Positions 1 through 64,000 of a stretch of DNA of 64,000 nucleotides are shown here, one piece after another. A program made the position numbers and the translations under genes. Under the pieces are notes generated by a model. The model saw nothing but the letters and a program-made list of their open reading frames with translations. It made no database searches and was not told the DNA's origin. The first letter of the stretch is position 1. Every line of letters begins with the position of its first letter. The DNA comes from Bradyrhizobium sediminis (GTDB taxonomy: Bacteria > Pseudomonadota > Alphaproteobacteria > Rhizobiales > Xanthobacteraceae), in NCBI RefSeq assembly GCF_018736105.1, contig NZ_CP076135.1, positions 434,001-498,000 on the forward strand, given 5' to 3'.

Positions 1-613
1 GCGGTGCCGCCACCGAAAGTGTCGCCGTAATCGCAGTCTCGCCGGTCAGGCGCGAAATCGCCGCATCTGAGAGGCCGCTGAGCCGAAGCATTTGCCGCCG
101 TTCCGCCACCGCGATGCTTGCCTGCCGGGCTTCGGTTTGGCTGGTTTCCAGAACGCGCAGCGGTACCGCCTTCGCTTCAAACAGTTCGGCGTTGCGTTTG
201 AGCTGCTGGGCGGCAAGAGCCTCCTGCGCGAAGGCATGCAGGTATTCCCGCTGCAGCGACACGAAGCTCGGACTCTCGAGCGTGACCAGCGGCTGGCCGG
301 AGTTGACATGGTCGCCGCGCGCCACCGAAAGATTGGTGACCATGCCGGCCTGGGGAGCGCTCACGACCCACAATTGGGGGGTGGGGATGACGATCTGGGC
401 GGGATAGGGCAGCGTCTGATCGGTTCGGCTCGAGACCGGATGGGTGACGCGAACGCCCAGGGTTTGTGCCTGCGCGGGACTGAGCTTCACCGCGTCCTCG
501 GCCATCGAAACGGATGGAAGGCCCATGAACGCGAATGCGAGCATGGTTCGCGCCAAAATCTGCCAAGAGCGCAGACACAAGTTCGCCTGGCGGAGATGCA
601 TCATCAGTTCCAT
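1..613 (-). CDS. Efflux RND transporter periplasmic adaptor subunit (partial, N-terminal part)
   Basis: Reading the minus strand from an ATG at 613 gives about 204 residues that run off the window at base 1, so only the N-terminal part is present. A hydrophobic stretch ending PSVSMA before EDAVKLSP looks like a signal peptide, so an alternative start at the internal Met about 18 codons later (MLAFAFMG) is possible. The mature part has the features of a membrane-fusion adaptor: a biotinyl/lipoyl-like half (AGMVTNLSVARGDHVNSGQP) followed by a coiled-coil region rich in Ala, Gln and Glu. Adaptors of this kind link an inner-membrane RND pump to an outer-membrane channel; the sequence resembles CusB/CzcB-type metal-efflux adaptors more than drug-efflux ones (inference). 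FixK/FNR-like boxes lie upstream at 682 and 758, suggesting oxygen-responsive control. Confidence 0.85.
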   Translation of the reverse strand, partial: MELMMHLRQANLCLRSWQILARTMLAFAFMGLPSVSMAEDAVKLSPAQAQTLGVRVTHPVSSRTDQTLPYPAQIVIPTPQLWVVSAPQAGMVTNLSVARGDHVNSGQPLVTLESPSFVSLQREYLHAFAQEALAAQQLKRNAELFEAKAVPLRVLETSQTEARQASIAVAERRQMLRLSGLSDAAISRLTGETAITATLSVAAP

Positions 614-681
614 GTATTGGCGATCGAGCGAAATCGGGCTTTCGTCGGGAGGTGGCTTATTCCGGTCCGCCCCTGCAGCCG

Positions 682-695
682 TTGATTTGTGTCAA
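682..695 (-). promoter_or_regulatory. FixK/FNR-type box upstream of the efflux adaptor
   Basis: TTGATTTGTGTCAA matches the FNR/FixK pattern TTG-N8-CAA with the inner bases TTGAT...GTCAA. Its centre is about 75 bp upstream of the chosen start codon at 613. A start point at about 647 would put the site at -41.5, the usual activating position; the -10 there (TAAGCC on the minus strand) is weak. Confidence 0.5.
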
Positions 696-757
696 TCAAG
701 TCGGCCAGTTGTGGCCCGTGCAGACCATTATGCTCCGTGCGGGCTGACAGGATGCTG

Positions 758-771
758 TTGATCTATGTCAG
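758..771 (-). promoter_or_regulatory. Second, weaker FixK/FNR-like site
   Basis: TTGATCTATGTCAG has one mismatch at the last base to TTG-N8-CAA. It overlaps an inverted repeat, GCTGACA (743-749) with TGTCAGC (766-772), and lies between the adaptor gene and the 3' end of the TetR gene. It may be an upstream site for the adaptor promoter or coincidence. Confidence 0.3.
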
Positions 772-836
772 CTGATTGTCAGCTATGTGCTTTTTCCGAT
801 TCGACCGAGCCGATCTTGGCTTCCCGGCCGCGGCGT

Positions 837-1532
837 TTACCGTGATCCGCCGCCGGCCCGCCTGCGCTTGGCGGGCGTTGCCGCCGCCCGTTTTCTCGCC
901 GGTTTCGCGGCAAGCCCCTCGGTGAGCCGGAGCGCGAATTCGTTGCCAATCGCCTCCGCCGACAATTCGCCGCCGGGCTGGAACCAGTGGCCGATCCAGT
1001 TCAGGGATCCCGCGATCATGAAGGCGGTCATCTTGGGGTCGCACGGCTTGATCGAGCCGTCCGCCATTCCTTCCGCGATGTACTTGCGGAACGTCCGGTC
1101 GATGCCTCGCTTGGCGGCGCGGACGATCCTGCCGTTCTTCTCGGAGAGATCGCGCGGGTCGAACCGCACCAGGCTGGCGCCGTAGTCGGTCGCCATGTTC
1201 CCGGCATAGGCGCGCACCAGCCTGCGAAGCTTGACGAGGCCGCTGTCGCCGCTGGCATTGATCTCGGCGATGAAGTCGTCGACCCGCTCCTGCCCGATTG
1301 CCCAGCATTCGAACAGGATTTCTTCCTTGCTGCGAAAGTAGTTGTAGAGCGCGGGCTTGGTGATGTTCAGCCGCTCGGCCACCTCGTTCAGGGTCGCGCG
1401 ATGATAGCCCTGCTCGAGAAACAGCTGCACCGCGGTCCGCAGCACGGCATCGCGCTTCTCGTCGCGGGCGCGGCGGCGGCTCTCGAACGGCATCCAGGGC
1501 GAAGAATCGGAAGGCAGGTCCCGCGCGTCCAT
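837..1532 (-). CDS. TetR/AcrR family transcriptional regulator
   Basis: 231 residues. The N-terminal TetR helix-turn-helix spans about residues 25-72 (motif TLNEVAERLNITKPALYNYF), followed by an all-helical ligand domain typical in length for the family and a basic Ala/Lys/Arg-rich tail. It is divergently transcribed from the acyl-CoA catabolic operon that starts at 1628, and the 95-bp gap holds a perfect 16-bp palindrome overlapping a promoter. From family knowledge such a regulator represses the neighbouring operon and is released by an acyl-CoA or related intermediate; which ligand cannot be read from the sequence. A start at Met13 (MPFESRRR) is an alternative. Confidence 0.92.
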   Translation of the reverse strand: MDARDLPSDSSPWMPFESRRRARDEKRDAVLRTAVQLFLEQGYHRATLNEVAERLNITKPALYNYFRSKEEILFECWAIGQERVDDFIAEINASGDSGLVKLRRLVRAYAGNMATDYGASLVRFDPRDLSEKNGRIVRAAKRGIDRTFRKYIAEGMADGSIKPCDPKMTAFMIAGSLNWIGHWFQPGGELSAEAIGNEFALRLTEGLAAKPARKRAAATPAKRRRAGGGSR

Positions 1533-1554
1533 ATCGATTTCCGGCCGCCTCGCG

Positions 1555-1583
1555 TTGACTCGATCTTATCCGACGTATATTAC
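1555..1583 (+). promoter_or_regulatory. Predicted promoter of the acyl-CoA operon
   Basis: TTGACT (1555-1560), a 17-bp spacer and TATTAC (1578-1583) resemble a sigma70 promoter. The -10 lies inside the 16-bp palindrome at 1579-1594, which suits repression by the divergent TetR protein. Confidence 0.5.
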
Positions 1584-1594
1584 CCATGGGTAAT
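1579..1594. promoter_or_regulatory. 16-bp palindrome, probable TetR operator
   Basis: ATTACCCATGGGTAAT is a perfect palindrome in the TetR/thiolase intergenic region. A further half site, GGGTAAT, follows at 1607-1613. Position and symmetry fit an operator for the adjacent TetR regulator. Confidence 0.65.
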
Positions 1595-1627
1595 AAGAAG
1601 TCCAACGGGTAATTTACGGAGGGTCCG

Positions 1628-2812
1628 ATGTCATCTCGCGCCTACGTTGCCGGTGTCGGCATGATCCCGTTCGTCAAGCCCGGCGCCAACGAGCCGTATC
1701 ATGTGATGGGTGCCGAGGCGGCCAGGCTCGCGCTCGGCGATGCCGGCCTCGACTACGGCCAGATCCAGCAGGCCTATGTCGGCTACGTCTATGGCGACTC
1801 CACCTGCGGGCAGCGCGCGCTGTACCCGGTCGGGATGACCGGCATCCCGATCGTCAACGTCAACAACAATTGCTCGACCGGTTCGACCGCGCTGTTCCTC
1901 GCGCGCCAGGCCATCGAATCCGGTGCCGCCGATTGCGTGCTGGCGCTCGGGTTCGAGCAGATGAAGCCCGGTGCGCTGGGTGCGGTGTTCACCGACCGGC
2001 CGAGCGCGTTCGACGATTTCGACGCCGCGGCGGCCAAGCTGGTCGACGCCCCTGGCGTGCCGCTGGCGCTGCGCTATTTCGGCGGCGCCGGCCTCAGCCA
2101 CATGAACAAGTACGGCACGCCGCTGGAGTCCTTCGCCAAGGTCCGCGCCAAGGCGAGCCGGCACGCCAAAAACAATCCGCTGGCGCTGTTCCGCAAGGAG
2201 GTCACCGCCGATGACGTGATGAAGGATCAGGTGATCTGGCCGGGCGTGATGACGCGGCTGATGGCCTGTCCGCCGACCTGCGGCGGCGCGGCCGCTATTC
2301 TGGTGTCGGAGAAATTCGCCAGCCAGCACGGCCTGCGCAAGGACGTCCGGATCGCCGCGCAGGCGATGACCACCGACACGCCGTCGACCTTCGGCGCAAG
2401 CGACATGATGCAGGTCGTCGGCTTCGACATGGCGCGCGACGCCGCCAGCAAGGTCTATGAAGCCGCGGGCATCGGCCCCGGGGATCTCGACGTGGTCGAG
2501 CTGCACGACTGCTTCGCTCAGAACGAGTTGATCACCTACGAAGCTCTTGGTCTCTGTCCGGAGGGCGGCGCGGCGCGATTCATCGACGACGGCGACAACA
2601 CCTATGGCGGCAGGATCGTCACCAATCCTTCCGGCGGCCTGTTGTCGAAGGGCCATCCGCTCGGCGCGACCGGGCTGGCGCAGTGCTACGAGCTGACGCG
2701 TCAATTGCGCGGAACGGCCGCGGCCACCCAGGTCGACGGCGCGCGATTGGGCCTGCAGCACAATCTCGGTCTTGGCGGCGCCTGCGTGGTGACCTTGTAC
2801 GAGCGCGCGTGA
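1628..2812 (+). CDS. SCP2-type thiolase / lipid-transfer protein-like acetyl-CoA acetyltransferase
   Basis: 394 residues, normal for this thiolase subgroup. The nucleophilic cysteine region is NNNCSTGS (Cys at about residue 82), and the later blocks HDCF, GHPLGATG and NLGLGGACVV are present, as in non-specific lipid-transfer-protein thiolases. These enzymes cleave beta-ketoacyl-CoA, or act as retro-aldolases on branched or steroid side-chain CoA esters. A clear ribosome site GGAGG (1618-1622) precedes the ATG. It is the first gene of a co-directional run (thiolase, two MaoC-like subunits, SDR, acyl-CoA dehydrogenase, enoyl-CoA hydratase), so it probably performs the carbon-carbon cleavage step of that pathway. 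The substrate is unknown. Confidence 0.9.
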   Translation: MSSRAYVAGVGMIPFVKPGANEPYHVMGAEAARLALGDAGLDYGQIQQAYVGYVYGDSTCGQRALYPVGMTGIPIVNVNNNCSTGSTALFLARQAIESGAADCVLALGFEQMKPGALGAVFTDRPSAFDDFDAAAAKLVDAPGVPLALRYFGGAGLSHMNKYGTPLESFAKVRAKASRHAKNNPLALFRKEVTADDVMKDQVIWPGVMTRLMACPPTCGGAAAILVSEKFASQHGLRKDVRIAAQAMTTDTPSTFGASDMMQVVGFDMARDAASKVYEAAGIGPGDLDVVELHDCFAQNELITYEALGLCPEGGAARFIDDGDNTYGGRIVTNPSGGLLSKGHPLGATGLAQCYELTRQLRGTAAATQVDGARLGLQHNLGLGGACVVTLYERA

Positions 2813-2822
2813 GGCAGCGGAT

Positions 2823-3278
2823 ATGGTCGATCAATCCGCCATCGGGCGCAGCTTCACGCCGGTCACCGCGCATGTCGAGCCCGGACGCCTGCGCTATTTC
2901 CTCAACACGCTCGGCGAGCGCAATCCGGTCTATCGCGACGAGGCGGCCGCGCACGTCGCGGGCTATTCCGCGATTCCGGTGCCGCCGACCTATCTGTTCT
3001 GCCTCGAACTGATGGATAACGAGCGCCCGTTCGAGTTTCTGACCGATCTCAACATCGATCTGGCCCGCGTGCTGCACGGTGAGCAGCGCTTCACCTACCA
3101 CGCCCCCGTGGTGGTCGGCGACACCCTGACCTTCAAGTCGCGTGTCACCGACGTTGCCGACAAGAAGGGTGGCGCAATGACGATGGTGGTCGTCGAAACC
3201 GAGGTCACCAATCAGCACGGCGTTCGCGTCGCCGATACCGCGCGCACCATTGTGGTGCGGAACCGGGGGGCATCATGA
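2823..3278 (+). CDS. MaoC-like hotdog protein (FAS1-type dehydratase N-terminal domain)
   Basis: 151 residues forming a single hotdog domain of the kind found as the N-terminal half of MaoC/FAS1-like dehydratases (RYFLNTLGERNPVYRDE, then VPPTYLFCLE). It lacks the catalytic Asp-His hydratase motif seen in the next gene. Such half-size proteins usually pair with a catalytic MaoC protein to form a heteromeric enoyl-CoA hydratase with a large substrate pocket. It starts 10 bases after the thiolase and its end overlaps the start of the following MaoC gene by 4 bases (ATGA), which indicates coupled translation and supports a complex. Confidence 0.85.
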   Translation: MVDQSAIGRSFTPVTAHVEPGRLRYFLNTLGERNPVYRDEAAAHVAGYSAIPVPPTYLFCLELMDNERPFEFLTDLNIDLARVLHGEQRFTYHAPVVVGDTLTFKSRVTDVADKKGGAMTMVVVETEVTNQHGVRVADTARTIVVRNRGAS

Positions 3279-3691
3279 GCGAAACGGCAACCAACGCTCC
3301 CGATGTCGGCGAGCGGATCGTGCACAAGACCTTCCCGCCGATCTCGCGTCACACGCTGGCGCTCTATTGTGGCGCCTCGGGCGACCACAATCCGATCCAT
3401 GTCGACATCGATTTCGCCAAGGCCGCGGGTTTCCCGGACGTATTTTCGCACGGCATGCTGGTCATGGCCTATCTCGGCCAGGCGCTGACCGATGCGGTTG
3501 CCCCGGATCGCATTCGCTCGTTCTCGACGCGCTTTGCGGCGATCACGCAGCTCGGCGCGCGCCTGACCTGCGAGGGCCGCGTCACCGAATTGTTCGAGGA
3601 CAAGGGCGAAAAGCGGGCCAGGCTCGCTTTGACCACCAAGGACGACAGCGGCGAGGTCAAGCTCGCCGGCGAAGCCATCATCGCGCTCTGA
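3275..3691 (+). CDS. MaoC family dehydratase (catalytic hotdog subunit)
   Basis: 138 residues. The hydratase-2 motif is visible: YCGASGDHNPIHVD with the Asp and His expected for water addition, followed by GFPDVFSHGMLVMAY. The fold and length match a one-domain MaoC enoyl-CoA hydratase. It overlaps the preceding non-catalytic hotdog gene by 4 bases, so the two products probably form one enzyme, as in the ChsH1/ChsH2 pair of steroid side-chain degradation (family knowledge; the match to that particular pathway is inference). Within the operon it would hydrate the double bond made by the acyl-CoA dehydrogenase. Confidence 0.9.
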   Translation: MSETATNAPDVGERIVHKTFPPISRHTLALYCGASGDHNPIHVDIDFAKAAGFPDVFSHGMLVMAYLGQALTDAVAPDRIRSFSTRFAAITQLGARLTCEGRVTELFEDKGEKRARLALTTKDDSGEVKLAGEAIIAL

Positions 3692-3704
3692 TCGAGGAAA
3701 CCAA

Positions 3705-4532
3705 ATGCCGAAACTCAAGGGAAAAGTCGCGCTCGTCACCGGCTCGGGACGCGGCATCGGCCGCGCCATCGCCCTGAAGCTCGCGAGCGAGGGCGCCAAG
3801 GTCGTGGTCAACGATCTCGATGCGGCGCCCGGTGACGCCGTCGCCGCCGAAATCAAGGCGGCCGGCGGCGAGGCGATCGCGGTCAATGGCAGCGTGTCGG
3901 AGGCCGGCTTTGCCGATCGTTTCGTCAATGCGGCCATGGAGACCTTCGGCGGCCTCGACATCATCGTCAACAACGCCGGCTACACCTGGGATTCGACGAT
4001 CCAGAAGATGACCGACGAGCAGTTCCAGGCCATGCTCGACGTGCATCTGGTCGCGCCCTTCCGCATTCTGCGTGCGGCGTCCGAACCGATCCGGATCATG
4101 GCCAAGAAGGAAGCCGAAGCCGGCCGCGAGGTATTCCGCAAGGTCGTCAACATCTCGTCGATCGCCGGGCTCTACGGCAATGCCGGGCAGGCGAGCTACT
4201 CCTCGGCCAAGGCGTCGCTGATCGGGCTGACGCGCACGATGTGCAAGGAGTGGGGACGTTACAAGGTCAACGTCAATTGCGTGGCCTTCGGCCTGATCAA
4301 TACCCGTCTGACCCAGCCGATCGAGGCCCAGCAGAAGACCATCGATGTCGCCGGGCGCGACATCAAGGTCGGCGTCCAGCCGCAGATGCTCGACGCCATG
4401 TCGCGGATGATTCCGCTCGGCCGCGGCGGTACGCCGGAAGAAGCCGCCGATGCCGTCTACCTCTTTTGCAGTCCGGAATCGAACTACATCAGCGGCCAGG
4501 TGGTGGTCGCCGGCGGCGGCCTCCTGATTTGA
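3705..4532 (+). CDS. SDR family NAD(P)-dependent oxidoreductase
   Basis: 275 residues with the classical short-chain dehydrogenase motifs: TGSGRGIG cofactor loop near the N-terminus, NNAG, a catalytic Ser in NISSIAG, and YSSAK carrying the catalytic Tyr and Lys. Length and order are typical of FabG-like or 3-hydroxyacyl-CoA dehydrogenases. Its place after the hydratase genes fits oxidation of the 3-hydroxyacyl-CoA made by them to a 3-ketoacyl-CoA, the substrate of the thiolase. The start follows a GAGG-like ribosome site 13 bases after the MaoC stop. Confidence 0.9.
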   Translation: MPKLKGKVALVTGSGRGIGRAIALKLASEGAKVVVNDLDAAPGDAVAAEIKAAGGEAIAVNGSVSEAGFADRFVNAAMETFGGLDIIVNNAGYTWDSTIQKMTDEQFQAMLDVHLVAPFRILRAASEPIRIMAKKEAEAGREVFRKVVNISSIAGLYGNAGQASYSSAKASLIGLTRTMCKEWGRYKVNVNCVAFGLINTRLTQPIEAQQKTIDVAGRDIKVGVQPQMLDAMSRMIPLGRGGTPEEAADAVYLFCSPESNYISGQVVVAGGGLLI

Positions 4533-4647
4533 GGCGCAGATATTTCGAAGCGGGACGCTCTGGTCCCGTCGCGGATATTGGCGTTACATGCGGCTGCCGT
4601 CGCGCAGCGCATCGTTGCAACCATTCTCTCGTGTGAGGCGATACCGA

Positions 4648-5793
4648 ATGAGCTACCGTTCGTCCTGGATGACCGAGGAACTGGACGTCTTCCGCGACCA
4701 GTTCCGCAAATTCCTCGCCAAGGACCTGGCGCCGCACGCCGAGACCTGGCGTAGGCAGAAGATGGTCGACCGCTCGGCCTGGCGGGCGCTGGGCGAGATG
4801 GGCGCCTTGCTGCCCAGCGTGCCGGAAGCCTATGGCGGCCTCGGCGCCAGCTTCGCCTATGACGCCGCCGTGATCGAGGACATCGAAAGCGTGGTGCCGG
4901 AAGTCACCACGGGGGTTTCGGTGCATAGCGGCATCGTGGCGCATTACATCCTGAACTACGGCTCCGAGGAACAGAAGCGCCGCTGGTTGCCGAAGATGGC
5001 AAGCGGCGAGTTCGTCGGCGCCATCGCCATGACCGAGCCCGGAACCGGCTCCGATCTGCAGGGGGTGCGGACGACGGCGCGCAAGCAGGGCAATAACTAC
5101 GTGATCAACGGCCAGAAGACCTTCATCACCAATGGCCAGGCCGCCGATCTCGTCATCGTGGTGGCGCGAACCGGCGGGCCGGGCGCCAAGGGCCTCTCTT
5201 TGATCGTCGTCGAGACCGCCGACAATGACGGCTTCCGGCGCGGGCGCAATCTCGACAAGATCGGTTTGAACGCTTCCGACACTTCCGAACTGTTTTTCGA
5301 CAATGCGGTGGCGCCTCCGGAAAACCTGCTCGGCGGCGAGGAAGGCAGCGGCTTCGTTCAGTTGATGCAGCAATTGCCGCAGGAGCGGCTGTTGCTCGCG
5401 ATCGGCGCCGTGGCTTCGATGGAGCGCGCGATCAAGCTGACGGCCGATTATACCAAGGAGCGCAAGGCGTTCGGTCAGCCGATCATCGAATTCCAGAACA
5501 CCGCGTTCACGCTTGCCGAACGCAAGACCGAGGCCACGATCGCGCGGGTCTTCGTCGACTGGTGCATCGAGCGTCTGATCGCCGGCGAACTCGATACCGT
5601 CACCGCATCGATGGCGAAGTGGTGGTGCTCGCAAAAGCAGGTGGAGACCGCCGACGAATGCCTGCAGCTTCATGGCGGCTACGGCTACATGCAGGAATAT
5701 CCGATATCTCGGATGTTCGTCGACGCCCGCATCCAGAAGATCTACGGCGGGACCAACGAGATCATGAAGCTCCTGATCGCGCGTTCCCTGTAA
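4648..5793 (+). CDS. Acyl-CoA dehydrogenase
   Basis: 381 residues from the ATG at 4648; a longer reading from 4588 would add 20 unlikely residues, and 381 is the usual family length. Signature blocks are present: MTEPGTGSD in the FAD-binding middle domain and, near the C-terminus, [12 protein letters not shown] followed by YGGTNEI, which holds the position of the catalytic Glu. The enzyme introduces an alpha-beta double bond into acyl-CoA and passes electrons to electron-transfer flavoprotein. It provides the first oxidation step of the operon's presumed beta-oxidation sequence. Confidence 0.92.
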
Positions 5794-5867
5794 CGGGCAT
5801 CCGGTCCGGAAACGGACAACCAGACGGCGGCTGGCGGCGCCAGCGATTGACCAGGGAACGAGATAGC

Positions 5868-6647
5868 ATGTCGATGGTTCTCACCGAACGGCGCGGTTCC
5901 GTCACGATCCTGACGCTGAACAATCCCGCGCAGTACAACGCCCTCGCCGGCAGCCTGCTGAACGACCTGGGCCGGGCGCTCGATGCGGCAATTCAAGATT
6001 CCGGCGTGCGGGCGATCCTGCTGACCGGGACCGGCAAGGGCTTCTGCGCCGGGGCGCAATTGGGCGGGGGCGATACTTTCGCGGCGGGAGAGCAGATCGG
6101 CGCGAGCATGCGCGCGAGCATCAATCCCGTGATCGAGAAGATGCGCGCTTCATCCAAGCCGATCGTGGTTGCCGTCAATGGCGCTGCGGCGGGAGCGGGG
6201 GTCGGTATCGCGCTTGCGGGCGACATCGTGATCGCCGCGCGCTCGGCGCGCTTCATCCTGAGCTTCGTGCGGCTGGGCGCCGCGCTCGATGGCGGGACGT
6301 CCTTGTTCCTGCAAAGGTCGATCGGCGTCGCGCGCGCCCGCGCGCTGGCGCTGACGGGCCAGCCGCTCGCTGCCGAAAAGGCGGAGCAATGGGGCTTGAT
6401 CTGGAAAATGGTGGAAGATGCCGACTTGCCGAGCGAGGCCCTGGCGGTCGCGCAGGGGCTTGCCGACGGCCCGCCCGTCAGCATCGGCCTGATCAAGACC
6501 CAGATCGACAGCGCCTGGAACGCGTCGCTGGCATCCACGCTCGATGACGAGGCCTCCTCGCAGAGCCGTGCCTTCGTCACCGAGGACCTGCGGGAGGGGG
6601 CGGCGGCCTTTGTCGAGAAACGTCCGGCGCGCTTTACCGGCCGATAA
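5868..6647 (+). CDS. Enoyl-CoA hydratase/isomerase family protein
   Basis: 259 residues from the ATG at 5868; the open frame extends far upstream but without family similarity. The crotonase oxyanion-hole region is clear (FCAGAQLGGG and AVNGAAAGAGVGIALAGDIV), then LGAALDGGTSLFLQR, in which the Asp-Gly-Gly stretch resembles PaaG-type isomerases more than classical hydratases. It ends the acyl-CoA operon, 74 bases after the dehydrogenase. Because a MaoC hydratase is already encoded, this protein may act as an enoyl-CoA isomerase or on a second intermediate (inference). Confidence 0.88.
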   Translation: MSMVLTERRGSVTILTLNNPAQYNALAGSLLNDLGRALDAAIQDSGVRAILLTGTGKGFCAGAQLGGGDTFAAGEQIGASMRASINPVIEKMRASSKPIVVAVNGAAAGAGVGIALAGDIVIAARSARFILSFVRLGAALDGGTSLFLQRSIGVARARALALTGQPLAAEKAEQWGLIWKMVEDADLPSEALAVAQGLADGPPVSIGLIKTQIDSAWNASLASTLDDEASSQSRAFVTEDLREGAAAFVEKRPARFTGR

Positions 6648-6792
6648 CGGCGGCGGCTGCGCCGTCAGGCCCGGAAAATACCGCCGGAACCGCGCCCGAA
6701 TAGCGTATCTGCATCCCTGTTAACCAGCGAATTTTGTTGCGTTTTCGGCCCATTGCGCCTAAAAGCCCGGTCTCACCCGGAAAAATCAGGCG

Positions 6793-6999
6793 ATGGCCCA
6801 TAATTACGCGATCAACGACGACGTCCTCCACCAGCTGCAGGGGCCGCAGGGCCGCGCCGGCGTCAAGCCGCGCAGCGTCTACACCATCGTCACCTGCCTG
6901 CCGATCGAGGCCGACGGCCGCCCGCGCTACCGCATCAAGAGCAAGACCGAGAACGTCGAGCGCGTGGTGACCGAGGAACAGATCAGCCGGCTCGGCTGA
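6793..6999 (+). CDS. Conserved hypothetical small protein
   Basis: 68 residues with no recognised catalytic motif. It is polar and well composed (VYTIVTCLPIEADGRPRYRIKSKTE), with the beta-rich look of a small single-domain protein and no signal peptide or membrane segment. It stands alone between the acyl-CoA operon and the EAL-domain gene on the opposite strand. Similar short proteins are, as I recall, widespread in Bradyrhizobium relatives with no assigned function. Confidence 0.7.
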   Translation: MAHNYAINDDVLHQLQGPQGRAGVKPRSVYTIVTCLPIEADGRPRYRIKSKTENVERVVTEEQISRLG

Positions 7000-7074
7000 T
7001 CTGCCGCCTCAGCTTCGGCGCCTGATGAGGATGGACTTCGACCGTAGCCCCCTGCTGCGCCAATCGGCTTCACT

Positions 7075-8292
7075 TCACTTCGCCACGAGCACCGGTTGGA
7101 TCAGGGCGGAACGCGCGAATTTCTTGAGCCCCATGGGCTTGCCCAACAGATAGCCCTGGACCTGGTCGAAACCCATCTCGTTCGCCGCGACGAAATCGGC
7201 GCGGGTCTCGATTCCCTCGGCAACGACCCGGACGCCAAGACTCTTGGCGAGTTCGATGATGCTGCGGCATACCGTCTGCTTTAGCCGGTCGTTTGCGCAG
7301 CCCGTGACGAACTGCCGGTCGACCTTGAGTTCGGCGAAGGGGAAAGTTTCGATCCCCATCAGCGCCGGCCAGTCGGCTCCGACATCGTCGATCGAAATCG
7401 CAACGTTGTGAAGGCGCACTTCCCTCGCGACATCGATCAGCAGCTTCTGATTGAGGACGACCTCGGCGCTGTTGATCTCGATGAGCAGGCCGCCGAACGC
7501 CGGATGAGCCGGCATCCTTCGACAAAGATCGCGCACTGCCTGGCGATCCATGAGAAAGGAGGCCGGCAGATTGATCGAGATGTCGGTCGGATTTTGCCTT
7601 TCGAGCAGGTGTCGCCAATCCTCCATGGCGCGGTCGATCACGAACTCCGACAGGCGCAGCAGATGTGGATCGTCGTCTTCCGGGATGAAATAGGCCGGTG
7701 GCACTACGCCCCAGGTCGGATGCCGCATTCGTACCAGCGCTTCGGCGCCGCAGCGCACGAGGGTGCGGGCATCGATCTTCGGCTGGTACCACAATTCGAG
7801 CCAGCCGGCGTGCAATGCTTCCGCCACGTGAACTGCCGGGCTCGGTACTGGATCCTCCGGCAGGAGCATGGCAATGCGTTCACGCAACGTCTCGGCGGCG
7901 AACGGCGTGGTGATCGGCGGTAGCATCGCAAGGCCGTATTCCTCGCCGACCTGGCGTACCGCCTTGACGATGATCGACTCGCGGGCGCCGATGGCGAGAA
8001 CCTTGCCGCTGAACTCTCGGCGGACAAGGATTTCGAGAAGTCTGCCGGCCTCGATTCCATCGACCGACACTCCGAGGATAATAATATCCGGAAGTTGGGT
8101 CGCGAGGATCTCTCCCAATTCGTCGGCCTTCGCGCATTCGCTGGTGACGAAGCCGAGATCTTCAAGGACGTCGGCAAGGAACGCGCGAAGGTGCTTTTTG
8201 CTGTCTGCAACACATGCACGAGGAGAGACTTTGCGGCGCCCAAAGGTTGTGTGAATTCCCTCCGGCTTGCCGCGGAACATCTGATCCGTCAT
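7075..8292 (-). CDS. EAL-domain protein with degenerate receiver domain
   Basis: 405 residues. Residues about 25-140 have a receiver-like pattern, but the phospho-acceptor Asp is replaced by Gly (about residue 74, in DIIILGVSVDG) and the first acidic patch is reduced to VAD. Residues about 155-395 form an EAL phosphodiesterase domain. The expected metal and catalytic residues can be seen: EAL Glu184, Asn241 (INLPAS), Glu272 (IEIN), Asp302-Asp303, Lys323 (LKVD), Glu359 (AEGIE) and Gln379 (QGY). Loop 6, normally DDFGTG, reads DDVGAD. The protein is probably a cyclic-di-GMP phosphodiesterase or a c-di-GMP-binding effector not controlled by phosphorylation. An AGGAGG site precedes the ATG. Confidence 0.88.
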   Translation of the reverse strand: MTDQMFRGKPEGIHTTFGRRKVSPRACVADSKKHLRAFLADVLEDLGFVTSECAKADELGEILATQLPDIIILGVSVDGIEAGRLLEILVRREFSGKVLAIGARESIIVKAVRQVGEEYGLAMLPPITTPFAAETLRERIAMLLPEDPVPSPAVHVAEALHAGWLELWYQPKIDARTLVRCGAEALVRMRHPTWGVVPPAYFIPEDDDPHLLRLSEFVIDRAMEDWRHLLERQNPTDISINLPASFLMDRQAVRDLCRRMPAHPAFGGLLIEINSAEVVLNQKLLIDVAREVRLHNVAISIDDVGADWPALMGIETFPFAELKVDRQFVTGCANDRLKQTVCRSIIELAKSLGVRVVAEGIETRADFVAANEMGFDQVQGYLLGKPMGLKKFARSALIQPVLVAK

Positions 8293-8729
8293 CGCTAGTC
8301 TCCTCCTCCTGAAGCGAAAAGTTTCTTAGCGGCGTGCGTGGCTCCAAATATGGTGATCTTGCGCGCAGAATTGAATTATTCGAGTAACGTTAAACCGCGC
8401 AATGCGAATAAAATTTGCGGAGGTTGTTCACGATTGCAGCGTGCTCGGATCGAGCGAGACGGGAACATCGGGCGTGGCCGATGATCGAGACCTAGATCGG
8501 CGGCCCCGTTGAACGACGGCCATTGCTTTTATTAGCATTTTGTCATGTTGGCCGGTTTCGCTTGCTATTTCGGGTAGTGTGGCGTAAACGCATGCCATTC
8601 GAACAATCGATTTGCTTGTTGATCGCGCCGAACCGGCTCTACTCCCCAAGACATCGCTGAAATCGGATCTAAGCTCGCGCGAAGGTCGTGCGGGCAGTTC
8701 GCGCTTTTGCGCATCTTGGAGAAGTAAAA
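8293..8729. other. Intergenic region, no gene found
   Basis: 437 bases between the divergent EAL and cold-shock genes. It holds the EAL ribosome site at its left end and the GGAGAAG ribosome site of the cold-shock gene at its right end. The rest is locally AT-rich (8370-8415 and 8520-8570) and presumably carries both promoters and a cold-shock leader, but I cannot fix a convincing promoter or structured RNA. Short reading frames in it look random. Confidence 0.5.
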
Positions 8730-8939
8730 ATGGCTACCGGAACAGTTAAGTGGTTCAACGCGACCAAGGGCTTCGGCTTCATTCAGCCCGACGATGGCGG
8801 CAACGACGTGTTCGTGCACATCAGCGCCGTCGAGCGTGCCGGCATGAGCTCGCTCAACGAAGGCCAGAAGCTTTCGTTCGAAGCGACGGTCGACAGCAAG
8901 CGCGGCAAGACCAGCGCGGAAAACCTCCGCGCGATGTGA
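8730..8939 (+). CDS. Cold shock protein (CspA family)
   Basis: 69 residues, the standard CspA length, starting [10 protein letters not shown]; a reading from 8688 would add 14 unlikely residues. The RNA-binding motifs RNP1 (KGFGFI) and RNP2 (VFVHIS) are intact. The protein binds single-stranded RNA or DNA as an RNA chaperone, commonly in cold adaptation or stationary phase. The ribosome site GGAGAAG lies just upstream, and a strong intrinsic terminator follows at 9015. Confidence 0.95.
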
Positions 8940-9014
8940 CGCAGGCCGATTCGGGATTACCGCGGACGTACCGGGATCCCAGATCGGTGGCGCTTGCAGC
9001 GAGATGAGATCAGA

Positions 9015-9043
9015 GCCCGCCGGCTGAAACCGGCGGGCTTTTT
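9015..9043 (+). terminator. Intrinsic terminator of the cold-shock gene
   Basis: A 9-bp perfect GC stem, GCCCGCCGG / CCGGCGGGC, with a 6-base loop CTGAAA is followed by TTTTT. It lies 75 bases downstream of the cold-shock gene stop. Confidence 0.9.
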
Positions 9044-9087
9044 CGTGCGATATTGCTGGCGCCGCCGCGCGCGTTTGTCGGGCCAAT

Positions 9088-9103
9088 TGTGAAGCATGTC
9101 ACA
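9088..9103. promoter_or_regulatory. Perfect CRP-type site
   Basis: TGTGAAGCATGTCACA matches TGTGA-N6-TCACA exactly. It is 69 bases upstream of the small frame at 9173, nearly the same distance as the CRP-like site has to the crp-like gene at 50165. It lies after the cold-shock terminator, so it should serve a new transcript. Confidence 0.6.
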
Positions 9104-9172
9104 TGCGGCCGAGGGGTTCGGCGCTAAGCACGGGCCGGCCGGGGGACGCTCCAGCATTCGAGGACCGGGCAG

Positions 9173-9271
9173 ATGAACACACGGCGGATGGCGTATTGGT
9201 GGCTAAGGTTCGTGGTCTCGGGACGCTTTCTCGAGAAGTTCCTGAACCTGCGCAGCGTCAAGAACCCGTAA
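9173..9271 (+). CDS. Possible small protein gene downstream of a CRP site
   Basis: A 32-residue frame starting MNTRRMAYWWLRFVVSGRF, aromatic and basic in its first half, with a weak ribosome site. It resembles a short amphipathic or membrane-associated peptide. Support comes from context: it follows a strong terminator and a perfect CRP-type site, with a possible -10 (TAAGCA, 9125-9130) at the spacing expected for CRP activation. I do not recognise the protein, and the region could instead encode a regulatory RNA. Confidence 0.35.
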   Translation: MNTRRMAYWWLRFVVSGRFLEKFLNLRSVKNP

Positions 9272-9361
9272 CGCGCCCTGTGGCCGGATCGCGCTGCAGG
9301 CGCGCTACGTGCGCCTTGCGGCAGCGGCGATCGCATACCGGCTTTGAGGCGTGCGGATTTT

Positions 9362-10525
9362 TCAGGCCGCGCGGACCAGCTTGCGGCAAAAGGCGGCTCC
9401 TTCGGCCAGCGCGTCGCGCCCCTTCCACGCCAGATAAGTCAGGCGTCCGGAAAGCGATTGGTGGCTGCGCAGGCTGCGCGATCCCAGCACGTGGCCGATC
9501 TTTTCGGGAAACCGGCTGATCTCCAGTGCAACGAGAGTGGCGATGGCGTCGATCAGCCTGTCGAGCCGTTGCCCCCATTCGGATTCGTCGAGCCGATCGA
9601 TGCGGACCCGCAGGGCGTATTCGGTGTCGTAGATCTCGGTCAGGATTTCCTTGGCGACGAGCACGCGGTTGTTCTTCAGGGCGACGCGGAGCGTCGTCCG
9701 CCTGTTGTCGAGCCGGTCCAGCACCATCGTGACCGTGATTGCGTAGGGCGTGGCGGCGATGTCGGAAGCGTTCTTGCTCGGCGCCGCCTTGGTGGCGAGG
9801 CGGATCAACTCCCAGGGAGTCTTCAGTCGCCTGGCCACCAGCGTCAGAGCAAAGGGGAGAACCTCGGCGTTCTTCTTGGCGAACGCATCCAGCAGAGACG
9901 CAATCTTGGCGACCTGTGCGTCGTCGAATTTGGCGATCCTGTCCGGCAGCCCCTCGTTGAACTTGGCAAGAGCTTCCTGCGCGCGGATCACGGCAAGCAT
10001 CTTGACCAGATCGTCATAGGCCGAACGCGCGGTGGTGTAGGCCGCGAGCTTGGCCCGGGTCTGGGTGGCGGCATCCGGCGAACCGATCGTGTTCTCGAGA
10101 GACTTGACGACCTTGACCTGGAACGTGGCGGCCGCCTTGCGGGCCCCGCGCTGATTGTCGCTGGCGATCAGATCGTTGATCTCCTTGATGTAGTCGCGCG
10201 CCATCGTCGGCAGCAAATCCCGGCTGATCCACTCCCATATCGGAGCCAGCGAACCACGCGATATCCGTCCCGAATTGGCGTGCTCCGGATCGGCGTCGAT
10301 CAACAGCGGCTCCAGCGGCGCGAAGAAATATCGCGAGGGATTGCTGACGCGGATCTGGGTCGATCCGTCCTTGCGGAACTCCGCGCGCAATTTCTCCAGC
10401 ACCGGAGCTGCGCCGGGAATTTCAGCGCCGCAGATTTCCAGCCGCTCGAGTTCGGTCAGCAGGGTGCCGCGCGTCACCGGCGACAGACGCTGCAGAAATT
10501 CCTGAATCCGGTCGGCTAGTGCCAT
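9362..10525 (-). CDS. Conserved hypothetical protein
   Basis: 387 residues from the ATG at 10525; a GTG two codons upstream is also possible. The sequence is mainly helical and charged, with no signal peptide, membrane segment or catalytic motif that I can name. The middle (about residues 105-300) looks like a helical repeat or bundle (KIASLLDAFAKKNAEVLPFA), and the C-terminal part holds a Leu/Arg-rich helix. It is transcribed towards the small frame at 9173 and away from the LuxR-type gene at 10863. The function is unknown. Confidence 0.7.
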   Translation of the reverse strand: MALADRIQEFLQRLSPVTRGTLLTELERLEICGAEIPGAAPVLEKLRAEFRKDGSTQIRVSNPSRYFFAPLEPLLIDADPEHANSGRISRGSLAPIWEWISRDLLPTMARDYIKEINDLIASDNQRGARKAAATFQVKVVKSLENTIGSPDAATQTRAKLAAYTTARSAYDDLVKMLAVIRAQEALAKFNEGLPDRIAKFDDAQVAKIASLLDAFAKKNAEVLPFALTLVARRLKTPWELIRLATKAAPSKNASDIAATPYAITVTMVLDRLDNRRTTLRVALKNNRVLVAKEILTEIYDTEYALRVRIDRLDESEWGQRLDRLIDAIATLVALEISRFPEKIGHVLGSRSLRSHQSLSGRLTYLAWKGRDALAEGAAFCRKLVRAA

Positions 10526-10646
10526 TGCCACATGAGTTCGCGATTGGAGTCGACGTCAGCGATCGGCCCGCCGCCTGCGGGCGGGACCGTGCCCTGCATG
10601 GAAGCATGAAAACAGTTGGCGGCAGATTAAGACGTTAAAGGACGGT

Positions 10647-10662
10647 CCCGTGAAACTACGGG
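10647..10662. promoter_or_regulatory. CCCGT-N6-ACGGG palindrome upstream of a LuxR-type gene
   Basis: CCCGTGAAACTACGGG has 5-bp perfect arms and a 6-base spacer. The same arms and spacer occur at 19007-19022 before the FixJ-like gene. A related repeat, CTACG-ACC-CGTAG, lies at 10689-10701. All are in the 337-base gap before the regulator gene at 10863. Confidence 0.5.
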
Positions 10663-10803
10663 GAAATGCCCGGGGCTCAGAGGGACTTCTACGACCCGTA
10701 GGATTATGGCATTTCCGGCGGTAGTCGTATATTTCGGGCGCTGGACCAGCGGTTTGGCGGGAAATCGCGGCCGGCGGCGGCTGAACGGTTCGCTAAAATC
10801 CCA

Positions 10804-10820
10804 GTAGTCTTACTGACTAC
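10804..10820. promoter_or_regulatory. Inverted repeat close to the LuxR-type gene start
   Basis: GTAGTC-TTACT-GACTAC, 6-bp perfect arms with a 5-base spacer, 42 bases upstream of the start codon at 10863. It could be an operator or a small leader hairpin. Confidence 0.35.
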
Positions 10821-10862
10821 AAAATTAACCCTCATACAGGACCGGCTCGTTAAACAAATTGT

Positions 10863-11486
10863 ATGTCGCAACAGGAAAACCGAATTGCTGATTCGCCCTT
10901 TTCGAAGTGGACGGAAGGCGGCACGCCGGTCGGCAGCGACGAACTCGAGATGATCCGGCTGTCGGCCGCGCGATCCAAGGCGATGGACGAAGCGGGGGCT
11001 GCAATCGCGCGCCAGCTCAACGGGCCGCTGACCGCGCTGCTGCTCTACATGGGCGAAATCAAGCAACACAGCCACCAGCTTTCGCAGACCGACGGCAATC
11101 GGGTTTACCTGCAGAAAGTGGTGGAGAATGCGCTTCAGCAAACCGAGCGCGTCTGCGCCATGATAAAGCAGATTGCCGGAACGACTGAGGAAACCGTCAC
11201 CGTGCCGGGCCGCGCGGCCGGGTGGGAGACGCGAACCGGCCGCGCCAATGAGCGTGCACCGGGCGTCTTGTTCGCGTCGGAGCCGGGTCAGAAACCCCTG
11301 ACCAGGCGGGAGCGCGAGGTTCTGAACCTCATCAGCGAGGGGTGCTCCAACAAGGAGGGGGCCCTGCGGATGCGCATCAGCCCGAGGACCTTCGAAAGCC
11401 ATCGTGCCGAAGCCATGCGAAAGCTCGGCGCGCGCAACACGGCGGACCTCGTCCGCACCGCGCTGCTGCATCCGGGTGCCGTGTAG
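10863..11486 (+). CDS. LuxR-type HTH protein with kinase-like dimerisation domain
   Basis: 207 residues. Residues about 38-105 resemble a histidine-kinase dimerisation domain (IARQLNGPLTALLLYMGEI), but the phospho-accepting His of the usual H-E-L-x-x-P-L pattern is replaced by Gln (about residue 51). Residues about 143-200 form a LuxR/FixJ-type DNA-binding domain (LTRREREVLNLISEG, then ISPRTFESHRAEAMRKLGAR) very close to that of the FixJ-like protein at 19108. There is no receiver domain. The combination suggests a dimeric transcription factor derived from a kinase fragment. An inverted repeat at 10804 and the palindrome at 10647 are candidate binding sites. Confidence 0.85.
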   Translation: MSQQENRIADSPFSKWTEGGTPVGSDELEMIRLSAARSKAMDEAGAAIARQLNGPLTALLLYMGEIKQHSHQLSQTDGNRVYLQKVVENALQQTERVCAMIKQIAGTTEETVTVPGRAAGWETRTGRANERAPGVLFASEPGQKPLTRREREVLNLISEGCSNKEGALRMRISPRTFESHRAEAMRKLGARNTADLVRTALLHPGAV

Positions 11487-11492
11487 AGCCGC

Positions 11493-11741
11493 TCAGTCGA
11501 GGTCTTCCGCGAAGGCGCGCACGCGGGGCGAGGGCCGCAGGTTCCCGGTCCTGATCTTGGCCTCGGCCGGGATGATCGTGATGATCCACCGCGGCGGAAC
11601 GCTCGACTTGCTTTCCAGCACCGATCGCACGTGGCCCGTGACCGCCGACCCGCCGGATCTGGCCGTTGCGGTGCGGCCGTTGAACTGCGCGATGCGAAAA
11701 CGCCGGACCTCTTTCTGGTCGGTCGTTTCAAACGTAAACAT
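11493..11741 (-). CDS. Conserved hypothetical small protein
   Basis: 82 residues, starting MFTFETTDQKEVRRFRIAQF after a good ribosome site (AGGAGA). The first half is beta-like (FNGRTATARSGGSAVTGHV), followed by PPRWIITIIP. No signal peptide, membrane segment or catalytic motif is visible. As I recall, similar short proteins with a conserved VTGHVRSV-type segment occur in several copies in Bradyrhizobium. It converges on the LuxR-type gene with a gap of only 6 bases. Confidence 0.75.
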   Translation of the reverse strand: MFTFETTDQKEVRRFRIAQFNGRTATARSGGSAVTGHVRSVLESKSSVPPRWIITIIPAEAKIRTGNLRPSPRVRAFAEDLD

Positions 11742-12003
11742 CAGGTTCTCCTCTGTTTACGAAAATATCGTCGCTTATCGTTATCCGTGTGTGAAAATCA
11801 TAAACCGTAGAAGTACTGCCGCGCCTGCGCTCGGCCGCGATGAGCGAGATCGGCCTCGGCGGCCTGCAGCGCAACAGACTGAGGAAGGTCAGGCGACGCC
11901 GTGGAGTGATGGAACCTGCTCAGCGACCGGAACGGGCAGCGGCGGACGGTTGCCGTCAAGTCGCCTGGTGCCTTGAACAGGTGCTCAGGATCGCGCGAGA
12001 GGA

Positions 12004-12396
12004 TTATTCGGCCGATCCCGGAAACACCGCTTCCATCTTGGTCTTCAGCGTGGCGGCGTTGAACGGCTTGACGATATAGTTGCTTACGCCGGCCTTCTTC
12101 GCGGCAATGACGTTTTCGGTCTTCGATTCCGCGGTGATCATGATGAAGGGCGTTTGCGATAGTTCCGGGCTGGCGCGAACTTCCCTGAGCAGGTCGTAGC
12201 CGGTCATCGGCTCCATGTTCCAGTCGGAGATCACCAGGCCGTATTTCTTGCCCTGCATTTTGGCGAGCGCGGACGATCCATCGCTGGCGTCGTCGACATT
12301 CTCGAAGCCGAGCTGCTTGAGCAGGTTGCGGATGATCCGGATCATGGTGTTGTAGTCATCGACCACCAGGATCGGCATCGATAAATCAAAGGCCAT
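12004..12396 (-). CDS. Single-domain response regulator (CheY-like)
   Basis: 130 residues from the ATG at 12396; the open frame extends upstream without family similarity. All receiver residues are present: the acidic pair in LVVDDY, the phospho-acceptor Asp in VISDWNMEPMTG, Thr in MITAE and Lys in IVKPF. The DWNMEP context and single-domain length match chemotaxis-type CheY proteins. It lies about 1 kb upstream of cheA on the opposite strand, so it may be an extra output of the chemotaxis cluster, possibly competing with the CheY at 16716. Confidence 0.9.
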   Translation of the reverse strand: MAFDLSMPILVVDDYNTMIRIIRNLLKQLGFENVDDASDGSSALAKMQGKKYGLVISDWNMEPMTGYDLLREVRASPELSQTPFIMITAESKTENVIAAKKAGVSNYIVKPFNAATLKTKMEAVFPGSAE

Positions 12397-12565
12397 GTCG
12401 TCTACTCCGCGCGGTTCGCAAATTGCCGGACACGGGTGAGACACTCGCGGCATGCGAAAGGAAACCTTCGATGCATTTGTTGCGAATTCGCATCCGTCAG
12501 CCTGCGACAACTATCAGCGGTCATTGAACAGCGCGTTAATTCAGGTTGAATAAATACCGCGCGCA

Positions 12566-12923
12566 TTGCGGAATCCCCGTAATTTTACGGCTTCGATCGA
12601 GGCCGAGGTGGAAGGGATCATGCCGGCCGCAAGGGCGATCCAGTCGCTCATACTGGGGCTTGACCTCATCAATCCCGGTACTCGCACCCAATTCGTGAGA
12701 TCGCCAACACGTCGGTCAAGCGGCTCAATTTTAGCGTTCGGACGATGTATCTGAAAAACGACGTTCCGCATTATCGGATTCAATATCTCGGCTTCATCAG
12801 GGATCTGCGGGGGCGGGCGAACAGGATGCCGTCGACACCCATGCCGCGAGCGGCGCGCTCTACAAGGCACCCAAGGAAATCGGGAAGATGATGAAGCGCG
12901 AGCAAGAGCTGCAGGCGGCCTGA
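12566..12923 (+). pseudogene. Degenerate coding remnant upstream of cheA
   Basis: Protein-like stretches occur in successive frames: a first part containing GIMPAARAIQSLILGLD, a second, frame-shifted part containing MYLKNDVPHYRIQYLGFI, and a third shifted part ending YKAPKEIGKMMKREQELQAA before a stop at 12921. No single frame carries all three. The pattern suggests a gene inactivated by frameshifts, but I do not recognise the parent family and chance coding character is possible. Confidence 0.3.
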
Positions 12924-13422
12924 TCCGCCCGAGGCCCGCCCTGCGCGCGAGATCGTTGCCCGGATTGGATCTGCGCCGACGTCCGTCGGAACGCCGAAGC
13001 CGGCTGGCGGGCCCGTTTCCGGCTTCCCACGATCCCGTCGAGATCGCCGGCTCCTGCATTTGCTGCACCGCCCTCCAATATTCCCCGGGGGCGACCGGGG
13101 ACAGCCGATCAAGCGCAAGGACGAGTTGGCTGCGACCGATGTCCGGGACAACCAATGTTCATCGCGTTTACCCGGTCTTCATCTCGCCCTGTAACCAATA
13201 TGCCTGGTTCATCCGTATTCGCACGGAGACCAAAATTAACGTGGTTGTGAAACCAGCAAGGTTATCGGTTGCAAGGACGAAGATCCGTTGAACGCGCTCG
13301 AGCAACGCCACCGATCCGATCCGCGCCGCTCGATAATGAATACCGGTCGCTGGGGCCGTTGAATATCTGACGCGAAATACGGTTGACGGTCGCCCGCAAC
13401 CACACTTGGAAGGCGTATTCCG
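12924..13422. other. Intergenic region upstream of cheA
   Basis: About 500 bases with no gene that I can support on either strand. Short frames lack family character and ribosome sites. The last 150 bases are relatively AT-rich and probably hold the cheA promoter, but no clear -35/-10 pair stands out. Confidence 0.4.
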
Positions 13423-16194
13423 ATGGACGATCTGTTGCGGGAGTTCCTGACGGAGACCAGCGAGAGCCTGGATACGGTCGACAACCAGTTGGTGAAGTTC
13501 GAGCAGGATCCGAACAACGCCAAGATTCTGGATAATATCTTCCGGCTGGTCCACACTATCAAGGGTACCTGCGGCTTTCTCGGCCTGCCGCGCCTCGAAG
13601 CGCTCGCCCATGCCGGCGAGACGCTGATGGGCAAATTCCGCGACGGAATGCCGGTCACCTCCGAAGCCGTCTCGCTGATCCTCTCCAGCATCGATCGCAT
13701 CAAGGAAATTCTCGCCGGGCTCGAGGCCACCGAGGCCGAGCCCGAGGGCACCGACCAGGATCTGATCGATCCCCTGGTCGAACTGAGCATGCGCGCCTTC
13801 GAGCCGGGATTGTCAGCGTCGGCTCCGCCGATCGCGCCAGCGTCGGCTCCGCCGATCGCGCCAGCGTCGGCTCCGCCGGCCGAGCCAGTGCCGGCAGCAC
13901 CCGCGGTGGCGCAGGGCACGCTGGTGCCGCAGATCCTGGAACGTCCGCTGCGTCCCGGCGAAGTGTCGCTGGATGAACTGGAGCGCGCGTTCCGCGAGAC
14001 CGCGATCGAGGCCGCGCCTCCCGTGGCGCCCGCGCCCAAGCCCGCGCTCGCGCAGTACGCCGCGCCAGTTCAAGAGAAGAAGCCGGCGGCGAAGAAAGCC
14101 ATTGCCGAGAAAAGAACTGCTGCCGATCCCGAAGCAGCCGAGAATTCCGTCGCCAACCAGTCGATCCGCGTCAACGTCGACACGCTGGAACACCTGATGA
14201 CGATGGTGTCGGAACTGGTGCTGACCCGCAATCAGCTCTTGGAGATCTCCAGGCGCAACGAGGACACCGAGTTCAAGGTGCCGCTGCAGCGGCTGTCCAA
14301 CGTCACCGCCGAACTGCAGGAAGGCGTCATGAAGACGCGGATGCAGCCGATCGGCAACGCCTGGCAGAAGCTGCCGCGGATCGTGCGCGACCTTTCCGGC
14401 GAACTCAACAAGCAGATCGAACTGGAGATGCACGGCGCCGACACCGAGCTCGACCGCCAGGTGCTCGACCTGATCAAGGATCCCTTGACGCACATGGTGC
14501 GCAACTCCGCCGACCATGGCCTGGAGACCCCGGCCGAGCGCGCCGCGGCCGGCAAGCCCGAGCAGGGCACCATCCGGTTGTCCGCCTATCACGAGGGCGG
14601 CCACATCATCATCTGCATCGCCGACAACGGAAGAGGCCTCAACACCGAGCGGATCAAGGCCAAGGCGGTCGCCAACGGCCTCGTCAGCGAGGCCGAACTC
14701 GAGAAGATGACGGAAGCGCAGATCCACAAGTTCATCTTCGCGCCCGGCTTCTCGACCGCAGCCCAGGTCACCTCGGTATCCGGCCGCGGCGTCGGCATGG
14801 ACGTGGTGCGCACCAATATCGACCAGATCGGCGGCACCATCGACGTCAAGTCGGTGGCCGGCGAGGGCTCAAGCGTCACCATCAAGATTCCCCTGACGCT
14901 CGCCATCGTCTCCGCGCTGATCGTGGAAGCCGCCGGCGACCGCTTTGCCATCCCGCAGCTGTCGGTGGTCGAACTGGTGCGGGCGCGGGCCAATTCCGAG
15001 CATCGCATCGAGCGCATCAAGGACACCGCGGTGTTGCGGCTGCGCAACAAGCTGTTGCCGCTGATGCACCTGAAGAAGCTCCTGAAGATCGACGACGGCT
15101 CCTCCTCCGATCCCGAGAACGGCTTCATCGTGGTGACGCAGGTCGGCAGCCAGACCTTCGGCATCGTGGTCGACGGCGTGTTCCACACCGAAGAAATCGT
15201 GGTCAAGCCGATGTCGACCAAGCTGCGCCACATCGACATGTTCTCCGGCAATACCATCCTGGGCGATGGCGCCGTGATCATGATCATCGATCCCAATGGC
15301 ATCGCGAAAGCGCTCGGCGCCGCGGGTTCGGCCTCCCACGAAATCGCCGACGAGAACGCCGCGTCCCGCGCCAACGCCGCCGAGCAGCTGACCTCGCTGT
15401 TGGTGTTCCGCGCCGGCTCGACCCAGCCCAAGGCGGTGCCGCTCGGGCTCGTCACCCGGCTGGAGGAGCTCGCCACCGACAAGATCGAGCTCAGTAACGG
15501 CCGCTACATGGTGCAGTACCGCGACCAGCTGATGCCGCTGGTGCAGATGGAGGGCGTCAGCGTCCAGAGCTCCGGATCGCAGCCGATCCTGGTGTTCGCC
15601 GATGACGGCCGCTCGATGGGGCTGGTGGTCGACGAGATCATCGACATCGTCGAGGAACGGCTCAACATCGAGGTCGCCGGCTCCAGGGACGGCATTCTCG
15701 GCTCGGCCGTGATCAAGGGCCAGGCCACCGAAGTGATCGACGTCGGCCACTTCCTGCCGATGGCGTTCGCCGACTGGTTCTCCCGCAAGGAGATGCGCCC
15801 CTCGGCATCGGCGCAGTCGGTGCTCTTGGTCGACGATAGCGCGTTCTTCCGCAACATGCTGGCGCCGGTGCTGAAGGCCGCGGGCTACAAGGTGCGGGTG
15901 GCGCCCAGCGCCCAGGAGGGCCTCTCCGCGCTGCGTTCGGGCCAGGCCTTCGACGTGGTGCTGACCGACATCGAGATGCCCGACATGAACGGCTTCGAGT
16001 TCGCGGAAGTTATCCGGGCCGACCAGCACCTGAACGCGATGCCGATCATCGCGCTGTCCTCGATGGTGTCGCCGGCGGCGATCGAGCGCGGCCGGCTGGC
16101 CGGCTTCCATGATTACGTCGCCAAGTTCGACCGCCCCGGCCTGATCGCCGCGCTGAAGGAACAGACCGCCGAGATCTCCCGGGCCGCGGCCTAA
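13423..16194 (+). CDS. cheA: Hybrid chemotaxis histidine kinase CheA with C-terminal receiver
   Basis: 923 residues. Domain order: HPt (about 1-105, His44 in LVHTIKGTCGF); a Pro/Ala linker with three SAPPIAPA-like repeats (residues about 132-155); dimerisation helices (about 245-310); kinase domain with N box HMVRNSADHGLE and G boxes DNGRGLN and GRGVGMD; a CheW-like P5 domain; a second CheW-like domain (about 645-780); and a receiver (about 805-915) with its phospho-acceptor at about Asp849 (VLTDIEMPDMNG). It phosphorylates CheY proteins in response to chemoreceptors. The duplicated CheW-like part and fused receiver place it with CheA proteins of alternative chemotaxis clusters. It begins a cluster with cheW, cheY and cheR. 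Confidence 0.95.
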   Translation: MDDLLREFLTETSESLDTVDNQLVKFEQDPNNAKILDNIFRLVHTIKGTCGFLGLPRLEALAHAGETLMGKFRDGMPVTSEAVSLILSSIDRIKEILAGLEATEAEPEGTDQDLIDPLVELSMRAFEPGLSASAPPIAPASAPPIAPASAPPAEPVPAAPAVAQGTLVPQILERPLRPGEVSLDELERAFRETAIEAAPPVAPAPKPALAQYAAPVQEKKPAAKKAIAEKRTAADPEAAENSVANQSIRVNVDTLEHLMTMVSELVLTRNQLLEISRRNEDTEFKVPLQRLSNVTAELQEGVMKTRMQPIGNAWQKLPRIVRDLSGELNKQIELEMHGADTELDRQVLDLIKDPLTHMVRNSADHGLETPAERAAAGKPEQGTIRLSAYHEGGHIIICIADNGRGLNTERIKAKAVANGLVSEAELEKMTEAQIHKFIFAPGFSTAAQVTSVSGRGVGMDVVRTNIDQIGGTIDVKSVAGEGSSVTIKIPLTLAIVSALIVEAAGDRFAIPQLSVVELVRARANSEHRIERIKDTAVLRLRNKLLPLMHLKKLLKIDDGSSSDPENGFIVVTQVGSQTFGIVVDGVFHTEEIVVKPMSTKLRHIDMFSGNTILGDGAVIMIIDPNGIAKALGAAGSASHEIADENAASRANAAEQLTSLLVFRAGSTQPKAVPLGLVTRLEELATDKIELSNGRYMVQYRDQLMPLVQMEGVSVQSSGSQPILVFADDGRSMGLVVDEIIDIVEERLNIEVAGSRDGILGSAVIKGQATEVIDVGHFLPMAFADWFSRKEMRPSASAQSVLLVDDSAFFRNMLAPVLKAAGYKVRVAPSAQEGLSALRSGQAFDVVLTDIEMPDMNGFEFAEVIRADQHLNAMPIIALSSMVSPAAIERGRLAGFHDYVAKFDRPGLIAALKEQTAEISRAAA
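13816..13887 (+). repeat. 24-bp tandem repeat within cheA linker
   Basis: Three copies of a 24-base unit beginning GCGTCGGCTCCGCCG (13816-13839, 13840-13863, 13864-13887); the first two are identical and the third diverges at its end. They encode SAPPIAPA-type repeats between the HPt and later CheA domains, a likely site of length variation. Confidence 0.9.
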
Positions 16195-16206
16195 AGGAAG
16201 AAGACC

Positions 16207-16680
16207 ATGACCGACAAGATCCAGAGCACCGAAGGCGCCGTCTCCGAATACGTCACCGCGATGATCGGCGGCCAGCTGTTCGGCTTGCCGATCTCCCGGG
16301 TCCAGGACGTGTTCATGCCGGAACGGCTGACCCGGGTGCCGCTGTCGTCGAGCGAGATCGCCGGCGTGCTCAATCTGCGCGGCCGCATCGTCACCGTGGT
16401 GGACATGCGCGCCCGGCTCGGCCTGCCGAAGAACGACGACGGCAAGCCGCCGATGGCGGTCGGCGTCGACCTGCGCGGCGAATCCTACGGCCTCCTGATC
16501 GACCAGATCGGCGAGGTGCTCAAGCTCAACGACGACGGCCGCGAGGAAAACCCCGTCAACCTCGATCCCCGCATGGCCAAGCTCGCCGGCGGCGTGCATC
16601 GCCTCGACGGCCAGCTCATGGTCGTCCTCGACGTCGATCGCGTTCTCGAAATCGTGCCCAAGACCTCGCTTGCCGCATAG
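16207..16680 (+). CDS. cheW: Chemotaxis coupling protein CheW
   Basis: 157 residues, one CheW domain covering almost the whole protein (FGLPISRVQDVFMPERLTRV, then VLNLRGRIVTVVDMRARLGL). It couples CheA to chemoreceptors at the membrane-associated array. It starts 12 bases after cheA with a good ribosome site (AAGGAAG), so it is co-transcribed. Length and motif order are normal. Confidence 0.95.
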   Translation: MTDKIQSTEGAVSEYVTAMIGGQLFGLPISRVQDVFMPERLTRVPLSSSEIAGVLNLRGRIVTVVDMRARLGLPKNDDGKPPMAVGVDLRGESYGLLIDQIGEVLKLNDDGREENPVNLDPRMAKLAGGVHRLDGQLMVVLDVDRVLEIVPKTSLAA

Positions 16681-16715
16681 CTCGAGTTGCCGTTGCAACC
16701 GCCCAGCTGGGAGAA

Positions 16716-17102
16716 ATGGCTAAAATGAAGACATGTCTTGTTGTCGATGATTCCAGCGTGATCCGCAAGGTCGCAAGGCGCATCCTGGGGGAGATGGATT
16801 TTCAGATCATCGAAGCCGAGGACGGCGAGAAGGCGCTCGAGGCCTGCAAGCGCGGCCTGCCCGATGCGATTTTGCTCGACTGGAACATGCCGATCATGGA
16901 CGGCTACGAATTCCTCGGCAATCTGCGCCGCATGCCCGGCGGCGACGCACCCAAGGTGGTGTTCTGCACCACCGAAAACGGAATCGACCATATCGCGCGC
17001 GCCATCGATGCTGGCGCCAACGAATACATCATGAAGCCGTTCGACAAGGACATCGTTGCGGCCAAGTTCCAGGAAGTAGGCCTGCTCGCGCTGCCGGTGT
17101 AG
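16716..17102 (+). CDS. cheY: Chemotaxis response regulator CheY
   Basis: 128 residues forming one receiver domain: acidic pair in LVVDDSS, phospho-acceptor in ILLDWNMPIMDG, Thr in VFCTTENG and Lys in IMKPFDKD. It is the third gene of the cluster, 35 bases after cheW, and probably carries the CheA signal to the flagellar motor or another output. GGGAG precedes the ATG. Confidence 0.94.
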   Translation: MAKMKTCLVVDDSSVIRKVARRILGEMDFQIIEAEDGEKALEACKRGLPDAILLDWNMPIMDGYEFLGNLRRMPGGDAPKVVFCTTENGIDHIARAIDAGANEYIMKPFDKDIVAAKFQEVGLLALPV

Positions 17103-17339
17103 CCGGCGCCGTCGTTTTCGTAAGTTTGTATTGGTTGCGTCGAGTAAAGACATGCGTGCTGCACCTGCTGCCGGGGGAAATCCCCGCCAAGACTGCATTC
17201 GGAAGAGGCGATTATCCGCATTCCCGGATCTCTCGCCTGCGATCGGCGCACCCAGCCTTGCTGACGGGCCCTCACGATACGGCGCTCTCGTCCGGCGATA
17301 TCAATCCCCGATTTTCCCGATCCGCTTGAGAGGCCGCCA

Positions 17340-18221
17340 GTGACTCCGCCAGATTATGAATACCTGCGCAAGCTTCTCAAGGACAGTTCCGGTCTCGATC
17401 TGTCTGCCGACAAGCAATATCTGATTGAAAGCCGGTTGCTTCCGCTTTCGCGAAAGGCAGGACTGTCCGGCATCAGCGAACTCGTGCAGAAGATGAAGGG
17501 CGGATCCGCATCTCTCATCTCCCAGGTGGTCGAGGCCATGACCACCAACGAGACGTTCTTCTTTCGCGACAAGGTTCCGTTCGATCACTTCCGCGATTCG
17601 ATCATGCCGGAGATCCTGAAGGCGCGTGCGGGCCGCAAGAGCATCCGGATCTGGTGCGCCGCCGGCTCGACCGGTCAGGAGCCGTATTCGCTGGCGATGT
17701 GCCTGAAGGAAATGAGCGCCGCACTCAGCGGCTGGCGCGTGGAAATCATCGCGACCGATCTGTCGCAGGAAGTGCTCGAGAAATCCAGGGCCGGAATCTA
17801 CAGCCAGTTCGAGGTCCAGCGCGGCTTGCCGATCCAGATGCTGGTCAAATATTTCAAGCAGACGGGGGAATTCTGGCAGGTCAATCCCGACATTCGCGCG
17901 ATGGTTCAGCACCGGCAGCACAATCTGCTGCACGATTTTTCCCAGCTCGGCGTCTTCGACGTGATCTTCTGTCGCAACGTCCTGATCTATTTCGATCAGG
18001 ACACCAAGATCAACATCTTCAACCGGCTTGCCAAGGCGATCGAACCGGACGGCTTTCTGGCGCTGGGCGCAGCCGAAACCGTGGTCGGGCTGACCGATGT
18101 GTTCAAGCCCTTTCCGGACCGGCGTGGTCTGTACCGGCCCAACAGTGCGCGCGCGACGCCGGCAAGGCTGCCGGCCGCCGGCGCGGTCGCTCCGAAGGTC
18201 GCTGCGATGGCGGGGTTGTGA
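17340..18221 (+). CDS. cheR: Chemotaxis protein methyltransferase CheR
   Basis: 293 residues with a GTG start at 17340 preceded by GAGAGG. The N-terminal helical domain (about 1-75) and the SAM-dependent methyltransferase domain (motif IWCAAGSTGQEPYSLA, then FDVIFCRNVLIYF) are typical of CheR. It transfers methyl groups from SAM to glutamates of chemoreceptors during adaptation. The gap of 237 bases before it holds no gene: the methylesterase cheB, often found at this place in related clusters, is missing here. Confidence 0.94.
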   Translation: MTPPDYEYLRKLLKDSSGLDLSADKQYLIESRLLPLSRKAGLSGISELVQKMKGGSASLISQVVEAMTTNETFFFRDKVPFDHFRDSIMPEILKARAGRKSIRIWCAAGSTGQEPYSLAMCLKEMSAALSGWRVEIIATDLSQEVLEKSRAGIYSQFEVQRGLPIQMLVKYFKQTGEFWQVNPDIRAMVQHRQHNLLHDFSQLGVFDVIFCRNVLIYFDQDTKINIFNRLAKAIEPDGFLALGAAETVVGLTDVFKPFPDRRGLYRPNSARATPARLPAAGAVAPKVAAMAGL

Positions 18222-18224
18222 CGA

Positions 18225-18551
18225 ATGGCGGACGACGCCAAAGCACCTGAACGCGTGACTTTCAGCCGTGGCTATGGCGTCTGCATCATGGGCATCGACG
18301 GGACCTGGCGCCGCGACTGCCTGCTCAACGCCATTTCCGACAACGACGCCATCCTCACGGTCGAAGGCTCGATCCAGGGCCTCAATCTCAAGGAGTTCTT
18401 TCTGCTGTTGTCGTCGACCGGACTCGCCTATCGGCGATGTGAACTCGTTCGCGTCAACGGCGCCGAGATCGACGTCTCGTTCCTGAAGGGAAAGCACAAG
18501 AAGAGACGACCGGGCGCGTCATCGGCGCAGGATGCTCTCGCCGAATCCTGA
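18225..18551 (+). CDS. PilZ-like small protein
   Basis: 108 residues starting 3 bases after the cheR stop, so translationally linked to it. The central part (DGTWRRDCLLNAISDNDAIL, later RCELVRVNGAEIDVSFL) has the beta-barrel pattern of PilZ-like proteins, although the canonical RxxxR c-di-GMP motif is not obvious. In this context it may tie chemotaxis to c-di-GMP or to motility, but the assignment to PilZ is tentative. Confidence 0.75.
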   Translation: MADDAKAPERVTFSRGYGVCIMGIDGTWRRDCLLNAISDNDAILTVEGSIQGLNLKEFFLLLSSTGLAYRRCELVRVNGAEIDVSFLKGKHKKRRPGASSAQDALAES

Positions 18552-18947
18552 CGGCAGGGGCGGCATTGCCGGAAGGATCGCTATCCGGCGTCTTTCAGCT
18601 ATGGCCGGTTCGCCCGGTTCGGAGGCGGTCGCTTTCCGCGAAGCCGCGCCGTGGTCTGACGGCCCGGCATCCAGCAAGAAACGCAGGGCGGCGCCAAGGC
18701 CCGCGTTACAGGTTGCAGGGCGTCGCTCGCTCTTACGTAGCGAGGCGTGACGTCGTCCAGGACGACAACGTTGGCGGGCAGCTTCCCGGTGGCCGAGCGC
18801 CGTTTCCCTTGCCCGCGCCGCTTCAAGCAAGGTCACGCTGGCCTGGACGTGCTCGATCAGCGACACCAGTTCCGAGACAATCGAATGATGGCCGCCATCT
18901 CGAACGTCGGACCGGATCGAAGTGCCGGCCCCCGCTGCCTTCTGCAT
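18519..18947 (-). pseudogene. Small conserved gene with two compensating frameshifts
   Basis: A good start (AAGGAGAG then ATG at 18947) opens a frame containing SELVSLIEHVQASVTLLEAA. Around 18780-18795 the protein-like signal moves to another frame (ANVVVLDDVTPRYVRASDAL) and around 18710-18716 it returns to the first (CNAGLGAALRFLLDAG). Read together, the three parts look like one Bradyrhizobium-type hypothetical protein of about 95 residues. The two shifts cancel each other. The first-frame stop at 18519 overlaps the PilZ-like gene. Either a pseudogene or sequence errors would explain it. Confidence 0.5.
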
Positions 18948-19006
18948 GACTGCTCTCCTTCGCTCCGTTTTATGTCCGTCCCGCTACTTGTGCGTTAAGT
19001 CCTCGT

Positions 19007-19022
19007 CCCGTACAAATACGGG
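19007..19022. promoter_or_regulatory. CCCGT-N6-ACGGG palindrome before the FixJ-like gene
   Basis: CCCGTACAAATACGGG (6-bp perfect arms CCCGTA/TACGGG) lies 86 bases upstream of the FixJ-like start and 60 bases upstream of the divergent small gene. The same core occurs at 10647-10662. It is a candidate operator for one or both LuxR-type regulators. Confidence 0.55.
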
Positions 19023-19035
19023 TGGGCTCGAATCT

Positions 19036-19061
19036 GTACTGCGTGCAGTCCGATGCAGTAC
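19036..19061. promoter_or_regulatory. Second inverted repeat before the FixJ-like gene
   Basis: GTACTGC (19036-19042) and GCAGTAC (19055-19061) are perfect 7-bp arms separated by 12 bases, between the CCCGT palindrome and the start codon. It could be a second operator or a leader hairpin. Confidence 0.4.
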
Positions 19062-19107
19062 CGTGCCGTAAGTGTGCGTCTTTTTTCACGATCGATGGGC
19101 ATGGCAC

Positions 19108-19743
19108 ATGGCTGAGAATCCTGCTCCCCGAGGTGAGATTTTCGTGGTCGACGATGATCCCGCCGTTCGCGATACGCTGTCGATGGTGCTGTCGGCAGGG
19201 GGCTACCAGGTGATTTGCTTTGCAGACGGCGCCGCGCTGTTGGCGGTGGCCCGGACGCGAACGCCCGCCTGCATCCTGCTCGACGTGCACATTCCCGGCA
19301 AATCCGGCCTCGATATTCTGCGCGAACTTCACGGCGAGGACTATCCCGCGCCGATCTTCATGATCTCCGGCCAGGGCGACATCGCCATGGCGGTCAGCGC
19401 GATCAAGAATGGCGCGCTGGACTTCATCGAAAAGCCGTTCCGCGGCCGCGAAATCGTGGCCCGGCTGGACGAGGCGATTGGGGCATATGCTCGTCGCCAG
19501 GCGGAAAACTCCGCGTCAAAGTCCGCATCGCTGCATTTTCCGGGACGCGAACCGTTGACGCGGCGCGAACGCGAGGTGCTGGAGCAATTCACGTCGGGCG
19601 CTTCGAACAAGGAAGCCGGGCGTCATCTCGGCATCAGCCCGCGCACCATCGAGGATCATCGCGCCAACATCATGAAGAAGCTCGGCGCGAGGAATGCGGC
19701 CGATCTCATTCGTATCGTGATGACCGCATCGCGCAGTTCCTGA
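19108..19743 (+). CDS. FixJ/NarL-like response regulator
   Basis: 211 residues from the ATG at 19108; 12 upstream codons are in frame but lack family similarity. The receiver (about 8-125) has the acidic triad in VVDDDP, the phospho-acceptor in ILLDVHIPGKSG, Ser in MISGQGD and Lys in FIEKPF. A LuxR-type DNA-binding domain follows (LTRREREVLEQFTSG, ISPRTIEDHRANIMKKLGAR). The layout and GQGDI-type receiver are typical of FixJ. It converges on the large hybrid kinase gene at 19786, a possible partner. Two inverted repeats precede it. Confidence 0.92.
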   Translation: MAENPAPRGEIFVVDDDPAVRDTLSMVLSAGGYQVICFADGAALLAVARTRTPACILLDVHIPGKSGLDILRELHGEDYPAPIFMISGQGDIAMAVSAIKNGALDFIEKPFRGREIVARLDEAIGAYARRQAENSASKSASLHFPGREPLTRREREVLEQFTSGASNKEAGRHLGISPRTIEDHRANIMKKLGARNAADLIRIVMTASRSS

Positions 19744-19785
19744 CCGGCGGCCCGTCCGATCCAAGCCTGCGCCGGTGCGCGGCCC

Positions 19786-22700
19786 TCAACCGTCGAGGGC
19801 CTTCCGGATCATCGCGGCCATGTCCGACTTGCGATACGGCTTGGCCAGCAGCAGGACGCCGGAGTCGAGCCGGCCGTGATGGATGATCGCATTTTCGGTA
19901 TAGCCGGAGGTGAACAGCACCTTCAGGTCGGGCTTGGTCTCTTGCAGTTCGTTGGCGAGCTGGCGGCCGTTCATGGCGCCGGGCATGATCACGTCGGTGA
20001 AGAGCAGGTCGAATTTTTTGCCGGCCTCGACGATCGCCAGCGCCTCGGCGGCATTGGCCGCATCCAGCGTGACGTAACCCAGGGAATGCAATTGCGTCAG
20101 CACATAGTCCCTGACCAGCTTGTCGTCCTCGACGACGAGGATGGTCTCGCGGCCGCCTTGCACGGCGGGTGCGAGGCCGGCATCGGAAGCGAGCAGGGCT
20201 CCGCTGGCCGGCGGCAGATACATCTTGATCGTGGTGCCGTGACCCTCCTCGCTGTAGATCATGATGTGTCCGGCGGACTGCTTCACGAAGCCATAGACCA
20301 TGCTGAGGCCGAGGCCGGTGCCCTTGCCGGGCTCCTTTGAGGTGAAGAACGGGTTGAACACCTTGTCGAGCGTGGCGGCGGGGATGCCGGTTCCGGTGTC
20401 GCTCACGGCGATCAGCACGTAGCGTCCGGGCCGCACGTCGCTGTGCATGTTTGCGTAGCTTTCGTCGAGAACGGCCATGCTGGTTTCGAGGATGAGCTTG
20501 CCGCCGCCGGGCATCGCGTCGCGGGAGTTGAGCGCGAGATTGAGGATGGCGGTGGCAAGCTGATTGGGATCGACCGTCGCCATGCAGGTTTCGTCCTCGA
20601 ATACCGATTTGATCTCGATCTGCTCACCCAGCGTCGGCCGCAGCAGTTTGGCGGTGTCGATGATCAGCGTATTGACATCCGTCTCCCGCGGCTGAAGCGG
20701 CTGCCTGCGGGCGAATGCAAGCAGATGCTGGGTGAGATCCGCGCCTCGCGACGCGGCTTCGTCGATCATCCTGGTGATGGCGGCGAGTTGCGGCTCCTTG
20801 GCGACCGCGTCGGCCAGAATTTCGATGGTGCCGGTAATGACCGTCAGGATATTGTTGAAGTCATGTGCAATTCCGCCGGTGAGCTGGCCGACCGCTTCCA
20901 TTTTCTCGGCCTGGCGGATCCGGTCTTCCGCCGCGATCTTGTCGGTCAGGTCGCGGATGAATCCGTTGAACACGACCCCGTCGCGGCGCCGCAACGCGGT
21001 GATGCTCAGTTCGACCTTGACCTCTCTGCCGTCGCTTCGCAGCGCTTCGATCTCGATACGGCGTCCGAGGACCGGGCCTTCTCCGGTGCGCATGAAGCGT
21101 TCCATGCCCGCATTGTGATCGGCGCGGTGGCTCTCCGGAATGATCAGGTCACTGAGCTTTTGCCCGAGCGCTTCGCCGTGCGACCAACCGAAGATCTTTT
21201 CCGCCTGGGAATTCCAGTTTCGAACGCGGCCGCTCTCGTCGATCTGGACGAAGGCGTCGAGCGCGGTATCGATGATGCCGCGCGCCAGTTGTTCGCTTTC
21301 GCGCAGAGTTTCCTGGGCCCGGCGGCTTTCGGTCATGTCGCGGCCAACGAAGAAATACCGCCTCACCGGTTCCGACCATGTGCCCATCCAGGACAGCGTC
21401 ACGATCCGCCCGTCCTTGTGGAGGTAGCGTGAATCGGTGTTCCGCGCGCGTTTTCCGCGACGCGCCAACCGCATCTCCTCGCGGCTGATCTCGAGGTCGT
21501 CAGGGTGGAGGAATTCGCTGGCGTTGCGGCCGATCATTTCTTTCGGCGTAAATCCCAGAATGGCCTCGGAGCTCGGGCTCACCTGAACCAGAACGCCCCT
21601 CGGATCGATCACCAGGATCAGGTCCTGGGAAGTCTCGAAGATGCGGCGGCGCTCTTCGATCTGCTGGCGGAGCGCGTGCTGGGTTCGTCTGTTTTCCGTG
21701 ATGTCGCGGGCGGTCTTCGATGCGCCGATGATCTCCCCCGACGGCGACTTGATCGGCGATATGCTGAGCGAAACCTCGACAGTGCGGCCATCCTTGCGCA
21801 AGCGCTCGGTTTCGTAATGCTCGATCGTTTCGCCCCAGCCGATCCGGCGCAGGAGGTCATGTACCTCCGCGATGCGGGTGGGCGGCACGATCAGGTCGAT
21901 GCTCTTGCCCACCGCTTCCGCCGCGGAATATCCGAACAGCCGTTCGGCGGCCGGGTTCCAGCCGGTAATCGTGCCATCGAGGGATTTCGTCACGATGGCG
22001 TCGTTGGAGGATTCGACGGCGGCGCTGAAAAGACGCTCGCGCGCGGCGTAGTGGTCGCGCGCGGCCTCGGTGCGGCGGTGGTCCTGAACCTCGCGCTCGA
22101 GTGCGGCGGTTTTTGCATTGGCTTCGTCGATCACCCGCGCAAACGCCCGTGCGAGCACCCCCGTCTCGCCGCCCGCGTCGACCGGAATGGCGGCTGGTCC
22201 CCTGCCGCCGGCCCCTTCGACGGCGGCCGTCAATCGAATGATCGGCCGGGTCAGCGACCTCGCGATCAATACGGCGAGCACGGCCGCGCACAGCACCGCG
22301 ATCAGTCCGACCTGTATCGAGCTGTTCTGGATCGCCGCGGCCGGCGCCATGATGACGGCGTTGGGGACGCTCTCGATCACGCCGACCCATTCCCTGCCGG
22401 CCAGAACCGCGGGAGCCACTGCTACGCCGCCCGGCCGTCCGGCGCGATCCGCCACGGCCCGCGCCACCACCTGTGTCGTTCCGGGCAAATTCGCCAGGTC
22501 CGGCAGGTCGGTCTGCCAGTTGGCCGCCGTGCCGGTCTGCGAGCCAAATTCCCGGGCCGGATCGGGGTGGACGAGATAGTCGCCGTGGCCATTGACGACG
22601 TATATCGCTCCACCCTGCTGCGCCGATGACCGGACGCGATCCAGCGCCGGCCGCATGTCGACGTCGACGATGACGATACCGAACGGTTTGCCGTCGGGCG

Positions 22701-23295
22701 CGAAAACCGGCGTCGCGACCCGCAGCGTCGGAACATGCGGTATCTCGACTGCGCCGTTCTCCTCGTTCAGATGGATCGACGAGACGTATGTCTCACCTGG
22801 TTGCAGCCCGATCGTGTTCTTGAAATAGGACCGGTTGCCGGCTCGCTGCAAGTCCGCGTCGGGTGCGATCCGAACCGCTCCGTTCGGGCCTGAGCGATCG
22901 ACACGGACGACTTCACGCCCGTCGTTTTCGATTCCGATGATGCGGAATCTCGAATAAGCGGGTTTGGCTTCGAGTTCGGCCGCAAGGCGTTCTGCGATCC
23001 GCTTGAGCCAGGTCGCTTCGGAGGTGCCGCCGACGGGATCGATGCCGCCGGCCAGATGTCCGCGGATGTACGCATTCAAGCCGGGCGCAGACCGATAGCT
23101 GGCGACATCGCCGCGCGCCCCCGCCGTGTGGGATTCGAGATCGGCCGCAACCAGCCGCGAATGCGTTTCGATCCGATCGAGGGCGCGCGGCAGCAGCGCT
23201 TGCTCGAGATTGCGATAGCTCAGCCACCCGACCGCGGACACCGTGATCGTAACCAGCAAGATCATGGCGATGGATAGTCTGGTTGTCAGCGTCAT
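19786..23295 (-). CDS. Hybrid sensor histidine kinase with Cache and PAS domains
   Basis: 1169 residues from the ATG at 23295. Order: N-terminal membrane segment (about 6-28), periplasmic Cache-type sensor (to about 330), second membrane segment and HAMP linker, three PAS domains (about 430-800), a HisKA domain with phospho-acceptor in GIAHDFNN, HATPase domain (NLALNSRDAM), and a C-terminal receiver (about 1050-1169) with LLFTDVIMPGAMNG. It should sense an external signal and also something cytoplasmic through PAS. Its C-terminal receiver suggests a phosphorelay, and the receiver gene 69 bases upstream on the same strand and the FixJ-like protein are candidate partners. Confidence 0.93.
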   Translation of the reverse strand: MTLTTRLSIAMILLVTITVSAVGWLSYRNLEQALLPRALDRIETHSRLVAADLESHTAGARGDVASYRSAPGLNAYIRGHLAGGIDPVGGTSEATWLKRIAERLAAELEAKPAYSRFRIIGIENDGREVVRVDRSGPNGAVRIAPDADLQRAGNRSYFKNTIGLQPGETYVSSIHLNEENGAVEIPHVPTLRVATPVFAPDGKPFGIVIVDVDMRPALDRVRSSAQQGGAIYVVNGHGDYLVHPDPAREFGSQTGTAANWQTDLPDLANLPGTTQVVARAVADRAGRPGGVAVAPAVLAGREWVGVIESVPNAVIMAPAAAIQNSSIQVGLIAVLCAAVLAVLIARSLTRPIIRLTAAVEGAGGRGPAAIPVDAGGETGVLARAFARVIDEANAKTAALEREVQDHRRTEAARDHYAARERLFSAAVESSNDAIVTKSLDGTITGWNPAAERLFGYSAAEAVGKSIDLIVPPTRIAEVHDLLRRIGWGETIEHYETERLRKDGRTVEVSLSISPIKSPSGEIIGASKTARDITENRRTQHALRQQIEERRRIFETSQDLILVIDPRGVLVQVSPSSEAILGFTPKEMIGRNASEFLHPDDLEISREEMRLARRGKRARNTDSRYLHKDGRIVTLSWMGTWSEPVRRYFFVGRDMTESRRAQETLRESEQLARGIIDTALDAFVQIDESGRVRNWNSQAEKIFGWSHGEALGQKLSDLIIPESHRADHNAGMERFMRTGEGPVLGRRIEIEALRSDGREVKVELSITALRRRDGVVFNGFIRDLTDKIAAEDRIRQAEKMEAVGQLTGGIAHDFNNILTVITGTIEILADAVAKEPQLAAITRMIDEAASRGADLTQHLLAFARRQPLQPRETDVNTLIIDTAKLLRPTLGEQIEIKSVFEDETCMATVDPNQLATAILNLALNSRDAMPGGGKLILETSMAVLDESYANMHSDVRPGRYVLIAVSDTGTGIPAATLDKVFNPFFTSKEPGKGTGLGLSMVYGFVKQSAGHIMIYSEEGHGTTIKMYLPPASGALLASDAGLAPAVQGGRETILVVEDDKLVRDYVLTQLHSLGYVTLDAANAAEALAIVEAGKKFDLLFTDVIMPGAMNGRQLANELQETKPDLKVLFTSGYTENAIIHHGRLDSGVLLLAKPYRKSDMAAMIRKALDG

Positions 23296-23364
23296 CTCTG
23301 GTTTCGCACCATTACCATGCCGTCGGCGCGCACAGCTGAACGGAACGGGCAACGTCGTTTGGCA

Positions 23365-23799
23365 TCACAGGCCGGAAGCGACGTCACCGGCTGCGATGGA
23401 TGATGACGATGGACGTTTTGCTGCCTCGAGACAACCGGCAACGGCCGCCAGCAGGGCGGCCGGTTTGAAGGGTTTTTGCAGGCTCCTGACCGCGCCAAGC
23501 TTGGTCGCCATGGCCAGGAAATCCGGCCCCGAACCGGCATCCCAGCTGACCGGATTGCCGGAGATGACGACGATCGGGATCCGCGGCTGCTGTTGACGAA
23601 CCCGCCGCATGGTTTCCAGACCGTCCATTCCCGGCATGAAGATATCGAGAAACAGCAGGTCGAAATTTCCGGTTTCGAAAATCGCCAATCCATTGCGGCC
23701 ATCGCCGGCGACGATGACACTGTGGCCGGCCCGTTCCAGCAGAAGCCGGATCGTCGCTTGCACTGCACTATCATCGTCCACGACCAGGATTTTTGCCAA
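23365..23799 (-). CDS. Single-domain response regulator
   Basis: 144 residues read from a TTG start at 23799 (GGAG ribosome site); the open frame continues much further upstream but without family character, and no ATG fits. The receiver residues are present: ILVVDDDS, phospho-acceptor in LLFLDIFMPGMDG, Ser in VISGNP and Lys in QKPFKP. It is transcribed just ahead of the hybrid kinase, so it probably receives phosphate from that kinase or its receiver. The C-terminal end is a short Ser-rich tail. The start codon choice is the main uncertainty. Confidence 0.85.
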   Translation of the reverse strand: MAKILVVDDDSAVQATIRLLLERAGHSVIVAGDGRNGLAIFETGNFDLLFLDIFMPGMDGLETMRRVRQQQPRIPIVVISGNPVSWDAGSGPDFLAMATKLGAVRSLQKPFKPAALLAAVAGCLEAAKRPSSSSIAAGDVASGL

Positions 23800-24066
23800 G
23801 GCCGGCTGCTCCGCTTCGAATCCAGAATCAAGTCCACGGCAAGTTGAAAAAGACTTGCCGAATTCGCGTTCCTGCGCAAGCACTTCCGGAGACGGGGGAA
23901 ACGCGGCTGCGGTTGAAGACGATCGCCGGAATCGCCTGATCTGCCCGGTTCGGCGCAGGCGACGGAGAGGTTGCCGGGCCGGGGGGTGGTTCGCGCATCC
24001 GGAACGGGACTTGCTCCGCATGGACCGCCTGTGAGATGACCCGTGGGGTCTCGAACAGGTGTCATC

Positions 24067-25803
24067 ATGGAAAAAGACAAAAGCCCGGAAACGCTCCGCA
24101 GCGCGCGCTGGTTCGCGCCCGACGATCTCAGAGCCTTCGGCCACCGCTCGCGCGCTATGCAGATGGGCTACGCGCCGGAGGAGTGGAAGGGCCGCCCGGT
24201 GATCGCGATCCTCAACACCTGGTCGGACGCGCAGCCCTGCCACATGCATTTCAAATCGCGCGTCGACGACGTCAAGCGCGGCGTGCTGATGGCGGGCGGC
24301 TTCCCGATGGAATTGCCGGCGCTGTCGCTGTCGGAGTCCTTCCTGAAGCCGACCACCATGCTCTACCGCAACATGCTGGCGATGGACGCCGAGGAACTGC
24401 TGCGCGGCCACCCGGTCGACGGCGTGGTGCTGATGGGCGGCTGCGACAAGACCACGCCGGGCCTGCTGCTCGGCGCCACCTCCATGGGCCTGCCGACGAT
24501 CTATCTGCCGGCCGGGCCGATGCTGCGCGGCAACTGGAAGGGCAAGACGCTGGGCTCCGGGTCGGACGCCTGGAAATACTGGGACGAGCGCCGCGCCGGG
24601 AAGATCTCCGACAAGGACTGGGTCGATGTCGAGGCCGGCATCGCCCGCAGCTACGGCACCTGCATGACCATGGGCACTGCATCCACCATGACCGCGATCG
24701 CCGAATCGATCGGCATGACCCTGCCGGGCGCCTCGTCGATTCCGGCCGCCGACGCCGGGCATATCCGCATGGCTTCGGAATGCGGCCGCCGGATCGTCGA
24801 CATGGTGTGGGAGGATCTGACGCCGCAGAAGATCCAGACCCGCAAGGCGTTCGAGAACGCCATCACTGTAGCGATGGCGATGGGCTGCTCGACCAATGCG
24901 ATCATCCATCTGATAGCGCAGGCGCGCCGCGCCGGCCAGGACGTCGGGCTCGACGATTTCGAAATCGCCAGCCGCAAGGTGCCTGTGATCGCCAATGTGC
25001 GGCCCTCCGGCGACACCTATCTGATGGAGGATTTCTTCTATGCCGGCGGCTTGCCCGGGCTGATGAGCCGGATCAGGCCGCACCTGCATCTCGACGCCAT
25101 GACCGTAACCGGCAAAACGCTCGGCGACAACATCGCGCGCGCCGAAGTCTACAACGATGACGTGATTCGAAACCTCGACAATCCGATCTATGCCGAGGGC
25201 GCGCTGGCCGTGCTCAAGGGCAACCTCGCGCCGGATGGCTGCGTGATCAAGCCCAGCGCCTGCGAGCCGCGCTTTCTCAAGCATACCGGCCCCGCGCTGG
25301 TGTTCGACGATTACCCCGCGATGAAGAAGGCGGTCGACGATCCGGATCTCGACGTGACCGCCGATCACGTCATGATCCTGCGCAATGCCGGGCCGCAGGG
25401 CGGGCCGGGCATGCCGGAATGGGGCATGCTGCCGATCCCCACAAAACTGGTAAAGCAGGGCGTGCGCGACATGGTGCGGCTGTCGGATGCGCGCATGAGC
25501 GGCACCAGCTACGGCGCCTGCATCCTGCATGTGGCGCCGGAATCCTATATCGGCGGACCCCTGGCGCTGGTGAAGAACGGCGACCGCATCACGCTCGATG
25601 TCGCTGCCCGTACCATCAATCTCGATGTGCCGGAAGCGGAATTGGCCAAACGCCGCGCCGAATGGAAGCCGCCGGAACCGCGCTACGAGCGCGGCTATGG
25701 CTGGATGTTCACCAGGCACATCAGGCAGGCCAACGAGGGCTGCGATTTCGATTTCCTCGAAACCGGATTTGGCGCGCCGGTCGATGAGCCGTCGATTTAT
25801 TAA
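24067..25803 (+). CDS. IlvD/Edd family dehydratase, probably a sugar-acid (L-arabonate type) dehydratase
   Basis: 578 residues from the ATG at 24067. Iron-sulphur cluster cysteines are visible in GGCDKTTPG and in SYGTCMTMGTAST; a third Cys-containing block is MGCSTNAIIH. The DARMSGTSYG block near the C-terminus is also typical. Length and sequence fit the pentonate/arabonate dehydratase branch better than the branched-chain IlvD enzyme. The enzyme removes water from a sugar acid to give a 2-keto-3-deoxy acid. It is followed by an RraA-like gene, an association common in sugar-acid degradation; together they may form 2-keto acid intermediates and cleave them. Confidence 0.88.
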   Translation: MEKDKSPETLRSARWFAPDDLRAFGHRSRAMQMGYAPEEWKGRPVIAILNTWSDAQPCHMHFKSRVDDVKRGVLMAGGFPMELPALSLSESFLKPTTMLYRNMLAMDAEELLRGHPVDGVVLMGGCDKTTPGLLLGATSMGLPTIYLPAGPMLRGNWKGKTLGSGSDAWKYWDERRAGKISDKDWVDVEAGIARSYGTCMTMGTASTMTAIAESIGMTLPGASSIPAADAGHIRMASECGRRIVDMVWEDLTPQKIQTRKAFENAITVAMAMGCSTNAIIHLIAQARRAGQDVGLDDFEIASRKVPVIANVRPSGDTYLMEDFFYAGGLPGLMSRIRPHLHLDAMTVTGKTLGDNIARAEVYNDDVIRNLDNPIYAEGALAVLKGNLAPDGCVIKPSACEPRFLKHTGPALVFDDYPAMKKAVDDPDLDVTADHVMILRNAGPQGGPGMPEWGMLPIPTKLVKQGVRDMVRLSDARMSGTSYGACILHVAPESYIGGPLALVKNGDRITLDVAARTINLDVPEAELAKRRAEWKPPEPRYERGYGWMFTRHIRQANEGCDFDFLETGFGAPVDEPSIY

Positions 25804-25805
25804 CA

Positions 25806-25910
25806 CCGTCATTCCGGGATGGTCCGAAGGACCAGATCCGGAATCTCGAGATTCCCCGATGCGCAATTGCGCATCTGAGGTTCGCGCTTCGCGCGCCCCC
25901 GGAATGACGG
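25806..25910. repeat. Palindromic intergenic repeat (CGTCATTCCGGG family)
   Basis: The element starts CGTCATTCCGGGATGGTCCG and ends GGAATGACGG, so its ends are inverted copies. Inside are hairpins around GGTCCGAAGGACC, GGAATCTCGAGATTCC and GCGCAATTGCGC. A related copy is at 34129-34208. Such repeats are common between Bradyrhizobium genes and may act in mRNA stability or termination. Confidence 0.85.
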
Positions 25911-25931
25911 GGAAATCAGGAGCAAGCATCC

Positions 25932-26651
25932 ATGACCATGCTCAGCGACGTCACCCGCGCAAAACTCAAAACCATCTCGACCGCCACGGTGGCGACCGCG
26001 CTGTTCAAGCGCGGCTTCCGCACCCAGTGCATTCAGGACGTGCATCCGCTTTCTCCCGATCAGCCGACGCTGGTCGGGGAGGCCTTCACCTTGCGCTACA
26101 TGCCGGCGCGCGAGGATCTCAACAAGCTCGACGTGTTCCGCGACCGCTCCCATCCGCAGCGCAAGGCTATCGAGGACTGCCCGCCCGGCGCGGTGCTGGT
26201 GATGGACAGCCGCAAGGATGCTCGCGCGGCATCGGCCGGCGCCATCCTGGTGACCCGGCTGATGCAGCGCGGCGTCGCTGGCGTCGTCACCGACGGCGGC
26301 TTTCGCGACTCCGCCGAGATCGCAAGACTCGGCTTTCCCGCCTTTCACCACCGGCCGAGCGCGCCGACCAACCTGACGCTGCATCAGGCCATCGAGATCA
26401 ATGGTCCGATCGGCTGCGGTGACGCGCCGGTGTTTCCCGGCGACGTCATCCTTGGCGACAACGACGGCGTGATCGTGATCCCGGCGCATCTCGCGGACGA
26501 GATCGCCAACGAAGCCTTCGAAATGACCGCGTTCGAGGATTTCGTCACCGAACAGGTGCGCCATGGCCGCGGCATCTTCGGGCTGTACCCGGCGACCGAC
26601 GAGCAGACGCTGATCGATTTCGCGGCATGGCGAAAGCAGACCGGAAGATAG
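25932..26651 (+). CDS. RraA family protein (HMG/oxaloacetate aldolase-like)
   Basis: 239 residues. The central block GVVTDGGFRDSAEIARLGFP matches the RraA/4-hydroxy-4-methyl-2-oxoglutarate aldolase family, including the Arg-Asp pair that binds substrate and metal; VFPGDVILGDNDGVIVIP is a second signature. Proteins of this class either inhibit RNase E or, more often when beside dehydratases, act as class II pyruvate aldolases or decarboxylases. Lying after the sugar-acid dehydratase, with a repeat between, it is more likely an enzyme of the same route. Gene neighbours downstream are unrelated in strand. Confidence 0.85.
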   Translation: MTMLSDVTRAKLKTISTATVATALFKRGFRTQCIQDVHPLSPDQPTLVGEAFTLRYMPAREDLNKLDVFRDRSHPQRKAIEDCPPGAVLVMDSRKDARAASAGAILVTRLMQRGVAGVVTDGGFRDSAEIARLGFPAFHHRPSAPTNLTLHQAIEINGPIGCGDAPVFPGDVILGDNDGVIVIPAHLADEIANEAFEMTAFEDFVTEQVRHGRGIFGLYPATDEQTLIDFAAWRKQTGR

Positions 26652-26658
26652 CCGCCGC

Positions 26659-27219
26659 TCACAGCATCTCCGGCCTGAACAGCTTGCGGTATTTGCGGGT
26701 ATTGGCACCGGAGATCATGAACTCGCCGTCGCCGCGGTAGTGGATCGTCTTCGGATATTTGGGCGAGGCCGCGACATGCGCCTTGACCACCTCAAAGACG
26801 AACATGTTGTACTTCCTGACTTGGCTGGCATCGACCAGCCGGCATTCGAAGCTAGCGTAGCATTCGGCGATCAGCGGCGCACGGACGTGGGCACCGGGCT
26901 TCGGCGTGAGCCCGAAGGCGTCGAACTTGTCGATGTCGCGCCCCGACGAATTGCCGATTCGGACCACGGCGGCAGCTATTTCCTCGGTCGGAACGTTGAT
27001 CGCGCATTGCCGGCTCCTGCGGATCATCTCGAAACTGTGGTTGGCGCTGGAGATGATGCAGCCGACCAGCGAAGGCTGAAACTCCATCGGCATGTGCCAG
27101 CCCATGGTCATGATGTTGGTCTCGTCCTTGTGCGCGGAACTGACCAGTACGACCGGCCCCGGTTCGAGCAGGCGGCGGACGTTTTCGACGGGGAAGTCGG
27201 TCTTGGTGTATTTCGGCAT
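26659..27219 (-). CDS. Flavin reductase family protein
   Basis: 186 residues with the flavin reductase-like FMN-binding split barrel (GPVVLVSSAHKDETNIMTMG, then FQPSLVGCIISSANHSFEMI). These proteins reduce flavin with NAD(P)H for a partner monooxygenase, or bind FMN for other reductions. No partner is adjacent. A GGAGGG site precedes the ATG. It converges on the RraA gene with 7 bases between stops. Confidence 0.88.
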   Translation of the reverse strand: MPKYTKTDFPVENVRRLLEPGPVVLVSSAHKDETNIMTMGWHMPMEFQPSLVGCIISSANHSFEMIRRSRQCAINVPTEEIAAAVVRIGNSSGRDIDKFDAFGLTPKPGAHVRAPLIAECYASFECRLVDASQVRKYNMFVFEVVKAHVAASPKYPKTIHYRGDGEFMISGANTRKYRKLFRPEML

Positions 27220-27248
27220 GGTCCCTCCATCCGGCTACGAAATCCCTT

Positions 27249-27374
27249 GCCTCGCCCCGCTTGCGGGGAGAGGTCGGCGCGTAGCGCCGGGTGAGGGGGA
27301 CTATCCGCGAGTCCGAGTGCGCGGAGAGAGCCCCTCACCCCAACCTTCTCCCCGCGAAGAGCGGGGAGAGGGAG
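27249..27374. repeat. Composite GC-rich palindromic repeat
   Basis: Between the flavin reductase and oligopeptidase B genes. It contains CCCCGCTTGCGGGG, GGCGCGTAGCGCC and CTCCCCGCGAAGAGCGGGGAG hairpins around CCGAGTGCGCGG, in an arrangement typical of Bradyrhizobium intergenic repeats. It probably also ends transcription of oligopeptidase B. Confidence 0.8.
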
Positions 27375-27378
27375 CCGC

Positions 27379-29496
27379 TCACGCCTCGCTTTTCTCCGCC
27401 ATCCCGACCGCCCACAGCGCAAACGCGTAGGCGATCGCGACTTCGTCGAGCCGGTTGAAGCGGCCGGAGGCGCCGCCGTGGCCGGCGCCCATATTGGTGC
27501 GCAGCAGCACCGGGCCGCCGCCTCGCATGGTGGCGCGCAGCCGCGCGATCCATTTCGCCGGCTCCCAATAGGTGACGCGCGGATCGGTCAACCCGCCCAT
27601 CGCGAGGATCGCCGGATAATCCTTCGCCGCGATGTTGTCATAGGGCGAATAGGACAGGATGGTGCGAAAATCCTTTTCGCTTTCGATCGGGTTGCCCCAT
27701 TCCGGCCATTCCGGCGGCGTCAGCGGCAGGGTGTCGTCGAGCATGGTGTTGAGCACGTCGACGAACGGCACCTCGGCGACGATACCGGCGAACAATTCGC
27801 CGGCGCGGTTGGCGACCGCGCCCATCAGCATGCCGCCGGCGCTGCCGCCATGGCCGACGATGCGCTTGGCGCCGGTGTATTTTTCCGCGATCAGCGCCCG
27901 CGCCGAGGCCGCAAAGTCATCGAACGAGTTCGTCTTCTTCTCGCGCTTGCCGTCGAGATACCAGCCCCAGCCTTTGTCGGCGCCGCCGCGGATATGCGCG
28001 ATCGCATAGACGAAACCGCGGTCGACCAGCGACAGCCGGTTGGCGGAGAACGAGGCCGGCATCGCCATGCCGTAGGAGCCGTAGCCGTAGAGCAATAGCG
28101 GCGCGGTGCCGTCGCGCTTGAGATCCCTGGCGTGCAGGATCGACACCGGCACCAGCGCGCCGTCATGCGAGGGCGCCATGATGCGGGTGGTGACATAGTC
28201 GGCGGGGTTGTGGCCGGACGGAATTTCCTGGCGCTTGCGAAAGGTTCGGGTGCGGGTCGCCATGTCGTAGTCGTAGACTTCCGACGGCGTCGTCATCGAC
28301 GAATAGGCAAAGCGCAGATTGGTGGTGTCGAATTCGTAGCCGCCCATGGTGTCCAGCGAATACGCCGCCTCGTCGAAGGCGATAGCGTGCTCCTCCGAAG
28401 TCTTGAGATCGCGGATGACGATCGCAGGCAGCGCATTGGCGCGTTCCAGCCGCACCAGGTGGCCGCTGTAGAGCTCGATATCGAGGATATAGATGCCGGC
28501 GCGGTGCGGGATCAGGTCGCGCCAGTTGGCGCGCTCCGGCGAGGCCAGCGGCGCGGTGACGATCTTGAAGTCGATGGCGTCGTCGGTGTTGGTGAGAATG
28601 AACAGCTCGTCGCCGCGGTCGGTGACCGAATACTGCACGCCTTCCTCGCGCGCAGCGACCACGCGCGGCGGGGAAGCCGGATCGGCGAGATCGACCAGCC
28701 GCTGTTCGGAGGTTTCGTGGTCGCCGCCTGATATCACGCAGAAGCGGCCGCTGGTGCTCTCATGGATATGGGTGAACCAGCCGGCATCGTGCTCTTCATA
28801 GACCAGCACGTCGTCGGCCTGTTTTGTGCCGAGGCGATGCAGCCAGACCTGCATCGGCCGGTGGTTGTCGTCGAGCTTGACGTAGAGGAAGGCCTTGCTG
28901 TCCGCGCTCCACACCACACCGCCGTCGGTCTCCTCGACGATGTCGTCGAGGTCGCTGCGATCGGCCCAGTTGCGTACCCGGATCGTAAAATATTCCGATC
29001 CCTTGATGTCCGCGCTCCAGGCTTCAAGCTTGTGGTCCAGCGAATGCCGGCTGCCTCCGAACTTGAAATAGTCGTGGTCGGCGGCGAGCTTGTCGCCGTC
29101 GAGCACGATCTCGGTCTCGCCGCCGCCTCGCGGCATGCGGCCGAACATCTCGTGCTGCCCGCCCTCGCGGAATTTGCGCAAATAGGCGTAGGGACCATCC
29201 GGCGCCGGCACGCTGGAATCGTCCTCCTTGATGCGGCCGCGCATTTCCGCGACCAGCTTCTTCTGCAGGGCAGCGGTGTGGCCGAGCAGGCTTTCGGTGT
29301 AGTCGTTTTCCGCCTCGAGATATTTCCGGATGTCCGGGTCCAGCACCGAGGGGTCGCGCAGCACCTCCTGCCATTTGGCATCTTTCAGCCAGGCATAGTC
29401 GTCGGCAATGGTAATGCCATGGGCGGTGAAGGAATGCGGCCGGCGCGGCGCCACCGGCGCGGTCTGTGAGACGGTCTTCTTGATCGGTTGTGCCAC
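27379..29496 (-). CDS. ptrB: Oligopeptidase B (S9 family prolyl-oligopeptidase type)
   Basis: 705 residues with a GTG start at 29496. An N-terminal beta-propeller (about 70-400) precedes an alpha/beta-hydrolase domain. The catalytic Ser is in GHGGSAGGM, the Asp in LTDPRVTYWEP and the His in GAGHGGASGR, which are the S9A triad blocks. The enzyme cleaves after Arg or Lys in short peptides in the cytoplasm. Length matches the family. The gene stands alone, flanked by intergenic repeats at both ends. Confidence 0.93.
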   Translation of the reverse strand: MAQPIKKTVSQTAPVAPRRPHSFTAHGITIADDYAWLKDAKWQEVLRDPSVLDPDIRKYLEAENDYTESLLGHTAALQKKLVAEMRGRIKEDDSSVPAPDGPYAYLRKFREGGQHEMFGRMPRGGGETEIVLDGDKLAADHDYFKFGGSRHSLDHKLEAWSADIKGSEYFTIRVRNWADRSDLDDIVEETDGGVVWSADSKAFLYVKLDDNHRPMQVWLHRLGTKQADDVLVYEEHDAGWFTHIHESTSGRFCVISGGDHETSEQRLVDLADPASPPRVVAAREEGVQYSVTDRGDELFILTNTDDAIDFKIVTAPLASPERANWRDLIPHRAGIYILDIELYSGHLVRLERANALPAIVIRDLKTSEEHAIAFDEAAYSLDTMGGYEFDTTNLRFAYSSMTTPSEVYDYDMATRTRTFRKRQEIPSGHNPADYVTTRIMAPSHDGALVPVSILHARDLKRDGTAPLLLYGYGSYGMAMPASFSANRLSLVDRGFVYAIAHIRGGADKGWGWYLDGKREKKTNSFDDFAASARALIAEKYTGAKRIVGHGGSAGGMLMGAVANRAGELFAGIVAEVPFVDVLNTMLDDTLPLTPPEWPEWGNPIESEKDFRTILSYSPYDNIAAKDYPAILAMGGLTDPRVTYWEPAKWIARLRATMRGGGPVLLRTNMGAGHGGASGRFNRLDEVAIAYAFALWAVGMAEKSEA

Positions 29497-29534
29497 TCAA
29501 TCCTCATTTGGTCGGAGCCGCCCCATGTCCCTCC

Positions 29535-29622
29535 CGTCATGCGCGGGCGTGACCCGCGCATCCATCGGGAAAGAAAGCCCTTCTCAAATGGATGGGTTGC
29601 CGGGTCAAGCCCGGCAATGACG
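29535..29622. repeat. Palindromic intergenic repeat (CGTCAT...ATGACG)
   Basis: Begins CGTCATGCGCGGGCGTGACCCGCGC and ends GCCGGGTCAAGCCCGGCAATGACG; ends are inverted copies and each half is a hairpin. Related to the element at 43740-43826. Confidence 0.8.
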
Positions 29623-29765
29623 ATAAGCGGCCGGGGCAAGTATCTTGTCGCAGGATATCGGGTCGAAACCGCGGAATGCCAGATGGGCAATGAGCGCCGG
29701 CGCGCGGCTTGTTGGCCGGCCGGTTGTATGGTTAGGCTTTTCGACGATCCCTCCCGAAGGGCCCC

Positions 29766-31202
29766 ATGCTTTTCAACTCCTACCAGTTTATTTTCCTGTT
29801 TCTGCCGGTCGCGTTGGCCGGCTATTTCGCGTCCGACCGGCTCGGCAATGTGGCGCCGGTGCTATGGCTGGCGCTGGCGTCGCTGGGCTTCTATTCCGTC
29901 AGCGGCTGGCAGTTCGTGCCGCTGTTGCTGGGCTCGATCGCATTCAACTACGCCGTCGGCTGGCTGATGATCTCGAGCCGGCTGCACCCCGCGCCACGCT
30001 TTGCGATCCTGGCCTTCGGCGTCGCCGGCGATCTCGCGGTGCTCGGCTATTTCAAATATGCCGGCTTCCTTGCCGCCAATCTCAATGCAATCTTTTCGAC
30101 CGGCTTCGCGGTCAATGTCCTGCTCCCGGTCGGCATCTCCTTCTACACCTTTACCCAGATCGCGTTCCTGGTCGACGCCTACCGGGGCAAGGTCGCGCGT
30201 TACGCGCTGCCGCATTACGCGTTGTTCGTCACTTACTTTCCGCATCTGATCGCGGGGCCGATCCTGCACCACCGGGACATGATCCCGCAATTCGAGCGCG
30301 CCGAGGCGAAGCGGCCGGATCCGCATCTGATCCTGTGCGGCCTGATCATCTTCGCGATAGGCCTGTTCAAGAAGACCTGTCTCGCCGACGGCATCCAGCC
30401 GCTGGTGTCGCTCGCCTTCGGCCCCAACGCCCCGACCTTCGATCAGGCATGGCTCGGCGCGCTGGCCTATACGTTCCAGCTCTATTTCGATTTTTCCGGC
30501 TATTCCGACATGGCGATCGGAATCTCGCTGATGTTCGGGATATTCCTGCCGCTCAATTTCAATTCGCCCTACAAGGCGACTTCGATCGTCGATTTCTGGC
30601 GGCGCTGGCACATGACATTGTCGCAGTTCCTGCGCGACTATCTCTACATCCCGCTCGGCGGCAACCGGCATGGCGCCGTGCTGCGTTACGTCAATCTGAT
30701 GGTCACCATGGTGCTCGGCGGCCTCTGGCACGGCGCGGCCTGGACATTCGTCGTGTGGGGCGCGCTGCACGGCGGCTACCTCTGCGTCAATCACGCCTGG
30801 AACCGGTTTGGCCCAGCGGTGGCGCCGCGCTTCGAGCGGGCGGCCGATATCGCCGCGTTCGTCGTAACGTTTATCGCGGTCGTCATCGCCTGGGTGTTCT
30901 TCCGCGCCGACAGCATGACGACGGCGCTCTATGTGCTGTCGAAAATGGCCGATCCCGGCAACGTCGCCTTCGGCCGGCTGGAGATCGCCCAAGCCATCTT
31001 CATCCTGATCTATGCCGGGATCGCCTGGTTCGCCCCGAACACGCAAACCATCATGGGCTATGACCATGCCAACCGCACCGTCGGCCGTGGGCTGCGGGCG
31101 TGGCAGATGCGCCCGCTCTTCATCTACGCGACCGCGGCCGTGCTGGCGTTCGGGATTCTCGGAATCCAGCAGCACAGCGAATTCATCTATTTCAGGTTTT
31201 GA
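29766..31202 (+). CDS. MBOAT family O-acyltransferase (AlgI-like)
   Basis: 478 residues, almost entirely membrane segments (about 10-12). The MBOAT active-site region is intact: DFWRRWHMTLSQFLRDYLYIP and GGLWHGAAWTFVVWG with the catalytic His. AlgI/DltB-type members pass acyl groups across the inner membrane to exported polysaccharide or lipid. The stop codon overlaps the start of the next gene by one base (TGATG), so it is coupled to the SGNH-like protein, which is the usual two-component layout of acyl transfer systems. Confidence 0.92.
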   Translation: MLFNSYQFIFLFLPVALAGYFASDRLGNVAPVLWLALASLGFYSVSGWQFVPLLLGSIAFNYAVGWLMISSRLHPAPRFAILAFGVAGDLAVLGYFKYAGFLAANLNAIFSTGFAVNVLLPVGISFYTFTQIAFLVDAYRGKVARYALPHYALFVTYFPHLIAGPILHHRDMIPQFERAEAKRPDPHLILCGLIIFAIGLFKKTCLADGIQPLVSLAFGPNAPTFDQAWLGALAYTFQLYFDFSGYSDMAIGISLMFGIFLPLNFNSPYKATSIVDFWRRWHMTLSQFLRDYLYIPLGGNRHGAVLRYVNLMVTMVLGGLWHGAAWTFVVWGALHGGYLCVNHAWNRFGPAVAPRFERAADIAAFVVTFIAVVIAWVFFRADSMTTALYVLSKMADPGNVAFGRLEIAQAIFILIYAGIAWFAPNTQTIMGYDHANRTVGRGLRAWQMRPLFIYATAAVLAFGILGIQQHSEFIYFRF

Positions 31203-32314
31203 TGAACAGCCCAGCCAAATACCTGCCCAGGTTCCTGTGCGCGGGCGCTCTCATCATTGCGCTTGCCGTCATGGTCAACTTCGTGGTCGATCCCCTGCAA
31301 TTATTCCGTCCGGCCCGGCTCTTTGCCGCCATGTATTCGCAGGACAGCCGCATGCAGGACGCCGGGCTGATCCGCAGCCAGCAGTTCGACACCGTCTTCA
31401 TGGGCACCTCGCTCGCTATTCATTACCGTCAGAGCGATATCGACCGGCATCTCGGCGTCCGCTCGCTGAAGCTGGCGCTGTCCGGTTCGAATTCGAAGGA
31501 GCAGAAATTCGTGCTGGAGGCCGCGCTCGAGCGGCATCCCAGGCGGATCCTCTGGCAGATGGACGACTGGATTTTCCGCGATGCGCCTGATGTCGATGCC
31601 GACATCTATGTTCCGGTCGATCTCTACCGGCGAAACGCCAGGGGTATCGCCGGTTACCTGTTCAGCGGCAGCATGGCCCGCGAGTCGCTATGGATTGCGT
31701 TGCGCTCGATTCCGCCGCTGCAGTCTCTGGTGGCGCGGTTGACCACGGGCGTCATTTTCAAGTTTCCGGTCGCCAACGTCGACGACATCAATGCGCTGCA
31801 TCCCCGCTTCGACGTTGCCGGCTTCTACAATGCGAAAAGCACACTGGCCGCCTTCAGGCGCATCACCGATCCCGTGCGCAGCCGGTATCTGGCGCAGGGT
31901 TACGACTACGACGCCATGATCCGGCACTTCGAGCGCGATGCCGTCGGGTTGATCGAGAAGAATCCGGATGTGCAGTTCGACATCTATTTTCCACCCTATT
32001 CGATCCTGCAATTCGTCGCGATGCGGGACGCTTCGCCGCCGACCTTGAAGATCGCCTATGATTTTTCCGCCTATGCCGCGCCGCGTTTGCTGCATTTTCC
32101 GAATGTCAGGCTCTATGACTTTCGCGAGGCGAAGGAGATCACCCACGATCTCGGCAACTATGCCGACGTCATCCATCATTCGCCGGCGATCGATCTGAAA
32201 GTGCTGTCAATGCTGGCGGAGGGGAAATACCGGCTCGACCGCCCATCGCCGACCGCCTCGCTCGATCGGCTCAAGGCGCAGGTCGAGGCGTATCGGGTGG
32301 AGGAGCTTCGGTAG
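31202..32314 (+). CDS. SGNH-like partner of the MBOAT protein
   Basis: 370 residues with one N-terminal membrane anchor (LCAGALIIALAVMVNFVVDP) and a periplasmic domain. The block DTVFMGTSLAIHY has the Gly-x-Ser of SGNH/DltD/AlgX-like esterases, and NYADVIHHSP near the C-terminus supplies the Asp-x-x-His typical of that fold. The start overlaps the MBOAT stop by one base. The protein probably moves acyl groups from the MBOAT product to a periplasmic glycan or lipid. The polymer is unknown; no polysaccharide synthase genes lie nearby. Confidence 0.82.
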   Translation: MNSPAKYLPRFLCAGALIIALAVMVNFVVDPLQLFRPARLFAAMYSQDSRMQDAGLIRSQQFDTVFMGTSLAIHYRQSDIDRHLGVRSLKLALSGSNSKEQKFVLEAALERHPRRILWQMDDWIFRDAPDVDADIYVPVDLYRRNARGIAGYLFSGSMARESLWIALRSIPPLQSLVARLTTGVIFKFPVANVDDINALHPRFDVAGFYNAKSTLAAFRRITDPVRSRYLAQGYDYDAMIRHFERDAVGLIEKNPDVQFDIYFPPYSILQFVAMRDASPPTLKIAYDFSAYAAPRLLHFPNVRLYDFREAKEITHDLGNYADVIHHSPAIDLKVLSMLAEGKYRLDRPSPTASLDRLKAQVEAYRVEELR

Positions 32315-32327
32315 CAGTCGGCCTTTT

Positions 32328-32370
32328 CCTGAGGAGCGCGCTCTCTTGCGCGCGTCTCGAAGGATGAGAG
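32328..32370. repeat. Short palindromic repeat (GAGGAGCGCG...CGCGTCTC)
   Basis: CCTGAGGAGCGCGCTCTC followed by TTGCGCGCGTCTCGAAGGATGAG, an imperfect hairpin in the gap between convergent genes. A related element in the opposite order lies at 43861-43908. It may end transcription from both sides. Confidence 0.7.
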
Positions 32371-32377
32371 GCGAGCG

Positions 32378-34096
32378 CTAACTATTCCGCAACCTTGCCC
32401 CGGCGCCGGCGCCGAATACCGGGATGCGGTTGACCGCCAGCACCACCGCGAAGGTGATGACCAGCATCGCGATGCCCAGCACCGAAATCGCGGCAAGGTC
32501 GCCGCTTTCGTTGAGGTCGTAGATCAGAACCGAGAGCACCTTGGTCTGCGACGTGAACAGGATGATCGCCGCCGACAGTTCGCGCATCACGCCGATGAAG
32601 ATGAAACACCAGGTCGCGATCACGCCGGTGCGCAGCAGCGGGGCCGTGATCCGGCGCAGCGACTGCAGCCGGGTGGCGCCGAGGATGCGGCTGGCGTCCT
32701 CCAGTTCCGGGTGGATGGTGGCGAACGCCGCCTGCAATTGCTGATAGGCCGATGGCAGGTTGATGGTGAGAAACGCGATCAGCAGGATCCACAGCGTGCC
32801 GTACAGCACGAAGGGCGGCCGCGTGTAACTGAGGAACAGGCCGACGCCGAGCACGATGCCGGGCACGGCGACGGGGGCCGTGGCGAGAAAGCCGAGCAGC
32901 CGGTGCCCCGCGATGGCCCGGCGCGTGGTGACATAGGCGATCACCAGCGCCAGGATGGTGCCGACGCTGGCGGTCGCGGTGCCCAGGATCACGGTGTTCT
33001 TGAGCGCGAGCTGGGTCGACGACAGTTCGGTGAAGACGAAGACGACGTTGTGCAGCGTCGCCGTCGCTGGCGTCACCAGTGTCGTCGCATTCGGCGAGAA
33101 CGCGGCGTTGAGCAGCGCGAAATAGGGCAGGAACACCGGATTGAGCAGCACCACCAGGCAGAACGCCAGCGCCGCCCAGCGCCACGCCTTCATCTCGACG
33201 CGGCGCGGCGCGCCATATTTGCCGCCGACCACCGAATAGCCGCGGCGCCCGAGGATGAATTTCTGCGCCTGCAGCAGCAGGATCGTCAGCAGCAGCAATG
33301 GCACCGCGGCGGCGGCCGCAAGTTCGAGCTTCGGTGGATACTGGAACAGGCTCCAGATTTTCGTGGTCATGGTGTGGAAGCCGGCCGGCAGCGCCAGGAT
33401 CGCCGGTGAGCCGAACAGCGTCATCGCCTGCAGGAATGCAATCAGCGCGCCGGCCACCAGCGCCGGCAGCGCCAGCGGAATGGTGACGCGCCGCGCCGTG
33501 GTCCAGGCCCTGCCGCCGAGGATGGCGGAGGCGTCCTCGAGTTCGCCCGGCATGTTGTCGAGCGCATTCGCCACCAGCACGAACACGAAGGGGAAGGTGT
33601 AGCAGGAAATGACAAAGATGATTCCGGTCAGCGAATAGATATTGAACAGGTGCTCGCCGGCGTCCTGACCGGTCAGGAGGCGATAGAGCTGGTTGAGCAA
33701 GCCGCTGTTGGGCGCCGCCAGCAGCTCCCAGGCCACCGCGCCGAGAAACGGCGGCGTCACGAACGAAGCCGTGACCAGCGCGCGGATGAATTGCCGGCCG
33801 GGCATGTCGGTGCGCGACACCAGCCATCCCATCGGCGCGGCAACGGCGCAGCAGATCGCGGCGGAGGAGGTCGCGATGATGGCGGTGGTCAGCAGCGGAT
33901 CGAGGAAGTCGCGATCCGAGAACAGTCTGACGAAATTCTGCAGGGTCGGATGACCGGCCTTGTCGGTGACGCTGAACAGCGCCAGCCACGACAGCGGCAG
34001 CACGATCAGCAGGACCAGCAAGGCGGCGAACAGCGCCAGCACCGGTTTGGTCCAGTCGAATTTGCCCTTGCTGCCGTCGATGGAGGTGATGGTCAC
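32378..34096 (-). CDS. ABC transporter permease, fused two-domain (FbpB-like)
   Basis: 572 residues from a GTG at 34096. The open frame extends to 34258, but the extra part is translated from an intergenic repeat, so the later start is chosen; its ribosome site is weak. About twelve membrane segments form two copies of the binding-protein-dependent permease domain, each with the EAA-like loop (ELEDASAILGGRAW and ELEDASRILGATRL). This fused layout is typical of iron(III) and related importers. It follows the binding proteins and ATPase on the same strand. Confidence 0.9.
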   Translation of the reverse strand: MTITSIDGSKGKFDWTKPVLALFAALLVLLIVLPLSWLALFSVTDKAGHPTLQNFVRLFSDRDFLDPLLTTAIIATSSAAICCAVAAPMGWLVSRTDMPGRQFIRALVTASFVTPPFLGAVAWELLAAPNSGLLNQLYRLLTGQDAGEHLFNIYSLTGIIFVISCYTFPFVFVLVANALDNMPGELEDASAILGGRAWTTARRVTIPLALPALVAGALIAFLQAMTLFGSPAILALPAGFHTMTTKIWSLFQYPPKLELAAAAAVPLLLLTILLLQAQKFILGRRGYSVVGGKYGAPRRVEMKAWRWAALAFCLVVLLNPVFLPYFALLNAAFSPNATTLVTPATATLHNVVFVFTELSSTQLALKNTVILGTATASVGTILALVIAYVTTRRAIAGHRLLGFLATAPVAVPGIVLGVGLFLSYTRPPFVLYGTLWILLIAFLTINLPSAYQQLQAAFATIHPELEDASRILGATRLQSLRRITAPLLRTGVIATWCFIFIGVMRELSAAIILFTSQTKVLSVLIYDLNESGDLAAISVLGIAMLVITFAVVLAVNRIPVFGAGAGARLRNS

Positions 34097-34128
34097 TTGC
34101 TTGCCGATCCCATAGCCTGATGTTTTTT

Positions 34129-34208
34129 CGTCATTCCGGGGCGCACAAAGTGCGAACCCGGAATCTCGAGATTCCGGGTCTGGTCCTTCGGACCATCCCG
34201 GAATGACG
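34129..34208. repeat. Palindromic intergenic repeat (CGTCATTCCGGG family)
   Basis: Starts CGTCATTCCGGG, ends CCCGGAATGACG, with internal GGAATCTCGAGATTCC and GGTCCTTCGGACC hairpins. Shares blocks with 25806-25910 in the opposite arrangement. It separates the second binding protein gene from the permease gene and may lower permease expression relative to the binding proteins. Confidence 0.85.
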
Positions 34209-34235
34209 GCAGTAAAACCATGCGAGACAAACCAA

Positions 34236-35297
34236 TCAAACCCGAAACAACTTCGCATAGCGCGTCTTGATTTCTTCCGTCATCTTCTCGACGCCGACAG
34301 CATCTTCCTTCCATAGCTTGATGTCGGAGATCTTGCGGCGGCCCGGCTTCGACTGCACCTGCGCGTGAACCGAATATTGCGCGGTGAAGTCGATGAAGAA
34401 TTGCTGGGTCTCCCGCGTGTGCAGCCAGGCCTGGAACAGTCTTGCGGCGCTGGGATGCGGCGCGGCCGCGAAGATGCCGGTCGGGCCCGAGATCGTCGGC
34501 GTGCCCTCGGTAGGATACACCGGCTCGACCGGCTGGCCCGCTTCCTTCAGCAGCACTACGCCATATTCGTTGCCGTCGGCCATCACGGCGCGCTCGCCGA
34601 GCGAAAGCTTCTTCGGCGGATCGGTCGAGGACTGCACCTGCATGACGCGCTGCTTCGACAGCTTTTCCAGATATTCCCACCCCAATTCGCGGACCAGCTG
34701 GAAGGTCGCGGTCATGATGGTGCCGCTATAGGCGGGATGGCCCTTGACCATCTTGCCGGCCCATTTGGGATCGAGCAGGTCGGCGAAGCTCCTGGGCGCG
34801 TCTTCCGGCTTCACCAGCCTGGTGTTGTAGGCGATCGACGACAGCCAGATTCGCGAGGTCGCGAACATTCCGTCGGGATCGCGATAGTCCGGCGGAAAGT
34901 GCCTGGCGATGTCTTCCGAGACGAACGGCGCCAGCCAGCCGTTCCTCTTCCAGCTGATGAAGTGCGAGGCGTCCGAGCTGTTGATCACGTCGACGGTGCG
35001 GATGCCCGAGGCGAATTCCTGATCGACCCGCTGAAACAGCCGCTCCGAGCCGGAGCGCTCGATCTGCACGGCAATCCCGGGATATTGCGCCTCGAAGGTC
35101 TTGCCGAGCTTTTCGCCGACCGGGAGATCCATCGACGAGTACAGGATCACCTTTGCCTCTTTGCGCGCGGCCTCGACCAGCGCGGGCGTGATCGCCACCG
35201 GCTCGGGTGCGGTCGCCCCGGCGGGCGTGGCGAACACCGTGACCCCGAGGGCGGCCGAACCCTTGATGAGGTCGCGTCGCGAAAGTCTCTTCTTCAT
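34236..35297 (-). CDS. ABC transporter substrate-binding protein, Tat-exported (copy 2)
   Basis: 353 residues. The N-terminus MKKRLSRRDLIKGSAAL followed by a hydrophobic stretch is a twin-arginine signal. The mature part is an extracellular solute-binding protein of the iron/thiamine/polyamine-like group (VILYSSMDLPVGEKLGKTFE, later PPKKLSLGERAVMADGNEY). It is a close paralogue of the protein encoded just upstream (35316-36383), with 18 bases between them. The binding proteins differ at places likely to shape specificity, such as the GNEYGVVLLKEAG stretch. Confidence 0.92.
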   Translation of the reverse strand: MKKRLSRRDLIKGSAALGVTVFATPAGATAPEPVAITPALVEAARKEAKVILYSSMDLPVGEKLGKTFEAQYPGIAVQIERSGSERLFQRVDQEFASGIRTVDVINSSDASHFISWKRNGWLAPFVSEDIARHFPPDYRDPDGMFATSRIWLSSIAYNTRLVKPEDAPRSFADLLDPKWAGKMVKGHPAYSGTIMTATFQLVRELGWEYLEKLSKQRVMQVQSSTDPPKKLSLGERAVMADGNEYGVVLLKEAGQPVEPVYPTEGTPTISGPTGIFAAAPHPSAARLFQAWLHTRETQQFFIDFTAQYSVHAQVQSKPGRRKISDIKLWKEDAVGVEKMTEEIKTRYAKLFRV

Positions 35298-35315
35298 CGC
35301 TCCGGCTTCCCTGCG

Positions 35316-36383
35316 TCAGACGCGAAAGATCTTCTGGTAGCGGGCCTTGATCTCTTCGCTCTGCTTTTCCGCGCCTTCGGCATCTTCCTTCATCAGCTTG
35401 ATGTCGGCGAGCGGCTTGCGTCCGGGGTGCTCCTTGACCTGCGCGTGCAGCGAACGCAGGCCACCGGCGTCGATGATGATGCGCTGCGCTTCCGGCGTGA
35501 AGCAGTAGTTCTGGAACAGCTTGGCCGCGTTTGGATTCGGCGCCGCCTTGAAGATGCCGTTCGGCCCGATCACGAACGGCGTGCCCTCGGACGGATAGAC
35601 CACCTCGACCGGCTGGCCGGTCTCCTTGAGCAGGAAGATATTGTATTCGGTGCCGTCGGCCATCACGCTGCGCTCGCCCAGCGAAAGCTTCTTCGGCGGA
35701 TCGGTCGCCGACTGTACCTGCATGACGTTCTGCTTGGCGAGATTCTCATAATATTCCCAGCCGACGTCGCGGACCATTTCGAAGGTCGCGGTCAGGATGG
35801 TGCCGCTGTAGCCGGGATGGGCCTTGACGATCTTGCCCTTCCATTTCGGATCGAGCAGATCCCTGAAGCTCCTGGGCGCGTCTTCCGCCTTCACCAGTTT
35901 GGTGTTGTAAGCGATCGGGCTCAGCGTGGCGCGGAAGCCGGCATAGGTGCCGTCGGGATCGCGGTGCTCGGGCTTGTAGTGCTTGGCGACATCCTCGGGC
36001 ACGTAGGGCAACAGGATGCCCTGCCGCTTCCACGCCAGCAGGTGCGCCGCATCGGACGAATTGGCGATATCGACGGCGTGGACGTTGCTGGCATATTCCT
36101 GGCCGATGCGCTGGAACACCCGCTCGGCGCCGGTGCGCTCGACCCGCACCTCGATGCCGCCGAATTTCTCCTTGAAGGAGGCCGCGATCTTTTCGGAAAC
36201 CGAAAGGTCGATCGAGGTGTACCAGACCACCTTGCCTTCCTTCTTCGCCGCTTCGATCAACTGCGGCGTGATGGCTTCGGGCGGCGGCGCCGCGGCGCGG
36301 GCGGGGGAGGCGAACACGGCGCCCAGCGCCAGCGCGGTCGAACCCTTGAGAATGTCGCGTCTCGAGACTCGTTGCTTCTTCAT
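35316..36383 (-). CDS. ABC transporter substrate-binding protein, Tat-exported (copy 1)
   Basis: 355 residues. Twin-arginine signal MKKQRVSRRDILKGSTAL, then a solute-binding domain (VVWYTSIDLSVSEKIAASFK; PPKKLSLGERSVMADGTEY). Same length and many identical blocks as the next gene product, so the two arose by tandem duplication. It follows the ATPase gene by 22 bases. Members of this family carry iron(III), organic phosphonates or polyamines; the ligand cannot be fixed from sequence. Confidence 0.92.
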   Translation of the reverse strand: MKKQRVSRRDILKGSTALALGAVFASPARAAAPPPEAITPQLIEAAKKEGKVVWYTSIDLSVSEKIAASFKEKFGGIEVRVERTGAERVFQRIGQEYASNVHAVDIANSSDAAHLLAWKRQGILLPYVPEDVAKHYKPEHRDPDGTYAGFRATLSPIAYNTKLVKAEDAPRSFRDLLDPKWKGKIVKAHPGYSGTILTATFEMVRDVGWEYYENLAKQNVMQVQSATDPPKKLSLGERSVMADGTEYNIFLLKETGQPVEVVYPSEGTPFVIGPNGIFKAAPNPNAAKLFQNYCFTPEAQRIIIDAGGLRSLHAQVKEHPGRKPLADIKLMKEDAEGAEKQSEEIKARYQKIFRV

Positions 36384-36405
36384 CGCGTCCTCCCCTGTGC
36401 TTTTG

Positions 36406-37467
36406 TCATCGACTCAGCGCCCGGCAGCGTTCGGGCGGCAGCGTAAGCCAGACCTCGGCGCCCTTCGGAACCGCGGTGTCCGTCGCGGTGACGACGCGCA
36501 AGGTCGTGCCGTCGGATGTCTCGACCATGTAGTCGCGGCTGGCGCCGAGAAACACTTGGCGCGTCACGGTGGCCCTGACAGCGTTCTGCTGGTTCTGCGG
36601 CGCTTGCGCCGAAAGCCGGATGTCGTGCTGGCGGATCGCGACCGCGCCGCTCTGGCCGGGCGTCAATTTCGCGCCGGTCACCTGCAGGGTGACGCCGGCA
36701 AAGGCAATGTGGTTGCCGTCGCGGGCCTCGCCCTTGATCACATTGCTGGCGCCGATGAAGCGTGCGACGAATTCCGATTGCGGCCGGTCATAGATGTCCT
36801 CAGGCGTCCCGAGCTGGTCGATCCTGCCGGCATTCATCACCGCGATCAGGTCGGCGGTGGTCATCGCCTCGGACTGGTCGTGGGTGACGTAGACCGTGGT
36901 GTAGCGGTACTCGTCGTGCAGCCTGCGGATCTCGAAGCGCATTTCCTCGCGCAAGTTGGCGTCGAGATTGGACAAGGGCTCGTCGAGCAGCAGCGTCTCC
37001 GGCTCGACTATCAGCGCGCGCGCCAGCGCCACGCGCTGCTGCTGTCCGCCCGACAATTCCCCGGGATAGCGCTGCGCCAGTACTTCCAGCTTGGTGGTGT
37101 CGAGGATTGCCTCGAGCTTCTTCGCGATGGTGTCGCGATCCATCTTCCTCAAGCGCAGCCCGTAGACGATATTTTCGGCGACCGTCATATGCGGCCACAG
37201 CGCGTAGCTCTGGAAGATCATCGACATCTTGCGCTGCTCGGGCGGCAGCGTGCGCGCCTTCGAGGACACCAGCCGGTCGCCGACATGGATCTCGCCGTCC
37301 GACGGCTCGAGGAATCCGGCCAACAGCCGCAGCGTCGTGGTCTTGCCGCAGCCGGAAGGGCCGAGCAGGCAGACCAGCTGGCCGTGGTCGATCCGCAGCG
37401 AGACATCGTCGACGACCGCAAGCGATCCAAACCGCTTGGTCAGGCCGCGCAAATCCACGGACGCCAA
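36406..37467 (-). CDS. ABC transporter ATP-binding protein
   Basis: 353 residues from a TTG start at 37467 with a GGAGGG ribosome site. Walker A (GPSGCGKTT), signature (LSGGQQQRVALARAL), Walker B (LLLDEPLSNLD) and the switch His (VYVTHDQSEA) are intact; the C-terminal third is a TOBE-like regulatory domain. It drives the importer whose binding proteins and fused permease follow on the same strand. Length fits the Fbp/Pot-type importer ATPases. Confidence 0.94.
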   Translation of the reverse strand: MASVDLRGLTKRFGSLAVVDDVSLRIDHGQLVCLLGPSGCGKTTTLRLLAGFLEPSDGEIHVGDRLVSSKARTLPPEQRKMSMIFQSYALWPHMTVAENIVYGLRLRKMDRDTIAKKLEAILDTTKLEVLAQRYPGELSGGQQQRVALARALIVEPETLLLDEPLSNLDANLREEMRFEIRRLHDEYRYTTVYVTHDQSEAMTTADLIAVMNAGRIDQLGTPEDIYDRPQSEFVARFIGASNVIKGEARDGNHIAFAGVTLQVTGAKLTPGQSGAVAIRQHDIRLSAQAPQNQQNAVRATVTRQVFLGASRDYMVETSDGTTLRVVTATDTAVPKGAEVWLTLPPERCRALSR

Positions 37468-37476
37468 TCCCGTCCC

Positions 37477-37542
37477 TCCCTGTATCGCGCCGTCGTCGGC
37501 TGCTTATTTATCGTTAGATCATTATAAGCACGAATACAGGGA
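37477..37542. promoter_or_regulatory. Inverted repeat flanking the ABC operon promoter
   Basis: TCCCTGTAT (37477-37485) and ATACAGGGA (37534-37542) are perfect 9-bp arms. Between them, on the minus strand, is a consensus-like extended -10, TGCTTATAAT (TATAAT at 37521-37526). A -35 is not clear. The layout suggests an operon promoter in the 98-base gap after the aminotransferase gene, with a possible operator at each flank. Confidence 0.45.
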
Positions 37543-37565
37543 TGGAGGAAAGGCTTCGCGCGGCT

Positions 37566-38753
37566 TTAGGGGCTCACACTTTCCCCGAGCCAGTCGATCG
37601 CGGCTTCGGTGCCGCCCTTGCCGTGCGGGATACCGAGCGCGTTGAGGCCGACCTCGATGACGCCGAGCGTGCCCAGGATCATCGGCGCATTGACGTGCCC
37701 CATATGGGCGATGCGGAACGCCTGGCCGGAGAGTTCGCCGATCCCGACGCCCAGCACCACGCCGCATTTCTCCTTGCAATAGCGCTGCAGCGCCACCGGA
37801 TCGTGGCCGTTGGACATCACCACGGTGGTCACGGTGTTGGAGCGTTCGTTCGGCTCCGCGACGTTGAAACCGAGCACCTGGCCCTCGGCCCAGACCGCGA
37901 CCGCGCGGCGCACCGCTTCGGCGAGCAGGCGATGACGCTGGAACACGTTCGGAAGCTGTTCCTCGAACAGCATGTCGATGGCCTGGCGCAGCGCGAACAA
38001 CAGGTGCACCGGGGCCGTGCCGGCGTATTTCTGGTAGTGCTCGCTGCCTTCGCGCTGGGTCCAGTCCCAGTAGGGCGTCCGCAAGCCGGCGGTCTTGTGC
38101 ACCTCGCGGGCGCGGTCGTTGGCGGCGACGAAGCCGAGGCCGGGCGGCGCCATCAGGCCCTTCTGCGAGCCGGACATCGCGACGTCGATGCCCCAGGCAT
38201 CCATCTCGAACGGCATGCAGCCGAGCGATGCCACCGCATCGACCATGAACAGCGCCGGATGACCGGCCGCCTTGATCGCCTTGCCGATCGCCTCGATGTC
38301 GTTATAGGCGCCGGAGGCGGTATCGACCTGCACCGCGAGGATCGCCTTGATGCTGTGGTCCTTGTCTTGACGCAGCCGCGCCTCGACCTCGGCCGGGCGG
38401 ATGGCGCGGCGCCAGTCGCCCTTCAGCACCTCGACCTCGACGCCCATCTCGGCCGCGGCGTTGCCCCAGCCGATCGCGAACCGGCCGCTCTCCAGCACCA
38501 GGATCTTGTCGCCGCGCGACAGCACGTTGGTGAGCACCGCTTCCCAGGCGCCGTGGCCGTTGGCGATATAGATGTAGGAGCGGCCCTTGGTGGCGAACAG
38601 TTTCGACAGATCGCGCAGCAGGCTGTCGGTCATGCCGATCATCTGATCGGAATAGATGTCCAGCGCCGGACGATGCATCGCCCGCAGCACTTCGTCGGGC
38701 ATGGTGGTAGGCCCGGGGATAGCCAGAAATTCCCGGCCCGCGCGAACGGTCAT
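37566..38753 (-). CDS. Class V aminotransferase (serine/alanine-glyoxylate type)
   Basis: 395 residues from the ATG at 38753; upstream in-frame codons come from an intergenic repeat. The PLP-binding Lys is in SGSQKGLMAPPG. The N-terminal REFLAIPGPTTMPDEVLRAM is typical of serine-glyoxylate and alanine-glyoxylate aminotransferases, with a related branch using 2-aminoethylphosphonate. It lies immediately upstream of the ABC importer on the same strand, so it may process an imported amino compound (inference), though a separate promoter precedes the transporter. Confidence 0.88.
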   Translation of the reverse strand: MTVRAGREFLAIPGPTTMPDEVLRAMHRPALDIYSDQMIGMTDSLLRDLSKLFATKGRSYIYIANGHGAWEAVLTNVLSRGDKILVLESGRFAIGWGNAAAEMGVEVEVLKGDWRRAIRPAEVEARLRQDKDHSIKAILAVQVDTASGAYNDIEAIGKAIKAAGHPALFMVDAVASLGCMPFEMDAWGIDVAMSGSQKGLMAPPGLGFVAANDRAREVHKTAGLRTPYWDWTQREGSEHYQKYAGTAPVHLLFALRQAIDMLFEEQLPNVFQRHRLLAEAVRRAVAVWAEGQVLGFNVAEPNERSNTVTTVVMSNGHDPVALQRYCKEKCGVVLGVGIGELSGQAFRIAHMGHVNAPMILGTLGVIEVGLNALGIPHGKGGTEAAIDWLGESVSP

Positions 38754-38842
38754 TTTTCTTGTTCCTTTTTGGGTCTGCTCTAGGAGGGGATGCAGGGGAA
38801 TGATGGGAAACTCAAGTTGGCATGAAGATAATATATCAAGCC

Positions 38843-38876
38843 CGTCATTGCGACCCGTTGGCTCCTCGCAATGACG
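38843..38876. repeat. Short palindromic repeat (CGTCATTGCGA...TCGCAATGACG)
   Basis: CGTCATTGCGACCCGTTGGCTCCTCGCAATGACG-like element of 34 bases, ends inverted copies (CGTCATTGCGA / TCGCAATGACG). Same end sequence family as the other CGTCAT repeats in the window. Confidence 0.75.
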
Positions 38877-38887
38877 GAAATTCGCGG

Positions 38888-39724
38888 TCACTTCCGCAAC
38901 GCCCCGGCCACCGCCTGCCAGACCTGATCCTTGATCTCGGTCGCGGCCGGGCTCGGAATTACGACGGCGGGGCCGGTGCGCTTGCGGCAGGCCTCGACCA
39001 GCCGCAGAATCCACACCTCGCCGTCCGTGTAGTAGGGATCGCCGCCGCCATTGCGCCCGGCCATGGTCGGCCCGACGCCGGAGACCTGGTATTTTGCCTG
39101 CACCATTCCGGCCGCCTCCAGATCGGTGGCGAGAAATTTCCGCTCGGCGTCGACATCGGCATCGATGTGGTGGGTGACGGCGCCGGTGTAATGGCTGACG
39201 CCGACGCCCTTGTCGAAGGCGGCGTCGCCGAGCCAGACCGGCCGCTTTTCCTCGCCCTGGTCCAGCACCTTCCAGAACCGCACATGATGGCGGTGATCGG
39301 CGCTGCGCCCGTCCGGCTTTTCGAAGGCGAGATCCTCGCGGCGGCCGAGGTAATAGAGATTACTGACCGGCGCGTCGTGATAGGGGCGGTCGAGCAGCAC
39401 GCTGCCGGCGATTTCGACCGATGATTTCAGCGTGATCGGGTCGGCGGGATACCAGCCCGCAGCGTGCATGGCGCACAGCACGTCCTTGGTGTCGCCGACC
39501 AGCCCGACATTGATCGGATCGCCGGGAATGCCCTGTCCGGTCCTGGTCACCATCGGCAGATCGGCGAGGCCCTTCTGGTGCTCGTAATGGGTCCAGAGCG
39601 CCGGCAGCACCAGATAGGCGAGCACCGCGTAGGCGGCGACCGCCGCAAGCGCGATCAGCGCCGCGCGCTTCAGCCGACGGTGTTTCGGTAAGCCCTTGGG
39701 TTGCACGCTGTCGGTGTCGGTCAC
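38888..39724 (-). CDS. LssY C-terminal domain protein, membrane-anchored
   Basis: 278 residues from a GTG at 39724 with a GGAG ribosome site; codons further upstream come from a repeat. One membrane segment (AALIALAAVAAYAVLAYLVL) near the N-terminus precedes a domain with the LssY-C pattern (DPINVGLVGDTKDVLCAMHA, then GWYPADPITLKSS and RHHVRFWK). The domain is found in some Legionella and rhizobial envelope proteins and its activity is not established. The rest is periplasmic. It forms a small group with the nuclease gene upstream. Confidence 0.82.
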   Translation of the reverse strand: MTDTDSVQPKGLPKHRRLKRAALIALAAVAAYAVLAYLVLPALWTHYEHQKGLADLPMVTRTGQGIPGDPINVGLVGDTKDVLCAMHAAGWYPADPITLKSSVEIAGSVLLDRPYHDAPVSNLYYLGRREDLAFEKPDGRSADHRHHVRFWKVLDQGEEKRPVWLGDAAFDKGVGVSHYTGAVTHHIDADVDAERKFLATDLEAAGMVQAKYQVSGVGPTMAGRNGGGDPYYTDGEVWILRLVEACRKRTGPAVVIPSPAATEIKDQVWQAVAGALRK

Positions 39725-39731
39725 ATCGAGC

Positions 39732-39770
39732 GCTCCGCGATCCCGGATTGCTCCGCAATCCCGGGTCGCG
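39732..39770. repeat. Small palindromic repeat
   Basis: Two GCTCCGC(A/G)ATCCCGG-type units around 39732-39770, the second inverted in part (GATCCCGGATT and AATCCCGGGTC). It lies at the start of the LssY-C gene and supports the GTG start downstream of it. Confidence 0.6.
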
Positions 39771-39796
39771 AAGCCTAGCACGATTGGGCAATCGCG

Positions 39797-40516
39797 CTAT
39801 CGCCGCGTCTCGCGGCAGCCGGCGGCTTCGGCGTCCTCGACCGAGCAGAACCAGCGCGTGCCCTTGCTGACTTTCATCTGGATCTTGGCGTACCAGCGGC
39901 TGGCCGGCGTATGATAGATGCATTCGCCGGAGCGGTTGACGTTGCCCTTGATGGTGCAGTCCGGCGAGGGCGCCACCGACCCGGAGGCGGACGCCAGCAG
40001 GATGGCGCGCGCGTTTTCCGGCGGTTTGACGGCGCCGAGAATGGCGGTCTTCTTGTTGCGGACCCGCCAGTCCCACGGCGCGATGAACGCGCCCTGCCAC
40101 ATCCCGGCCTTGGCCTCGCGCGCCGCCTTCTCGTCCGCCTCGTAGTCTTTGGAGAAGCGCAGATAGGCCAGCGCCCAGCCATTCGCCACCATCCATTTCT
40201 GGATGTCCTCGCCGCCGACCTCGCAGCGCGCCACCTGGCGGCCACGACGGTCGGTCTGCCTGACATGGCAGGTCCAGCTCTTGCCGCCGGCATGCTTGAT
40301 CAGTTCGTCGCGCGCCGCGACCCCGCAGGTCCAGCGCTCGCCCTTGGTGTTGAGGCAGAGCTGGTCGGCCGTCGGCGCGTCGATGCCGCCGAGCCGGATC
40401 CTGATATGGCCGATCTGGATGTGATCGCCCTCGCGGATTTTGGGAACCCCGGTGACGTCGGCGGCGTCGGCGATCGCGGGCAGCAGCAACAGAAGGAGCG
40501 CCAACAGGAATTTCAT
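39797..40516 (-). CDS. Secreted thermonuclease-like protein with C-terminal sunset-type motif
   Basis: 239 residues from the ATG at 40516; a signal peptide (MKFLLALLLLLLPAIADA) is clear. The SNase-like core (about 25-140) has HIRIRLGGIDAPTADQLC and CEVGGEDIQKWMVANGWALA. The C-terminal 50 residues (CTIKGNVNRSGECIYHTP, then GTRWFCSVEDAEAAG) match a small domain often found after nuclease domains. The protein probably cuts DNA or RNA in the periplasm or outside the cell. Substitution of some catalytic Arg/Glu positions cannot be excluded without an alignment. Confidence 0.85.
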   Translation of the reverse strand: MKFLLALLLLLLPAIADAADVTGVPKIREGDHIQIGHIRIRLGGIDAPTADQLCLNTKGERWTCGVAARDELIKHAGGKSWTCHVRQTDRRGRQVARCEVGGEDIQKWMVANGWALAYLRFSKDYEADEKAAREAKAGMWQGAFIAPWDWRVRNKKTAILGAVKPPENARAILLASASGSVAPSPDCTIKGNVNRSGECIYHTPASRWYAKIQMKVSKGTRWFCSVEDAEAAGCRETRR

Positions 40517-40641
40517 GAACATGCAATCAGGCCGCATCCGAAGGGGAATCGCTATCGCCGTAGTCGCGGATTGTGGTGCGGATTGGGCTCGCGTACCAGC
40601 GCCGAGGCTGCGGGCGCTTTCAACTTTACGCTACCGTCATC

Positions 40642-42375
40642 CTACGCTCTTGCCTCCATCATCGCCCGTCGCGCCAGCGAAAGCCCCATCAGCACGAAGG
40701 CCGAGGTGACCTCGGGGCCGCCGACCAGGATGCGGGTCGGGGTCTTCATCTTGTTCCACTCATAGGCCTTGAACGGCCCGTGCCGGCCGCCTTCGCCGAG
40801 ACCGCCGACGATGCAATGCAGCGCCGCGGTGAAGGTCGCGGGGGCGGCGCCGAGATGGCCGAGCGCGATCAGCGCCAGTGCGGCGTCGAACGCGTTCATC
40901 TCGTGGGCGGTGAGCTCGGTCTGCACATAGGCCAGCACCCGGCCGCGGATGTAATCGAAGCTGTCATCGGGATCGATCGCGCGCTGCGCGGCCGGCGGCA
41001 ATGCGATGAAGGCTGCGTAGCAGCGGCCGAAATAGGCGCAGTAGAGCTCCGGCAGGTAATAGATGTGCGAGCGCGGATCTGCGAAGGCGCCGCTTGCGGC
41101 CAGCCGCTTCTGGAAGCCGATGATGCGCTGAACGGTCTTCAGCCGCGCCGGGGTCTCCAGCACCTTCCACCGCGCCAGGTTGCGGAAGCTGACCTCGAGG
41201 ATGTCGAGATTGAGCGTCGGATCGAGATCGTTGCCGAACGGCCGTTCGCCTTCGAGATTGTCGATCCAGGTGACGACGCCGCCCTCGTAATCGATGTTGT
41301 CGTTGAGCGGCACCGTCACCTTGGGCTCGTTGGCGCCTGCCGTCACCTGATAGCCGGCATAGAAATCGAGCAGCGGCTGGTCGAGGATCGGATCGGTGGA
41401 GCCCGCCTGCGTCGCCGCCGAGAACGAACAGGCGGTGGTGTCGCAATCCGGCACGTAGATGCCGAAGCCGAGATCCTGCTTGATCTGGGCGAAGAATTTC
41501 GAGAACCGCGGATGCGGCAGCGGCGCCAGCGCGGTGATCACGCTGAAGGCCGCGCCGTCATGGCCGCGCACTTCCTCGCGGCTGGTGGCAAGGCAGAACT
41601 CGACCATGTCGGCAATCGCGCGCCGCGACGCGCCGGCCTGATCCGCCGAGGCCAGCCCGGTCTCGACGAAGCTCAGCAAGGCCTCGGTAAAGAAGGCGTC
41701 GTAATAGGCCGAGCGGTGCCGGATCTGCATCGGCTCCCACATCGGCTCGGCGATGCCTTTCCACGGCGGGTTGATCAGCGCGCGCGCCGGCGAGCGGGCG
41801 ATGAAGGCCCGCGCCAGGTTGAACAGCAGGGTCGAATTCTTGTAGCCGCGCGAATTCAGCCCGGTCAGCGCCATCGCCATCTCGCGGCCGCGCAGGTCGG
41901 GATCGCCGATCAGGTTGAAGGCGGCATAGGTCGGGATGAAGCCGTTGCGCTCGAACGATTTCAGCAGATGCTCGCCGCAGCTCCGGATCGCGCCGTCGAT
42001 TCTGGCGAGATCCGGCGCGCGCGCCGGCGGCGGCGCCGCCCTCGGCCGGGGATGGGCGAGCTCGATGGTGTCCAGCAGTTCGGCGACCGGTACGCCGATC
42101 GCGGCCCAGTCCGGCGTCTCGTCGTCGCGCGCCTGCCGCAGGGCCGCGCGCAAGGCCCGCAGCTTCGGCTCGTCGCGCAATTCGGAAAGCCCGGTCCGGC
42201 GCAGCAGCGGCCGCAGCGCCGGATTGCCGAGCGCGGTGCGATAGAACTTGCCGAGATGCGGGTCGCCGCCGGTGTATTTCAGCAGCAGGGGATCGCACAC
42301 ATCGTAGAGGGACGGGCCGTCCTTCCGGGCCGTCAGCGCGCGGAAGGCGGCGCCGGCGATGCTGTGCAAGGTCAT
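40642..42375 (-). CDS. Large hypothetical protein resembling terpenoid-cyclase fold
   Basis: 577 residues from the ATG at 42375 (GAGAG site); 22 upstream codons are in frame but overlap the leader. No signal peptide. The sequence is helical throughout. Residues 310-315 read D-C-D-T-T-A within FGIYVPDCDTTACSFSA, close to the D-x-D-D-T-A motif of class II terpene cyclases, and other helices look like prenyltransferase/squalene-cyclase repeats. A Pro/Ala-rich linker lies at about residues 108-122. Its promoter carries a perfect CRP-type site at -41.5. I do not recognise a characterised family, so an alpha/alpha-barrel cyclase-like role is inference. Confidence 0.65.
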   Translation of the reverse strand: MTLHSIAGAAFRALTARKDGPSLYDVCDPLLLKYTGGDPHLGKFYRTALGNPALRPLLRRTGLSELRDEPKLRALRAALRQARDDETPDWAAIGVPVAELLDTIELAHPRPRAAPPPARAPDLARIDGAIRSCGEHLLKSFERNGFIPTYAAFNLIGDPDLRGREMAMALTGLNSRGYKNSTLLFNLARAFIARSPARALINPPWKGIAEPMWEPMQIRHRSAYYDAFFTEALLSFVETGLASADQAGASRRAIADMVEFCLATSREEVRGHDGAAFSVITALAPLPHPRFSKFFAQIKQDLGFGIYVPDCDTTACSFSAATQAGSTDPILDQPLLDFYAGYQVTAGANEPKVTVPLNDNIDYEGGVVTWIDNLEGERPFGNDLDPTLNLDILEVSFRNLARWKVLETPARLKTVQRIIGFQKRLAASGAFADPRSHIYYLPELYCAYFGRCYAAFIALPPAAQRAIDPDDSFDYIRGRVLAYVQTELTAHEMNAFDAALALIALGHLGAAPATFTAALHCIVGGLGEGGRHGPFKAYEWNKMKTPTRILVGGPEVTSAFVLMGLSLARRAMMEARA

Positions 42376-42505
42376 GAGGTTTCTCTCGGAGCTTCTTTGT
42401 CGCGGTCCGTTTGGCACGTCCCGCCAGGCTGCCTGGAACACCGCTGACCGCGCGGCTGCCGCCTTCGAAACCCTGCACGCCCTGAATCTTCAAGTCATTG
42501 GAAAA

Positions 42506-42511
42506 ACTATA
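42506..42511 (-). promoter_or_regulatory. Predicted -10 of the CRP-dependent promoter
   Basis: On the minus strand TATAGT, close to TATAAT. It predicts a start point at 42499 and a 124-base leader before the 577-residue gene. The centre of the CRP-type site (42540.5) is then exactly 41.5 bp upstream. Confidence 0.6.
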
Positions 42512-42532
42512 CGAAGGCCCGCGAAATACAAA

Positions 42533-42548
42533 TGTGACCGACATCACA
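42533..42548. promoter_or_regulatory. Perfect CRP-type site
   Basis: TGTGACCGACATCACA matches TGTGA-N6-TCACA. It sits at -41.5 for the minus-strand promoter of the 577-residue gene, the position for class II activation. It lies about 285 bases upstream of the divergent pseudo-caspase gene, in the 456-base gap that otherwise shows no gene. Confidence 0.7.
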
Positions 42549-42831
42549 GCGAAAAAGCGCGATTCGGCGGCAATCTCGGCCCAATAAAGCAGCACGACGG
42601 GAAACGTAACTCACTGTAGTATCGAAGGAATTTACATCAACCCCGCGGTCCGCAGGGGCCCATTCGCCAAACGAGGTTGCCGGCAATGCCCCTACAGGCT
42701 AAAGCCTTCCCTGTTGCAGCGCCGCAAATTGAGCGCAATTGGGCGGCAAACCCCCGGCAACCCCTCAAACCTAATTGGCGTTGACGCGACTAACGGATCG
42801 CGGCTGTGCCGATGAGCAGGAATGAACCGAG

Positions 42832-43692
42832 ATGAAGTTCTGGCATATCAGCATCTCCCGCCGCTCGCTCACCATTGCCGCGGCCCTGGTCGGCGTGCTG
42901 TCGCTGGCGATCGGCGCCCATGCCGCGCTGAACAAGCGCGCGCTGGATGCGGCCAAGGCGATCGCCTCGGAGCAGGGCACTGATGCCGCCGGCAAGGCGT
43001 CCCGGATCGCGCTCGTCATCGGCAACGGCCATTATCCCGACGCCAATGCGCCGCTGGCCCAGCCGATCAATGACGCCCGCGCGCTGACCGCGAGCCTGCG
43101 CCAGTCCGGTTTCGACGTCGACGTCATCGAAGACGCCACCAAGGACGACATGCGCCGCGCCGTCGCCCGGATGAAATCCAAGATCAGGAAGGATTCCGTG
43201 GTGATGCTGTTCTTCGGCGGCTACGGCGTGCAGGCCGGCCGCGAGAGCTACATGATCCCGGTCGATGCCAAGATCTGGAAGGAATTCGATGTGCGCCGCG
43301 ACGGCGTCAGCGTCGAATCCGTGCTGTCGGCGATGAAGGAGCAGGGCGCCCGCGCCAAGCTCGTCGTGGTCGACGCCTCCCGCCGCAACCCCTATGAGCG
43401 CCGCTTCCGCGCCTATTCGCACGGCCTCGCCCCGATCGTCGCTCCCGACAACGCGCTGATCCTGTCCTCGGCCACGCCGGGCAAGGTCGCCGACGATTCG
43501 AAAGCGCCCAACAGCGTGCTGATGACCGAGCTGCTCACGCATCTCAACCCGGAGCTGACCGGCGTCGAGGCCGCCTTCAACAAGACCCGCATCGCCATCT
43601 CCCGCGCATCCGAAGGCGAGCAGGTGCCCTCGGTGTCGTCATCCCTGCTCGAAGACGTCACCTTCGCCGCCATGGCGAACGCCGGCAGCTGA
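42832..43692 (+). CDS. Caspase-like (C14) protein lacking both catalytic residues
   Basis: 286 residues with an N-terminal signal/anchor segment (LTIAAALVGVLSLAIGAHAA). The caspase fold is clear: RIALVIGNGHYPDANAPL, PINDARALTASLRQSGFDV, later SYMIPVD. The catalytic His of the usual GHG turn is Tyr131 (FFGGYGVQ) and the catalytic Cys of DAC is Ser183 (VVDASRRNPY), so it cannot act as a cysteine protease. It ends with conserved SRASEGEQVPSVSSSLLED. It is paralogous to the larger protein at 55904. Probably a periplasmic or membrane-attached scaffold or ligand-binding protein; an efflux-type adaptor gene follows on the other strand. Confidence 0.9.
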   Translation: MKFWHISISRRSLTIAAALVGVLSLAIGAHAALNKRALDAAKAIASEQGTDAAGKASRIALVIGNGHYPDANAPLAQPINDARALTASLRQSGFDVDVIEDATKDDMRRAVARMKSKIRKDSVVMLFFGGYGVQAGRESYMIPVDAKIWKEFDVRRDGVSVESVLSAMKEQGARAKLVVVDASRRNPYERRFRAYSHGLAPIVAPDNALILSSATPGKVADDSKAPNSVLMTELLTHLNPELTGVEAAFNKTRIAISRASEGEQVPSVSSSLLEDVTFAAMANAGS

Positions 43693-43739
43693 ACCCTTTT
43701 TCTCGTCGTCCCTGCGAACGCAGGCACTGATGCATTTTC

Positions 43740-43826
43740 CGTCATGCCCGGCCTTGTGCCGGGCATCCACGTCTTGACAGTGCCGCCGCAAAAACGTGGA
43801 TGGCCGGGACAAGCCCGGCCATGACG
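43740..43826. repeat. Palindromic intergenic repeat (CGTCATGCCCGG family)
   Basis: Begins CGTCATGCCCGGCCTTGTGCC and ends GACAAGCCCGGCCATGACG; inverted ends and two hairpin halves around ACGTCTTG. Related to 29535-29622. Located between the convergent pseudo-caspase and adaptor genes. Confidence 0.85.
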
Positions 43827-43860
43827 AAAGCGTTCATCTCGGAGAGCGACGGTTCCTGGC

Positions 43861-43908
43861 CTTCGTGGTTCGAGACGCGCAGCTTTGCTGCGCTCCTCAC
43901 CATGAGGG
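43861..43908. repeat. Short palindromic repeat (GGTTCGAGACGCGC...GCGCTCCTC)
   Basis: CTTCGTGGTTCGAGACGCGC, then AGCTTTGCTGCGCTCCTCACCATGAGGG. Related to 32328-32370 in inverse order. A typical Bradyrhizobium intergenic repeat. Confidence 0.7.
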
Positions 43909-43962
43909 TCTCCAGATCCTCACCCTTGAGGAGGCGCCAACGGGTCGCGCGAATGCGCGCCC

Positions 43963-44865
43963 CTACTTCTTCCCCTCCGCCGCCGACATCGCCACCGGCC
44001 GCACCGGATCGCCTTCGCGCAACAGCGCGCCGGCGCGGGCCACCACGGTGTCGCCTTCCTGCAGCCCCTCGCGGATTTCGACCTGGCCGGCCGACATCAG
44101 GCCGACTTCCACCCGCTTGGTCTCGACCCGCGACCGCCGCACCACCTGCACCACGGTGCCGGCCGAGCCGTAGAGGATCGCGGTCAGCGGCACCGAGATG
44201 CCGCAGCTCTGCCCGGTCTTGATCAGCGCGCGGCCGGATGAATTCACCAACAGCCGCCGCGGCAGCACCACCGACACGAACACCTGGCCGAGCTGGCTGT
44301 TGGGCTCGATGGTCGAGGCCACCCGCCGCACCTTGCCCTCGACCTCGCCGGCGCCGATGATCTTGATCCGCGCGGTCTGGTTGACCGCGAGCTTGGAAAT
44401 ATCCCGCACCGGCACCATGCCGACCAGGTCGAATTCGCTGCGCGCGATGATGGAAAACAATGCCTCGCCCTTGCCCCCTGCGATCGAGCCGATCACCGCC
44501 GAGGACGTCGAGATCAGCCCGGCCACCGGCGACTGCACCACCTGCATGCCGCCCTCGGGCAGCGCCAGCCGGGCCAGCGCCTGGCCGGCGGTGACGGTGT
44601 CGCCCGGCTCGGCCAGGATTTCGGAAACCTTCAGGCCCGGCCGCTCCGGCCGCACCGACGTCTCCTCCCGCGCGATCAGCACGCCGGAAACCTCGACAAT
44701 ATTGGCGAAACAGGCCTTGGCCGCCTTGAACACGGTGACCGCCGCGCCCTTCGGCGCCGCCTCGGGCTCCTCGGCGGCGAGCGCGGGGGAGGCGAGAAAG
44801 AGCAGGGCGGCGAGGGCCGGGGTGAGCAGCCTGCGTGAAAGGTAGGGCGCGGTGAGATGGTTCAT
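43963..44865 (-). CDS. Efflux-type periplasmic adaptor (HlyD/RND MFP family)
   Basis: 300 residues from the ATG at 44865, with a signal peptide (LLTPALAALLFLASPALA). The mature protein has the lipoyl-like half (GLKVSEILAEPGDTVTAGQALARL) and beta-barrel segments (VNQTARIKIIGAGEVEGKVR). It is paralogous to the adaptor at 53985: both share a Cys at residue 52 (ACF) and a second Cys in a SCG(I/V) block (residue 221 here, 227 there). No pump gene is adjacent to this copy, so it may serve the RND pump at 50854 or another partner. The gene lies convergent to the pseudo-caspase gene. Confidence 0.88.
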   Translation of the reverse strand: MNHLTAPYLSRRLLTPALAALLFLASPALAAEEPEAAPKGAAVTVFKAAKACFANIVEVSGVLIAREETSVRPERPGLKVSEILAEPGDTVTAGQALARLALPEGGMQVVQSPVAGLISTSSAVIGSIAGGKGEALFSIIARSEFDLVGMVPVRDISKLAVNQTARIKIIGAGEVEGKVRRVASTIEPNSQLGQVFVSVVLPRRLLVNSSGRALIKTGQSCGISVPLTAILYGSAGTVVQVVRRSRVETKRVEVGLMSAGQVEIREGLQEGDTVVARAGALLREGDPVRPVAMSAAEGKK

Positions 44866-45201
44866 CGGCGTTCCAGTCCCGGTTACTGGGGGACATCGAT
44901 ACCAGAAGGGCAGCTCGGACGCCAAGCGGTAGGTCCCCCTGCAGGTGAAGCGCCTACCCCTCGCCGTCATGGCCGGGCTTCATTCCTCCGGCGGAATTTC
45001 ATCCGTCCGAGCCGACGCGCTAAGCTGCCCCCGGCGCATCCAAGCTGAACGTTGGGCAGGGATGCGGTGGACGCGGAAGCCATCGCTCAGGACTCGAATC
45101 CTCCGAGCCGGGCATTCTACTTTGCATGGGGTCGTTTTGCGATTTTTTGTTGCGGCCCTGCGGCAGGCGCTGCGTCCGGGGCGGGAGGCGGCGCGCTCAA
45201 G
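44866..45201. other. Intergenic region, no gene found
   Basis: 336 bases between the adaptor start and the cyclase stop. It should hold the adaptor promoter, but no clear -35/-10 pair is visible. A tRNA T-loop-like stretch (GGACTCGAATCC, 45090-45101) does not belong to a complete cloverleaf. Confidence 0.4.
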
Positions 45202-47682
45202 TCACGACGGCAGCTTCCGTCGCCGGTCCGCGACCGGCACCTCTGCCGTCGCCGCCCCCGCCACGCCTTCCTCTTTCCAGCGCAAAATCTCCACCGCCAG
45301 GATCGGATGGTTGAAGCCCTTCAGCGTCAGGTCTTCCAGCTGCCGGCCTTCGGCCCATGGCTCGACCATGCCGAACACGCGCTGGCTGACCACGATCTGG
45401 CCGGCCTTGGCTTCGTCGCACAGCCGCGAGGCGAGGTTGGTGACGCTGCCGATCGCGGCGTATTCGAGCCGCTGCTCGAAGCCGATCTGGCCGAGCGTCG
45501 CGTAGCCGAGCGCGATGCCGACGCCGAAACCGAGGCTATGCCCGCGGTTGCGCCATTTCTGCGTCAGCTGGCCGATGGTGTCGCGCATCTCGACCGCCAT
45601 CTTCACCGCGCGCCTGACGTGATCGTCGAACTGGATCGGCGCGTTGAACAGGATCATCACGCCGTCGCCGGCATAGCGGTCGAGCGTGCCCTCGTAGCGG
45701 AAGATCAGCTCGCCGAGTGCTGCGTGATATTCGCGCAGCACGTTCATCGCCTCTTCCGGCTCGGTCGCCTCGGTGAAGGCGGTGAAGCCGCGCAGGTCGC
45801 AGAACACCACGGTGACTTCGCGGCGGTGGCTGTCGAGCAGCGAATCATGGCCGTCGGAGGAGGCGATCAGCTGCGCCACCTGCGGCGGCAGGAAGCGCTC
45901 CAGCCTCCGGATGCGCTCGATCTCGCCGAGCTGCTTCTCGACCCGCTCCTCCAGCGACTTGTTCCAGTTCTTGAGCTGCTCGGTTTGTTCCTGCAGTTTG
46001 GCCGCCTGTTGCTGCACGGTGGTGTGCGCCGTTTCCAGTTCACGGCCCTTCGCGTCGACTTCGGTGAACAGCCGCGCATTGCGCATCGCCAGCACCGACT
46101 GGTGCGCGAACGTCTTCATCAGCCCGATCAGGTTGGGCGAGAATTCGCCGGCCGCGCGGCGCAGCACCACCAGCGAGCCCAGGATGCCTTTCTGGTCGAC
46201 CAGCGGCACCACCAGCATCGAATGAAAGCCGGCCTCGGCCGCGACGTCATGCAACAGATGCTCGGCCGCGTTGGTGAGATCGGGAACGGCGATCGGCTCG
46301 CCCTGGCTGGCGGCCTGGCCGAGCACGCTGTTCTCCTGGTCGATCTGCAGATGCCGGCCCTCGGCCGCCTTGTCGATGCCGATGGCTTCAGAGAGGTTGA
46401 ACTGATGCCTGGTCGCGTCATAGCCGTAGATCAGCACCGCGTCGGCATGGGTGATTTCCAGCGCGCGGGCGGCGACCGTCGGCAGCACCGCGTTGAGATC
46501 GAGCGAGGACGACACCGCGCGGCCGACCTCCTCGAGCACCTTGAGCTCGTTGATCGAGCGCGCCAGGTCCCGCGTCCGCTCCTCAACCTTGGTCTCGAGG
46601 CCCTCATAGGTCTCCTGCAGCCGGCCGGCCATGCTGTTGAACTGGTCGGACAGTTCTTCCAGTTCGTCCTTGGTGTGCACCTCGATGCGGTGGCTGAAAT
46701 CGCCGGCGCCGAGCCGCCGTGCGCCGGCGCGCAAGGCGGTGATCGGAATCAGCATCCGGCGCGCCAGCACTGTGCCGGCGAGGATCGCAACCAGCAGGCC
46801 GAGCGCGATCAACAGCGCGCTCCGCACCAGCTGGTCGCGGATCGGCGCCAGCGCCTGCGCGGTCGGCTGCTCGAACAGCACGTACCAGCCGAGTTTCGGC
46901 ACCGCGTTCGACGCCGTCAGCACCGCCTGGCCGTCGATGCCGGTGCCCGAGGTGAGCGGCGCGCCGTCCGGCTTCAGCAGGGCGGCGACCTGCGGCAGTG
47001 CGGCGAGTTCCTTGCCGACCTCCGGGCCCTTCGAGCCCGCCAGCACCTGGCCGCGCGCGTCGACCACATAGGCGTAAGCGGCCTTGCCGACCTGGGCATC
47101 GCCGAGGAAATCGTTGAGGAAGCGCAGGTCGATCTCGGCCAGCGTCACCCCGGCGTTGAAGCCGGAATGCGACACCGCGATCGACATGAAGGGGCGCGAG
47201 CCGACGAAATAGGCCGGCGCGAAGATGACGCCCCTGGCAGCGGTTTCGGTAAAGCGGATGTCGCGGGAAAAATCGGCGCCGCCGGAGCTCACCGCGGTGC
47301 GGGTCAGCCGAAGCTGCTCGCGGCCGGCGCCGTTCAGGAACGAGAGCTGGCTGACGGCAGGCACCTGGTTTAACAGCTGGGCATAGTCGGCGCGGCGCTG
47401 CTCCAGCGTCCTGCTTTCGAGGCTCGAGGTCGCGCTGGCGCGGGTCACCCAGCTGATCTGCCGTTCCAGCTCCGAAATCGCCTGCTCGATCCGCAGCGCG
47501 GTGGCTTCCGCTTTCTCGCCCATCGCGTCGACCAGCGCGACCCGGGTGCCGCGGTAGCTGATCCAGGTCTCCATCGCGCCGTTGACGGCCAGCACGAACA
47601 CCACGAGCCCGACCAGCGCGGCGACGTATTTGGCGAACAGGCCTTCGCGGAGAAACCAGACTTTGTCCCTGACGCCGTTCAT
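45202..47682 (-). CDS. Membrane-bound class III nucleotide cyclase with Cache, HAMP and GAF domains
   Basis: 826 residues. Two membrane segments (about 17-36 and 288-310) enclose a Cache-type periplasmic domain; HAMP (about 310-365), GAF (about 385-540), a coiled coil (about 545-600) and a class III cyclase domain (about 620-800) follow. Metal-binding aspartates are about Asp629 (VVFCDLRGF) and Asp673 (AGDGVMILF). The adenine-selecting Lys is Arg (LDRYAGD) and the usual Asp of the GD-x-VN block is Ser (IGSVTNLASRL), so product specificity is uncertain. It probably makes cAMP in response to an external ligand; the Crp/Fnr gene at 50165 lies 2.5 kb away. Confidence 0.9.
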   Translation of the reverse strand: MNGVRDKVWFLREGLFAKYVAALVGLVVFVLAVNGAMETWISYRGTRVALVDAMGEKAEATALRIEQAISELERQISWVTRASATSSLESRTLEQRRADYAQLLNQVPAVSQLSFLNGAGREQLRLTRTAVSSGGADFSRDIRFTETAARGVIFAPAYFVGSRPFMSIAVSHSGFNAGVTLAEIDLRFLNDFLGDAQVGKAAYAYVVDARGQVLAGSKGPEVGKELAALPQVAALLKPDGAPLTSGTGIDGQAVLTASNAVPKLGWYVLFEQPTAQALAPIRDQLVRSALLIALGLLVAILAGTVLARRMLIPITALRAGARRLGAGDFSHRIEVHTKDELEELSDQFNSMAGRLQETYEGLETKVEERTRDLARSINELKVLEEVGRAVSSSLDLNAVLPTVAARALEITHADAVLIYGYDATRHQFNLSEAIGIDKAAEGRHLQIDQENSVLGQAASQGEPIAVPDLTNAAEHLLHDVAAEAGFHSMLVVPLVDQKGILGSLVVLRRAAGEFSPNLIGLMKTFAHQSVLAMRNARLFTEVDAKGRELETAHTTVQQQAAKLQEQTEQLKNWNKSLEERVEKQLGEIERIRRLERFLPPQVAQLIASSDGHDSLLDSHRREVTVVFCDLRGFTAFTEATEPEEAMNVLREYHAALGELIFRYEGTLDRYAGDGVMILFNAPIQFDDHVRRAVKMAVEMRDTIGQLTQKWRNRGHSLGFGVGIALGYATLGQIGFEQRLEYAAIGSVTNLASRLCDEAKAGQIVVSQRVFGMVEPWAEGRQLEDLTLKGFNHPILAVEILRWKEEGVAGAATAEVPVADRRRKLPS

Positions 47683-47804
47683 CCAGATCCTCGTGCGCTC
47701 CCCATCAGAGGTTTGCGCTCAGCCGGGCTGTGTTTAGCACAATTCGAGGGGGTTGGCCGGGCTGTCGGCCAGCGTGGTTAGCCGCCATTTTGGGCAGTTT
47801 TCTT

Positions 47805-47867
47805 CTCCCTCCCCCGCTAGCGGGGGAGGGCCGGGGTGGGGATACCGCGGCGGCGGTGGGGAGGTGA
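47805..47867. repeat. GC-rich palindromic repeat
   Basis: CTCCCTCCCCCGCTAGCGGGGGAGGG is a near-perfect hairpin followed by CCGGGGTGGGG, downstream of the AsmA-family gene. Same type as 27249-27374. Probable transcription end for that gene. Confidence 0.8.
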
Positions 47868-47872
47868 GAATG

Positions 47873-49948
47873 TCAGCGGTTGAACAATTGCCGCAGCACC
47901 TCGTTCATCGCCGGGCTGTCCTGCGGGGCTTGCGGGATGGTCTCGTTCTGCGGCGCAGGTGCCGGCGGCGCGGCCGGAACGGGGGAGCCCGGCGCGGGAA
48001 TGCTGCGGCCTTGGCTTGGGGCCTGGCTTGGGACCTGGCTTGGGACTTGGTTTGGACCTTGGCTTGAACCCTGGCCTGGCGGCGCTTGTCCGAGCCCCAG
48101 CCCGAGGCCCTGCTGGATCAGATTGCCGAGGGTTTCGCCGAGCTTGTCGGCCGACAAGCCGCCGCCGGCCGGTCCATCCGTGCCCAACCCACCGCCGGCG
48201 GTTCCGCCTCCGGTCAATCCGCCGAGCAGCCCGCCCAGGCCGCCGCCGTCCTTGCCGAACAGGCCCTTGCCCATCTCCTTGAGCTTGGCATAGGCGGCGT
48301 CCGGATTGTCGAGGATGCCGGCCATGTCGGGATAGATGCGCGGCTGCGCCCACGGCCCGTCGATCATCACGGGAATGCCGAGCCCGACCGGATCGGAGGC
48401 GCGGCCCTGGCCTTCGGTGGTCATCACCAGTTTCGGGTCGACCCGGAACGCGATCTGCTTGGTGCCGAGGTCGATGGTGCCGACGCCGGTCATCTTCACC
48501 AGCGGTCCCACCAAATTGAGATCGGTGGTGACGGCCTGGCCCTTGTCGATGCGGAACGAGGCGGACAATTGCGAGAGATCGGTGACCTGGTCCTGCTTCT
48601 CCTGCCAGCCCGACAGCGTGCCCGAGGTCAGCGAGCGGATCATCTTGGCGACGTTGAGCCCGATGATCGCGCCGTCCTGGAACACGACGAACGCCGTGCC
48701 ATTGAGGTTCGCCATGACGGCGCGCTGGCTCGAGCCGGTGGAGCGCACCGAGATTTTCGCCTGCATCTTGCCGTCGAGCTTGTCGAAATCGGCGGTGCTG
48801 GTCAGCAGCGGCAAGGCGCGGACGCCGGCAAGGTCGCCGCGCAGCGCGAAGCTCGGCTCGGCCGCGGCGGCGTCCGCGGTGACCTCGCCGCTGGCCTGGC
48901 CGCCATAGGCGCCGAGATTGGAAAACCGCACCTTCAGCACGCCGCTGCCGAGCGTGGCGTCGATCGCGGCCGGCGCGAAATGCGCTCCCGCGATGCTGAA
49001 TTCGGCGGCGGAAGCCCGCACCTGCGCGTCGACATAGTTCAGACCGCTGACGTCGAACGTCGTATTGCTCCAGGCCTGCGCGCCGGACGAGGGCGGCGCC
49101 TTGGCGCCTATGTCGAGCCGCTGGAAGTCGAGATCGAGCTTGACCAGCGGCTTGCTGGCGAGATCGACCGATGCCCAGCCGTTGAACGCGCCGTCGCCGA
49201 GCGTGCCGGACAGGCCGTTGATCATCACGGTCGAACCATTGAGCCGGACCTCGGCCTTGGCCGCCAGCGAGGCCTGCAACAGGCTGGGCGCCTCAAAGCC
49301 GATCTCGACCGGAATGTTCTGCCGTTCCAGCGGCGGTTGCGGCGCGGTGGCGCGGATGTCGAATTTGAGCGGATGGCCGCCGGTCTTCGCAGCGCCGGTG
49401 ATCTTGATCTTGCGGTCGGCGCCCATCCTCATCTCGGCGTCGATGCCGTCGATGCGATTTTCGACGCGGTCGCGCAGGTTGGAGAACACCACCGCGCCGC
49501 CGGTCACGGTGACGCGATCGATCGCGGCCTTGCCGGCTTCGCCCGGTGCGGCTGCGGGTTTGGCGGATGAAATCAGCTGTCCCGAGCGTTCGCGCAGCAG
49601 CGGCAAATGCAGCACCGGCTTGTCGATGACGAGTTCGGTGACTTGCGGGCGGCCCGACCACAGGCTCGACAGCGTCACGTCGGCCTGGAGGCTGCCGACG
49701 GTCAGGCGGCTCGCGCCGTTGCGGTCCTTGGGGTCCTGCAGCGTGACGTCGTTCAGCTTGACGTTGAGGGATGGCCAGATCCCGATCCTGGTGGCGCCGG
49801 CGATGGTCAGTTTGTAGCCGGTCTCGCGCTCCACCCGGGTCTGGATCTCCGACGTCAGGAATCCCGAGGGGCCGCCGACGATCAGCAGCAATGCCGCCAC
49901 CACGATCACGGCGGCGACGGCGGCTCCGGCGATTTTCAATGCTTTCAT
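47873..49948 (-). CDS. AsmA family protein
   Basis: 691 residues. One N-terminal membrane anchor (VAAVIVVAALLLIVGG) then a long beta-rich periplasmic region, with AsmA-like blocks near the N-terminus (WPSLNVKLNDVTLQDPKDRN) and C-terminal half (FQDGAIIGLNVAKMIRSL). The last 90 residues are Gly- then Pro/Gln/Ser-rich with short PSQV/PSQA-type repeats. AsmA/TamB-like proteins are bridge-like proteins thought to help lipid traffic between the membranes. The gene is divergent from the crp-like gene and shares its 216-base gap, which holds a CRP-like site. Confidence 0.9.
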   Translation of the reverse strand: MKALKIAGAAVAAVIVVAALLLIVGGPSGFLTSEIQTRVERETGYKLTIAGATRIGIWPSLNVKLNDVTLQDPKDRNGASRLTVGSLQADVTLSSLWSGRPQVTELVIDKPVLHLPLLRERSGQLISSAKPAAAPGEAGKAAIDRVTVTGGAVVFSNLRDRVENRIDGIDAEMRMGADRKIKITGAAKTGGHPLKFDIRATAPQPPLERQNIPVEIGFEAPSLLQASLAAKAEVRLNGSTVMINGLSGTLGDGAFNGWASVDLASKPLVKLDLDFQRLDIGAKAPPSSGAQAWSNTTFDVSGLNYVDAQVRASAAEFSIAGAHFAPAAIDATLGSGVLKVRFSNLGAYGGQASGEVTADAAAAEPSFALRGDLAGVRALPLLTSTADFDKLDGKMQAKISVRSTGSSQRAVMANLNGTAFVVFQDGAIIGLNVAKMIRSLTSGTLSGWQEKQDQVTDLSQLSASFRIDKGQAVTTDLNLVGPLVKMTGVGTIDLGTKQIAFRVDPKLVMTTEGQGRASDPVGLGIPVMIDGPWAQPRIYPDMAGILDNPDAAYAKLKEMGKGLFGKDGGGLGGLLGGLTGGGTAGGGLGTDGPAGGGLSADKLGETLGNLIQQGLGLGLGQAPPGQGSSQGPNQVPSQVPSQAPSQGRSIPAPGSPVPAAPPAPAPQNETIPQAPQDSPAMNEVLRQLFNR
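48012..48075 (-). repeat. Degenerate 15-bp tandem repeat in the AsmA gene
   Basis: Several units resembling GGCTTGGGACCTG in tandem on the plus strand encode Pro-Ser-Gln-type repeats in the C-terminal tail of the AsmA-family protein. Likely to vary in length between strains. Confidence 0.65.
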
Positions 49949-50081
49949 CTCGACATTCCAGACCGGGCCAGCTGCGCGCGAATTCGGCCCGGCCGTAGCG
50001 GCGGGCCTTGTGGTTGAGCTTATCCCGGAAGGGGAAACCGCTCAAAGCCAGTAAAAATAGTCCGGGGGTGCTGCAAAGTTA

Positions 50082-50097
50082 TGTGACATATGACACA
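50082..50097. promoter_or_regulatory. CRP-like site upstream of the crp-like gene
   Basis: TGTGACATATGACACA has a consensus TGTGA left arm and ACACA as right arm (one base from TCACA), around a CATATG palindrome. It is 67 bases upstream of the crp-like gene start and 133 bases from the divergent AsmA start. Suggests autoregulation. Confidence 0.6.
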
Positions 50098-50164
50098 CTT
50101 CACAGGCCACAAGCTTCGCTAACGGTTATTTTGTCGATCTCGAATCCCTCTGGAAGGCATTGCA

Positions 50165-50839
50165 ATGAGCAAAGCGGCCGAATTTGCGGTCATTCTCAAG
50201 ATGAATCCGATGTTCGCGGACTTGGGTTCCGACGAATTGCAGCGAATCTCAAGCCTCTGCCACACCCAGCACCTCGGGGTGGGCGAGATGCTGTTCCAGA
50301 AGGGTGACGCCGGCGACGCCCTGTTCGGGGTCCGGCGCGGGCAAATCCGCATCGAGACCGGAGCATCGGACGGCAGCCGCCTGACCCTGAACTTTCTCGG
50401 CCCCGGCGACCTGTTCGGCGAGGTCGCGGTGCTCGACGGCCAGAGCCGCACCGCGGACGCCACCGCCGGCGAGCCCACCGAACTGTTCGTGCTGCGGCGC
50501 GAGGATTTTCTCAGTTTTCTCGAACGCGAGCCCCGCGTCGCGGTCAAGATCATCGCGCTGTTGTGCCAGCGCATCCGCTGGATGAGCGAGCGGATGGAGG
50601 AATCGATGCTGCAGCCGCTGCCGGTGCGGCTGGCGCGCCGGCTCTGCGCGCTGTCGTCCGATTTCGGCTCCGAGGTGCACATCTCGCAGGAGCAGCTCGG
50701 CGTGTTCGTCGGCGCCGCGCGCGAGAGCGTCAACCGTCAACTGCAGCTGTGGCGCAAGGACGGCATCCTGGACCTGCAGCGCGGCCGCATCCTGCTGCAG
50801 AACATGACCAAGCTGACGGCGGTGGCAAGGAACGAGTAG
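50165..50839 (+). CDS. Crp/Fnr family transcriptional regulator
   Basis: 224 residues. The cyclic-nucleotide-binding domain (about 1-125) contains GDLFGEVAVLDGQSRTADATA, in which the Gly-Glu and Arg-Thr of a cAMP-binding cassette are present. A long dimer helix follows, then the winged helix (SQEQLGVFVGAARESVNRQL). No iron-sulphur cysteine cluster of FNR type is seen. It probably binds cAMP. GGAAGG precedes the ATG. A CRP-like site lies 67 bases upstream, and a nucleotide cyclase gene at 45202. Confidence 0.92.
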   Translation: MSKAAEFAVILKMNPMFADLGSDELQRISSLCHTQHLGVGEMLFQKGDAGDALFGVRRGQIRIETGASDGSRLTLNFLGPGDLFGEVAVLDGQSRTADATAGEPTELFVLRREDFLSFLEREPRVAVKIIALLCQRIRWMSERMEESMLQPLPVRLARRLCALSSDFGSEVHISQEQLGVFVGAARESVNRQLQLWRKDGILDLQRGRILLQNMTKLTAVARNE

Positions 50840-50853
50840 GGCGATAACGGCGC

Positions 50854-53800
50854 CTACTCCGCCGCGGGTGAATGCACGATGGCCGGCGGCGGCTTGTGGT
50901 CGCCCGGCGGCTGCTCGTTCTCGCCGCTGGAGACCAAGAGTTTCCTGCCGAAGCGCCAGATCAGCGCGCCGAGATCGTCCATCATCATGAACATCGCCGG
51001 CACGAACACCAAGGACAGTACGGTGGAGAACACCAGTCCGCCGATCACGGCGAGCGCCATTGGCGAGCGGAATTCGCCGCCGGCGCCGAATGCCAGCGCG
51101 GACGGCATCATGCCGGCCGCCATCGCGATGGTGGTCATGACGATCGGGCGCGCGCGCTTGATGCCGGCGTCGATGATCGCAAATTCGCGCGGATTGCCCT
51201 CGCGGATCGATTCGACCGCGAATTCCACCAGCATGATGGCGTTCTTGGTGACGATGCCCATCAGCATCAGGATGCCGATCCACACCGGCGTCGTCAGCTG
51301 CTTGCCGGTCAGGAGCAGCGCCGCGATGGCGCCGCCGATCGAGAGCGGCAACGAGAACAGGATGGTGATCGGCTGCAGGAAGGTGCCGAACAGCAGCACC
51401 AGCACCGCATAGACCATCATCAACCCGGTGGTGATCGCGGTGGCAAAGCCTTCCGACAGTTCGTTCAGGCTTTCGGCGTCGCCCGACGGGCTGACCTTCA
51501 CGCCCTTGGGCAGGCTCTTCATCACCGGCAGGTCGTAGATCAGCTTGGTGGCGTCGCCGAGCGCGGCGGAGCCGACGAGGTCGGCCGCCACCGTGGCCTG
51601 GCGTTCCCGGTCGTAGCGGTTGATGCTGGTCGGGCCCTGATCGAGCTTGATGTCGGCGACGACGGAGAGCGGCACGCCGCCCTTCTCGCCGCGCTGGCCG
51701 AGCGGCACCCGCAACTGTTCGAGGATTTGCAGGTCGCCGCGCGCGGCGTCCTCGAGCTGCACGCGGACCGGCACCAGCCGGCCGCCGGCGTCGAATTTCG
51801 CCAGCGCCGGGCCGACGTCGCCGATGGTGGCGACCCGGATGGTCTGCGACAGGCTCTCGGTGGAGACGCCGAGTCTTGCTGCGAGCTCGGCCCGCGGCTG
51901 GATGCGAAGCTCGGGCCGGTCGAGCGAGGTTTCGGAGATCACGTTGGCGACGATCGGAATCCGTTTCATCTGCGTCGCCAGCTCGCTGGCGACGTTGCCG
52001 ACGATGTTGCTGTCGACGCCGGTGACCACCAGCGAGATCGCGCGCAAGCCGTTTTCGTCGAGGAACCAGAATCGGATGTCGGGAACGCTTTCGAGGTCGC
52101 CCGAGATCGCCAGCTCGAGTTCGCGCTGGGTGATCTTGCGGTCGGCCTTCGGCGTGTAGTTGATGATCAGGGCGGCGCGGCGCACCTCGAAGGTGCCGGG
52201 CGGCACGCGGCCGCCGTCGACGAATATGCTCTTGATCTCGGGCCGCTTGCGCAGGCGCGTGACGATCTCCTCGGTGACCTTCTCGGTGTAGGCGAGCTGC
52301 GAGCCCGGCGGCAGCTCCATCGCCAGCAGCGAGCGCGCGGTGTCCTGTGCCGGCAGGAAGCCCTGCGGCAACAGCGTGATGCTCCAGATCGAGGCGGCGA
52401 AGATGCCGAAACCGGCCAGCACGGTGATGAAGTAATGCTTCACCGACCAGGTGACGAGCCGCGTATAGGTTTGCAGGATGCGCCCCGGCGGCGGGTCTTC
52501 GTGCGGATGATCCTTCAGGAAATAGGCCGCCAGCACCGGCGTGACGAAGCGCGCGGCGAGCAGCGAGAAGAACACCTGCACCGACACCGTGATGCCGAAT
52601 TGCTTGAAGAATTGCCCGGCGATCCCCGACATGAAGCTTGCGGGCGCGAAGATCGCGATGATGGTGAGCGAGATCGCGATGACGGCGAGGCCGATCTCGT
52701 CGGCGGCCTCCAGCGCGGCGCGATACGGCGACTTGCCCATCCGCATGTGGCGCACGATGTTCTCGATTTCGACGATGGCGTCGTCGACCAGAATGCCCGT
52801 CGACAGCGTGATGGCGAGGAAGCTGACGAGGTTCAGCGAGAATCCGAGGAGGTCCATCGCCCAGAACGCCGGGAAGATCGACAGCGGCAGCGAGATCGCG
52901 GCGATGATGGTGGCGCGGATGTCGCGCAGGAACAGCAGCACGACGATGACGGCGAGGATGGCGCCTTCGAACAAGGTCGAAATCGCGGCTTCATAATTGC
53001 CCTTGGTGAATTCCACCGAGGTGTCGATCAGCTTGAGGTCGACGTCGGGATAGGCAACCTTGAGCGCATCGATGCGCTTCTGCACGGCCGCGGCGACCAC
53101 CACGTCGCTGGCGCCCTTGGAGCGCTTGATGCCGAGCGCCACCACGGGCTCGCCGTTCAGGCGCGCGAAGGTCCGGCGATCGGCGATGGTGTCGGTGACG
53201 GTGCCGAGATCGTCAAGACGAACCTCGCCGCCGCCGAACAGCGGGATCATGGTGCCGGCGAGATCGTTGAGGGTCTTGGCGCCGGCGAGCGTGCGGATCG
53301 CCTGGTCGTTCTTGCCGATCTCGGCGCGGCCGCCGGCGAGGTCGACATTGGTGCCGCGCAGGATCTGGCTGACATTGACGGCGGTCAGCCCGGCGGCCTG
53401 CAGCCGGTCGGGATCGAGCGACACCAGGATCTCGCGCTCGACACCGCCGATGCGCTCGACCTGGGCGACGCCGCGCACGCCCTGCAGCGCGCGTTTGACG
53501 ACGTCGTCGACGAAATAGGACAATTGCTCGGGCGTCTTGCCGGGCGAGATCGCGGCATAGGTGACGATCGGCAGGCCGATCACGTCGACGCGCTGGATCA
53601 GCGGCTCGTTGACGTTCTGCGGCAGGTTGGCGCGCACGCGGGTGACGGCGTCCTTGACGTCGTTCAGCGCGCGGTCGGTGTTGGTTTCGAGCGCGAACTG
53701 GATCGTGGTCAGCGACAGCCCGTCCGTGATCGAGGATGAGATATGCCGCACGCCCTCGACGCCGGAGACGCCGTCTTCGATGGTCTTGGTGACCTGCGAC

Positions 53801-53985
53801 TCCAGCTCGGCCGGCGCCGCGCCGAATTGCGAGACCGCAACCGAGATCACGGGGATGTCGGCGCTCGGCAGCCGCGTCACCGCGAGCTTGGTGAAGCTGA
53901 CCCAGCCCAGCACCAGCAGGATGATCGAGAAGACGATCGAGGGGAGCGGGTTCCGGATCGACCAGGCCGAGATATTCAGAGCCAT
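50854..53985 (-). CDS. RND family efflux transporter permease (AcrB type)
   Basis: 1043 residues, 12 membrane segments in two repeats with large periplasmic loops. The proton-relay residues are seen in GILVDDAIVEIEN (Asp pair, TM4) and GIVTKNAIMLVEFA (Lys, TM10). N-terminal LPSADIPVISVAVSQFGAAP is typical of the family. It exports drugs, metals or lipids across the envelope with an adaptor and an outer-membrane channel. Its start overlaps the stop of the adaptor gene (53985-54899) by one base (TGATG). No channel gene is in the window. Confidence 0.95.
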   Translation of the reverse strand: MALNISAWSIRNPLPSIVFSIILLVLGWVSFTKLAVTRLPSADIPVISVAVSQFGAAPAELESQVTKTIEDGVSGVEGVRHISSSITDGLSLTTIQFALETNTDRALNDVKDAVTRVRANLPQNVNEPLIQRVDVIGLPIVTYAAISPGKTPEQLSYFVDDVVKRALQGVRGVAQVERIGGVEREILVSLDPDRLQAAGLTAVNVSQILRGTNVDLAGGRAEIGKNDQAIRTLAGAKTLNDLAGTMIPLFGGGEVRLDDLGTVTDTIADRRTFARLNGEPVVALGIKRSKGASDVVVAAAVQKRIDALKVAYPDVDLKLIDTSVEFTKGNYEAAISTLFEGAILAVIVVLLFLRDIRATIIAAISLPLSIFPAFWAMDLLGFSLNLVSFLAITLSTGILVDDAIVEIENIVRHMRMGKSPYRAALEAADEIGLAVIAISLTIIAIFAPASFMSGIAGQFFKQFGITVSVQVFFSLLAARFVTPVLAAYFLKDHPHEDPPPGRILQTYTRLVTWSVKHYFITVLAGFGIFAASIWSITLLPQGFLPAQDTARSLLAMELPPGSQLAYTEKVTEEIVTRLRKRPEIKSIFVDGGRVPPGTFEVRRAALIINYTPKADRKITQRELELAISGDLESVPDIRFWFLDENGLRAISLVVTGVDSNIVGNVASELATQMKRIPIVANVISETSLDRPELRIQPRAELAARLGVSTESLSQTIRVATIGDVGPALAKFDAGGRLVPVRVQLEDAARGDLQILEQLRVPLGQRGEKGGVPLSVVADIKLDQGPTSINRYDRERQATVAADLVGSAALGDATKLIYDLPVMKSLPKGVKVSPSGDAESLNELSEGFATAITTGLMMVYAVLVLLFGTFLQPITILFSLPLSIGGAIAALLLTGKQLTTPVWIGILMLMGIVTKNAIMLVEFAVESIREGNPREFAIIDAGIKRARPIVMTTIAMAAGMMPSALAFGAGGEFRSPMALAVIGGLVFSTVLSLVFVPAMFMMMDDLGALIWRFGRKLLVSSGENEQPPGDHKPPPAIVHSPAAE

Positions 53986-54899
53986 CAGCGCACCCGTACC
54001 CGATCGAGTTCCTCGGCGAACATGGTCTTGATCTGGTCGCCGTCATGCAGCGAGGTGCCGGCGTCGGCCACGACGATTTCGCCGACGTCGAGGCCCTCGA
54101 GGATTTCCGTCGAAGTATCGGACACCAGTCCGACCTTCACTTTGCGTGTCTCGATGGTGTTTCCCTTCACCACCTGCACGGTCAGATGGTCGATGGCGGT
54201 GCGCGGAATGGCGACGCCGCAGCTGCGCTTGGCGTCGATGTTGGCGCGGGCAAACATGCCGATCTTGAGCGACGGGTTATTGGTCAGCGAGATCCGGATG
54301 TGGCCGAGCTGGGTGCTGCGGTCGATCTGCGGCGAGACCAGCCGCACGCGCCCGATCAGGTCGGGCACGTTGTCCCGGCTGACGCGCGCCGACGCGCCGG
54401 GATTGAGTTTCAGCATGTGGATCGCCGGTACTTCGGCATCCAGTTCGATTTCGTTGTTGACGGAGATCCGGAACATCGGCCCGGCTTGCGGCGAAGCGGG
54501 CGCGCCGGCGATGGTCCTGACTTCGGTGACGAGGCCGGCCGCCGGGGCGCGCAGCACCGTCGGCCCGGGTCGTCCGCCGGCCTGCTGAGGCGGCGGTGTC
54601 AGCCGCGCCAGTTCCTGATTCTCGGTGACCATGTCGCCTTCGCGGACCAGCACCTCGGAAACCCTGGAGCCTTCCTGTTCGACGCCGACCACCGCTTCCC
54701 GGCGCGGCACGATGAAGCCGGTGACCCGCACCATGTCGGAGAAACAGGCGTTGGTGGTTTTGGTGACGATGACGAGGGCGTTGGACGGGGTGTCTTTTTC
54801 CTCAGGCCGCGGACGGTGCTCGAACCAGTAGTATCCGGCCCCCAGCACGACAACGACGACCACGCCGATCGCAGGTTTGAGATATTCGGAGAGCTTCAT
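53985..54899 (-). CDS. RND efflux periplasmic adaptor
   Basis: 304 residues with an N-terminal membrane anchor (AIGVVVVVVLGAGYYW) and no cleavage site. Lipoyl-like half SRVSEVLVREGDMVTENQEL and a beta-barrel domain are present, with a Pro/Gly-rich insertion at about 102-114. It is a paralogue of the adaptor at 43963, with matching cysteines (residues 52 and 227). Coupled by a one-base overlap to the RND pump, so these two are partners. An OmpA-like gene lies upstream, separated by a repeat and a hairpin. Confidence 0.93.
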   Translation of the reverse strand: MKLSEYLKPAIGVVVVVVLGAGYYWFEHRPRPEEKDTPSNALVIVTKTTNACFSDMVRVTGFIVPRREAVVGVEQEGSRVSEVLVREGDMVTENQELARLTPPPQQAGGRPGPTVLRAPAAGLVTEVRTIAGAPASPQAGPMFRISVNNEIELDAEVPAIHMLKLNPGASARVSRDNVPDLIGRVRLVSPQIDRSTQLGHIRISLTNNPSLKIGMFARANIDAKRSCGVAIPRTAIDHLTVQVVKGNTIETRKVKVGLVSDTSTEILEGLDVGEIVVADAGTSLHDGDQIKTMFAEELDRVRVR

Positions 54900-54950
54900 C
54901 GCCGGATCAATCCAGACCTATCGGGTGGGACGGGTGGAGACGCTTTTATA

Positions 54951-55000
54951 GCGTTTTCCAGCGAAGTGGATACCGGCTCGCGCCAGGAAAATGCGTCAAA
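54951..55000. repeat. Bradyrhizobium-type repeat (GCGTTTTC...AACGCGTCAAA)
   Basis: GCGTTTTCCAGCGAAGTGGATACCGG followed by a partly inverted end (AAAATGCGTCAAA). The same element is at 58546-58596. I recall this sequence as a very frequent intergenic repeat in Bradyrhizobium genomes. Confidence 0.8.
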
Positions 55001-55009
55001 TAAACACGG

Positions 55010-55042
55010 AGCCTCCGATCCGATCTGGTCGGAACGGAGGCT
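55010..55042 (-). terminator. Probable terminator of the OmpA-like gene
   Basis: AGCCTCCG / CGGAGGCT (8-bp perfect stem) 35 bases downstream of the OmpA-like stop, followed on the minus strand by a modest T-rich stretch (GTGTTTATTTG). The loop is long (17 bases), so strength is uncertain. Confidence 0.5.
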
Positions 55043-55077
55043 GCAGCCGCAAAACTCTACCCGGCACCACAATTCAC

Positions 55078-55737
55078 TTACTTGGATGCGGTGGTCGTGC
55101 TCGCCATGTTGACGACCTGTACGCGGCGGTTCACTTCCGCGAGCGGGTGGCCGGGATCCTTGAGCTTGCTCTTGCCGTATCCGACGGTCACGAGGTCAGC
55201 GCCGGCAATGCCGAACTTGTCGGTCAGGTAGCGCTTGATCGAGTCGGCGCGGCGTTCGGAGAGGTCTTGATTGTACGCCTCGCCGCCGGCGGCGTCGGTA
55301 TGGCCTGCCACCACGAAGGTCGAGCCCTTCAGATCGGGATTGGAAAGGGCCTTTCCGAGGGCCTGAACCGAGGGCAGCGACTTGGCGCTGATGTCGGCCG
55401 AGTTGTAATCGAAGGTGATTTCCAGATCGATATTCGGCTTGTCCTTGGCGAGGGTGGCGATTTCCTCGCGCTCGTTGACCGACAGCGAACGCGAGGGCCG
55501 GCCACGGATCTTCTGGACAAAGCGTCCTTCCTCGGCGCTGACCGCCGGGTCGACCTTCGGACCCACCGAGAGGCCGCGGGTCAGCGGCTTCTTGGCCGGC
55601 GCAAGCGCGCGGACGATCTGATCCTCGGTGACATCCTCGGCGGCGACGGCCTTCGCCATTCCGAAAGAAAGCGCGGCGCCGATCGTCACGATCGAAAGGA
55701 TTGCGGTGAGATTTTTCCTTCCAGACATCTTGGTCAT
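55078..55737 (-). CDS. OmpA family protein
   Basis: 219 residues from the ATG at 55737 (GGAGGG site); a signal peptide follows (LTAILSIVTIGAALSFGMAKAVA). The C-terminal OmpA-like peptidoglycan-binding domain is clear: FVVAGHTDAAGGEAYNQDLS and ERRADSIKRYL, then RRVQVV. There is no N-terminal beta-barrel, so it is probably a periplasmic protein bound to the cell wall. It lies between the pseudo-caspase-TPR gene and the adaptor gene on the same strand. Confidence 0.92.
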   Translation of the reverse strand: MTKMSGRKNLTAILSIVTIGAALSFGMAKAVAAEDVTEDQIVRALAPAKKPLTRGLSVGPKVDPAVSAEEGRFVQKIRGRPSRSLSVNEREEIATLAKDKPNIDLEITFDYNSADISAKSLPSVQALGKALSNPDLKGSTFVVAGHTDAAGGEAYNQDLSERRADSIKRYLTDKFGIAGADLVTVGYGKSKLKDPGHPLAEVNRRVQVVNMASTTTASK

Positions 55738-55903
55738 TGCCAGTCCCTCCTGCGCTGTCGGCGCGGTTCCAATCGATGCTCGATGAGCCGCCGGACAGAT
55801 CGGGCGGAGCCCGGCCACCTCCCGGCGTGGCTACTTCCTTGGGTTTGTCTCTGGCGCCTGCCTGGGGGTTCGAGGCCGCGCCGGCCCCTTACTCAAATAA
55901 TCG

Positions 55904-57382
55904 TTAACGTACCCCGTAACTCGCGAATTCCTTGACAATATTCGGATCCATGGCCTTGGCATTGGATATATCCAATTCGCCCTCGGAAATCGAGCCGTTT
56001 CGCTGCTTGGCGAGGCCGCGCCCGTACAGCGACGAGGTCAATCGCGGGTTGATCTTGAGGGCGGCGTCGAAATCAGCAATTGCATTCTTGGTCTGCCCGC
56101 TCTTCAGGTTGACGAGACCGCGGCTGTCGAGGGCATCGACAAAGTTCGGGCGCAGCCGCAGCGCTTCGTTGCAATCCTTCAGGGCGGCCTGCAGGTCGCC
56201 GATCACGGTGCGGGCCCAGCAGCGGTTGTTATAGGCTTCCACGTCCTTGGGGTTGAGCCGCAGCGAGTTGTCGAAGTCCTTGATGGCAAGGCTGTAGGCG
56301 CCCTTGCTGGCATAGACCTGCCCGCGCCGGTACAGCGCGCCGGCGTCGTCGGGATTGGCGGCGAGCTTCTGGGTCAGGCTCTTGATGGTCGGGTCATCGG
56401 CCAGCGCGACGGCGGTCGGCCCTTCGGCCGGCTTTTCAGGCGGAGCGAGGGTGACTTCGGCCGGCTTGGGCGGCTGCGGCAGCGCCGGCGTCTCGACCCG
56501 CGGCGGCGGTGGCGGTTCGACGCGCGGCAGCGGCGGGGGAGCGACCTGGGGAGCGGCTTGAGGCGGTGCCGGAGGAGTTGCCGGGGGTAACGCCGCCACC
56601 GGACCCGGGGCGGCCGGCTTGGCGCCGGTGCCCGGGATGAAGGAAAAATCCTCGGCCAAAGAGGAGGAGATCCACGGCACCTGTTCGCTGCGGGAGGCGC
56701 GGGTGACGCCGACGCGGGTGCGATTGAGGGTTTCCTCGGCCATCAGGTCGGGAACGCGAATTTCCTTGAGCAATTCCCGCACGAACAGGCTGCGGTCGCT
56801 GCCATTGTCGCTGACCACCGAAGAGAGCGCGGCCGAATACATCACCAGCGTTCCGTTCGGCGCAATCACAGGCGCCAGCCCCGCGGAAAAGCTGCGGAAC
56901 CGGCGCTCGAACGGGTTGCGTCTGGAGGCGTCGATCAAGGCGATCTTGACCCCGGCGCCGCGGCTGTTGATTTCGCCCAGCACCGTCTCCAGGCTGAAGC
57001 CGTCGCGGCGAACGTCCGGCTCGGTCCAGATCTGGGCATCGACCGGAATCATGTAGCTCTGGCGGCCGGACTGCACGCCGAATCCGCTGAAGAACAGCAA
57101 CACCACCGAGCCGGGCTTGATCCGTCCGTAAAGCTTGTCGAAGGCGCGCCGCATCGCGTCGCCGGTCAGATTTTCCCCGACCTCGACGCTGAAGCCGTCG
57201 CGCTTGAGTTCGTCGGCGATGGCGCGGGCGTCGTTGATCGGTTCCTTGAGCGGCGCCTCGGCGTCGGGATATTTCGCGTTGCCGATGACAAGTGCAAAGC
57301 GCTCCGCGCCCGCAGCGACCGACGGGACAATCGGGATAACCGACAAAACCGAAATCAGAAATAATGCGATGCGGATTTTCAT
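55904..57382 (-). CDS. Pseudo-caspase with proline-rich linker and TPR repeats
   Basis: 492 residues from the ATG at 57382, with a signal peptide (IALFLISVLSVIPIVPSVAAG). A caspase-like domain (about 25-250) has the same layout as the protein at 42832; the catalytic His is Phe101 (FFSGFGVQ) and the Cys is Ser153 (LIDASRRNPF). It ends in SRSEQVPWISSSLAED as in the paralogue. Residues about 253-325 are Pro-rich. Residues about 345-480 hold four TPR units (ALYRRGQVYASKGAYSLAIK and so on). It is probably a periplasmic scaffold. It heads a run with OmpA, adaptor and RND genes. Confidence 0.92.
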   Translation of the reverse strand: MKIRIALFLISVLSVIPIVPSVAAGAERFALVIGNAKYPDAEAPLKEPINDARAIADELKRDGFSVEVGENLTGDAMRRAFDKLYGRIKPGSVVLLFFSGFGVQSGRQSYMIPVDAQIWTEPDVRRDGFSLETVLGEINSRGAGVKIALIDASRRNPFERRFRSFSAGLAPVIAPNGTLVMYSAALSSVVSDNGSDRSLFVRELLKEIRVPDLMAEETLNRTRVGVTRASRSEQVPWISSSLAEDFSFIPGTGAKPAAPGPVAALPPATPPAPPQAAPQVAPPPLPRVEPPPPPRVETPALPQPPKPAEVTLAPPEKPAEGPTAVALADDPTIKSLTQKLAANPDDAGALYRRGQVYASKGAYSLAIKDFDNSLRLNPKDVEAYNNRCWARTVIGDLQAALKDCNEALRLRPNFVDALDSRGLVNLKSGQTKNAIADFDAALKINPRLTSSLYGRGLAKQRNGSISEGELDISNAKAMDPNIVKEFASYGVR

Positions 57383-57489
57383 AAAACGGCAGTCCAGCCA
57401 ACAAAGCGCCGACACCAGCTTGCGCCTCGGCGACCTTACTCTACGCAAACCGCATTATCAAACCGGGGTCGCCGAGCCTGTCAACTGGT

Positions 57490-57505
57490 TGTGAAGCCGA
57501 TCGCA
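57490..57505. promoter_or_regulatory. Near-match to a CRP-type site
   Basis: TGTGAAGCCGATCGCA differs from TGTGA-N6-TCACA by one base. It is 108 bases upstream of the pseudo-caspase-TPR start on the minus strand. No -10 at the class II distance is evident, so the site is weak evidence taken alone. The 352-base gap it lies in shows no gene. Confidence 0.3.
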
Positions 57506-57734
57506 ATTGCGACAATTAACCGCGACAAGGCGGGGGAATAAACCGTGACACGGATTGGCGGTCCCGTGATCGCGGGTTGCGGGTGCGTTGCAGCGGGCAG
57601 GGCTGGGGGATCAGGCGCATGGCGGGTCCTCCTGCGGCGCGACCGTGGAGCCGCCGCGAACCATCCGGTTTGACCTTTCGGATCGGCGGTGGCTTGGTGC
57701 CGCGATCGGAAAATCAGGAAGAAAAGTACAGCCG

Positions 57735-58541
57735 ATGGGAAACGCCTACGAGATCTACGCCCTGCGCTATGCGACGATGTCGCCGCGCACCCCCCACATG
57801 AACTACCTGCTGCCGGATCCCCACGAAACCACGGCGCAAGACCTCGATTATTTCGTCTGGCTGATCCGCGGAAACGGTCGCGATATTCTGGTCGACACCG
57901 GTTTCAATGCGGAAGAGGCGCAGGCGCGCGGCCGCAGGCTCACGCTCAATCCGGTCGATGCGCTGGCGCGCTTCGGCGTTGACGCCGGCGCCATCAGGGA
58001 TGTCGTCGTCACGCATCTGCATTACGATCACGCCGGCAATCTCGATCGCTTCCCCAATGCGCGGTTTCATCTGCAGGACCGCGAGATGAGCTATGCGACC
58101 GGGCGCTGCATGTGCCAGGGCCTGCTGCGGCATCCGTTTTCGGTGGAGCACGTCACGCTGATGGTGCGGCATGTCTTCAGCGAGCGCGTCACCTTCCACA
58201 ACGGCGATGGCGAGGTCGCGCCCGGTGTGACGCTGCATCGGGTCGGCGGCCACTCCGACGGCCTGCAGGTGGTGCGGGTCGAGACCGCGCGCGGCCCGGT
58301 GGTGCTGGCGTCGGACGCCTCGCATTACTACGGCAACATGCATCGCCGCAGCCCGTTCCCGATCATCTATAATCTCGGCGACATGTTCGAGGGCTGGGAT
58401 ATCGCGCAGCGCCTTGCCGGTCATCCCGATCGCGTCATTCCCGGCCATGATCCCCTGGTCTGCGACATCTATCCGCGCGCCGGCGACAACGCCGACGCAT
58501 TTGCCCTGCATCTGCCGCCGTCACGTTCCTTCGTCAAATAA
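57735..58541 (+). CDS. MBL-fold hydrolase, N-acyl homoserine lactonase-like
   Basis: 268 residues from the ATG at 57735; the open frame runs further upstream without similarity. Metal-binding motif THLHYDHAGNL is intact, with later ligands in VGGHSDG, ASDASHYY and VIPGHD. Length and spacing fit the AttM/AiiB lactonase-type branch, which opens lactone rings. No quorum-sensing genes lie nearby, so the true substrate may be another lactone, perhaps of the downstream pathway. The gene is upstream of a dehydrogenase with the Bradyrhizobium repeat between. Confidence 0.88.
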   Translation: MGNAYEIYALRYATMSPRTPHMNYLLPDPHETTAQDLDYFVWLIRGNGRDILVDTGFNAEEAQARGRRLTLNPVDALARFGVDAGAIRDVVVTHLHYDHAGNLDRFPNARFHLQDREMSYATGRCMCQGLLRHPFSVEHVTLMVRHVFSERVTFHNGDGEVAPGVTLHRVGGHSDGLQVVRVETARGPVVLASDASHYYGNMHRRSPFPIIYNLGDMFEGWDIAQRLAGHPDRVIPGHDPLVCDIYPRAGDNADAFALHLPPSRSFVK

Positions 58542-58545
58542 CAAG

Positions 58546-58596
58546 GCGTTTTCGAGCGACGCGGGTACCGGTCCGCAATCGGGAAAACGCGCCAAA
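58546..58596. repeat. Bradyrhizobium-type repeat (GCGTTTTC...AACGCGCCAAA)
   Basis: GCGTTTTCGAGCGACGCGGGTACCGG and a partly inverted right end (GAAAACGCGCCAAA). Second copy of the element at 54951-55000. Confidence 0.8.
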
Positions 58597-58613
58597 CAAA
58601 AAAGAGCAAACTC

Positions 58614-59495
58614 ATGCCAGACTACAAGACCATCGGTTTCATCGGCCTCGGCGTGATGGGCGAGCCGATCTGCCGCAACCTCGTCAGGAAAAGCGGCGCG
58701 CCCGTGCTTGCCTTCGATCTTTCGCCGGAGCCGCTGGCGCGGCTGGCTGCGGACGGCGCCGGCATCGCCGCGTCTGTCGCCGACGTCGTCAACAACAGCG
58801 ACATCGTGTTCCTGTGCCTGCCCAGCGCCAAGCACGTGCACGCGGTGTTTGGCGGCGATGGCATCCTGAAGCACATCCGCAAGGGCCAGGTCGTGGTCGA
58901 TCTCGGCACTTCTTCGGTCAACCAGACCCGCGATTTCGCAGGCCAGTTGCAGGCCAGGGGCGCGACCTGGGCCGACGCGCCGATCGCGCGCACGCGCCAG
59001 GCGGCGCAGGACGGCACGCTCAGCGTCATGGTCGGCGCGACGGATGAAATCTTCGCCGCGATCGAGCCCCTGATCCGCTGCTTTGCCACCGATGTCACCC
59101 ATTGCGGCGGCGTCGGCGCCGGGCAGGTTACAAAAATCCTCAACAACATGGTGCTGTTCGAAACCGTCAACGCGCTGTCCGAAGCGGTGGCGCTGGCCAA
59201 ACACAACGGCGTCGATCCGGCGCTGCTGCTCGACACCCTCTCGAAGGGATCGGCCGACAGCTTCGCGCTGCGCAATCACGGCATGAAGGCGATCGTGCCG
59301 GGCAATTTTCCCGAACGCGCCTTCTCGACCGAATATGCCTTGAAGGATCTGTCTTATGCGCTGGAACTGGCCGGCGACGCCGGCATCAAGATCCGCGGCG
59401 CCGAGCTGACCGGCAGGATTCTGCAGGAAGCGATCGATGCCGGCTCGGGCGGGGCGTATTTTCCCATCATCGCGAAGTATGTAGGCGGACGCTAA
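58614..59495 (+). CDS. NAD(P)-dependent oxidoreductase of the 3-hydroxyisobutyrate dehydrogenase family
   Basis: 293 residues. Rossmann motif GFIGLGVMGEP at the N-terminus, substrate block DAPIARTRQAAQDG (differing from the usual DAPVSGG), and the catalytic Lys in GAGQVTKILNNM. The enzyme oxidises a beta-hydroxy acid such as 3-hydroxyisobutyrate or tartronate semialdehyde in the reverse direction. The changed substrate block suggests a different ligand. It is followed 12 bases later by a RidA gene, so the two are co-transcribed. Confidence 0.9.
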   Translation: MPDYKTIGFIGLGVMGEPICRNLVRKSGAPVLAFDLSPEPLARLAADGAGIAASVADVVNNSDIVFLCLPSAKHVHAVFGGDGILKHIRKGQVVVDLGTSSVNQTRDFAGQLQARGATWADAPIARTRQAAQDGTLSVMVGATDEIFAAIEPLIRCFATDVTHCGGVGAGQVTKILNNMVLFETVNALSEAVALAKHNGVDPALLLDTLSKGSADSFALRNHGMKAIVPGNFPERAFSTEYALKDLSYALELAGDAGIKIRGAELTGRILQEAIDAGSGGAYFPIIAKYVGGR

Positions 59496-59507
59496 CCGGA
59501 GTTGGCC

Positions 59508-59852
59508 ATGATCAATCGCTTTCCCGGCCTTACGCCGACACGCAGCCGCGCCGTCGTTCATGGCGACCTCGTGCTCACGGTGGCGGTCGCGCCCGATCCG
59601 GTGACGTCCTCGATGTATGAGCAGAGCGCAAAGGCGCTGGCCCGCATCGACGAGAGCCTCGCACTGTGCGGCTCGGACAAGAGCAAGATCCTTTCGGCGA
59701 TCGTCTACATCACCGACATGAAGCGCAAGAGCGAGATGAACCGCGCCTGGGACGAATGGGTCGACGCCAGGAATCCTCCGATGCGGGCCTGCATCGGCGT
59801 CGATCTCGAACCGCCGCATATCGTGGAGATCGTGGTGACGGCAGTGAAGTGA
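59508..59852 (+). CDS. RidA family protein
   Basis: 114 residues from the ATG at 59508 (GGAG six bases upstream); a TTG two codons upstream is also in frame. The RidA fold is visible (ALARIDESLALCGSDKSKIL, later IVYITDMK) and the conserved Arg is in PPMRACIGVD. These proteins hydrolyse reactive enamine/imine intermediates or act in related pathways. It follows a dehydrogenase gene. The terminal segment IVEIVVTAV matches the family. Confidence 0.9.
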   Translation: MINRFPGLTPTRSRAVVHGDLVLTVAVAPDPVTSSMYEQSAKALARIDESLALCGSDKSKILSAIVYITDMKRKSEMNRAWDEWVDARNPPMRACIGVDLEPPHIVEIVVTAVK

Positions 59853-59889
59853 GACCGGCCTCTATGGCGCCCGGCCGTGACGCATACTG

Positions 59890-60462
59890 TCAATACGCGT
59901 CCTTGACGCCCGCTTCCTTCGCCGTCTGCACCAGGTCGAGGCTTTTCTCGATCTTGCCGAGCATGGCGGCGAAAGTTTTCCGCTCCTGAGCCGAGAGGCA
60001 GGACAGGATTTCCTGCTCCCGGCGCAACAAGCGCGGGATCAGTTCCCGGTACAGCGCCTTGCCCTTTTGCGTCATGCGCAGCGCAAACTCGCGACGGTCG
60101 TCCGCATTCGCGACCCGTTCCACGAGCTGCCGCTGCATCAGCGTGGTGACGGCGCGGCTGATGGTGGATTTGTGGGTTCGGGTGCAGTGCGAAATGTATT
60201 GCGCGCTGCAGGCCTCGTTGCGGAAGCCGAGCGTCGCCAGCACGCGCCATTCCGGAATGTCGAGCCCGTAGCGCTCCTGATATTCGCTGGAGAGCGCGGA
60301 GGAGACCTCGGCCGCCAGCCGGTTCAGGCGGAACGGCACAAAGCTGAAGAGGTCGAGTTTGGAGCTTTCTCCGGGCGCGTCTTCGGCGCGTGAACCGGAG
60401 CCCACTTGGTTCGAAGACGCTTTTGGCAAAAATCGCTCCAATTTGAGTTGACGGCCGAACAC
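59890..60462 (-). CDS. MarR family transcriptional regulator
   Basis: 190 residues using a GTG at 60462; later GTG or TTG starts (for example at about 60405) are possible because the first 35 residues lack family similarity. The winged helix spans about residues 75-130 (EACSAQYISHCTRTHKSTISRAV, then RREFALRMTQKG with the wing). It is divergent from the aromatic cluster starting at 60543, with an inverted repeat between; it probably represses that cluster until an aromatic acid such as homogentisate or its precursor binds. Confidence 0.9.
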   Translation of the reverse strand: MFGRQLKLERFLPKASSNQVGSGSRAEDAPGESSKLDLFSFVPFRLNRLAAEVSSALSSEYQERYGLDIPEWRVLATLGFRNEACSAQYISHCTRTHKSTISRAVTTLMQRQLVERVANADDRREFALRMTQKGKALYRELIPRLLRREQEILSCLSAQERKTFAAMLGKIEKSLDLVQTAKEAGVKDAY

Positions 60463-60476
60463 CCAAAGGGTTTAAG
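60448..60476 (+). promoter_or_regulatory. Predicted promoter of the aromatic cluster
   Basis: TTGACG (60448-60453), 17-base spacer, TTTAAG (60471-60476). It overlaps the first codons of the longest reading of the MarR gene, which supports a later MarR start. The MarR operator candidate follows directly. Confidence 0.4.
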
Positions 60477-60487
60477 ATAGTTGCAGA

Positions 60488-60528
60488 TGCGACTAATTAG
60501 CAGAGTCGCAGGCCCTTGGCTAGTCGCA
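60488..60528. promoter_or_regulatory. Probable MarR operator
   Basis: TGCGAC (60488-60493) and GTCGCA (60505-60510) form 6-bp perfect arms around the palindrome CTAATTAG (60493-60500). A further GTCGCA is at 60523-60528. The location just after the predicted promoter fits repression by the divergent MarR protein. Confidence 0.5.
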
Positions 60529-60542
60529 AGGTTTGTAGCCGC

Positions 60543-62159
60543 ATGGCGCAGCAGTCCCACATCCAGTTCGGTTACCGGCGTCATCCCGATCAGGATCGCG
60601 CTGACGGCGACGCGGCGCGTCATCAGGTGGTCGTGGTCGGCGCCGGACCGGTCGGGCTGTCGTTCGCGATCGATCTGGCGCAGCGTGGCCATCGCGTCGT
60701 GCTGCTCGACGATGCCGACCGGATCGGCGAGGGCTCGCGCGCGATCTGCTTCTCCAAGCGCTCGCTGGAATATTGGGACCGGCTCGGCATCGGCCAGCGC
60801 ATGGTCGACAAGGGCGTGGTCTGGAGCGTCGGCAAGATCTTTCACGGCGCCTCGCAGCTCTACCAGTTCAACCTGCTGCCGGAGGAAGGGCACAAGCGGC
60901 CCGCCTTCATCAACCTCCAGCAATTCTATGCCGAGGCCTATCTGGTGGACCGGGTGCGGGAACTTGCCGCGATCGACCTGCGCTGGCGCAACAAGGTGAC
61001 CGGGCTGGAGCAGCGCAACGATCATTCGGTGCTGACGGTCGACACCCCTGAGGGATCCTACCGGCTGCGCGCCGACTACCTCGTCGCCTGCGACGGCGCC
61101 CGGTCGTCGCTGCGGCAGATGGTGGGCGCGGAATTCGCCGGCAAAGTCTTCGAGGATCAGTTTCTGATCGCCGACGTCAAGATGAGCGCGGCATTTCCGA
61201 CCGAACGCTGGTTCTGGTTCGACCCGCCGTTCCATGCCGGCCGGTCGGCGCTGCTGCACCGGCAACCGGACGACATCTGGCGGATCGATCTGCAGCTCAG
61301 TCCGGATGCGGATCCCGCGGTCGAGAAACGGCCGGAGAATGTGCGGCCGCGGATCGCGCGCATGCTGGGGCATGACAAGTTCGAATTCGAATGGATCTCG
61401 CTCTACAAGTTCCAGTGCCGGCGGATGGACAAGTTCATCCACGGCCGCGTGATCTTTGCCGGCGATGCCGCGCACCAGGTCTCGCCGTTCGGCGCGAGGG
61501 GCGCCAATTCGGGCCTCGAAGACGCCGAGAACCTCGCCTGGAAACTCGACCGCGTGCTGCGCAAGCTGTCGCCGGAGGCCCTGCTGGAGAGCTATCATCT
61601 CGAACGCAGCGCTGCGGCCGACGAGAACATTCGCGAATCGACCCGCTCGACCGACTTCATGGCGCCGGTTTCGCGCCAGGAGGCGCGGCTGCGCAAGGCG
61701 GTGCTGTCGCTCGCCAAGGAAACCGAATTCGGCAAGCGCATGATCAACGGCGGCCGGCTTTCGGTTCCCTCGATCTACGATTCGCCGTTGTCGACCGCCG
61801 ACTCAGAGACGTGGCGCGGCGGTCCGCGGCCTGGCGCTTCGATGCCGGACGCGCCGGTTGCCGCACGATCCGGCGATCCCACATATTTGACTGACGCCTT
61901 CATCGAAGCGGGAAAGCGGTTCACGCTGCTGGAATTCGCCAATGGCGCGGCGCCCGAGGTGCCTGATGGCGTCGGCGTGATCCGGATCGGCGGCAAGGAT
62001 GGCCTTGCCGATCCCGCCGGCCTGGTTGGCGCGCGCTACGATGCCGAGCCCGGTACCGCCTATTTGCTGCGGCCGGACGGCTATGTCGCCGCGCGCTTCC
62101 GGCAGCCGACCCGCTCAGCGCTCGACGCCGCGCTGGCGCGCGCAACCGGCACAAATTGA
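60543..62159 (+). CDS. FAD-dependent aromatic monooxygenase (MhpA/PheA-like)
   Basis: 538 residues from the ATG at 60543. Features of group A flavoprotein hydroxylases: VVVVGAGPVGLSFAIDLA dinucleotide fold, ACDGARSSLR (DG motif) and VIFAGDAAHQVSPFGARG (GD motif). The C-terminal thioredoxin-like domain from about residue 420 is also typical. The enzyme hydroxylates a phenolic acid using NAD(P)H and oxygen. It starts a four-gene run that includes homogentisate dioxygenase, so 3-hydroxyphenylacetate to homogentisate is a plausible reaction (inference). Confidence 0.9.
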   Translation: MAQQSHIQFGYRRHPDQDRADGDAARHQVVVVGAGPVGLSFAIDLAQRGHRVVLLDDADRIGEGSRAICFSKRSLEYWDRLGIGQRMVDKGVVWSVGKIFHGASQLYQFNLLPEEGHKRPAFINLQQFYAEAYLVDRVRELAAIDLRWRNKVTGLEQRNDHSVLTVDTPEGSYRLRADYLVACDGARSSLRQMVGAEFAGKVFEDQFLIADVKMSAAFPTERWFWFDPPFHAGRSALLHRQPDDIWRIDLQLSPDADPAVEKRPENVRPRIARMLGHDKFEFEWISLYKFQCRRMDKFIHGRVIFAGDAAHQVSPFGARGANSGLEDAENLAWKLDRVLRKLSPEALLESYHLERSAAADENIRESTRSTDFMAPVSRQEARLRKAVLSLAKETEFGKRMINGGRLSVPSIYDSPLSTADSETWRGGPRPGASMPDAPVAARSGDPTYLTDAFIEAGKRFTLLEFANGAAPEVPDGVGVIRIGGKDGLADPAGLVGARYDAEPGTAYLLRPDGYVAARFRQPTRSALDAALARATGTN

Positions 62160-62169
62160 GGTTCCGGCC

Positions 62170-62397
62170 ATGGCATTATCTACCTCTTCGAATTTCGCCA
62201 AGCCCGACGATGCGTTTCGCGCCGTGGTCGAAGCACATCGCGGGCTGACCGACGATCAGAGCGCCGATCTCGACGCGGCGCTGGTCCTCATTCTGGCCAA
62301 TCACATCGGCGATCTCGCCGTGCTGCGCGAAGCGATTTCGCTGGCGCAGCGGCGGATGGCGGATGCGAGCCAGCAACAACAGCAACAACAGCAGTAA
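62170..62397 (+). CDS. DUF2783 family small protein with polyglutamine tail
   Basis: 75 residues from the ATG at 62170. The core (AHRGLTDDQSADLDAALVLI, then LANHIGDLAVLREAI) matches what I recall as DUF2783, a family found beside aromatic monooxygenases and homogentisate dioxygenase. The C-terminus is eight Gln codons, CAA and CAG mixed, an unusual tail that could vary in length. It starts 10 bases after the monooxygenase stop, so it is co-transcribed. Possibly an accessory subunit for that enzyme. Confidence 0.8.
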   Translation: MALSTSSNFAKPDDAFRAVVEAHRGLTDDQSADLDAALVLILANHIGDLAVLREAISLAQRRMADASQQQQQQQQ

Positions 62398-62416
62398 CGC
62401 AAAGGGAATGGAATTG

Positions 62417-63370
62417 ATGGCCAAGGGTTTCGCATCGACGACCGACATGGCGGAGAAGAAAATCACCTTCTCCGAGATCGGCACCGACCTCTATGCCTTC
62501 ACCGCCGAGGGCGATCCCAATTCGGCCGTGATCGTCGGCGACGACGGCTGCCTCGTGTTCGACGCGCAGGCAACCCCGGCGATGGCCAACAAGGTGATCG
62601 AGCGGGTGCGCAAGGTCACCGACAAGCCGATCAAATATGTGGTGCTGTCGCATTATCACGCGGTGCGGGTGCTCGGCGCCTCCGCCTACAAGGCGCAAGG
62701 CATCGTCGCCTCGCAGGAAACCTACCGGCTGATCGAAGAGCGCGGCCAGCAGGACTGGGATTCCGAATACGGCCGCTTTCCGCGGCTGTTCCAGGATGCC
62801 GAGAGTATCCCCGGCCTGACCTGGCCGACACTGACTTTCGAAGGCGAGATGTCGATCTATCTCGGCAAACGCGAGGTGCGGCTGATGCAGCTCGGCGCCG
62901 GCCACACCTCCGGCGATATCGTGGCGTGGGTGCCGGACGCCGAAGTGATGTTTTCCGGCGACCTGATCGAATACCATTCCGCCTGCTACTGCGGCGACGC
63001 ACATCTGCGCGAATGGCCGATGACGCTCAACGAAATTCGCGCCTTCAATCCCAAGGCGATCGCGCCGGGACGCGGCGACGCGCTAAAGGGCATTGCCACG
63101 GGGCGCGAGGCGATCGCGATGACGCGCGATTTCGTCACTACGCTCTATGGCGCGGCCGAATCGGCGGTCGCCAGGGGCCGCAGCCTCAAGGAAACCATGG
63201 CGGCGGCCCGCGAGGTGATGGATCCGAAGTTTTCCAGCTTTGCGATCTACGAGCACTGCCTGCCGTTCAACGTCTCGCGCGCGTTCGATGAAGCGTCGGG
63301 GATCGACGATCCCGTGATCTGGACCGACAAACGCGACCAGGAAATGTGGGCCGCCTTGCAAGGAGGATGA
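62417..63370 (+). CDS. MBL-fold protein with altered metal-binding motif
   Basis: 317 residues from the ATG at 62417; an ATG at 62408 is close but its ribosome-site spacing is poor. An MBL fold is seen, but the usual H-x-H-x-D-H reads SHYHAVRV at about residues 78-85, so the Asp and third His are Val and Arg. Later ligands are present ([15 protein letters not shown]). The enzyme may use one metal, another residue, or be non-hydrolytic. It is placed between DUF2783 and hmgA, with two bases to the next start, hence part of the aromatic pathway. Confidence 0.88.
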
Positions 63371-63372
63371 CC

Positions 63373-64000
63373 ATGAATATCAACACCTCTCCCGACGTGA
63401 TCGGCCGAAGCTCCGTCAATATCACGCCGGGCTACATGTCCGGCTTCGGCAACAGCTTCGAGACCGAGGCGCTGCCCGGCGCGCTGCCGATCGGGCGCAA
63501 CTCGCCGCAGCGCTGTGCCTATGGGCTCTATGCCGAGCAACTCTCGGGCTCGCCGTTCACCGCGCCGCGCGGCAGCAATGAGCGCTCCTGGCTCTATCGC
63601 ATCAGGCCGTCGGTGAAACATTCCGGCCGCTTCGCCAGGGTCGATGCCGGGCTGTGGCGCACCGCGCCGTGCTTCGAGCAGGAAATATCGGTCGAGCAGT
63701 TGCGCTGGGACCCGGCGCCGATTCCGAAGGAAGACCAGACCTTCCTGCAGGGCGTGCAGACCATGACGACGGCGGGCGACGCCAACACGCAAGCAGGCAT
63801 GGCGGCGCATGTCTACCTCATCACCAAATCGATGGTCGATCAGCATTTCTACAATGCCGACGGCGAGATGATGTTCGTGCCGCAGCAGGGAAGCTTGCGC
63901 TTCGTCACCGAGTTCGGCCGGATCGATGCCGGGCCTGCCGAGATCGTGATAATCCCGCGCGGCGTCAAGTTCCGCGTCGAACTGTCAGGCGGTCCGGCGC
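63373..64000 (+). CDS. hmgA: Homogentisate 1,2-dioxygenase (partial, N-terminal part)
   Basis: At least 209 residues, cut by the window end. The N-terminus [17 protein letters not shown] and the later block [20 protein letters not shown] are typical of HmgA. The metal-binding residues lie beyond the window. The enzyme opens the ring of homogentisate to maleylacetoacetate in tyrosine and phenylacetate degradation. AGGAGG lies six bases before the ATG, two bases after the preceding stop, so it is in the same operon under the MarR regulator. Confidence 0.95.

Follow-up and report, generated by a model that had tools for sequence, protein, structure and literature searches.

The window, a 64 kb stretch of DNA, encodes two caspase-like proteins, P1 (42832–43692, plus strand, 286 aa) and P2 (55904–57382, minus strand, 492 aa), which fall in a single clade of pseudo-orthocaspases that are probably secreted. 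Both catalytic residues were lost once, before the P1/P2 duplication. The P2 gene stands with genes for an OmpA-domain protein and for the adaptor and permease of an RND pump, and from this genomic association we estimate an even chance that the pump-linked form, P2, serves an RND envelope system in the periplasm as a scaffold or sensor that does not cut.

The reading frames of P1 and P2 were open at these coordinates. Both proteins were assigned to the caspase fold (C14, PF00656) by profile and by fold, with Pfam scores of 131.2 bits for P1 and 125 bits for P2 (cut-off 21.4). The predicted fold of P1 was that of the MALT1 paracaspase; the caspase half of P2 was poorly modelled (mean pLDDT 65.7) and its pocket was unreadable from the model. 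As to a p10 domain outside the p20 region, Pfam showed nothing beyond the C14 match in P1, which is without a C-terminal domain, and only TPRs in P2; the proline-rich linker and TPRs given for P2 in the preliminary description were confirmed from the sequence and by Pfam. P1 and P2 share 53% identity, and neither exceeds 36% identity with any of the ten other C14 proteins of the genome. The sequence blocks listed as shared by the pair are present in both, except that the one given as SEQVP reads GEQVP in P1. By reading, the N terminus of P1 is a twin-arginine-like hydrophobic stretch (signal or anchor) that ends in AHA, and that of P2 is a Sec-like signal peptide, so that both proteins look exported, as had been proposed. 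An RRx[LF] motif was found within the first 25 residues in 83 of the 120 best listed P1 homologues, and the Tat signal is therefore likely to be conserved on the P1 type without being universal.

Alignment with the ten other C14 proteins of the genome placed Tyr131 (P1) and Phe101 (P2) in the His column and Ser183 (P1) and Ser153 (P2) in the Cys column. Nine of the ten kept His and Cys, and the tenth (L011) was Tyr/Ala. In a profile alignment with MALT1, its His (of G-H-G) and Cys (of D-M-C) fell on the same two substituted columns. The dyad loss had thus been read correctly in the preliminary description, and no catalytic dyad was seen elsewhere in P1 or P2 in either alignment. Both proteins lack the His–Cys dyad of an active orthocaspase and have the p20 domain with substituted dyad of a pseudo-orthocaspase; since the dyad is lost, they are presumably proteolytically inactive. 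With its Phe/Ser (FS) dyad and C-terminal TPRs, P2 is of the FS-TPR type described in the available text of PMC6426788.

Two trees were calculated, each including P1 and P2. The first was otherwise built on 110 of 196 distinct domains (85% thinning), the second on 85 of 232; domains gapped at either catalytic column were left out of the alignments (four in one set). P1 and P2 grouped in the first tree within a 47-row clade (support 100/100, stem 1.05) with no His–Cys (HC) member inside, and the clade was recovered in the second tree with 46 rows (SH-aLRT 99). A parallel loss in the two proteins, as originally suggested, is at odds with both trees, which place P1 and P2 in a single clade without a His–Cys member: the two descend from one dead ancestor. 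Homologues with an intact dyad were sought in the same orthologous group, and the dyad was kept in 0 of 153 clade domains, defined as those with at least three of five signature residues plus two Tyr/Ala domains (L243 and L244). Six HC domains carried two of the five residues and none carried three.

The C14 domain of P1 and P2 has been kept under constraint, as expected in the preliminary description. In P1 numbering, Asp81 was found in 151, Trp149 in 151 and Arg137 in 146 of the 153 clade domains, the last in a column that is Gly in 70 of 73 HC domains. Arg185 was found in 144 of 153, in a column occupied by Asn or Asp in 72 of 73 HC domains, and Glu189 in all 153 versus 9 of 73 HC domains. 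The clade is a clear case in which a single catalytic loss preceded duplication, long retention and the fixation of new residues. Phe and Tyr interchange at the His column inside the clade, and P1-type domains include FS ones. Judged by frame length only, 27 of 45 Tyr/Ser (YS) frames were at least 420 aa long, and by this measure the rule that YS proteins lack TPRs and FS proteins carry them fails in the clade. Position 183 was Ser in 131 domains and Ala in 22. The Ser could be a new nucleophile and the proteins unusual hydrolases, but we regard this as very unlikely given the Ala-bearing domains and the want of a base: position 131 was Phe in 85 domains, Tyr in 60, His in three, Ile in two, Leu in two and Val in one, so that 150 of 153 have Phe, Tyr, Ile, Leu or Val in the His column.

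In the window the OmpA-domain gene (55078–55737, minus strand; signal peptide and start codon assigned by reading) has its ATG 166 bp past the P2 stop. It is followed by the RND periplasmic adaptor HlyDb (53985–54899, minus strand), the stop of which overlaps the start of the RND permease (TGATG). The permease (ACR_tran; 50854–53985, minus strand) has MdtB as its best solved match. A hairpin seen by eye in the OmpA–HlyDb gap, absent from the list of a hairpin scan, could split the transcript. A second RND adaptor, HlyDa (43963–44970, minus strand; by reading, the real start is probably close to 44865), is convergent with P1 and 36% identical to HlyDb, in line with the earlier remark that a related efflux adaptor lies near each pseudo-caspase. 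On its other side P1 is divergent from a conserved protein of about 578 aa and no known family (40642–42378, minus strand), for which Pfam gave no match up to E 5 and the PDB only one, at E 1. Three further genes encode an AsmA-family protein (47873–49948, minus strand), which lies between RND and HlyDa in Bradyrhizobium, a Crp-type regulator (50165–50839, plus strand), which recurs near the pump or clade members, and a dCache–HAMP–GAF class III nucleotidyl cyclase (45202–47682, minus strand), which recurs near clade members.

Neighbours in other genomes were counted by tblastn with the window proteins, by which diverged neighbours can be missed. Of the named loci, 67 extend 5 kb or more past P2; HlyDb and RND lay downstream of P2 at 66 of these, with OmpA too at 62. 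The other loci were more varied: of the 24 with the same downstream length, 17 had adaptor and RND behind the clade gene; the seven exceptions were L059, L060, L065 (RND close to the clade gene on the opposite strand), L067, L210, L212 and L223. The named and other counts overlap slightly (L118/G026, L139/G019, L137/G028 and L120/G744; L208 repeats L047). An extra P2-like copy was located away from the pump in L067 and L141, G671 has P2 with OmpA and no pump seen, and G660 has lost the caspase part of P2 and retained the pump. In Tardiphaga loci HlyDb, RND and HlyDa stand in a row. A second family shows the same P2–OmpA–adaptor–RND order (L197, L198 and L245). P2 therefore lies, with these exceptions by locus, in a conserved cluster with adaptor and RND as an accessory RND part would, and the proposed link to envelope transport extends far beyond the window.

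For the co-occurrence counts, close RNDs were defined by identity cuts of 64% in the family and 71% in the order and in genus g128, set after gaps had been seen in the lists (64 to 59% in the family; 71 to 61 or 60% in the order and g128). Clade membership was assigned at 200 bits or more in the 61-genome sample (gap 209 to 137) and by A1 profile score in the 297-genome, 198-genome and g128 samples. The suggested check for co-occurrence with RND genes bore out the association: in samples that overlap, and in counts that ignore kinship, a close RND was present in 66 of 69 clade-bearing versus 0 of 129 clade-free genomes among 198 family genomes, and clade and close RND occurred in the same 17 of 61 family genomes and the same 12 of 297 genomes. 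Within g128 (99 genomes) the figures were 16 of 24 versus 0 of 75; clade scores there go down to 239 bits and HC rows of other families up to 262, and the dyads seen in 11 of the 24 clade-bearing genomes included no HC. Taking one clade row per genome, clade gene and close RND lay within 6 kb on one strand in 54 of 66 family genomes, in one (G660) via P1. In six genomes of genus g10 the two genes lie on separate contigs, of which some are long, and G658 has the clade and no close RND.

P2 could still be a passenger, its gene order inherited and functionally meaningless. Most named loci come from Bradyrhizobium and its relatives, and their counts are therefore not independent. Against this, the order is kept in the second family at 37–48% P2 identity, and in g128 the close RND was never seen without an adjoining clade gene (on the same strand in 16 of 16 genomes); we consider this reading improbable. 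A little less so, though still rather unlikely, is a clade that forms part of a cyclic-nucleotide circuit of Crp and sensor cyclase that senses the envelope, with the pump as only one output. Eight of the 24 clade-bearing g128 genomes have no close RND, and in all six examined (L236–L241) the clade gene is beside Crp and cyclase genes. A cyclase also lies near P2 and the adaptor in L216 and L217, and Crp by adaptor–RND in L222, L224, L225, L227 and L228. Crp and cyclase genes are both in the window, but at about 5 and 8 kb from P2, respectively.

Among the 80 named loci, two have an intact His–Cys C14 gene within 6 kb of P2, as do 13 of the 42 P2 rows from other loci, and such a gene also adjoins the second copy in each of L243 and L244. 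Together with the nine intact C14 proteins of the genome itself, these cases would fit a decoy or activator that binds the substrates of an intact orthocaspase, or the enzyme itself, and tunes cutting. The inactive caspase-8 homologue cFLIP does so in humans (PMC6426788). We give this reading a small but appreciable chance. No intact C14 gene was seen within 6 kb at 78 of the 80 named loci (some short), while the pump genes stay; none is in the window, and several of the 13 rows are from related genomes.

The published guess for bacterial pseudo-orthocaspases is photosynthesis (PMC6426788). The reaction-centre family PF00124 was indeed present in 6 of 17 clade-bearing versus 3 of 44 other family genomes (Fisher p 0.011, kinship ignored). 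It was absent from the other 11 clade-bearing genomes, the window's own among them, which speaks against photosynthesis as a general role of the clade. Moreover, three of the nine PF00124 genomes are without the clade and P2 is present in loci named Nitrobacter, and we hold such a role for P1 and P2 to be extremely improbable. The genome link points instead to envelope transport and names the partner genes, so that the role is open to experiment.

For P2 as a scaffold or sensor, we envisage the following arrangement. P2 would most likely be periplasmic, its dead caspase domain binding a partner without cutting it. Because the S1-type Asp81 is kept, this partner may be a basic stretch. Another protein would be bound through the TPRs, and the OmpA protein would anchor the assembly to peptidoglycan. 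P1 would be the TPR-less, perhaps membrane-held paralogue beside the second adaptor. More tentatively, and with a lesser chance of being right, the caspase-fold pseudoenzyme may be a dedicated periplasmic subunit, P2 and P1 holding together or reporting on an OmpA–adaptor–RND–adaptor assembly. We know of no caspase-fold part of any efflux system, and this would be the first known to us.

Among known systems, TriABC is an RND pump with two adaptors; here, too, one RND has two different adaptor genes nearby, but the gene set, unlike that of TriABC, includes OmpA and a dead caspase as well. MALT1, a relative in fold and sequence, cuts after Arg and keeps the His and Cys lost in P1 and P2. SyOC, the pseudo-orthocaspase of Synechocystis PCC 6803, is likewise bacterial and its loss has a phenotype, higher oxidative-stress tolerance, but it is cyanobacterial and the abstract contains no pump link (PMC7889975). 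No tested function of alphaproteobacterial pseudo-orthocaspases was found in the literature searched, including the available text of PMC6426788, PMC3501461 and PMC7889975. The kind itself is not undescribed, as first thought, because Rhizobiales pseudo-orthocaspases with these dyads and architectures are in print: YS proteins mostly without further domains and FS proteins with C-terminal TPRs (Klemencic et al., 2019, PMC6426788), to which P1 and P2, with His and Cys of the p20 domain replaced in both, correspond, respectively. The clades were read there as a sign of conserved function, and two specificity-pocket Asp residues are reported to be highly conserved in pseudo-orthocaspases (Klemencic et al., 2019; Asplund-Samuelsson et al., 2012, PMC3501461). 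OmpA was counted in 14 metacaspase operons in the latter, the available text of which contains neither 'efflux' nor 'RND'; the main text of PMC6426788 has no mention of 'operon', 'efflux' or 'OmpA'. A link between a pseudo-orthocaspase and an RND pump was not found in the literature searched, and the pump link of P2 is the apparently new part. Relative to the published text on the Rhizobiales proteins, the additions are the single loss behind P1 and P2, the Phe/Tyr interchange, the residues Arg137, Trp149 and Arg185, and the OmpA–adaptor–RND link, which hints at an envelope job for this kind of protein, already counted in bacteria.

In the window, the TPR-bearing pseudo-orthocaspase P2 (55904-57382) is followed on the minus strand by OmpA (55078-55737), the adaptor HlyDb (53985-54899) and the RND permease (50854-53985), in that order. 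OmpA starts 166 bp past P2 (start codon picked by reading) and the HlyDb stop overlaps the RND start (TGATG). Eighty named loci with P2, taken from genome_contigs, were compared, mostly from Bradyrhizobium, Tardiphaga, Rhodopseudomonas and Nitrobacter. Among the 67 with at least 5 kb behind P2, HlyDb and RND were present there in 66 and OmpA too in 62; OmpA was not found behind P2 in L093, L124, L127 and L139, and in L127 and L139 an OmpA gene lies in front instead. Locus L141 is an extra, diverged P2 copy with no OmpA, HlyDb or RND behind. The other loci yielded 42 P2-type rows, 24 with at least 5 kb behind; HlyDb and RND followed in 17 and were absent in seven (L059, L060, L065, L067, L210, L212 and L223). 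These counts uphold the link of P2 to envelope transport proposed in the preliminary description. A second family, f42, repeats the order P2-OmpA-HlyDb-RND in L197, L198 and L245, with 37-48% (P2) and 71-75% (RND) identity to the window proteins; in L242, also f42, RND comes first and the clade gene after.

Reading by eye gave a hairpin in the OmpA-HlyDb gap (~55010-55042), its stems about 14 bp long, which the scan did not list. It is possibly a terminator or attenuator, which would disfavour one long P2-to-RND transcript. Some Bradyrhizobium genomes have a diverged extra P2-like paralogue apart from the pump genes (L067, L141). Two metallo-beta-lactamase-fold genes lie near P2 (57588-58541 and 62363-63370); the protein of the former gave weak AHL lactonase matches, below the cut-off.

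Across genomes, the clade (P1/P2-type pseudo-orthocaspases lacking His-Cys) and a close RND occurred in the same 17 of 61 family genomes (close being at least 64% identity) and the same 12 of 297 genomes of the order, the two samples partly sharing genomes. The reaction-centre family PF00124 was absent from the own genome and from 11 of the 17 clade-bearing genomes. In 198 family genomes the clade was found in 69 and a close RND in 66, all among the 69 (Fisher p 1.6e-49, kinship ignored). The three without it were G658, G671 and G744, the contig of the last stopping within HlyDb. The clade gene and RND lay within 6 kb on the same strand in 54 of the 66, and in 51 of these the clade gene came first. 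The remaining 12 comprise six genomes of genus g10, with the two genes on separate contigs, five whose RND lies at the end of its contig or close to it (G011, G716, G692, G723, G748) and G229. In G660 it is P1 that is linked to the RND, P2 being reduced to a remnant.

In genus g128, 24 of 99 genomes reached a clade-level score and 16 carried an RND of at least 71% identity, all among the 24; the other 75 had neither. The clade gene lay within 3.3 kb of RND on the same strand in 16/16, in front in 15. A rival explanation, that the clade gene is part of a Crp-cyclase circuit, draws on the eight clade-only genomes of this genus: in the six with surroundings examined (L236-L241) the clade gene adjoins genes for a Crp regulator and a cyclase, the pump not being near, and the seven known dyads are each Tyr/Ala or Leu/Ala.

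Trees were built on aligned C14 domains from the fetched loci. In the careful tree (112 rows), 47 pseudo rows formed one group (support 100/100, stem 1.05 changes per column) containing no row with the dyad intact (HC), within which P1 types and P2 types each formed their own subclades. The other tree, quickly built from a wider sample, united 46 pseudo rows (SH-aLRT 99) and likewise had no HC row among them. The long-branched HC row L010 joined just outside, its position differing between the trees. Since both trees place P1 and P2 in one group without HC rows, the dead dyad is ancestral to both: it was lost once, before they diverged, and not in parallel as previously described.

After omission of gapped sequences, 232 distinct C14 domains were compared. 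The clade took in 153, two of them placed by tree and the rest by signature residues, which were picked from the clade so that the fit is partly built in. A search for intact His-Cys homologues in this group found 0/153; the dyads (His-column then Cys-column residue) were FS 84, YS 45, YA 15, HA 3, LA 2 and IS, FA, VS and IA one each. Outside the clade, 73 domains were HC and six were pseudo-enzymes of two further lineages, one with L011. The latter (G000:C1:1214176-1214841), the third pseudo-orthocaspase of the own genome, is Tyr/Ala in an 889-aa frame with long proline-rich repeats, and its dyad was lost in a separate event according to the tree.

Residues around the dead site are constrained (P1 numbering): Asp81 in 151/153, R137 in 146, W149 in 151, R185 in 144, E189 in all 153, and Asp or Glu at 222 in 145. 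In the HC rows closest to the clade, L178-L180, the sequence is DACRNNPFERRFR, so E189, R190, R191 and R193 probably arose before the loss, while R137, W149 and R185 go with the dead clade. All 153 domains have Ser or Ala at position 183, and 145 have Phe or Tyr at position 131, which makes a catalytic serine unlikely. Asp81 shares a column with a MALT1 residue of the S1 pocket. A shaped surface is thus retained round the dead site, and it may bind a basic stretch.

The TPR-less P1 (42832-43692, plus strand) is convergent with the second adaptor HlyDa (43963-44970, minus strand) in 16/20 loci and divergent from the gene of a conserved protein of ~578 aa (40642-42378) in 19/19 loci that have 1.5 kb of space; a small number of these loci are one genome counted twice. 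In Tardiphaga loci RND is directly followed by HlyDa, with P1 convergent to the latter. The ~578-aa protein, with no Pfam or credible PDB match, was found in 15 of the 61 family genomes, of which 14 also carry the clade; its PDCDTTA is reminiscent of a terpene cyclase motif.

Two further rival explanations make P2 a passenger gene or a decoy aimed at intact orthocaspases; on the latter, an intact C14 gene was located no more than 6 kb away in 13/42 other P2 rows and in 2/80 named loci. Such His-Cys genes (L045, L047, L048, L052, L054, L125, L131, L220 and others) have frames of ~450-810 aa, and several of them neighbour an OmpA gene. Most likely, P2 is secreted and serves an RND-OmpA envelope system as a scaffold or sensor that does not cut, and P1 would be a paralogue, perhaps membrane-held, at the second adaptor. 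The comparisons above show the gene link, the single loss and the constraint on residues; export, partners and role are inferred.

Dyad substitutions were already observed by Asplund-Samuelsson et al. (2012; PMC3501461), where OmpA is present in 14 predicted metacaspase operons. In the open-access papers searched, titles and abstract openings gave no link between a caspase-fold protein and RND/OmpA; 'operon', 'efflux' and 'OmpA' are missing from the main text of Klemencic et al. (2019; PMC6426788). That paper counted 858 bacterial pseudo-orthocaspases, Rhizobiales holding 561 of the 582 from Alphaproteobacteria, with YS, YA and FS the commonest dyads there; the earlier suggestion that these proteins are undescribed is therefore not supported. 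TPRs are reported there as consistent in FS proteins, the YS and YA ones being mostly without an identifiable further domain, and P1 (YS), P2 (FS) and L011 (YA) match these published dyad groups.
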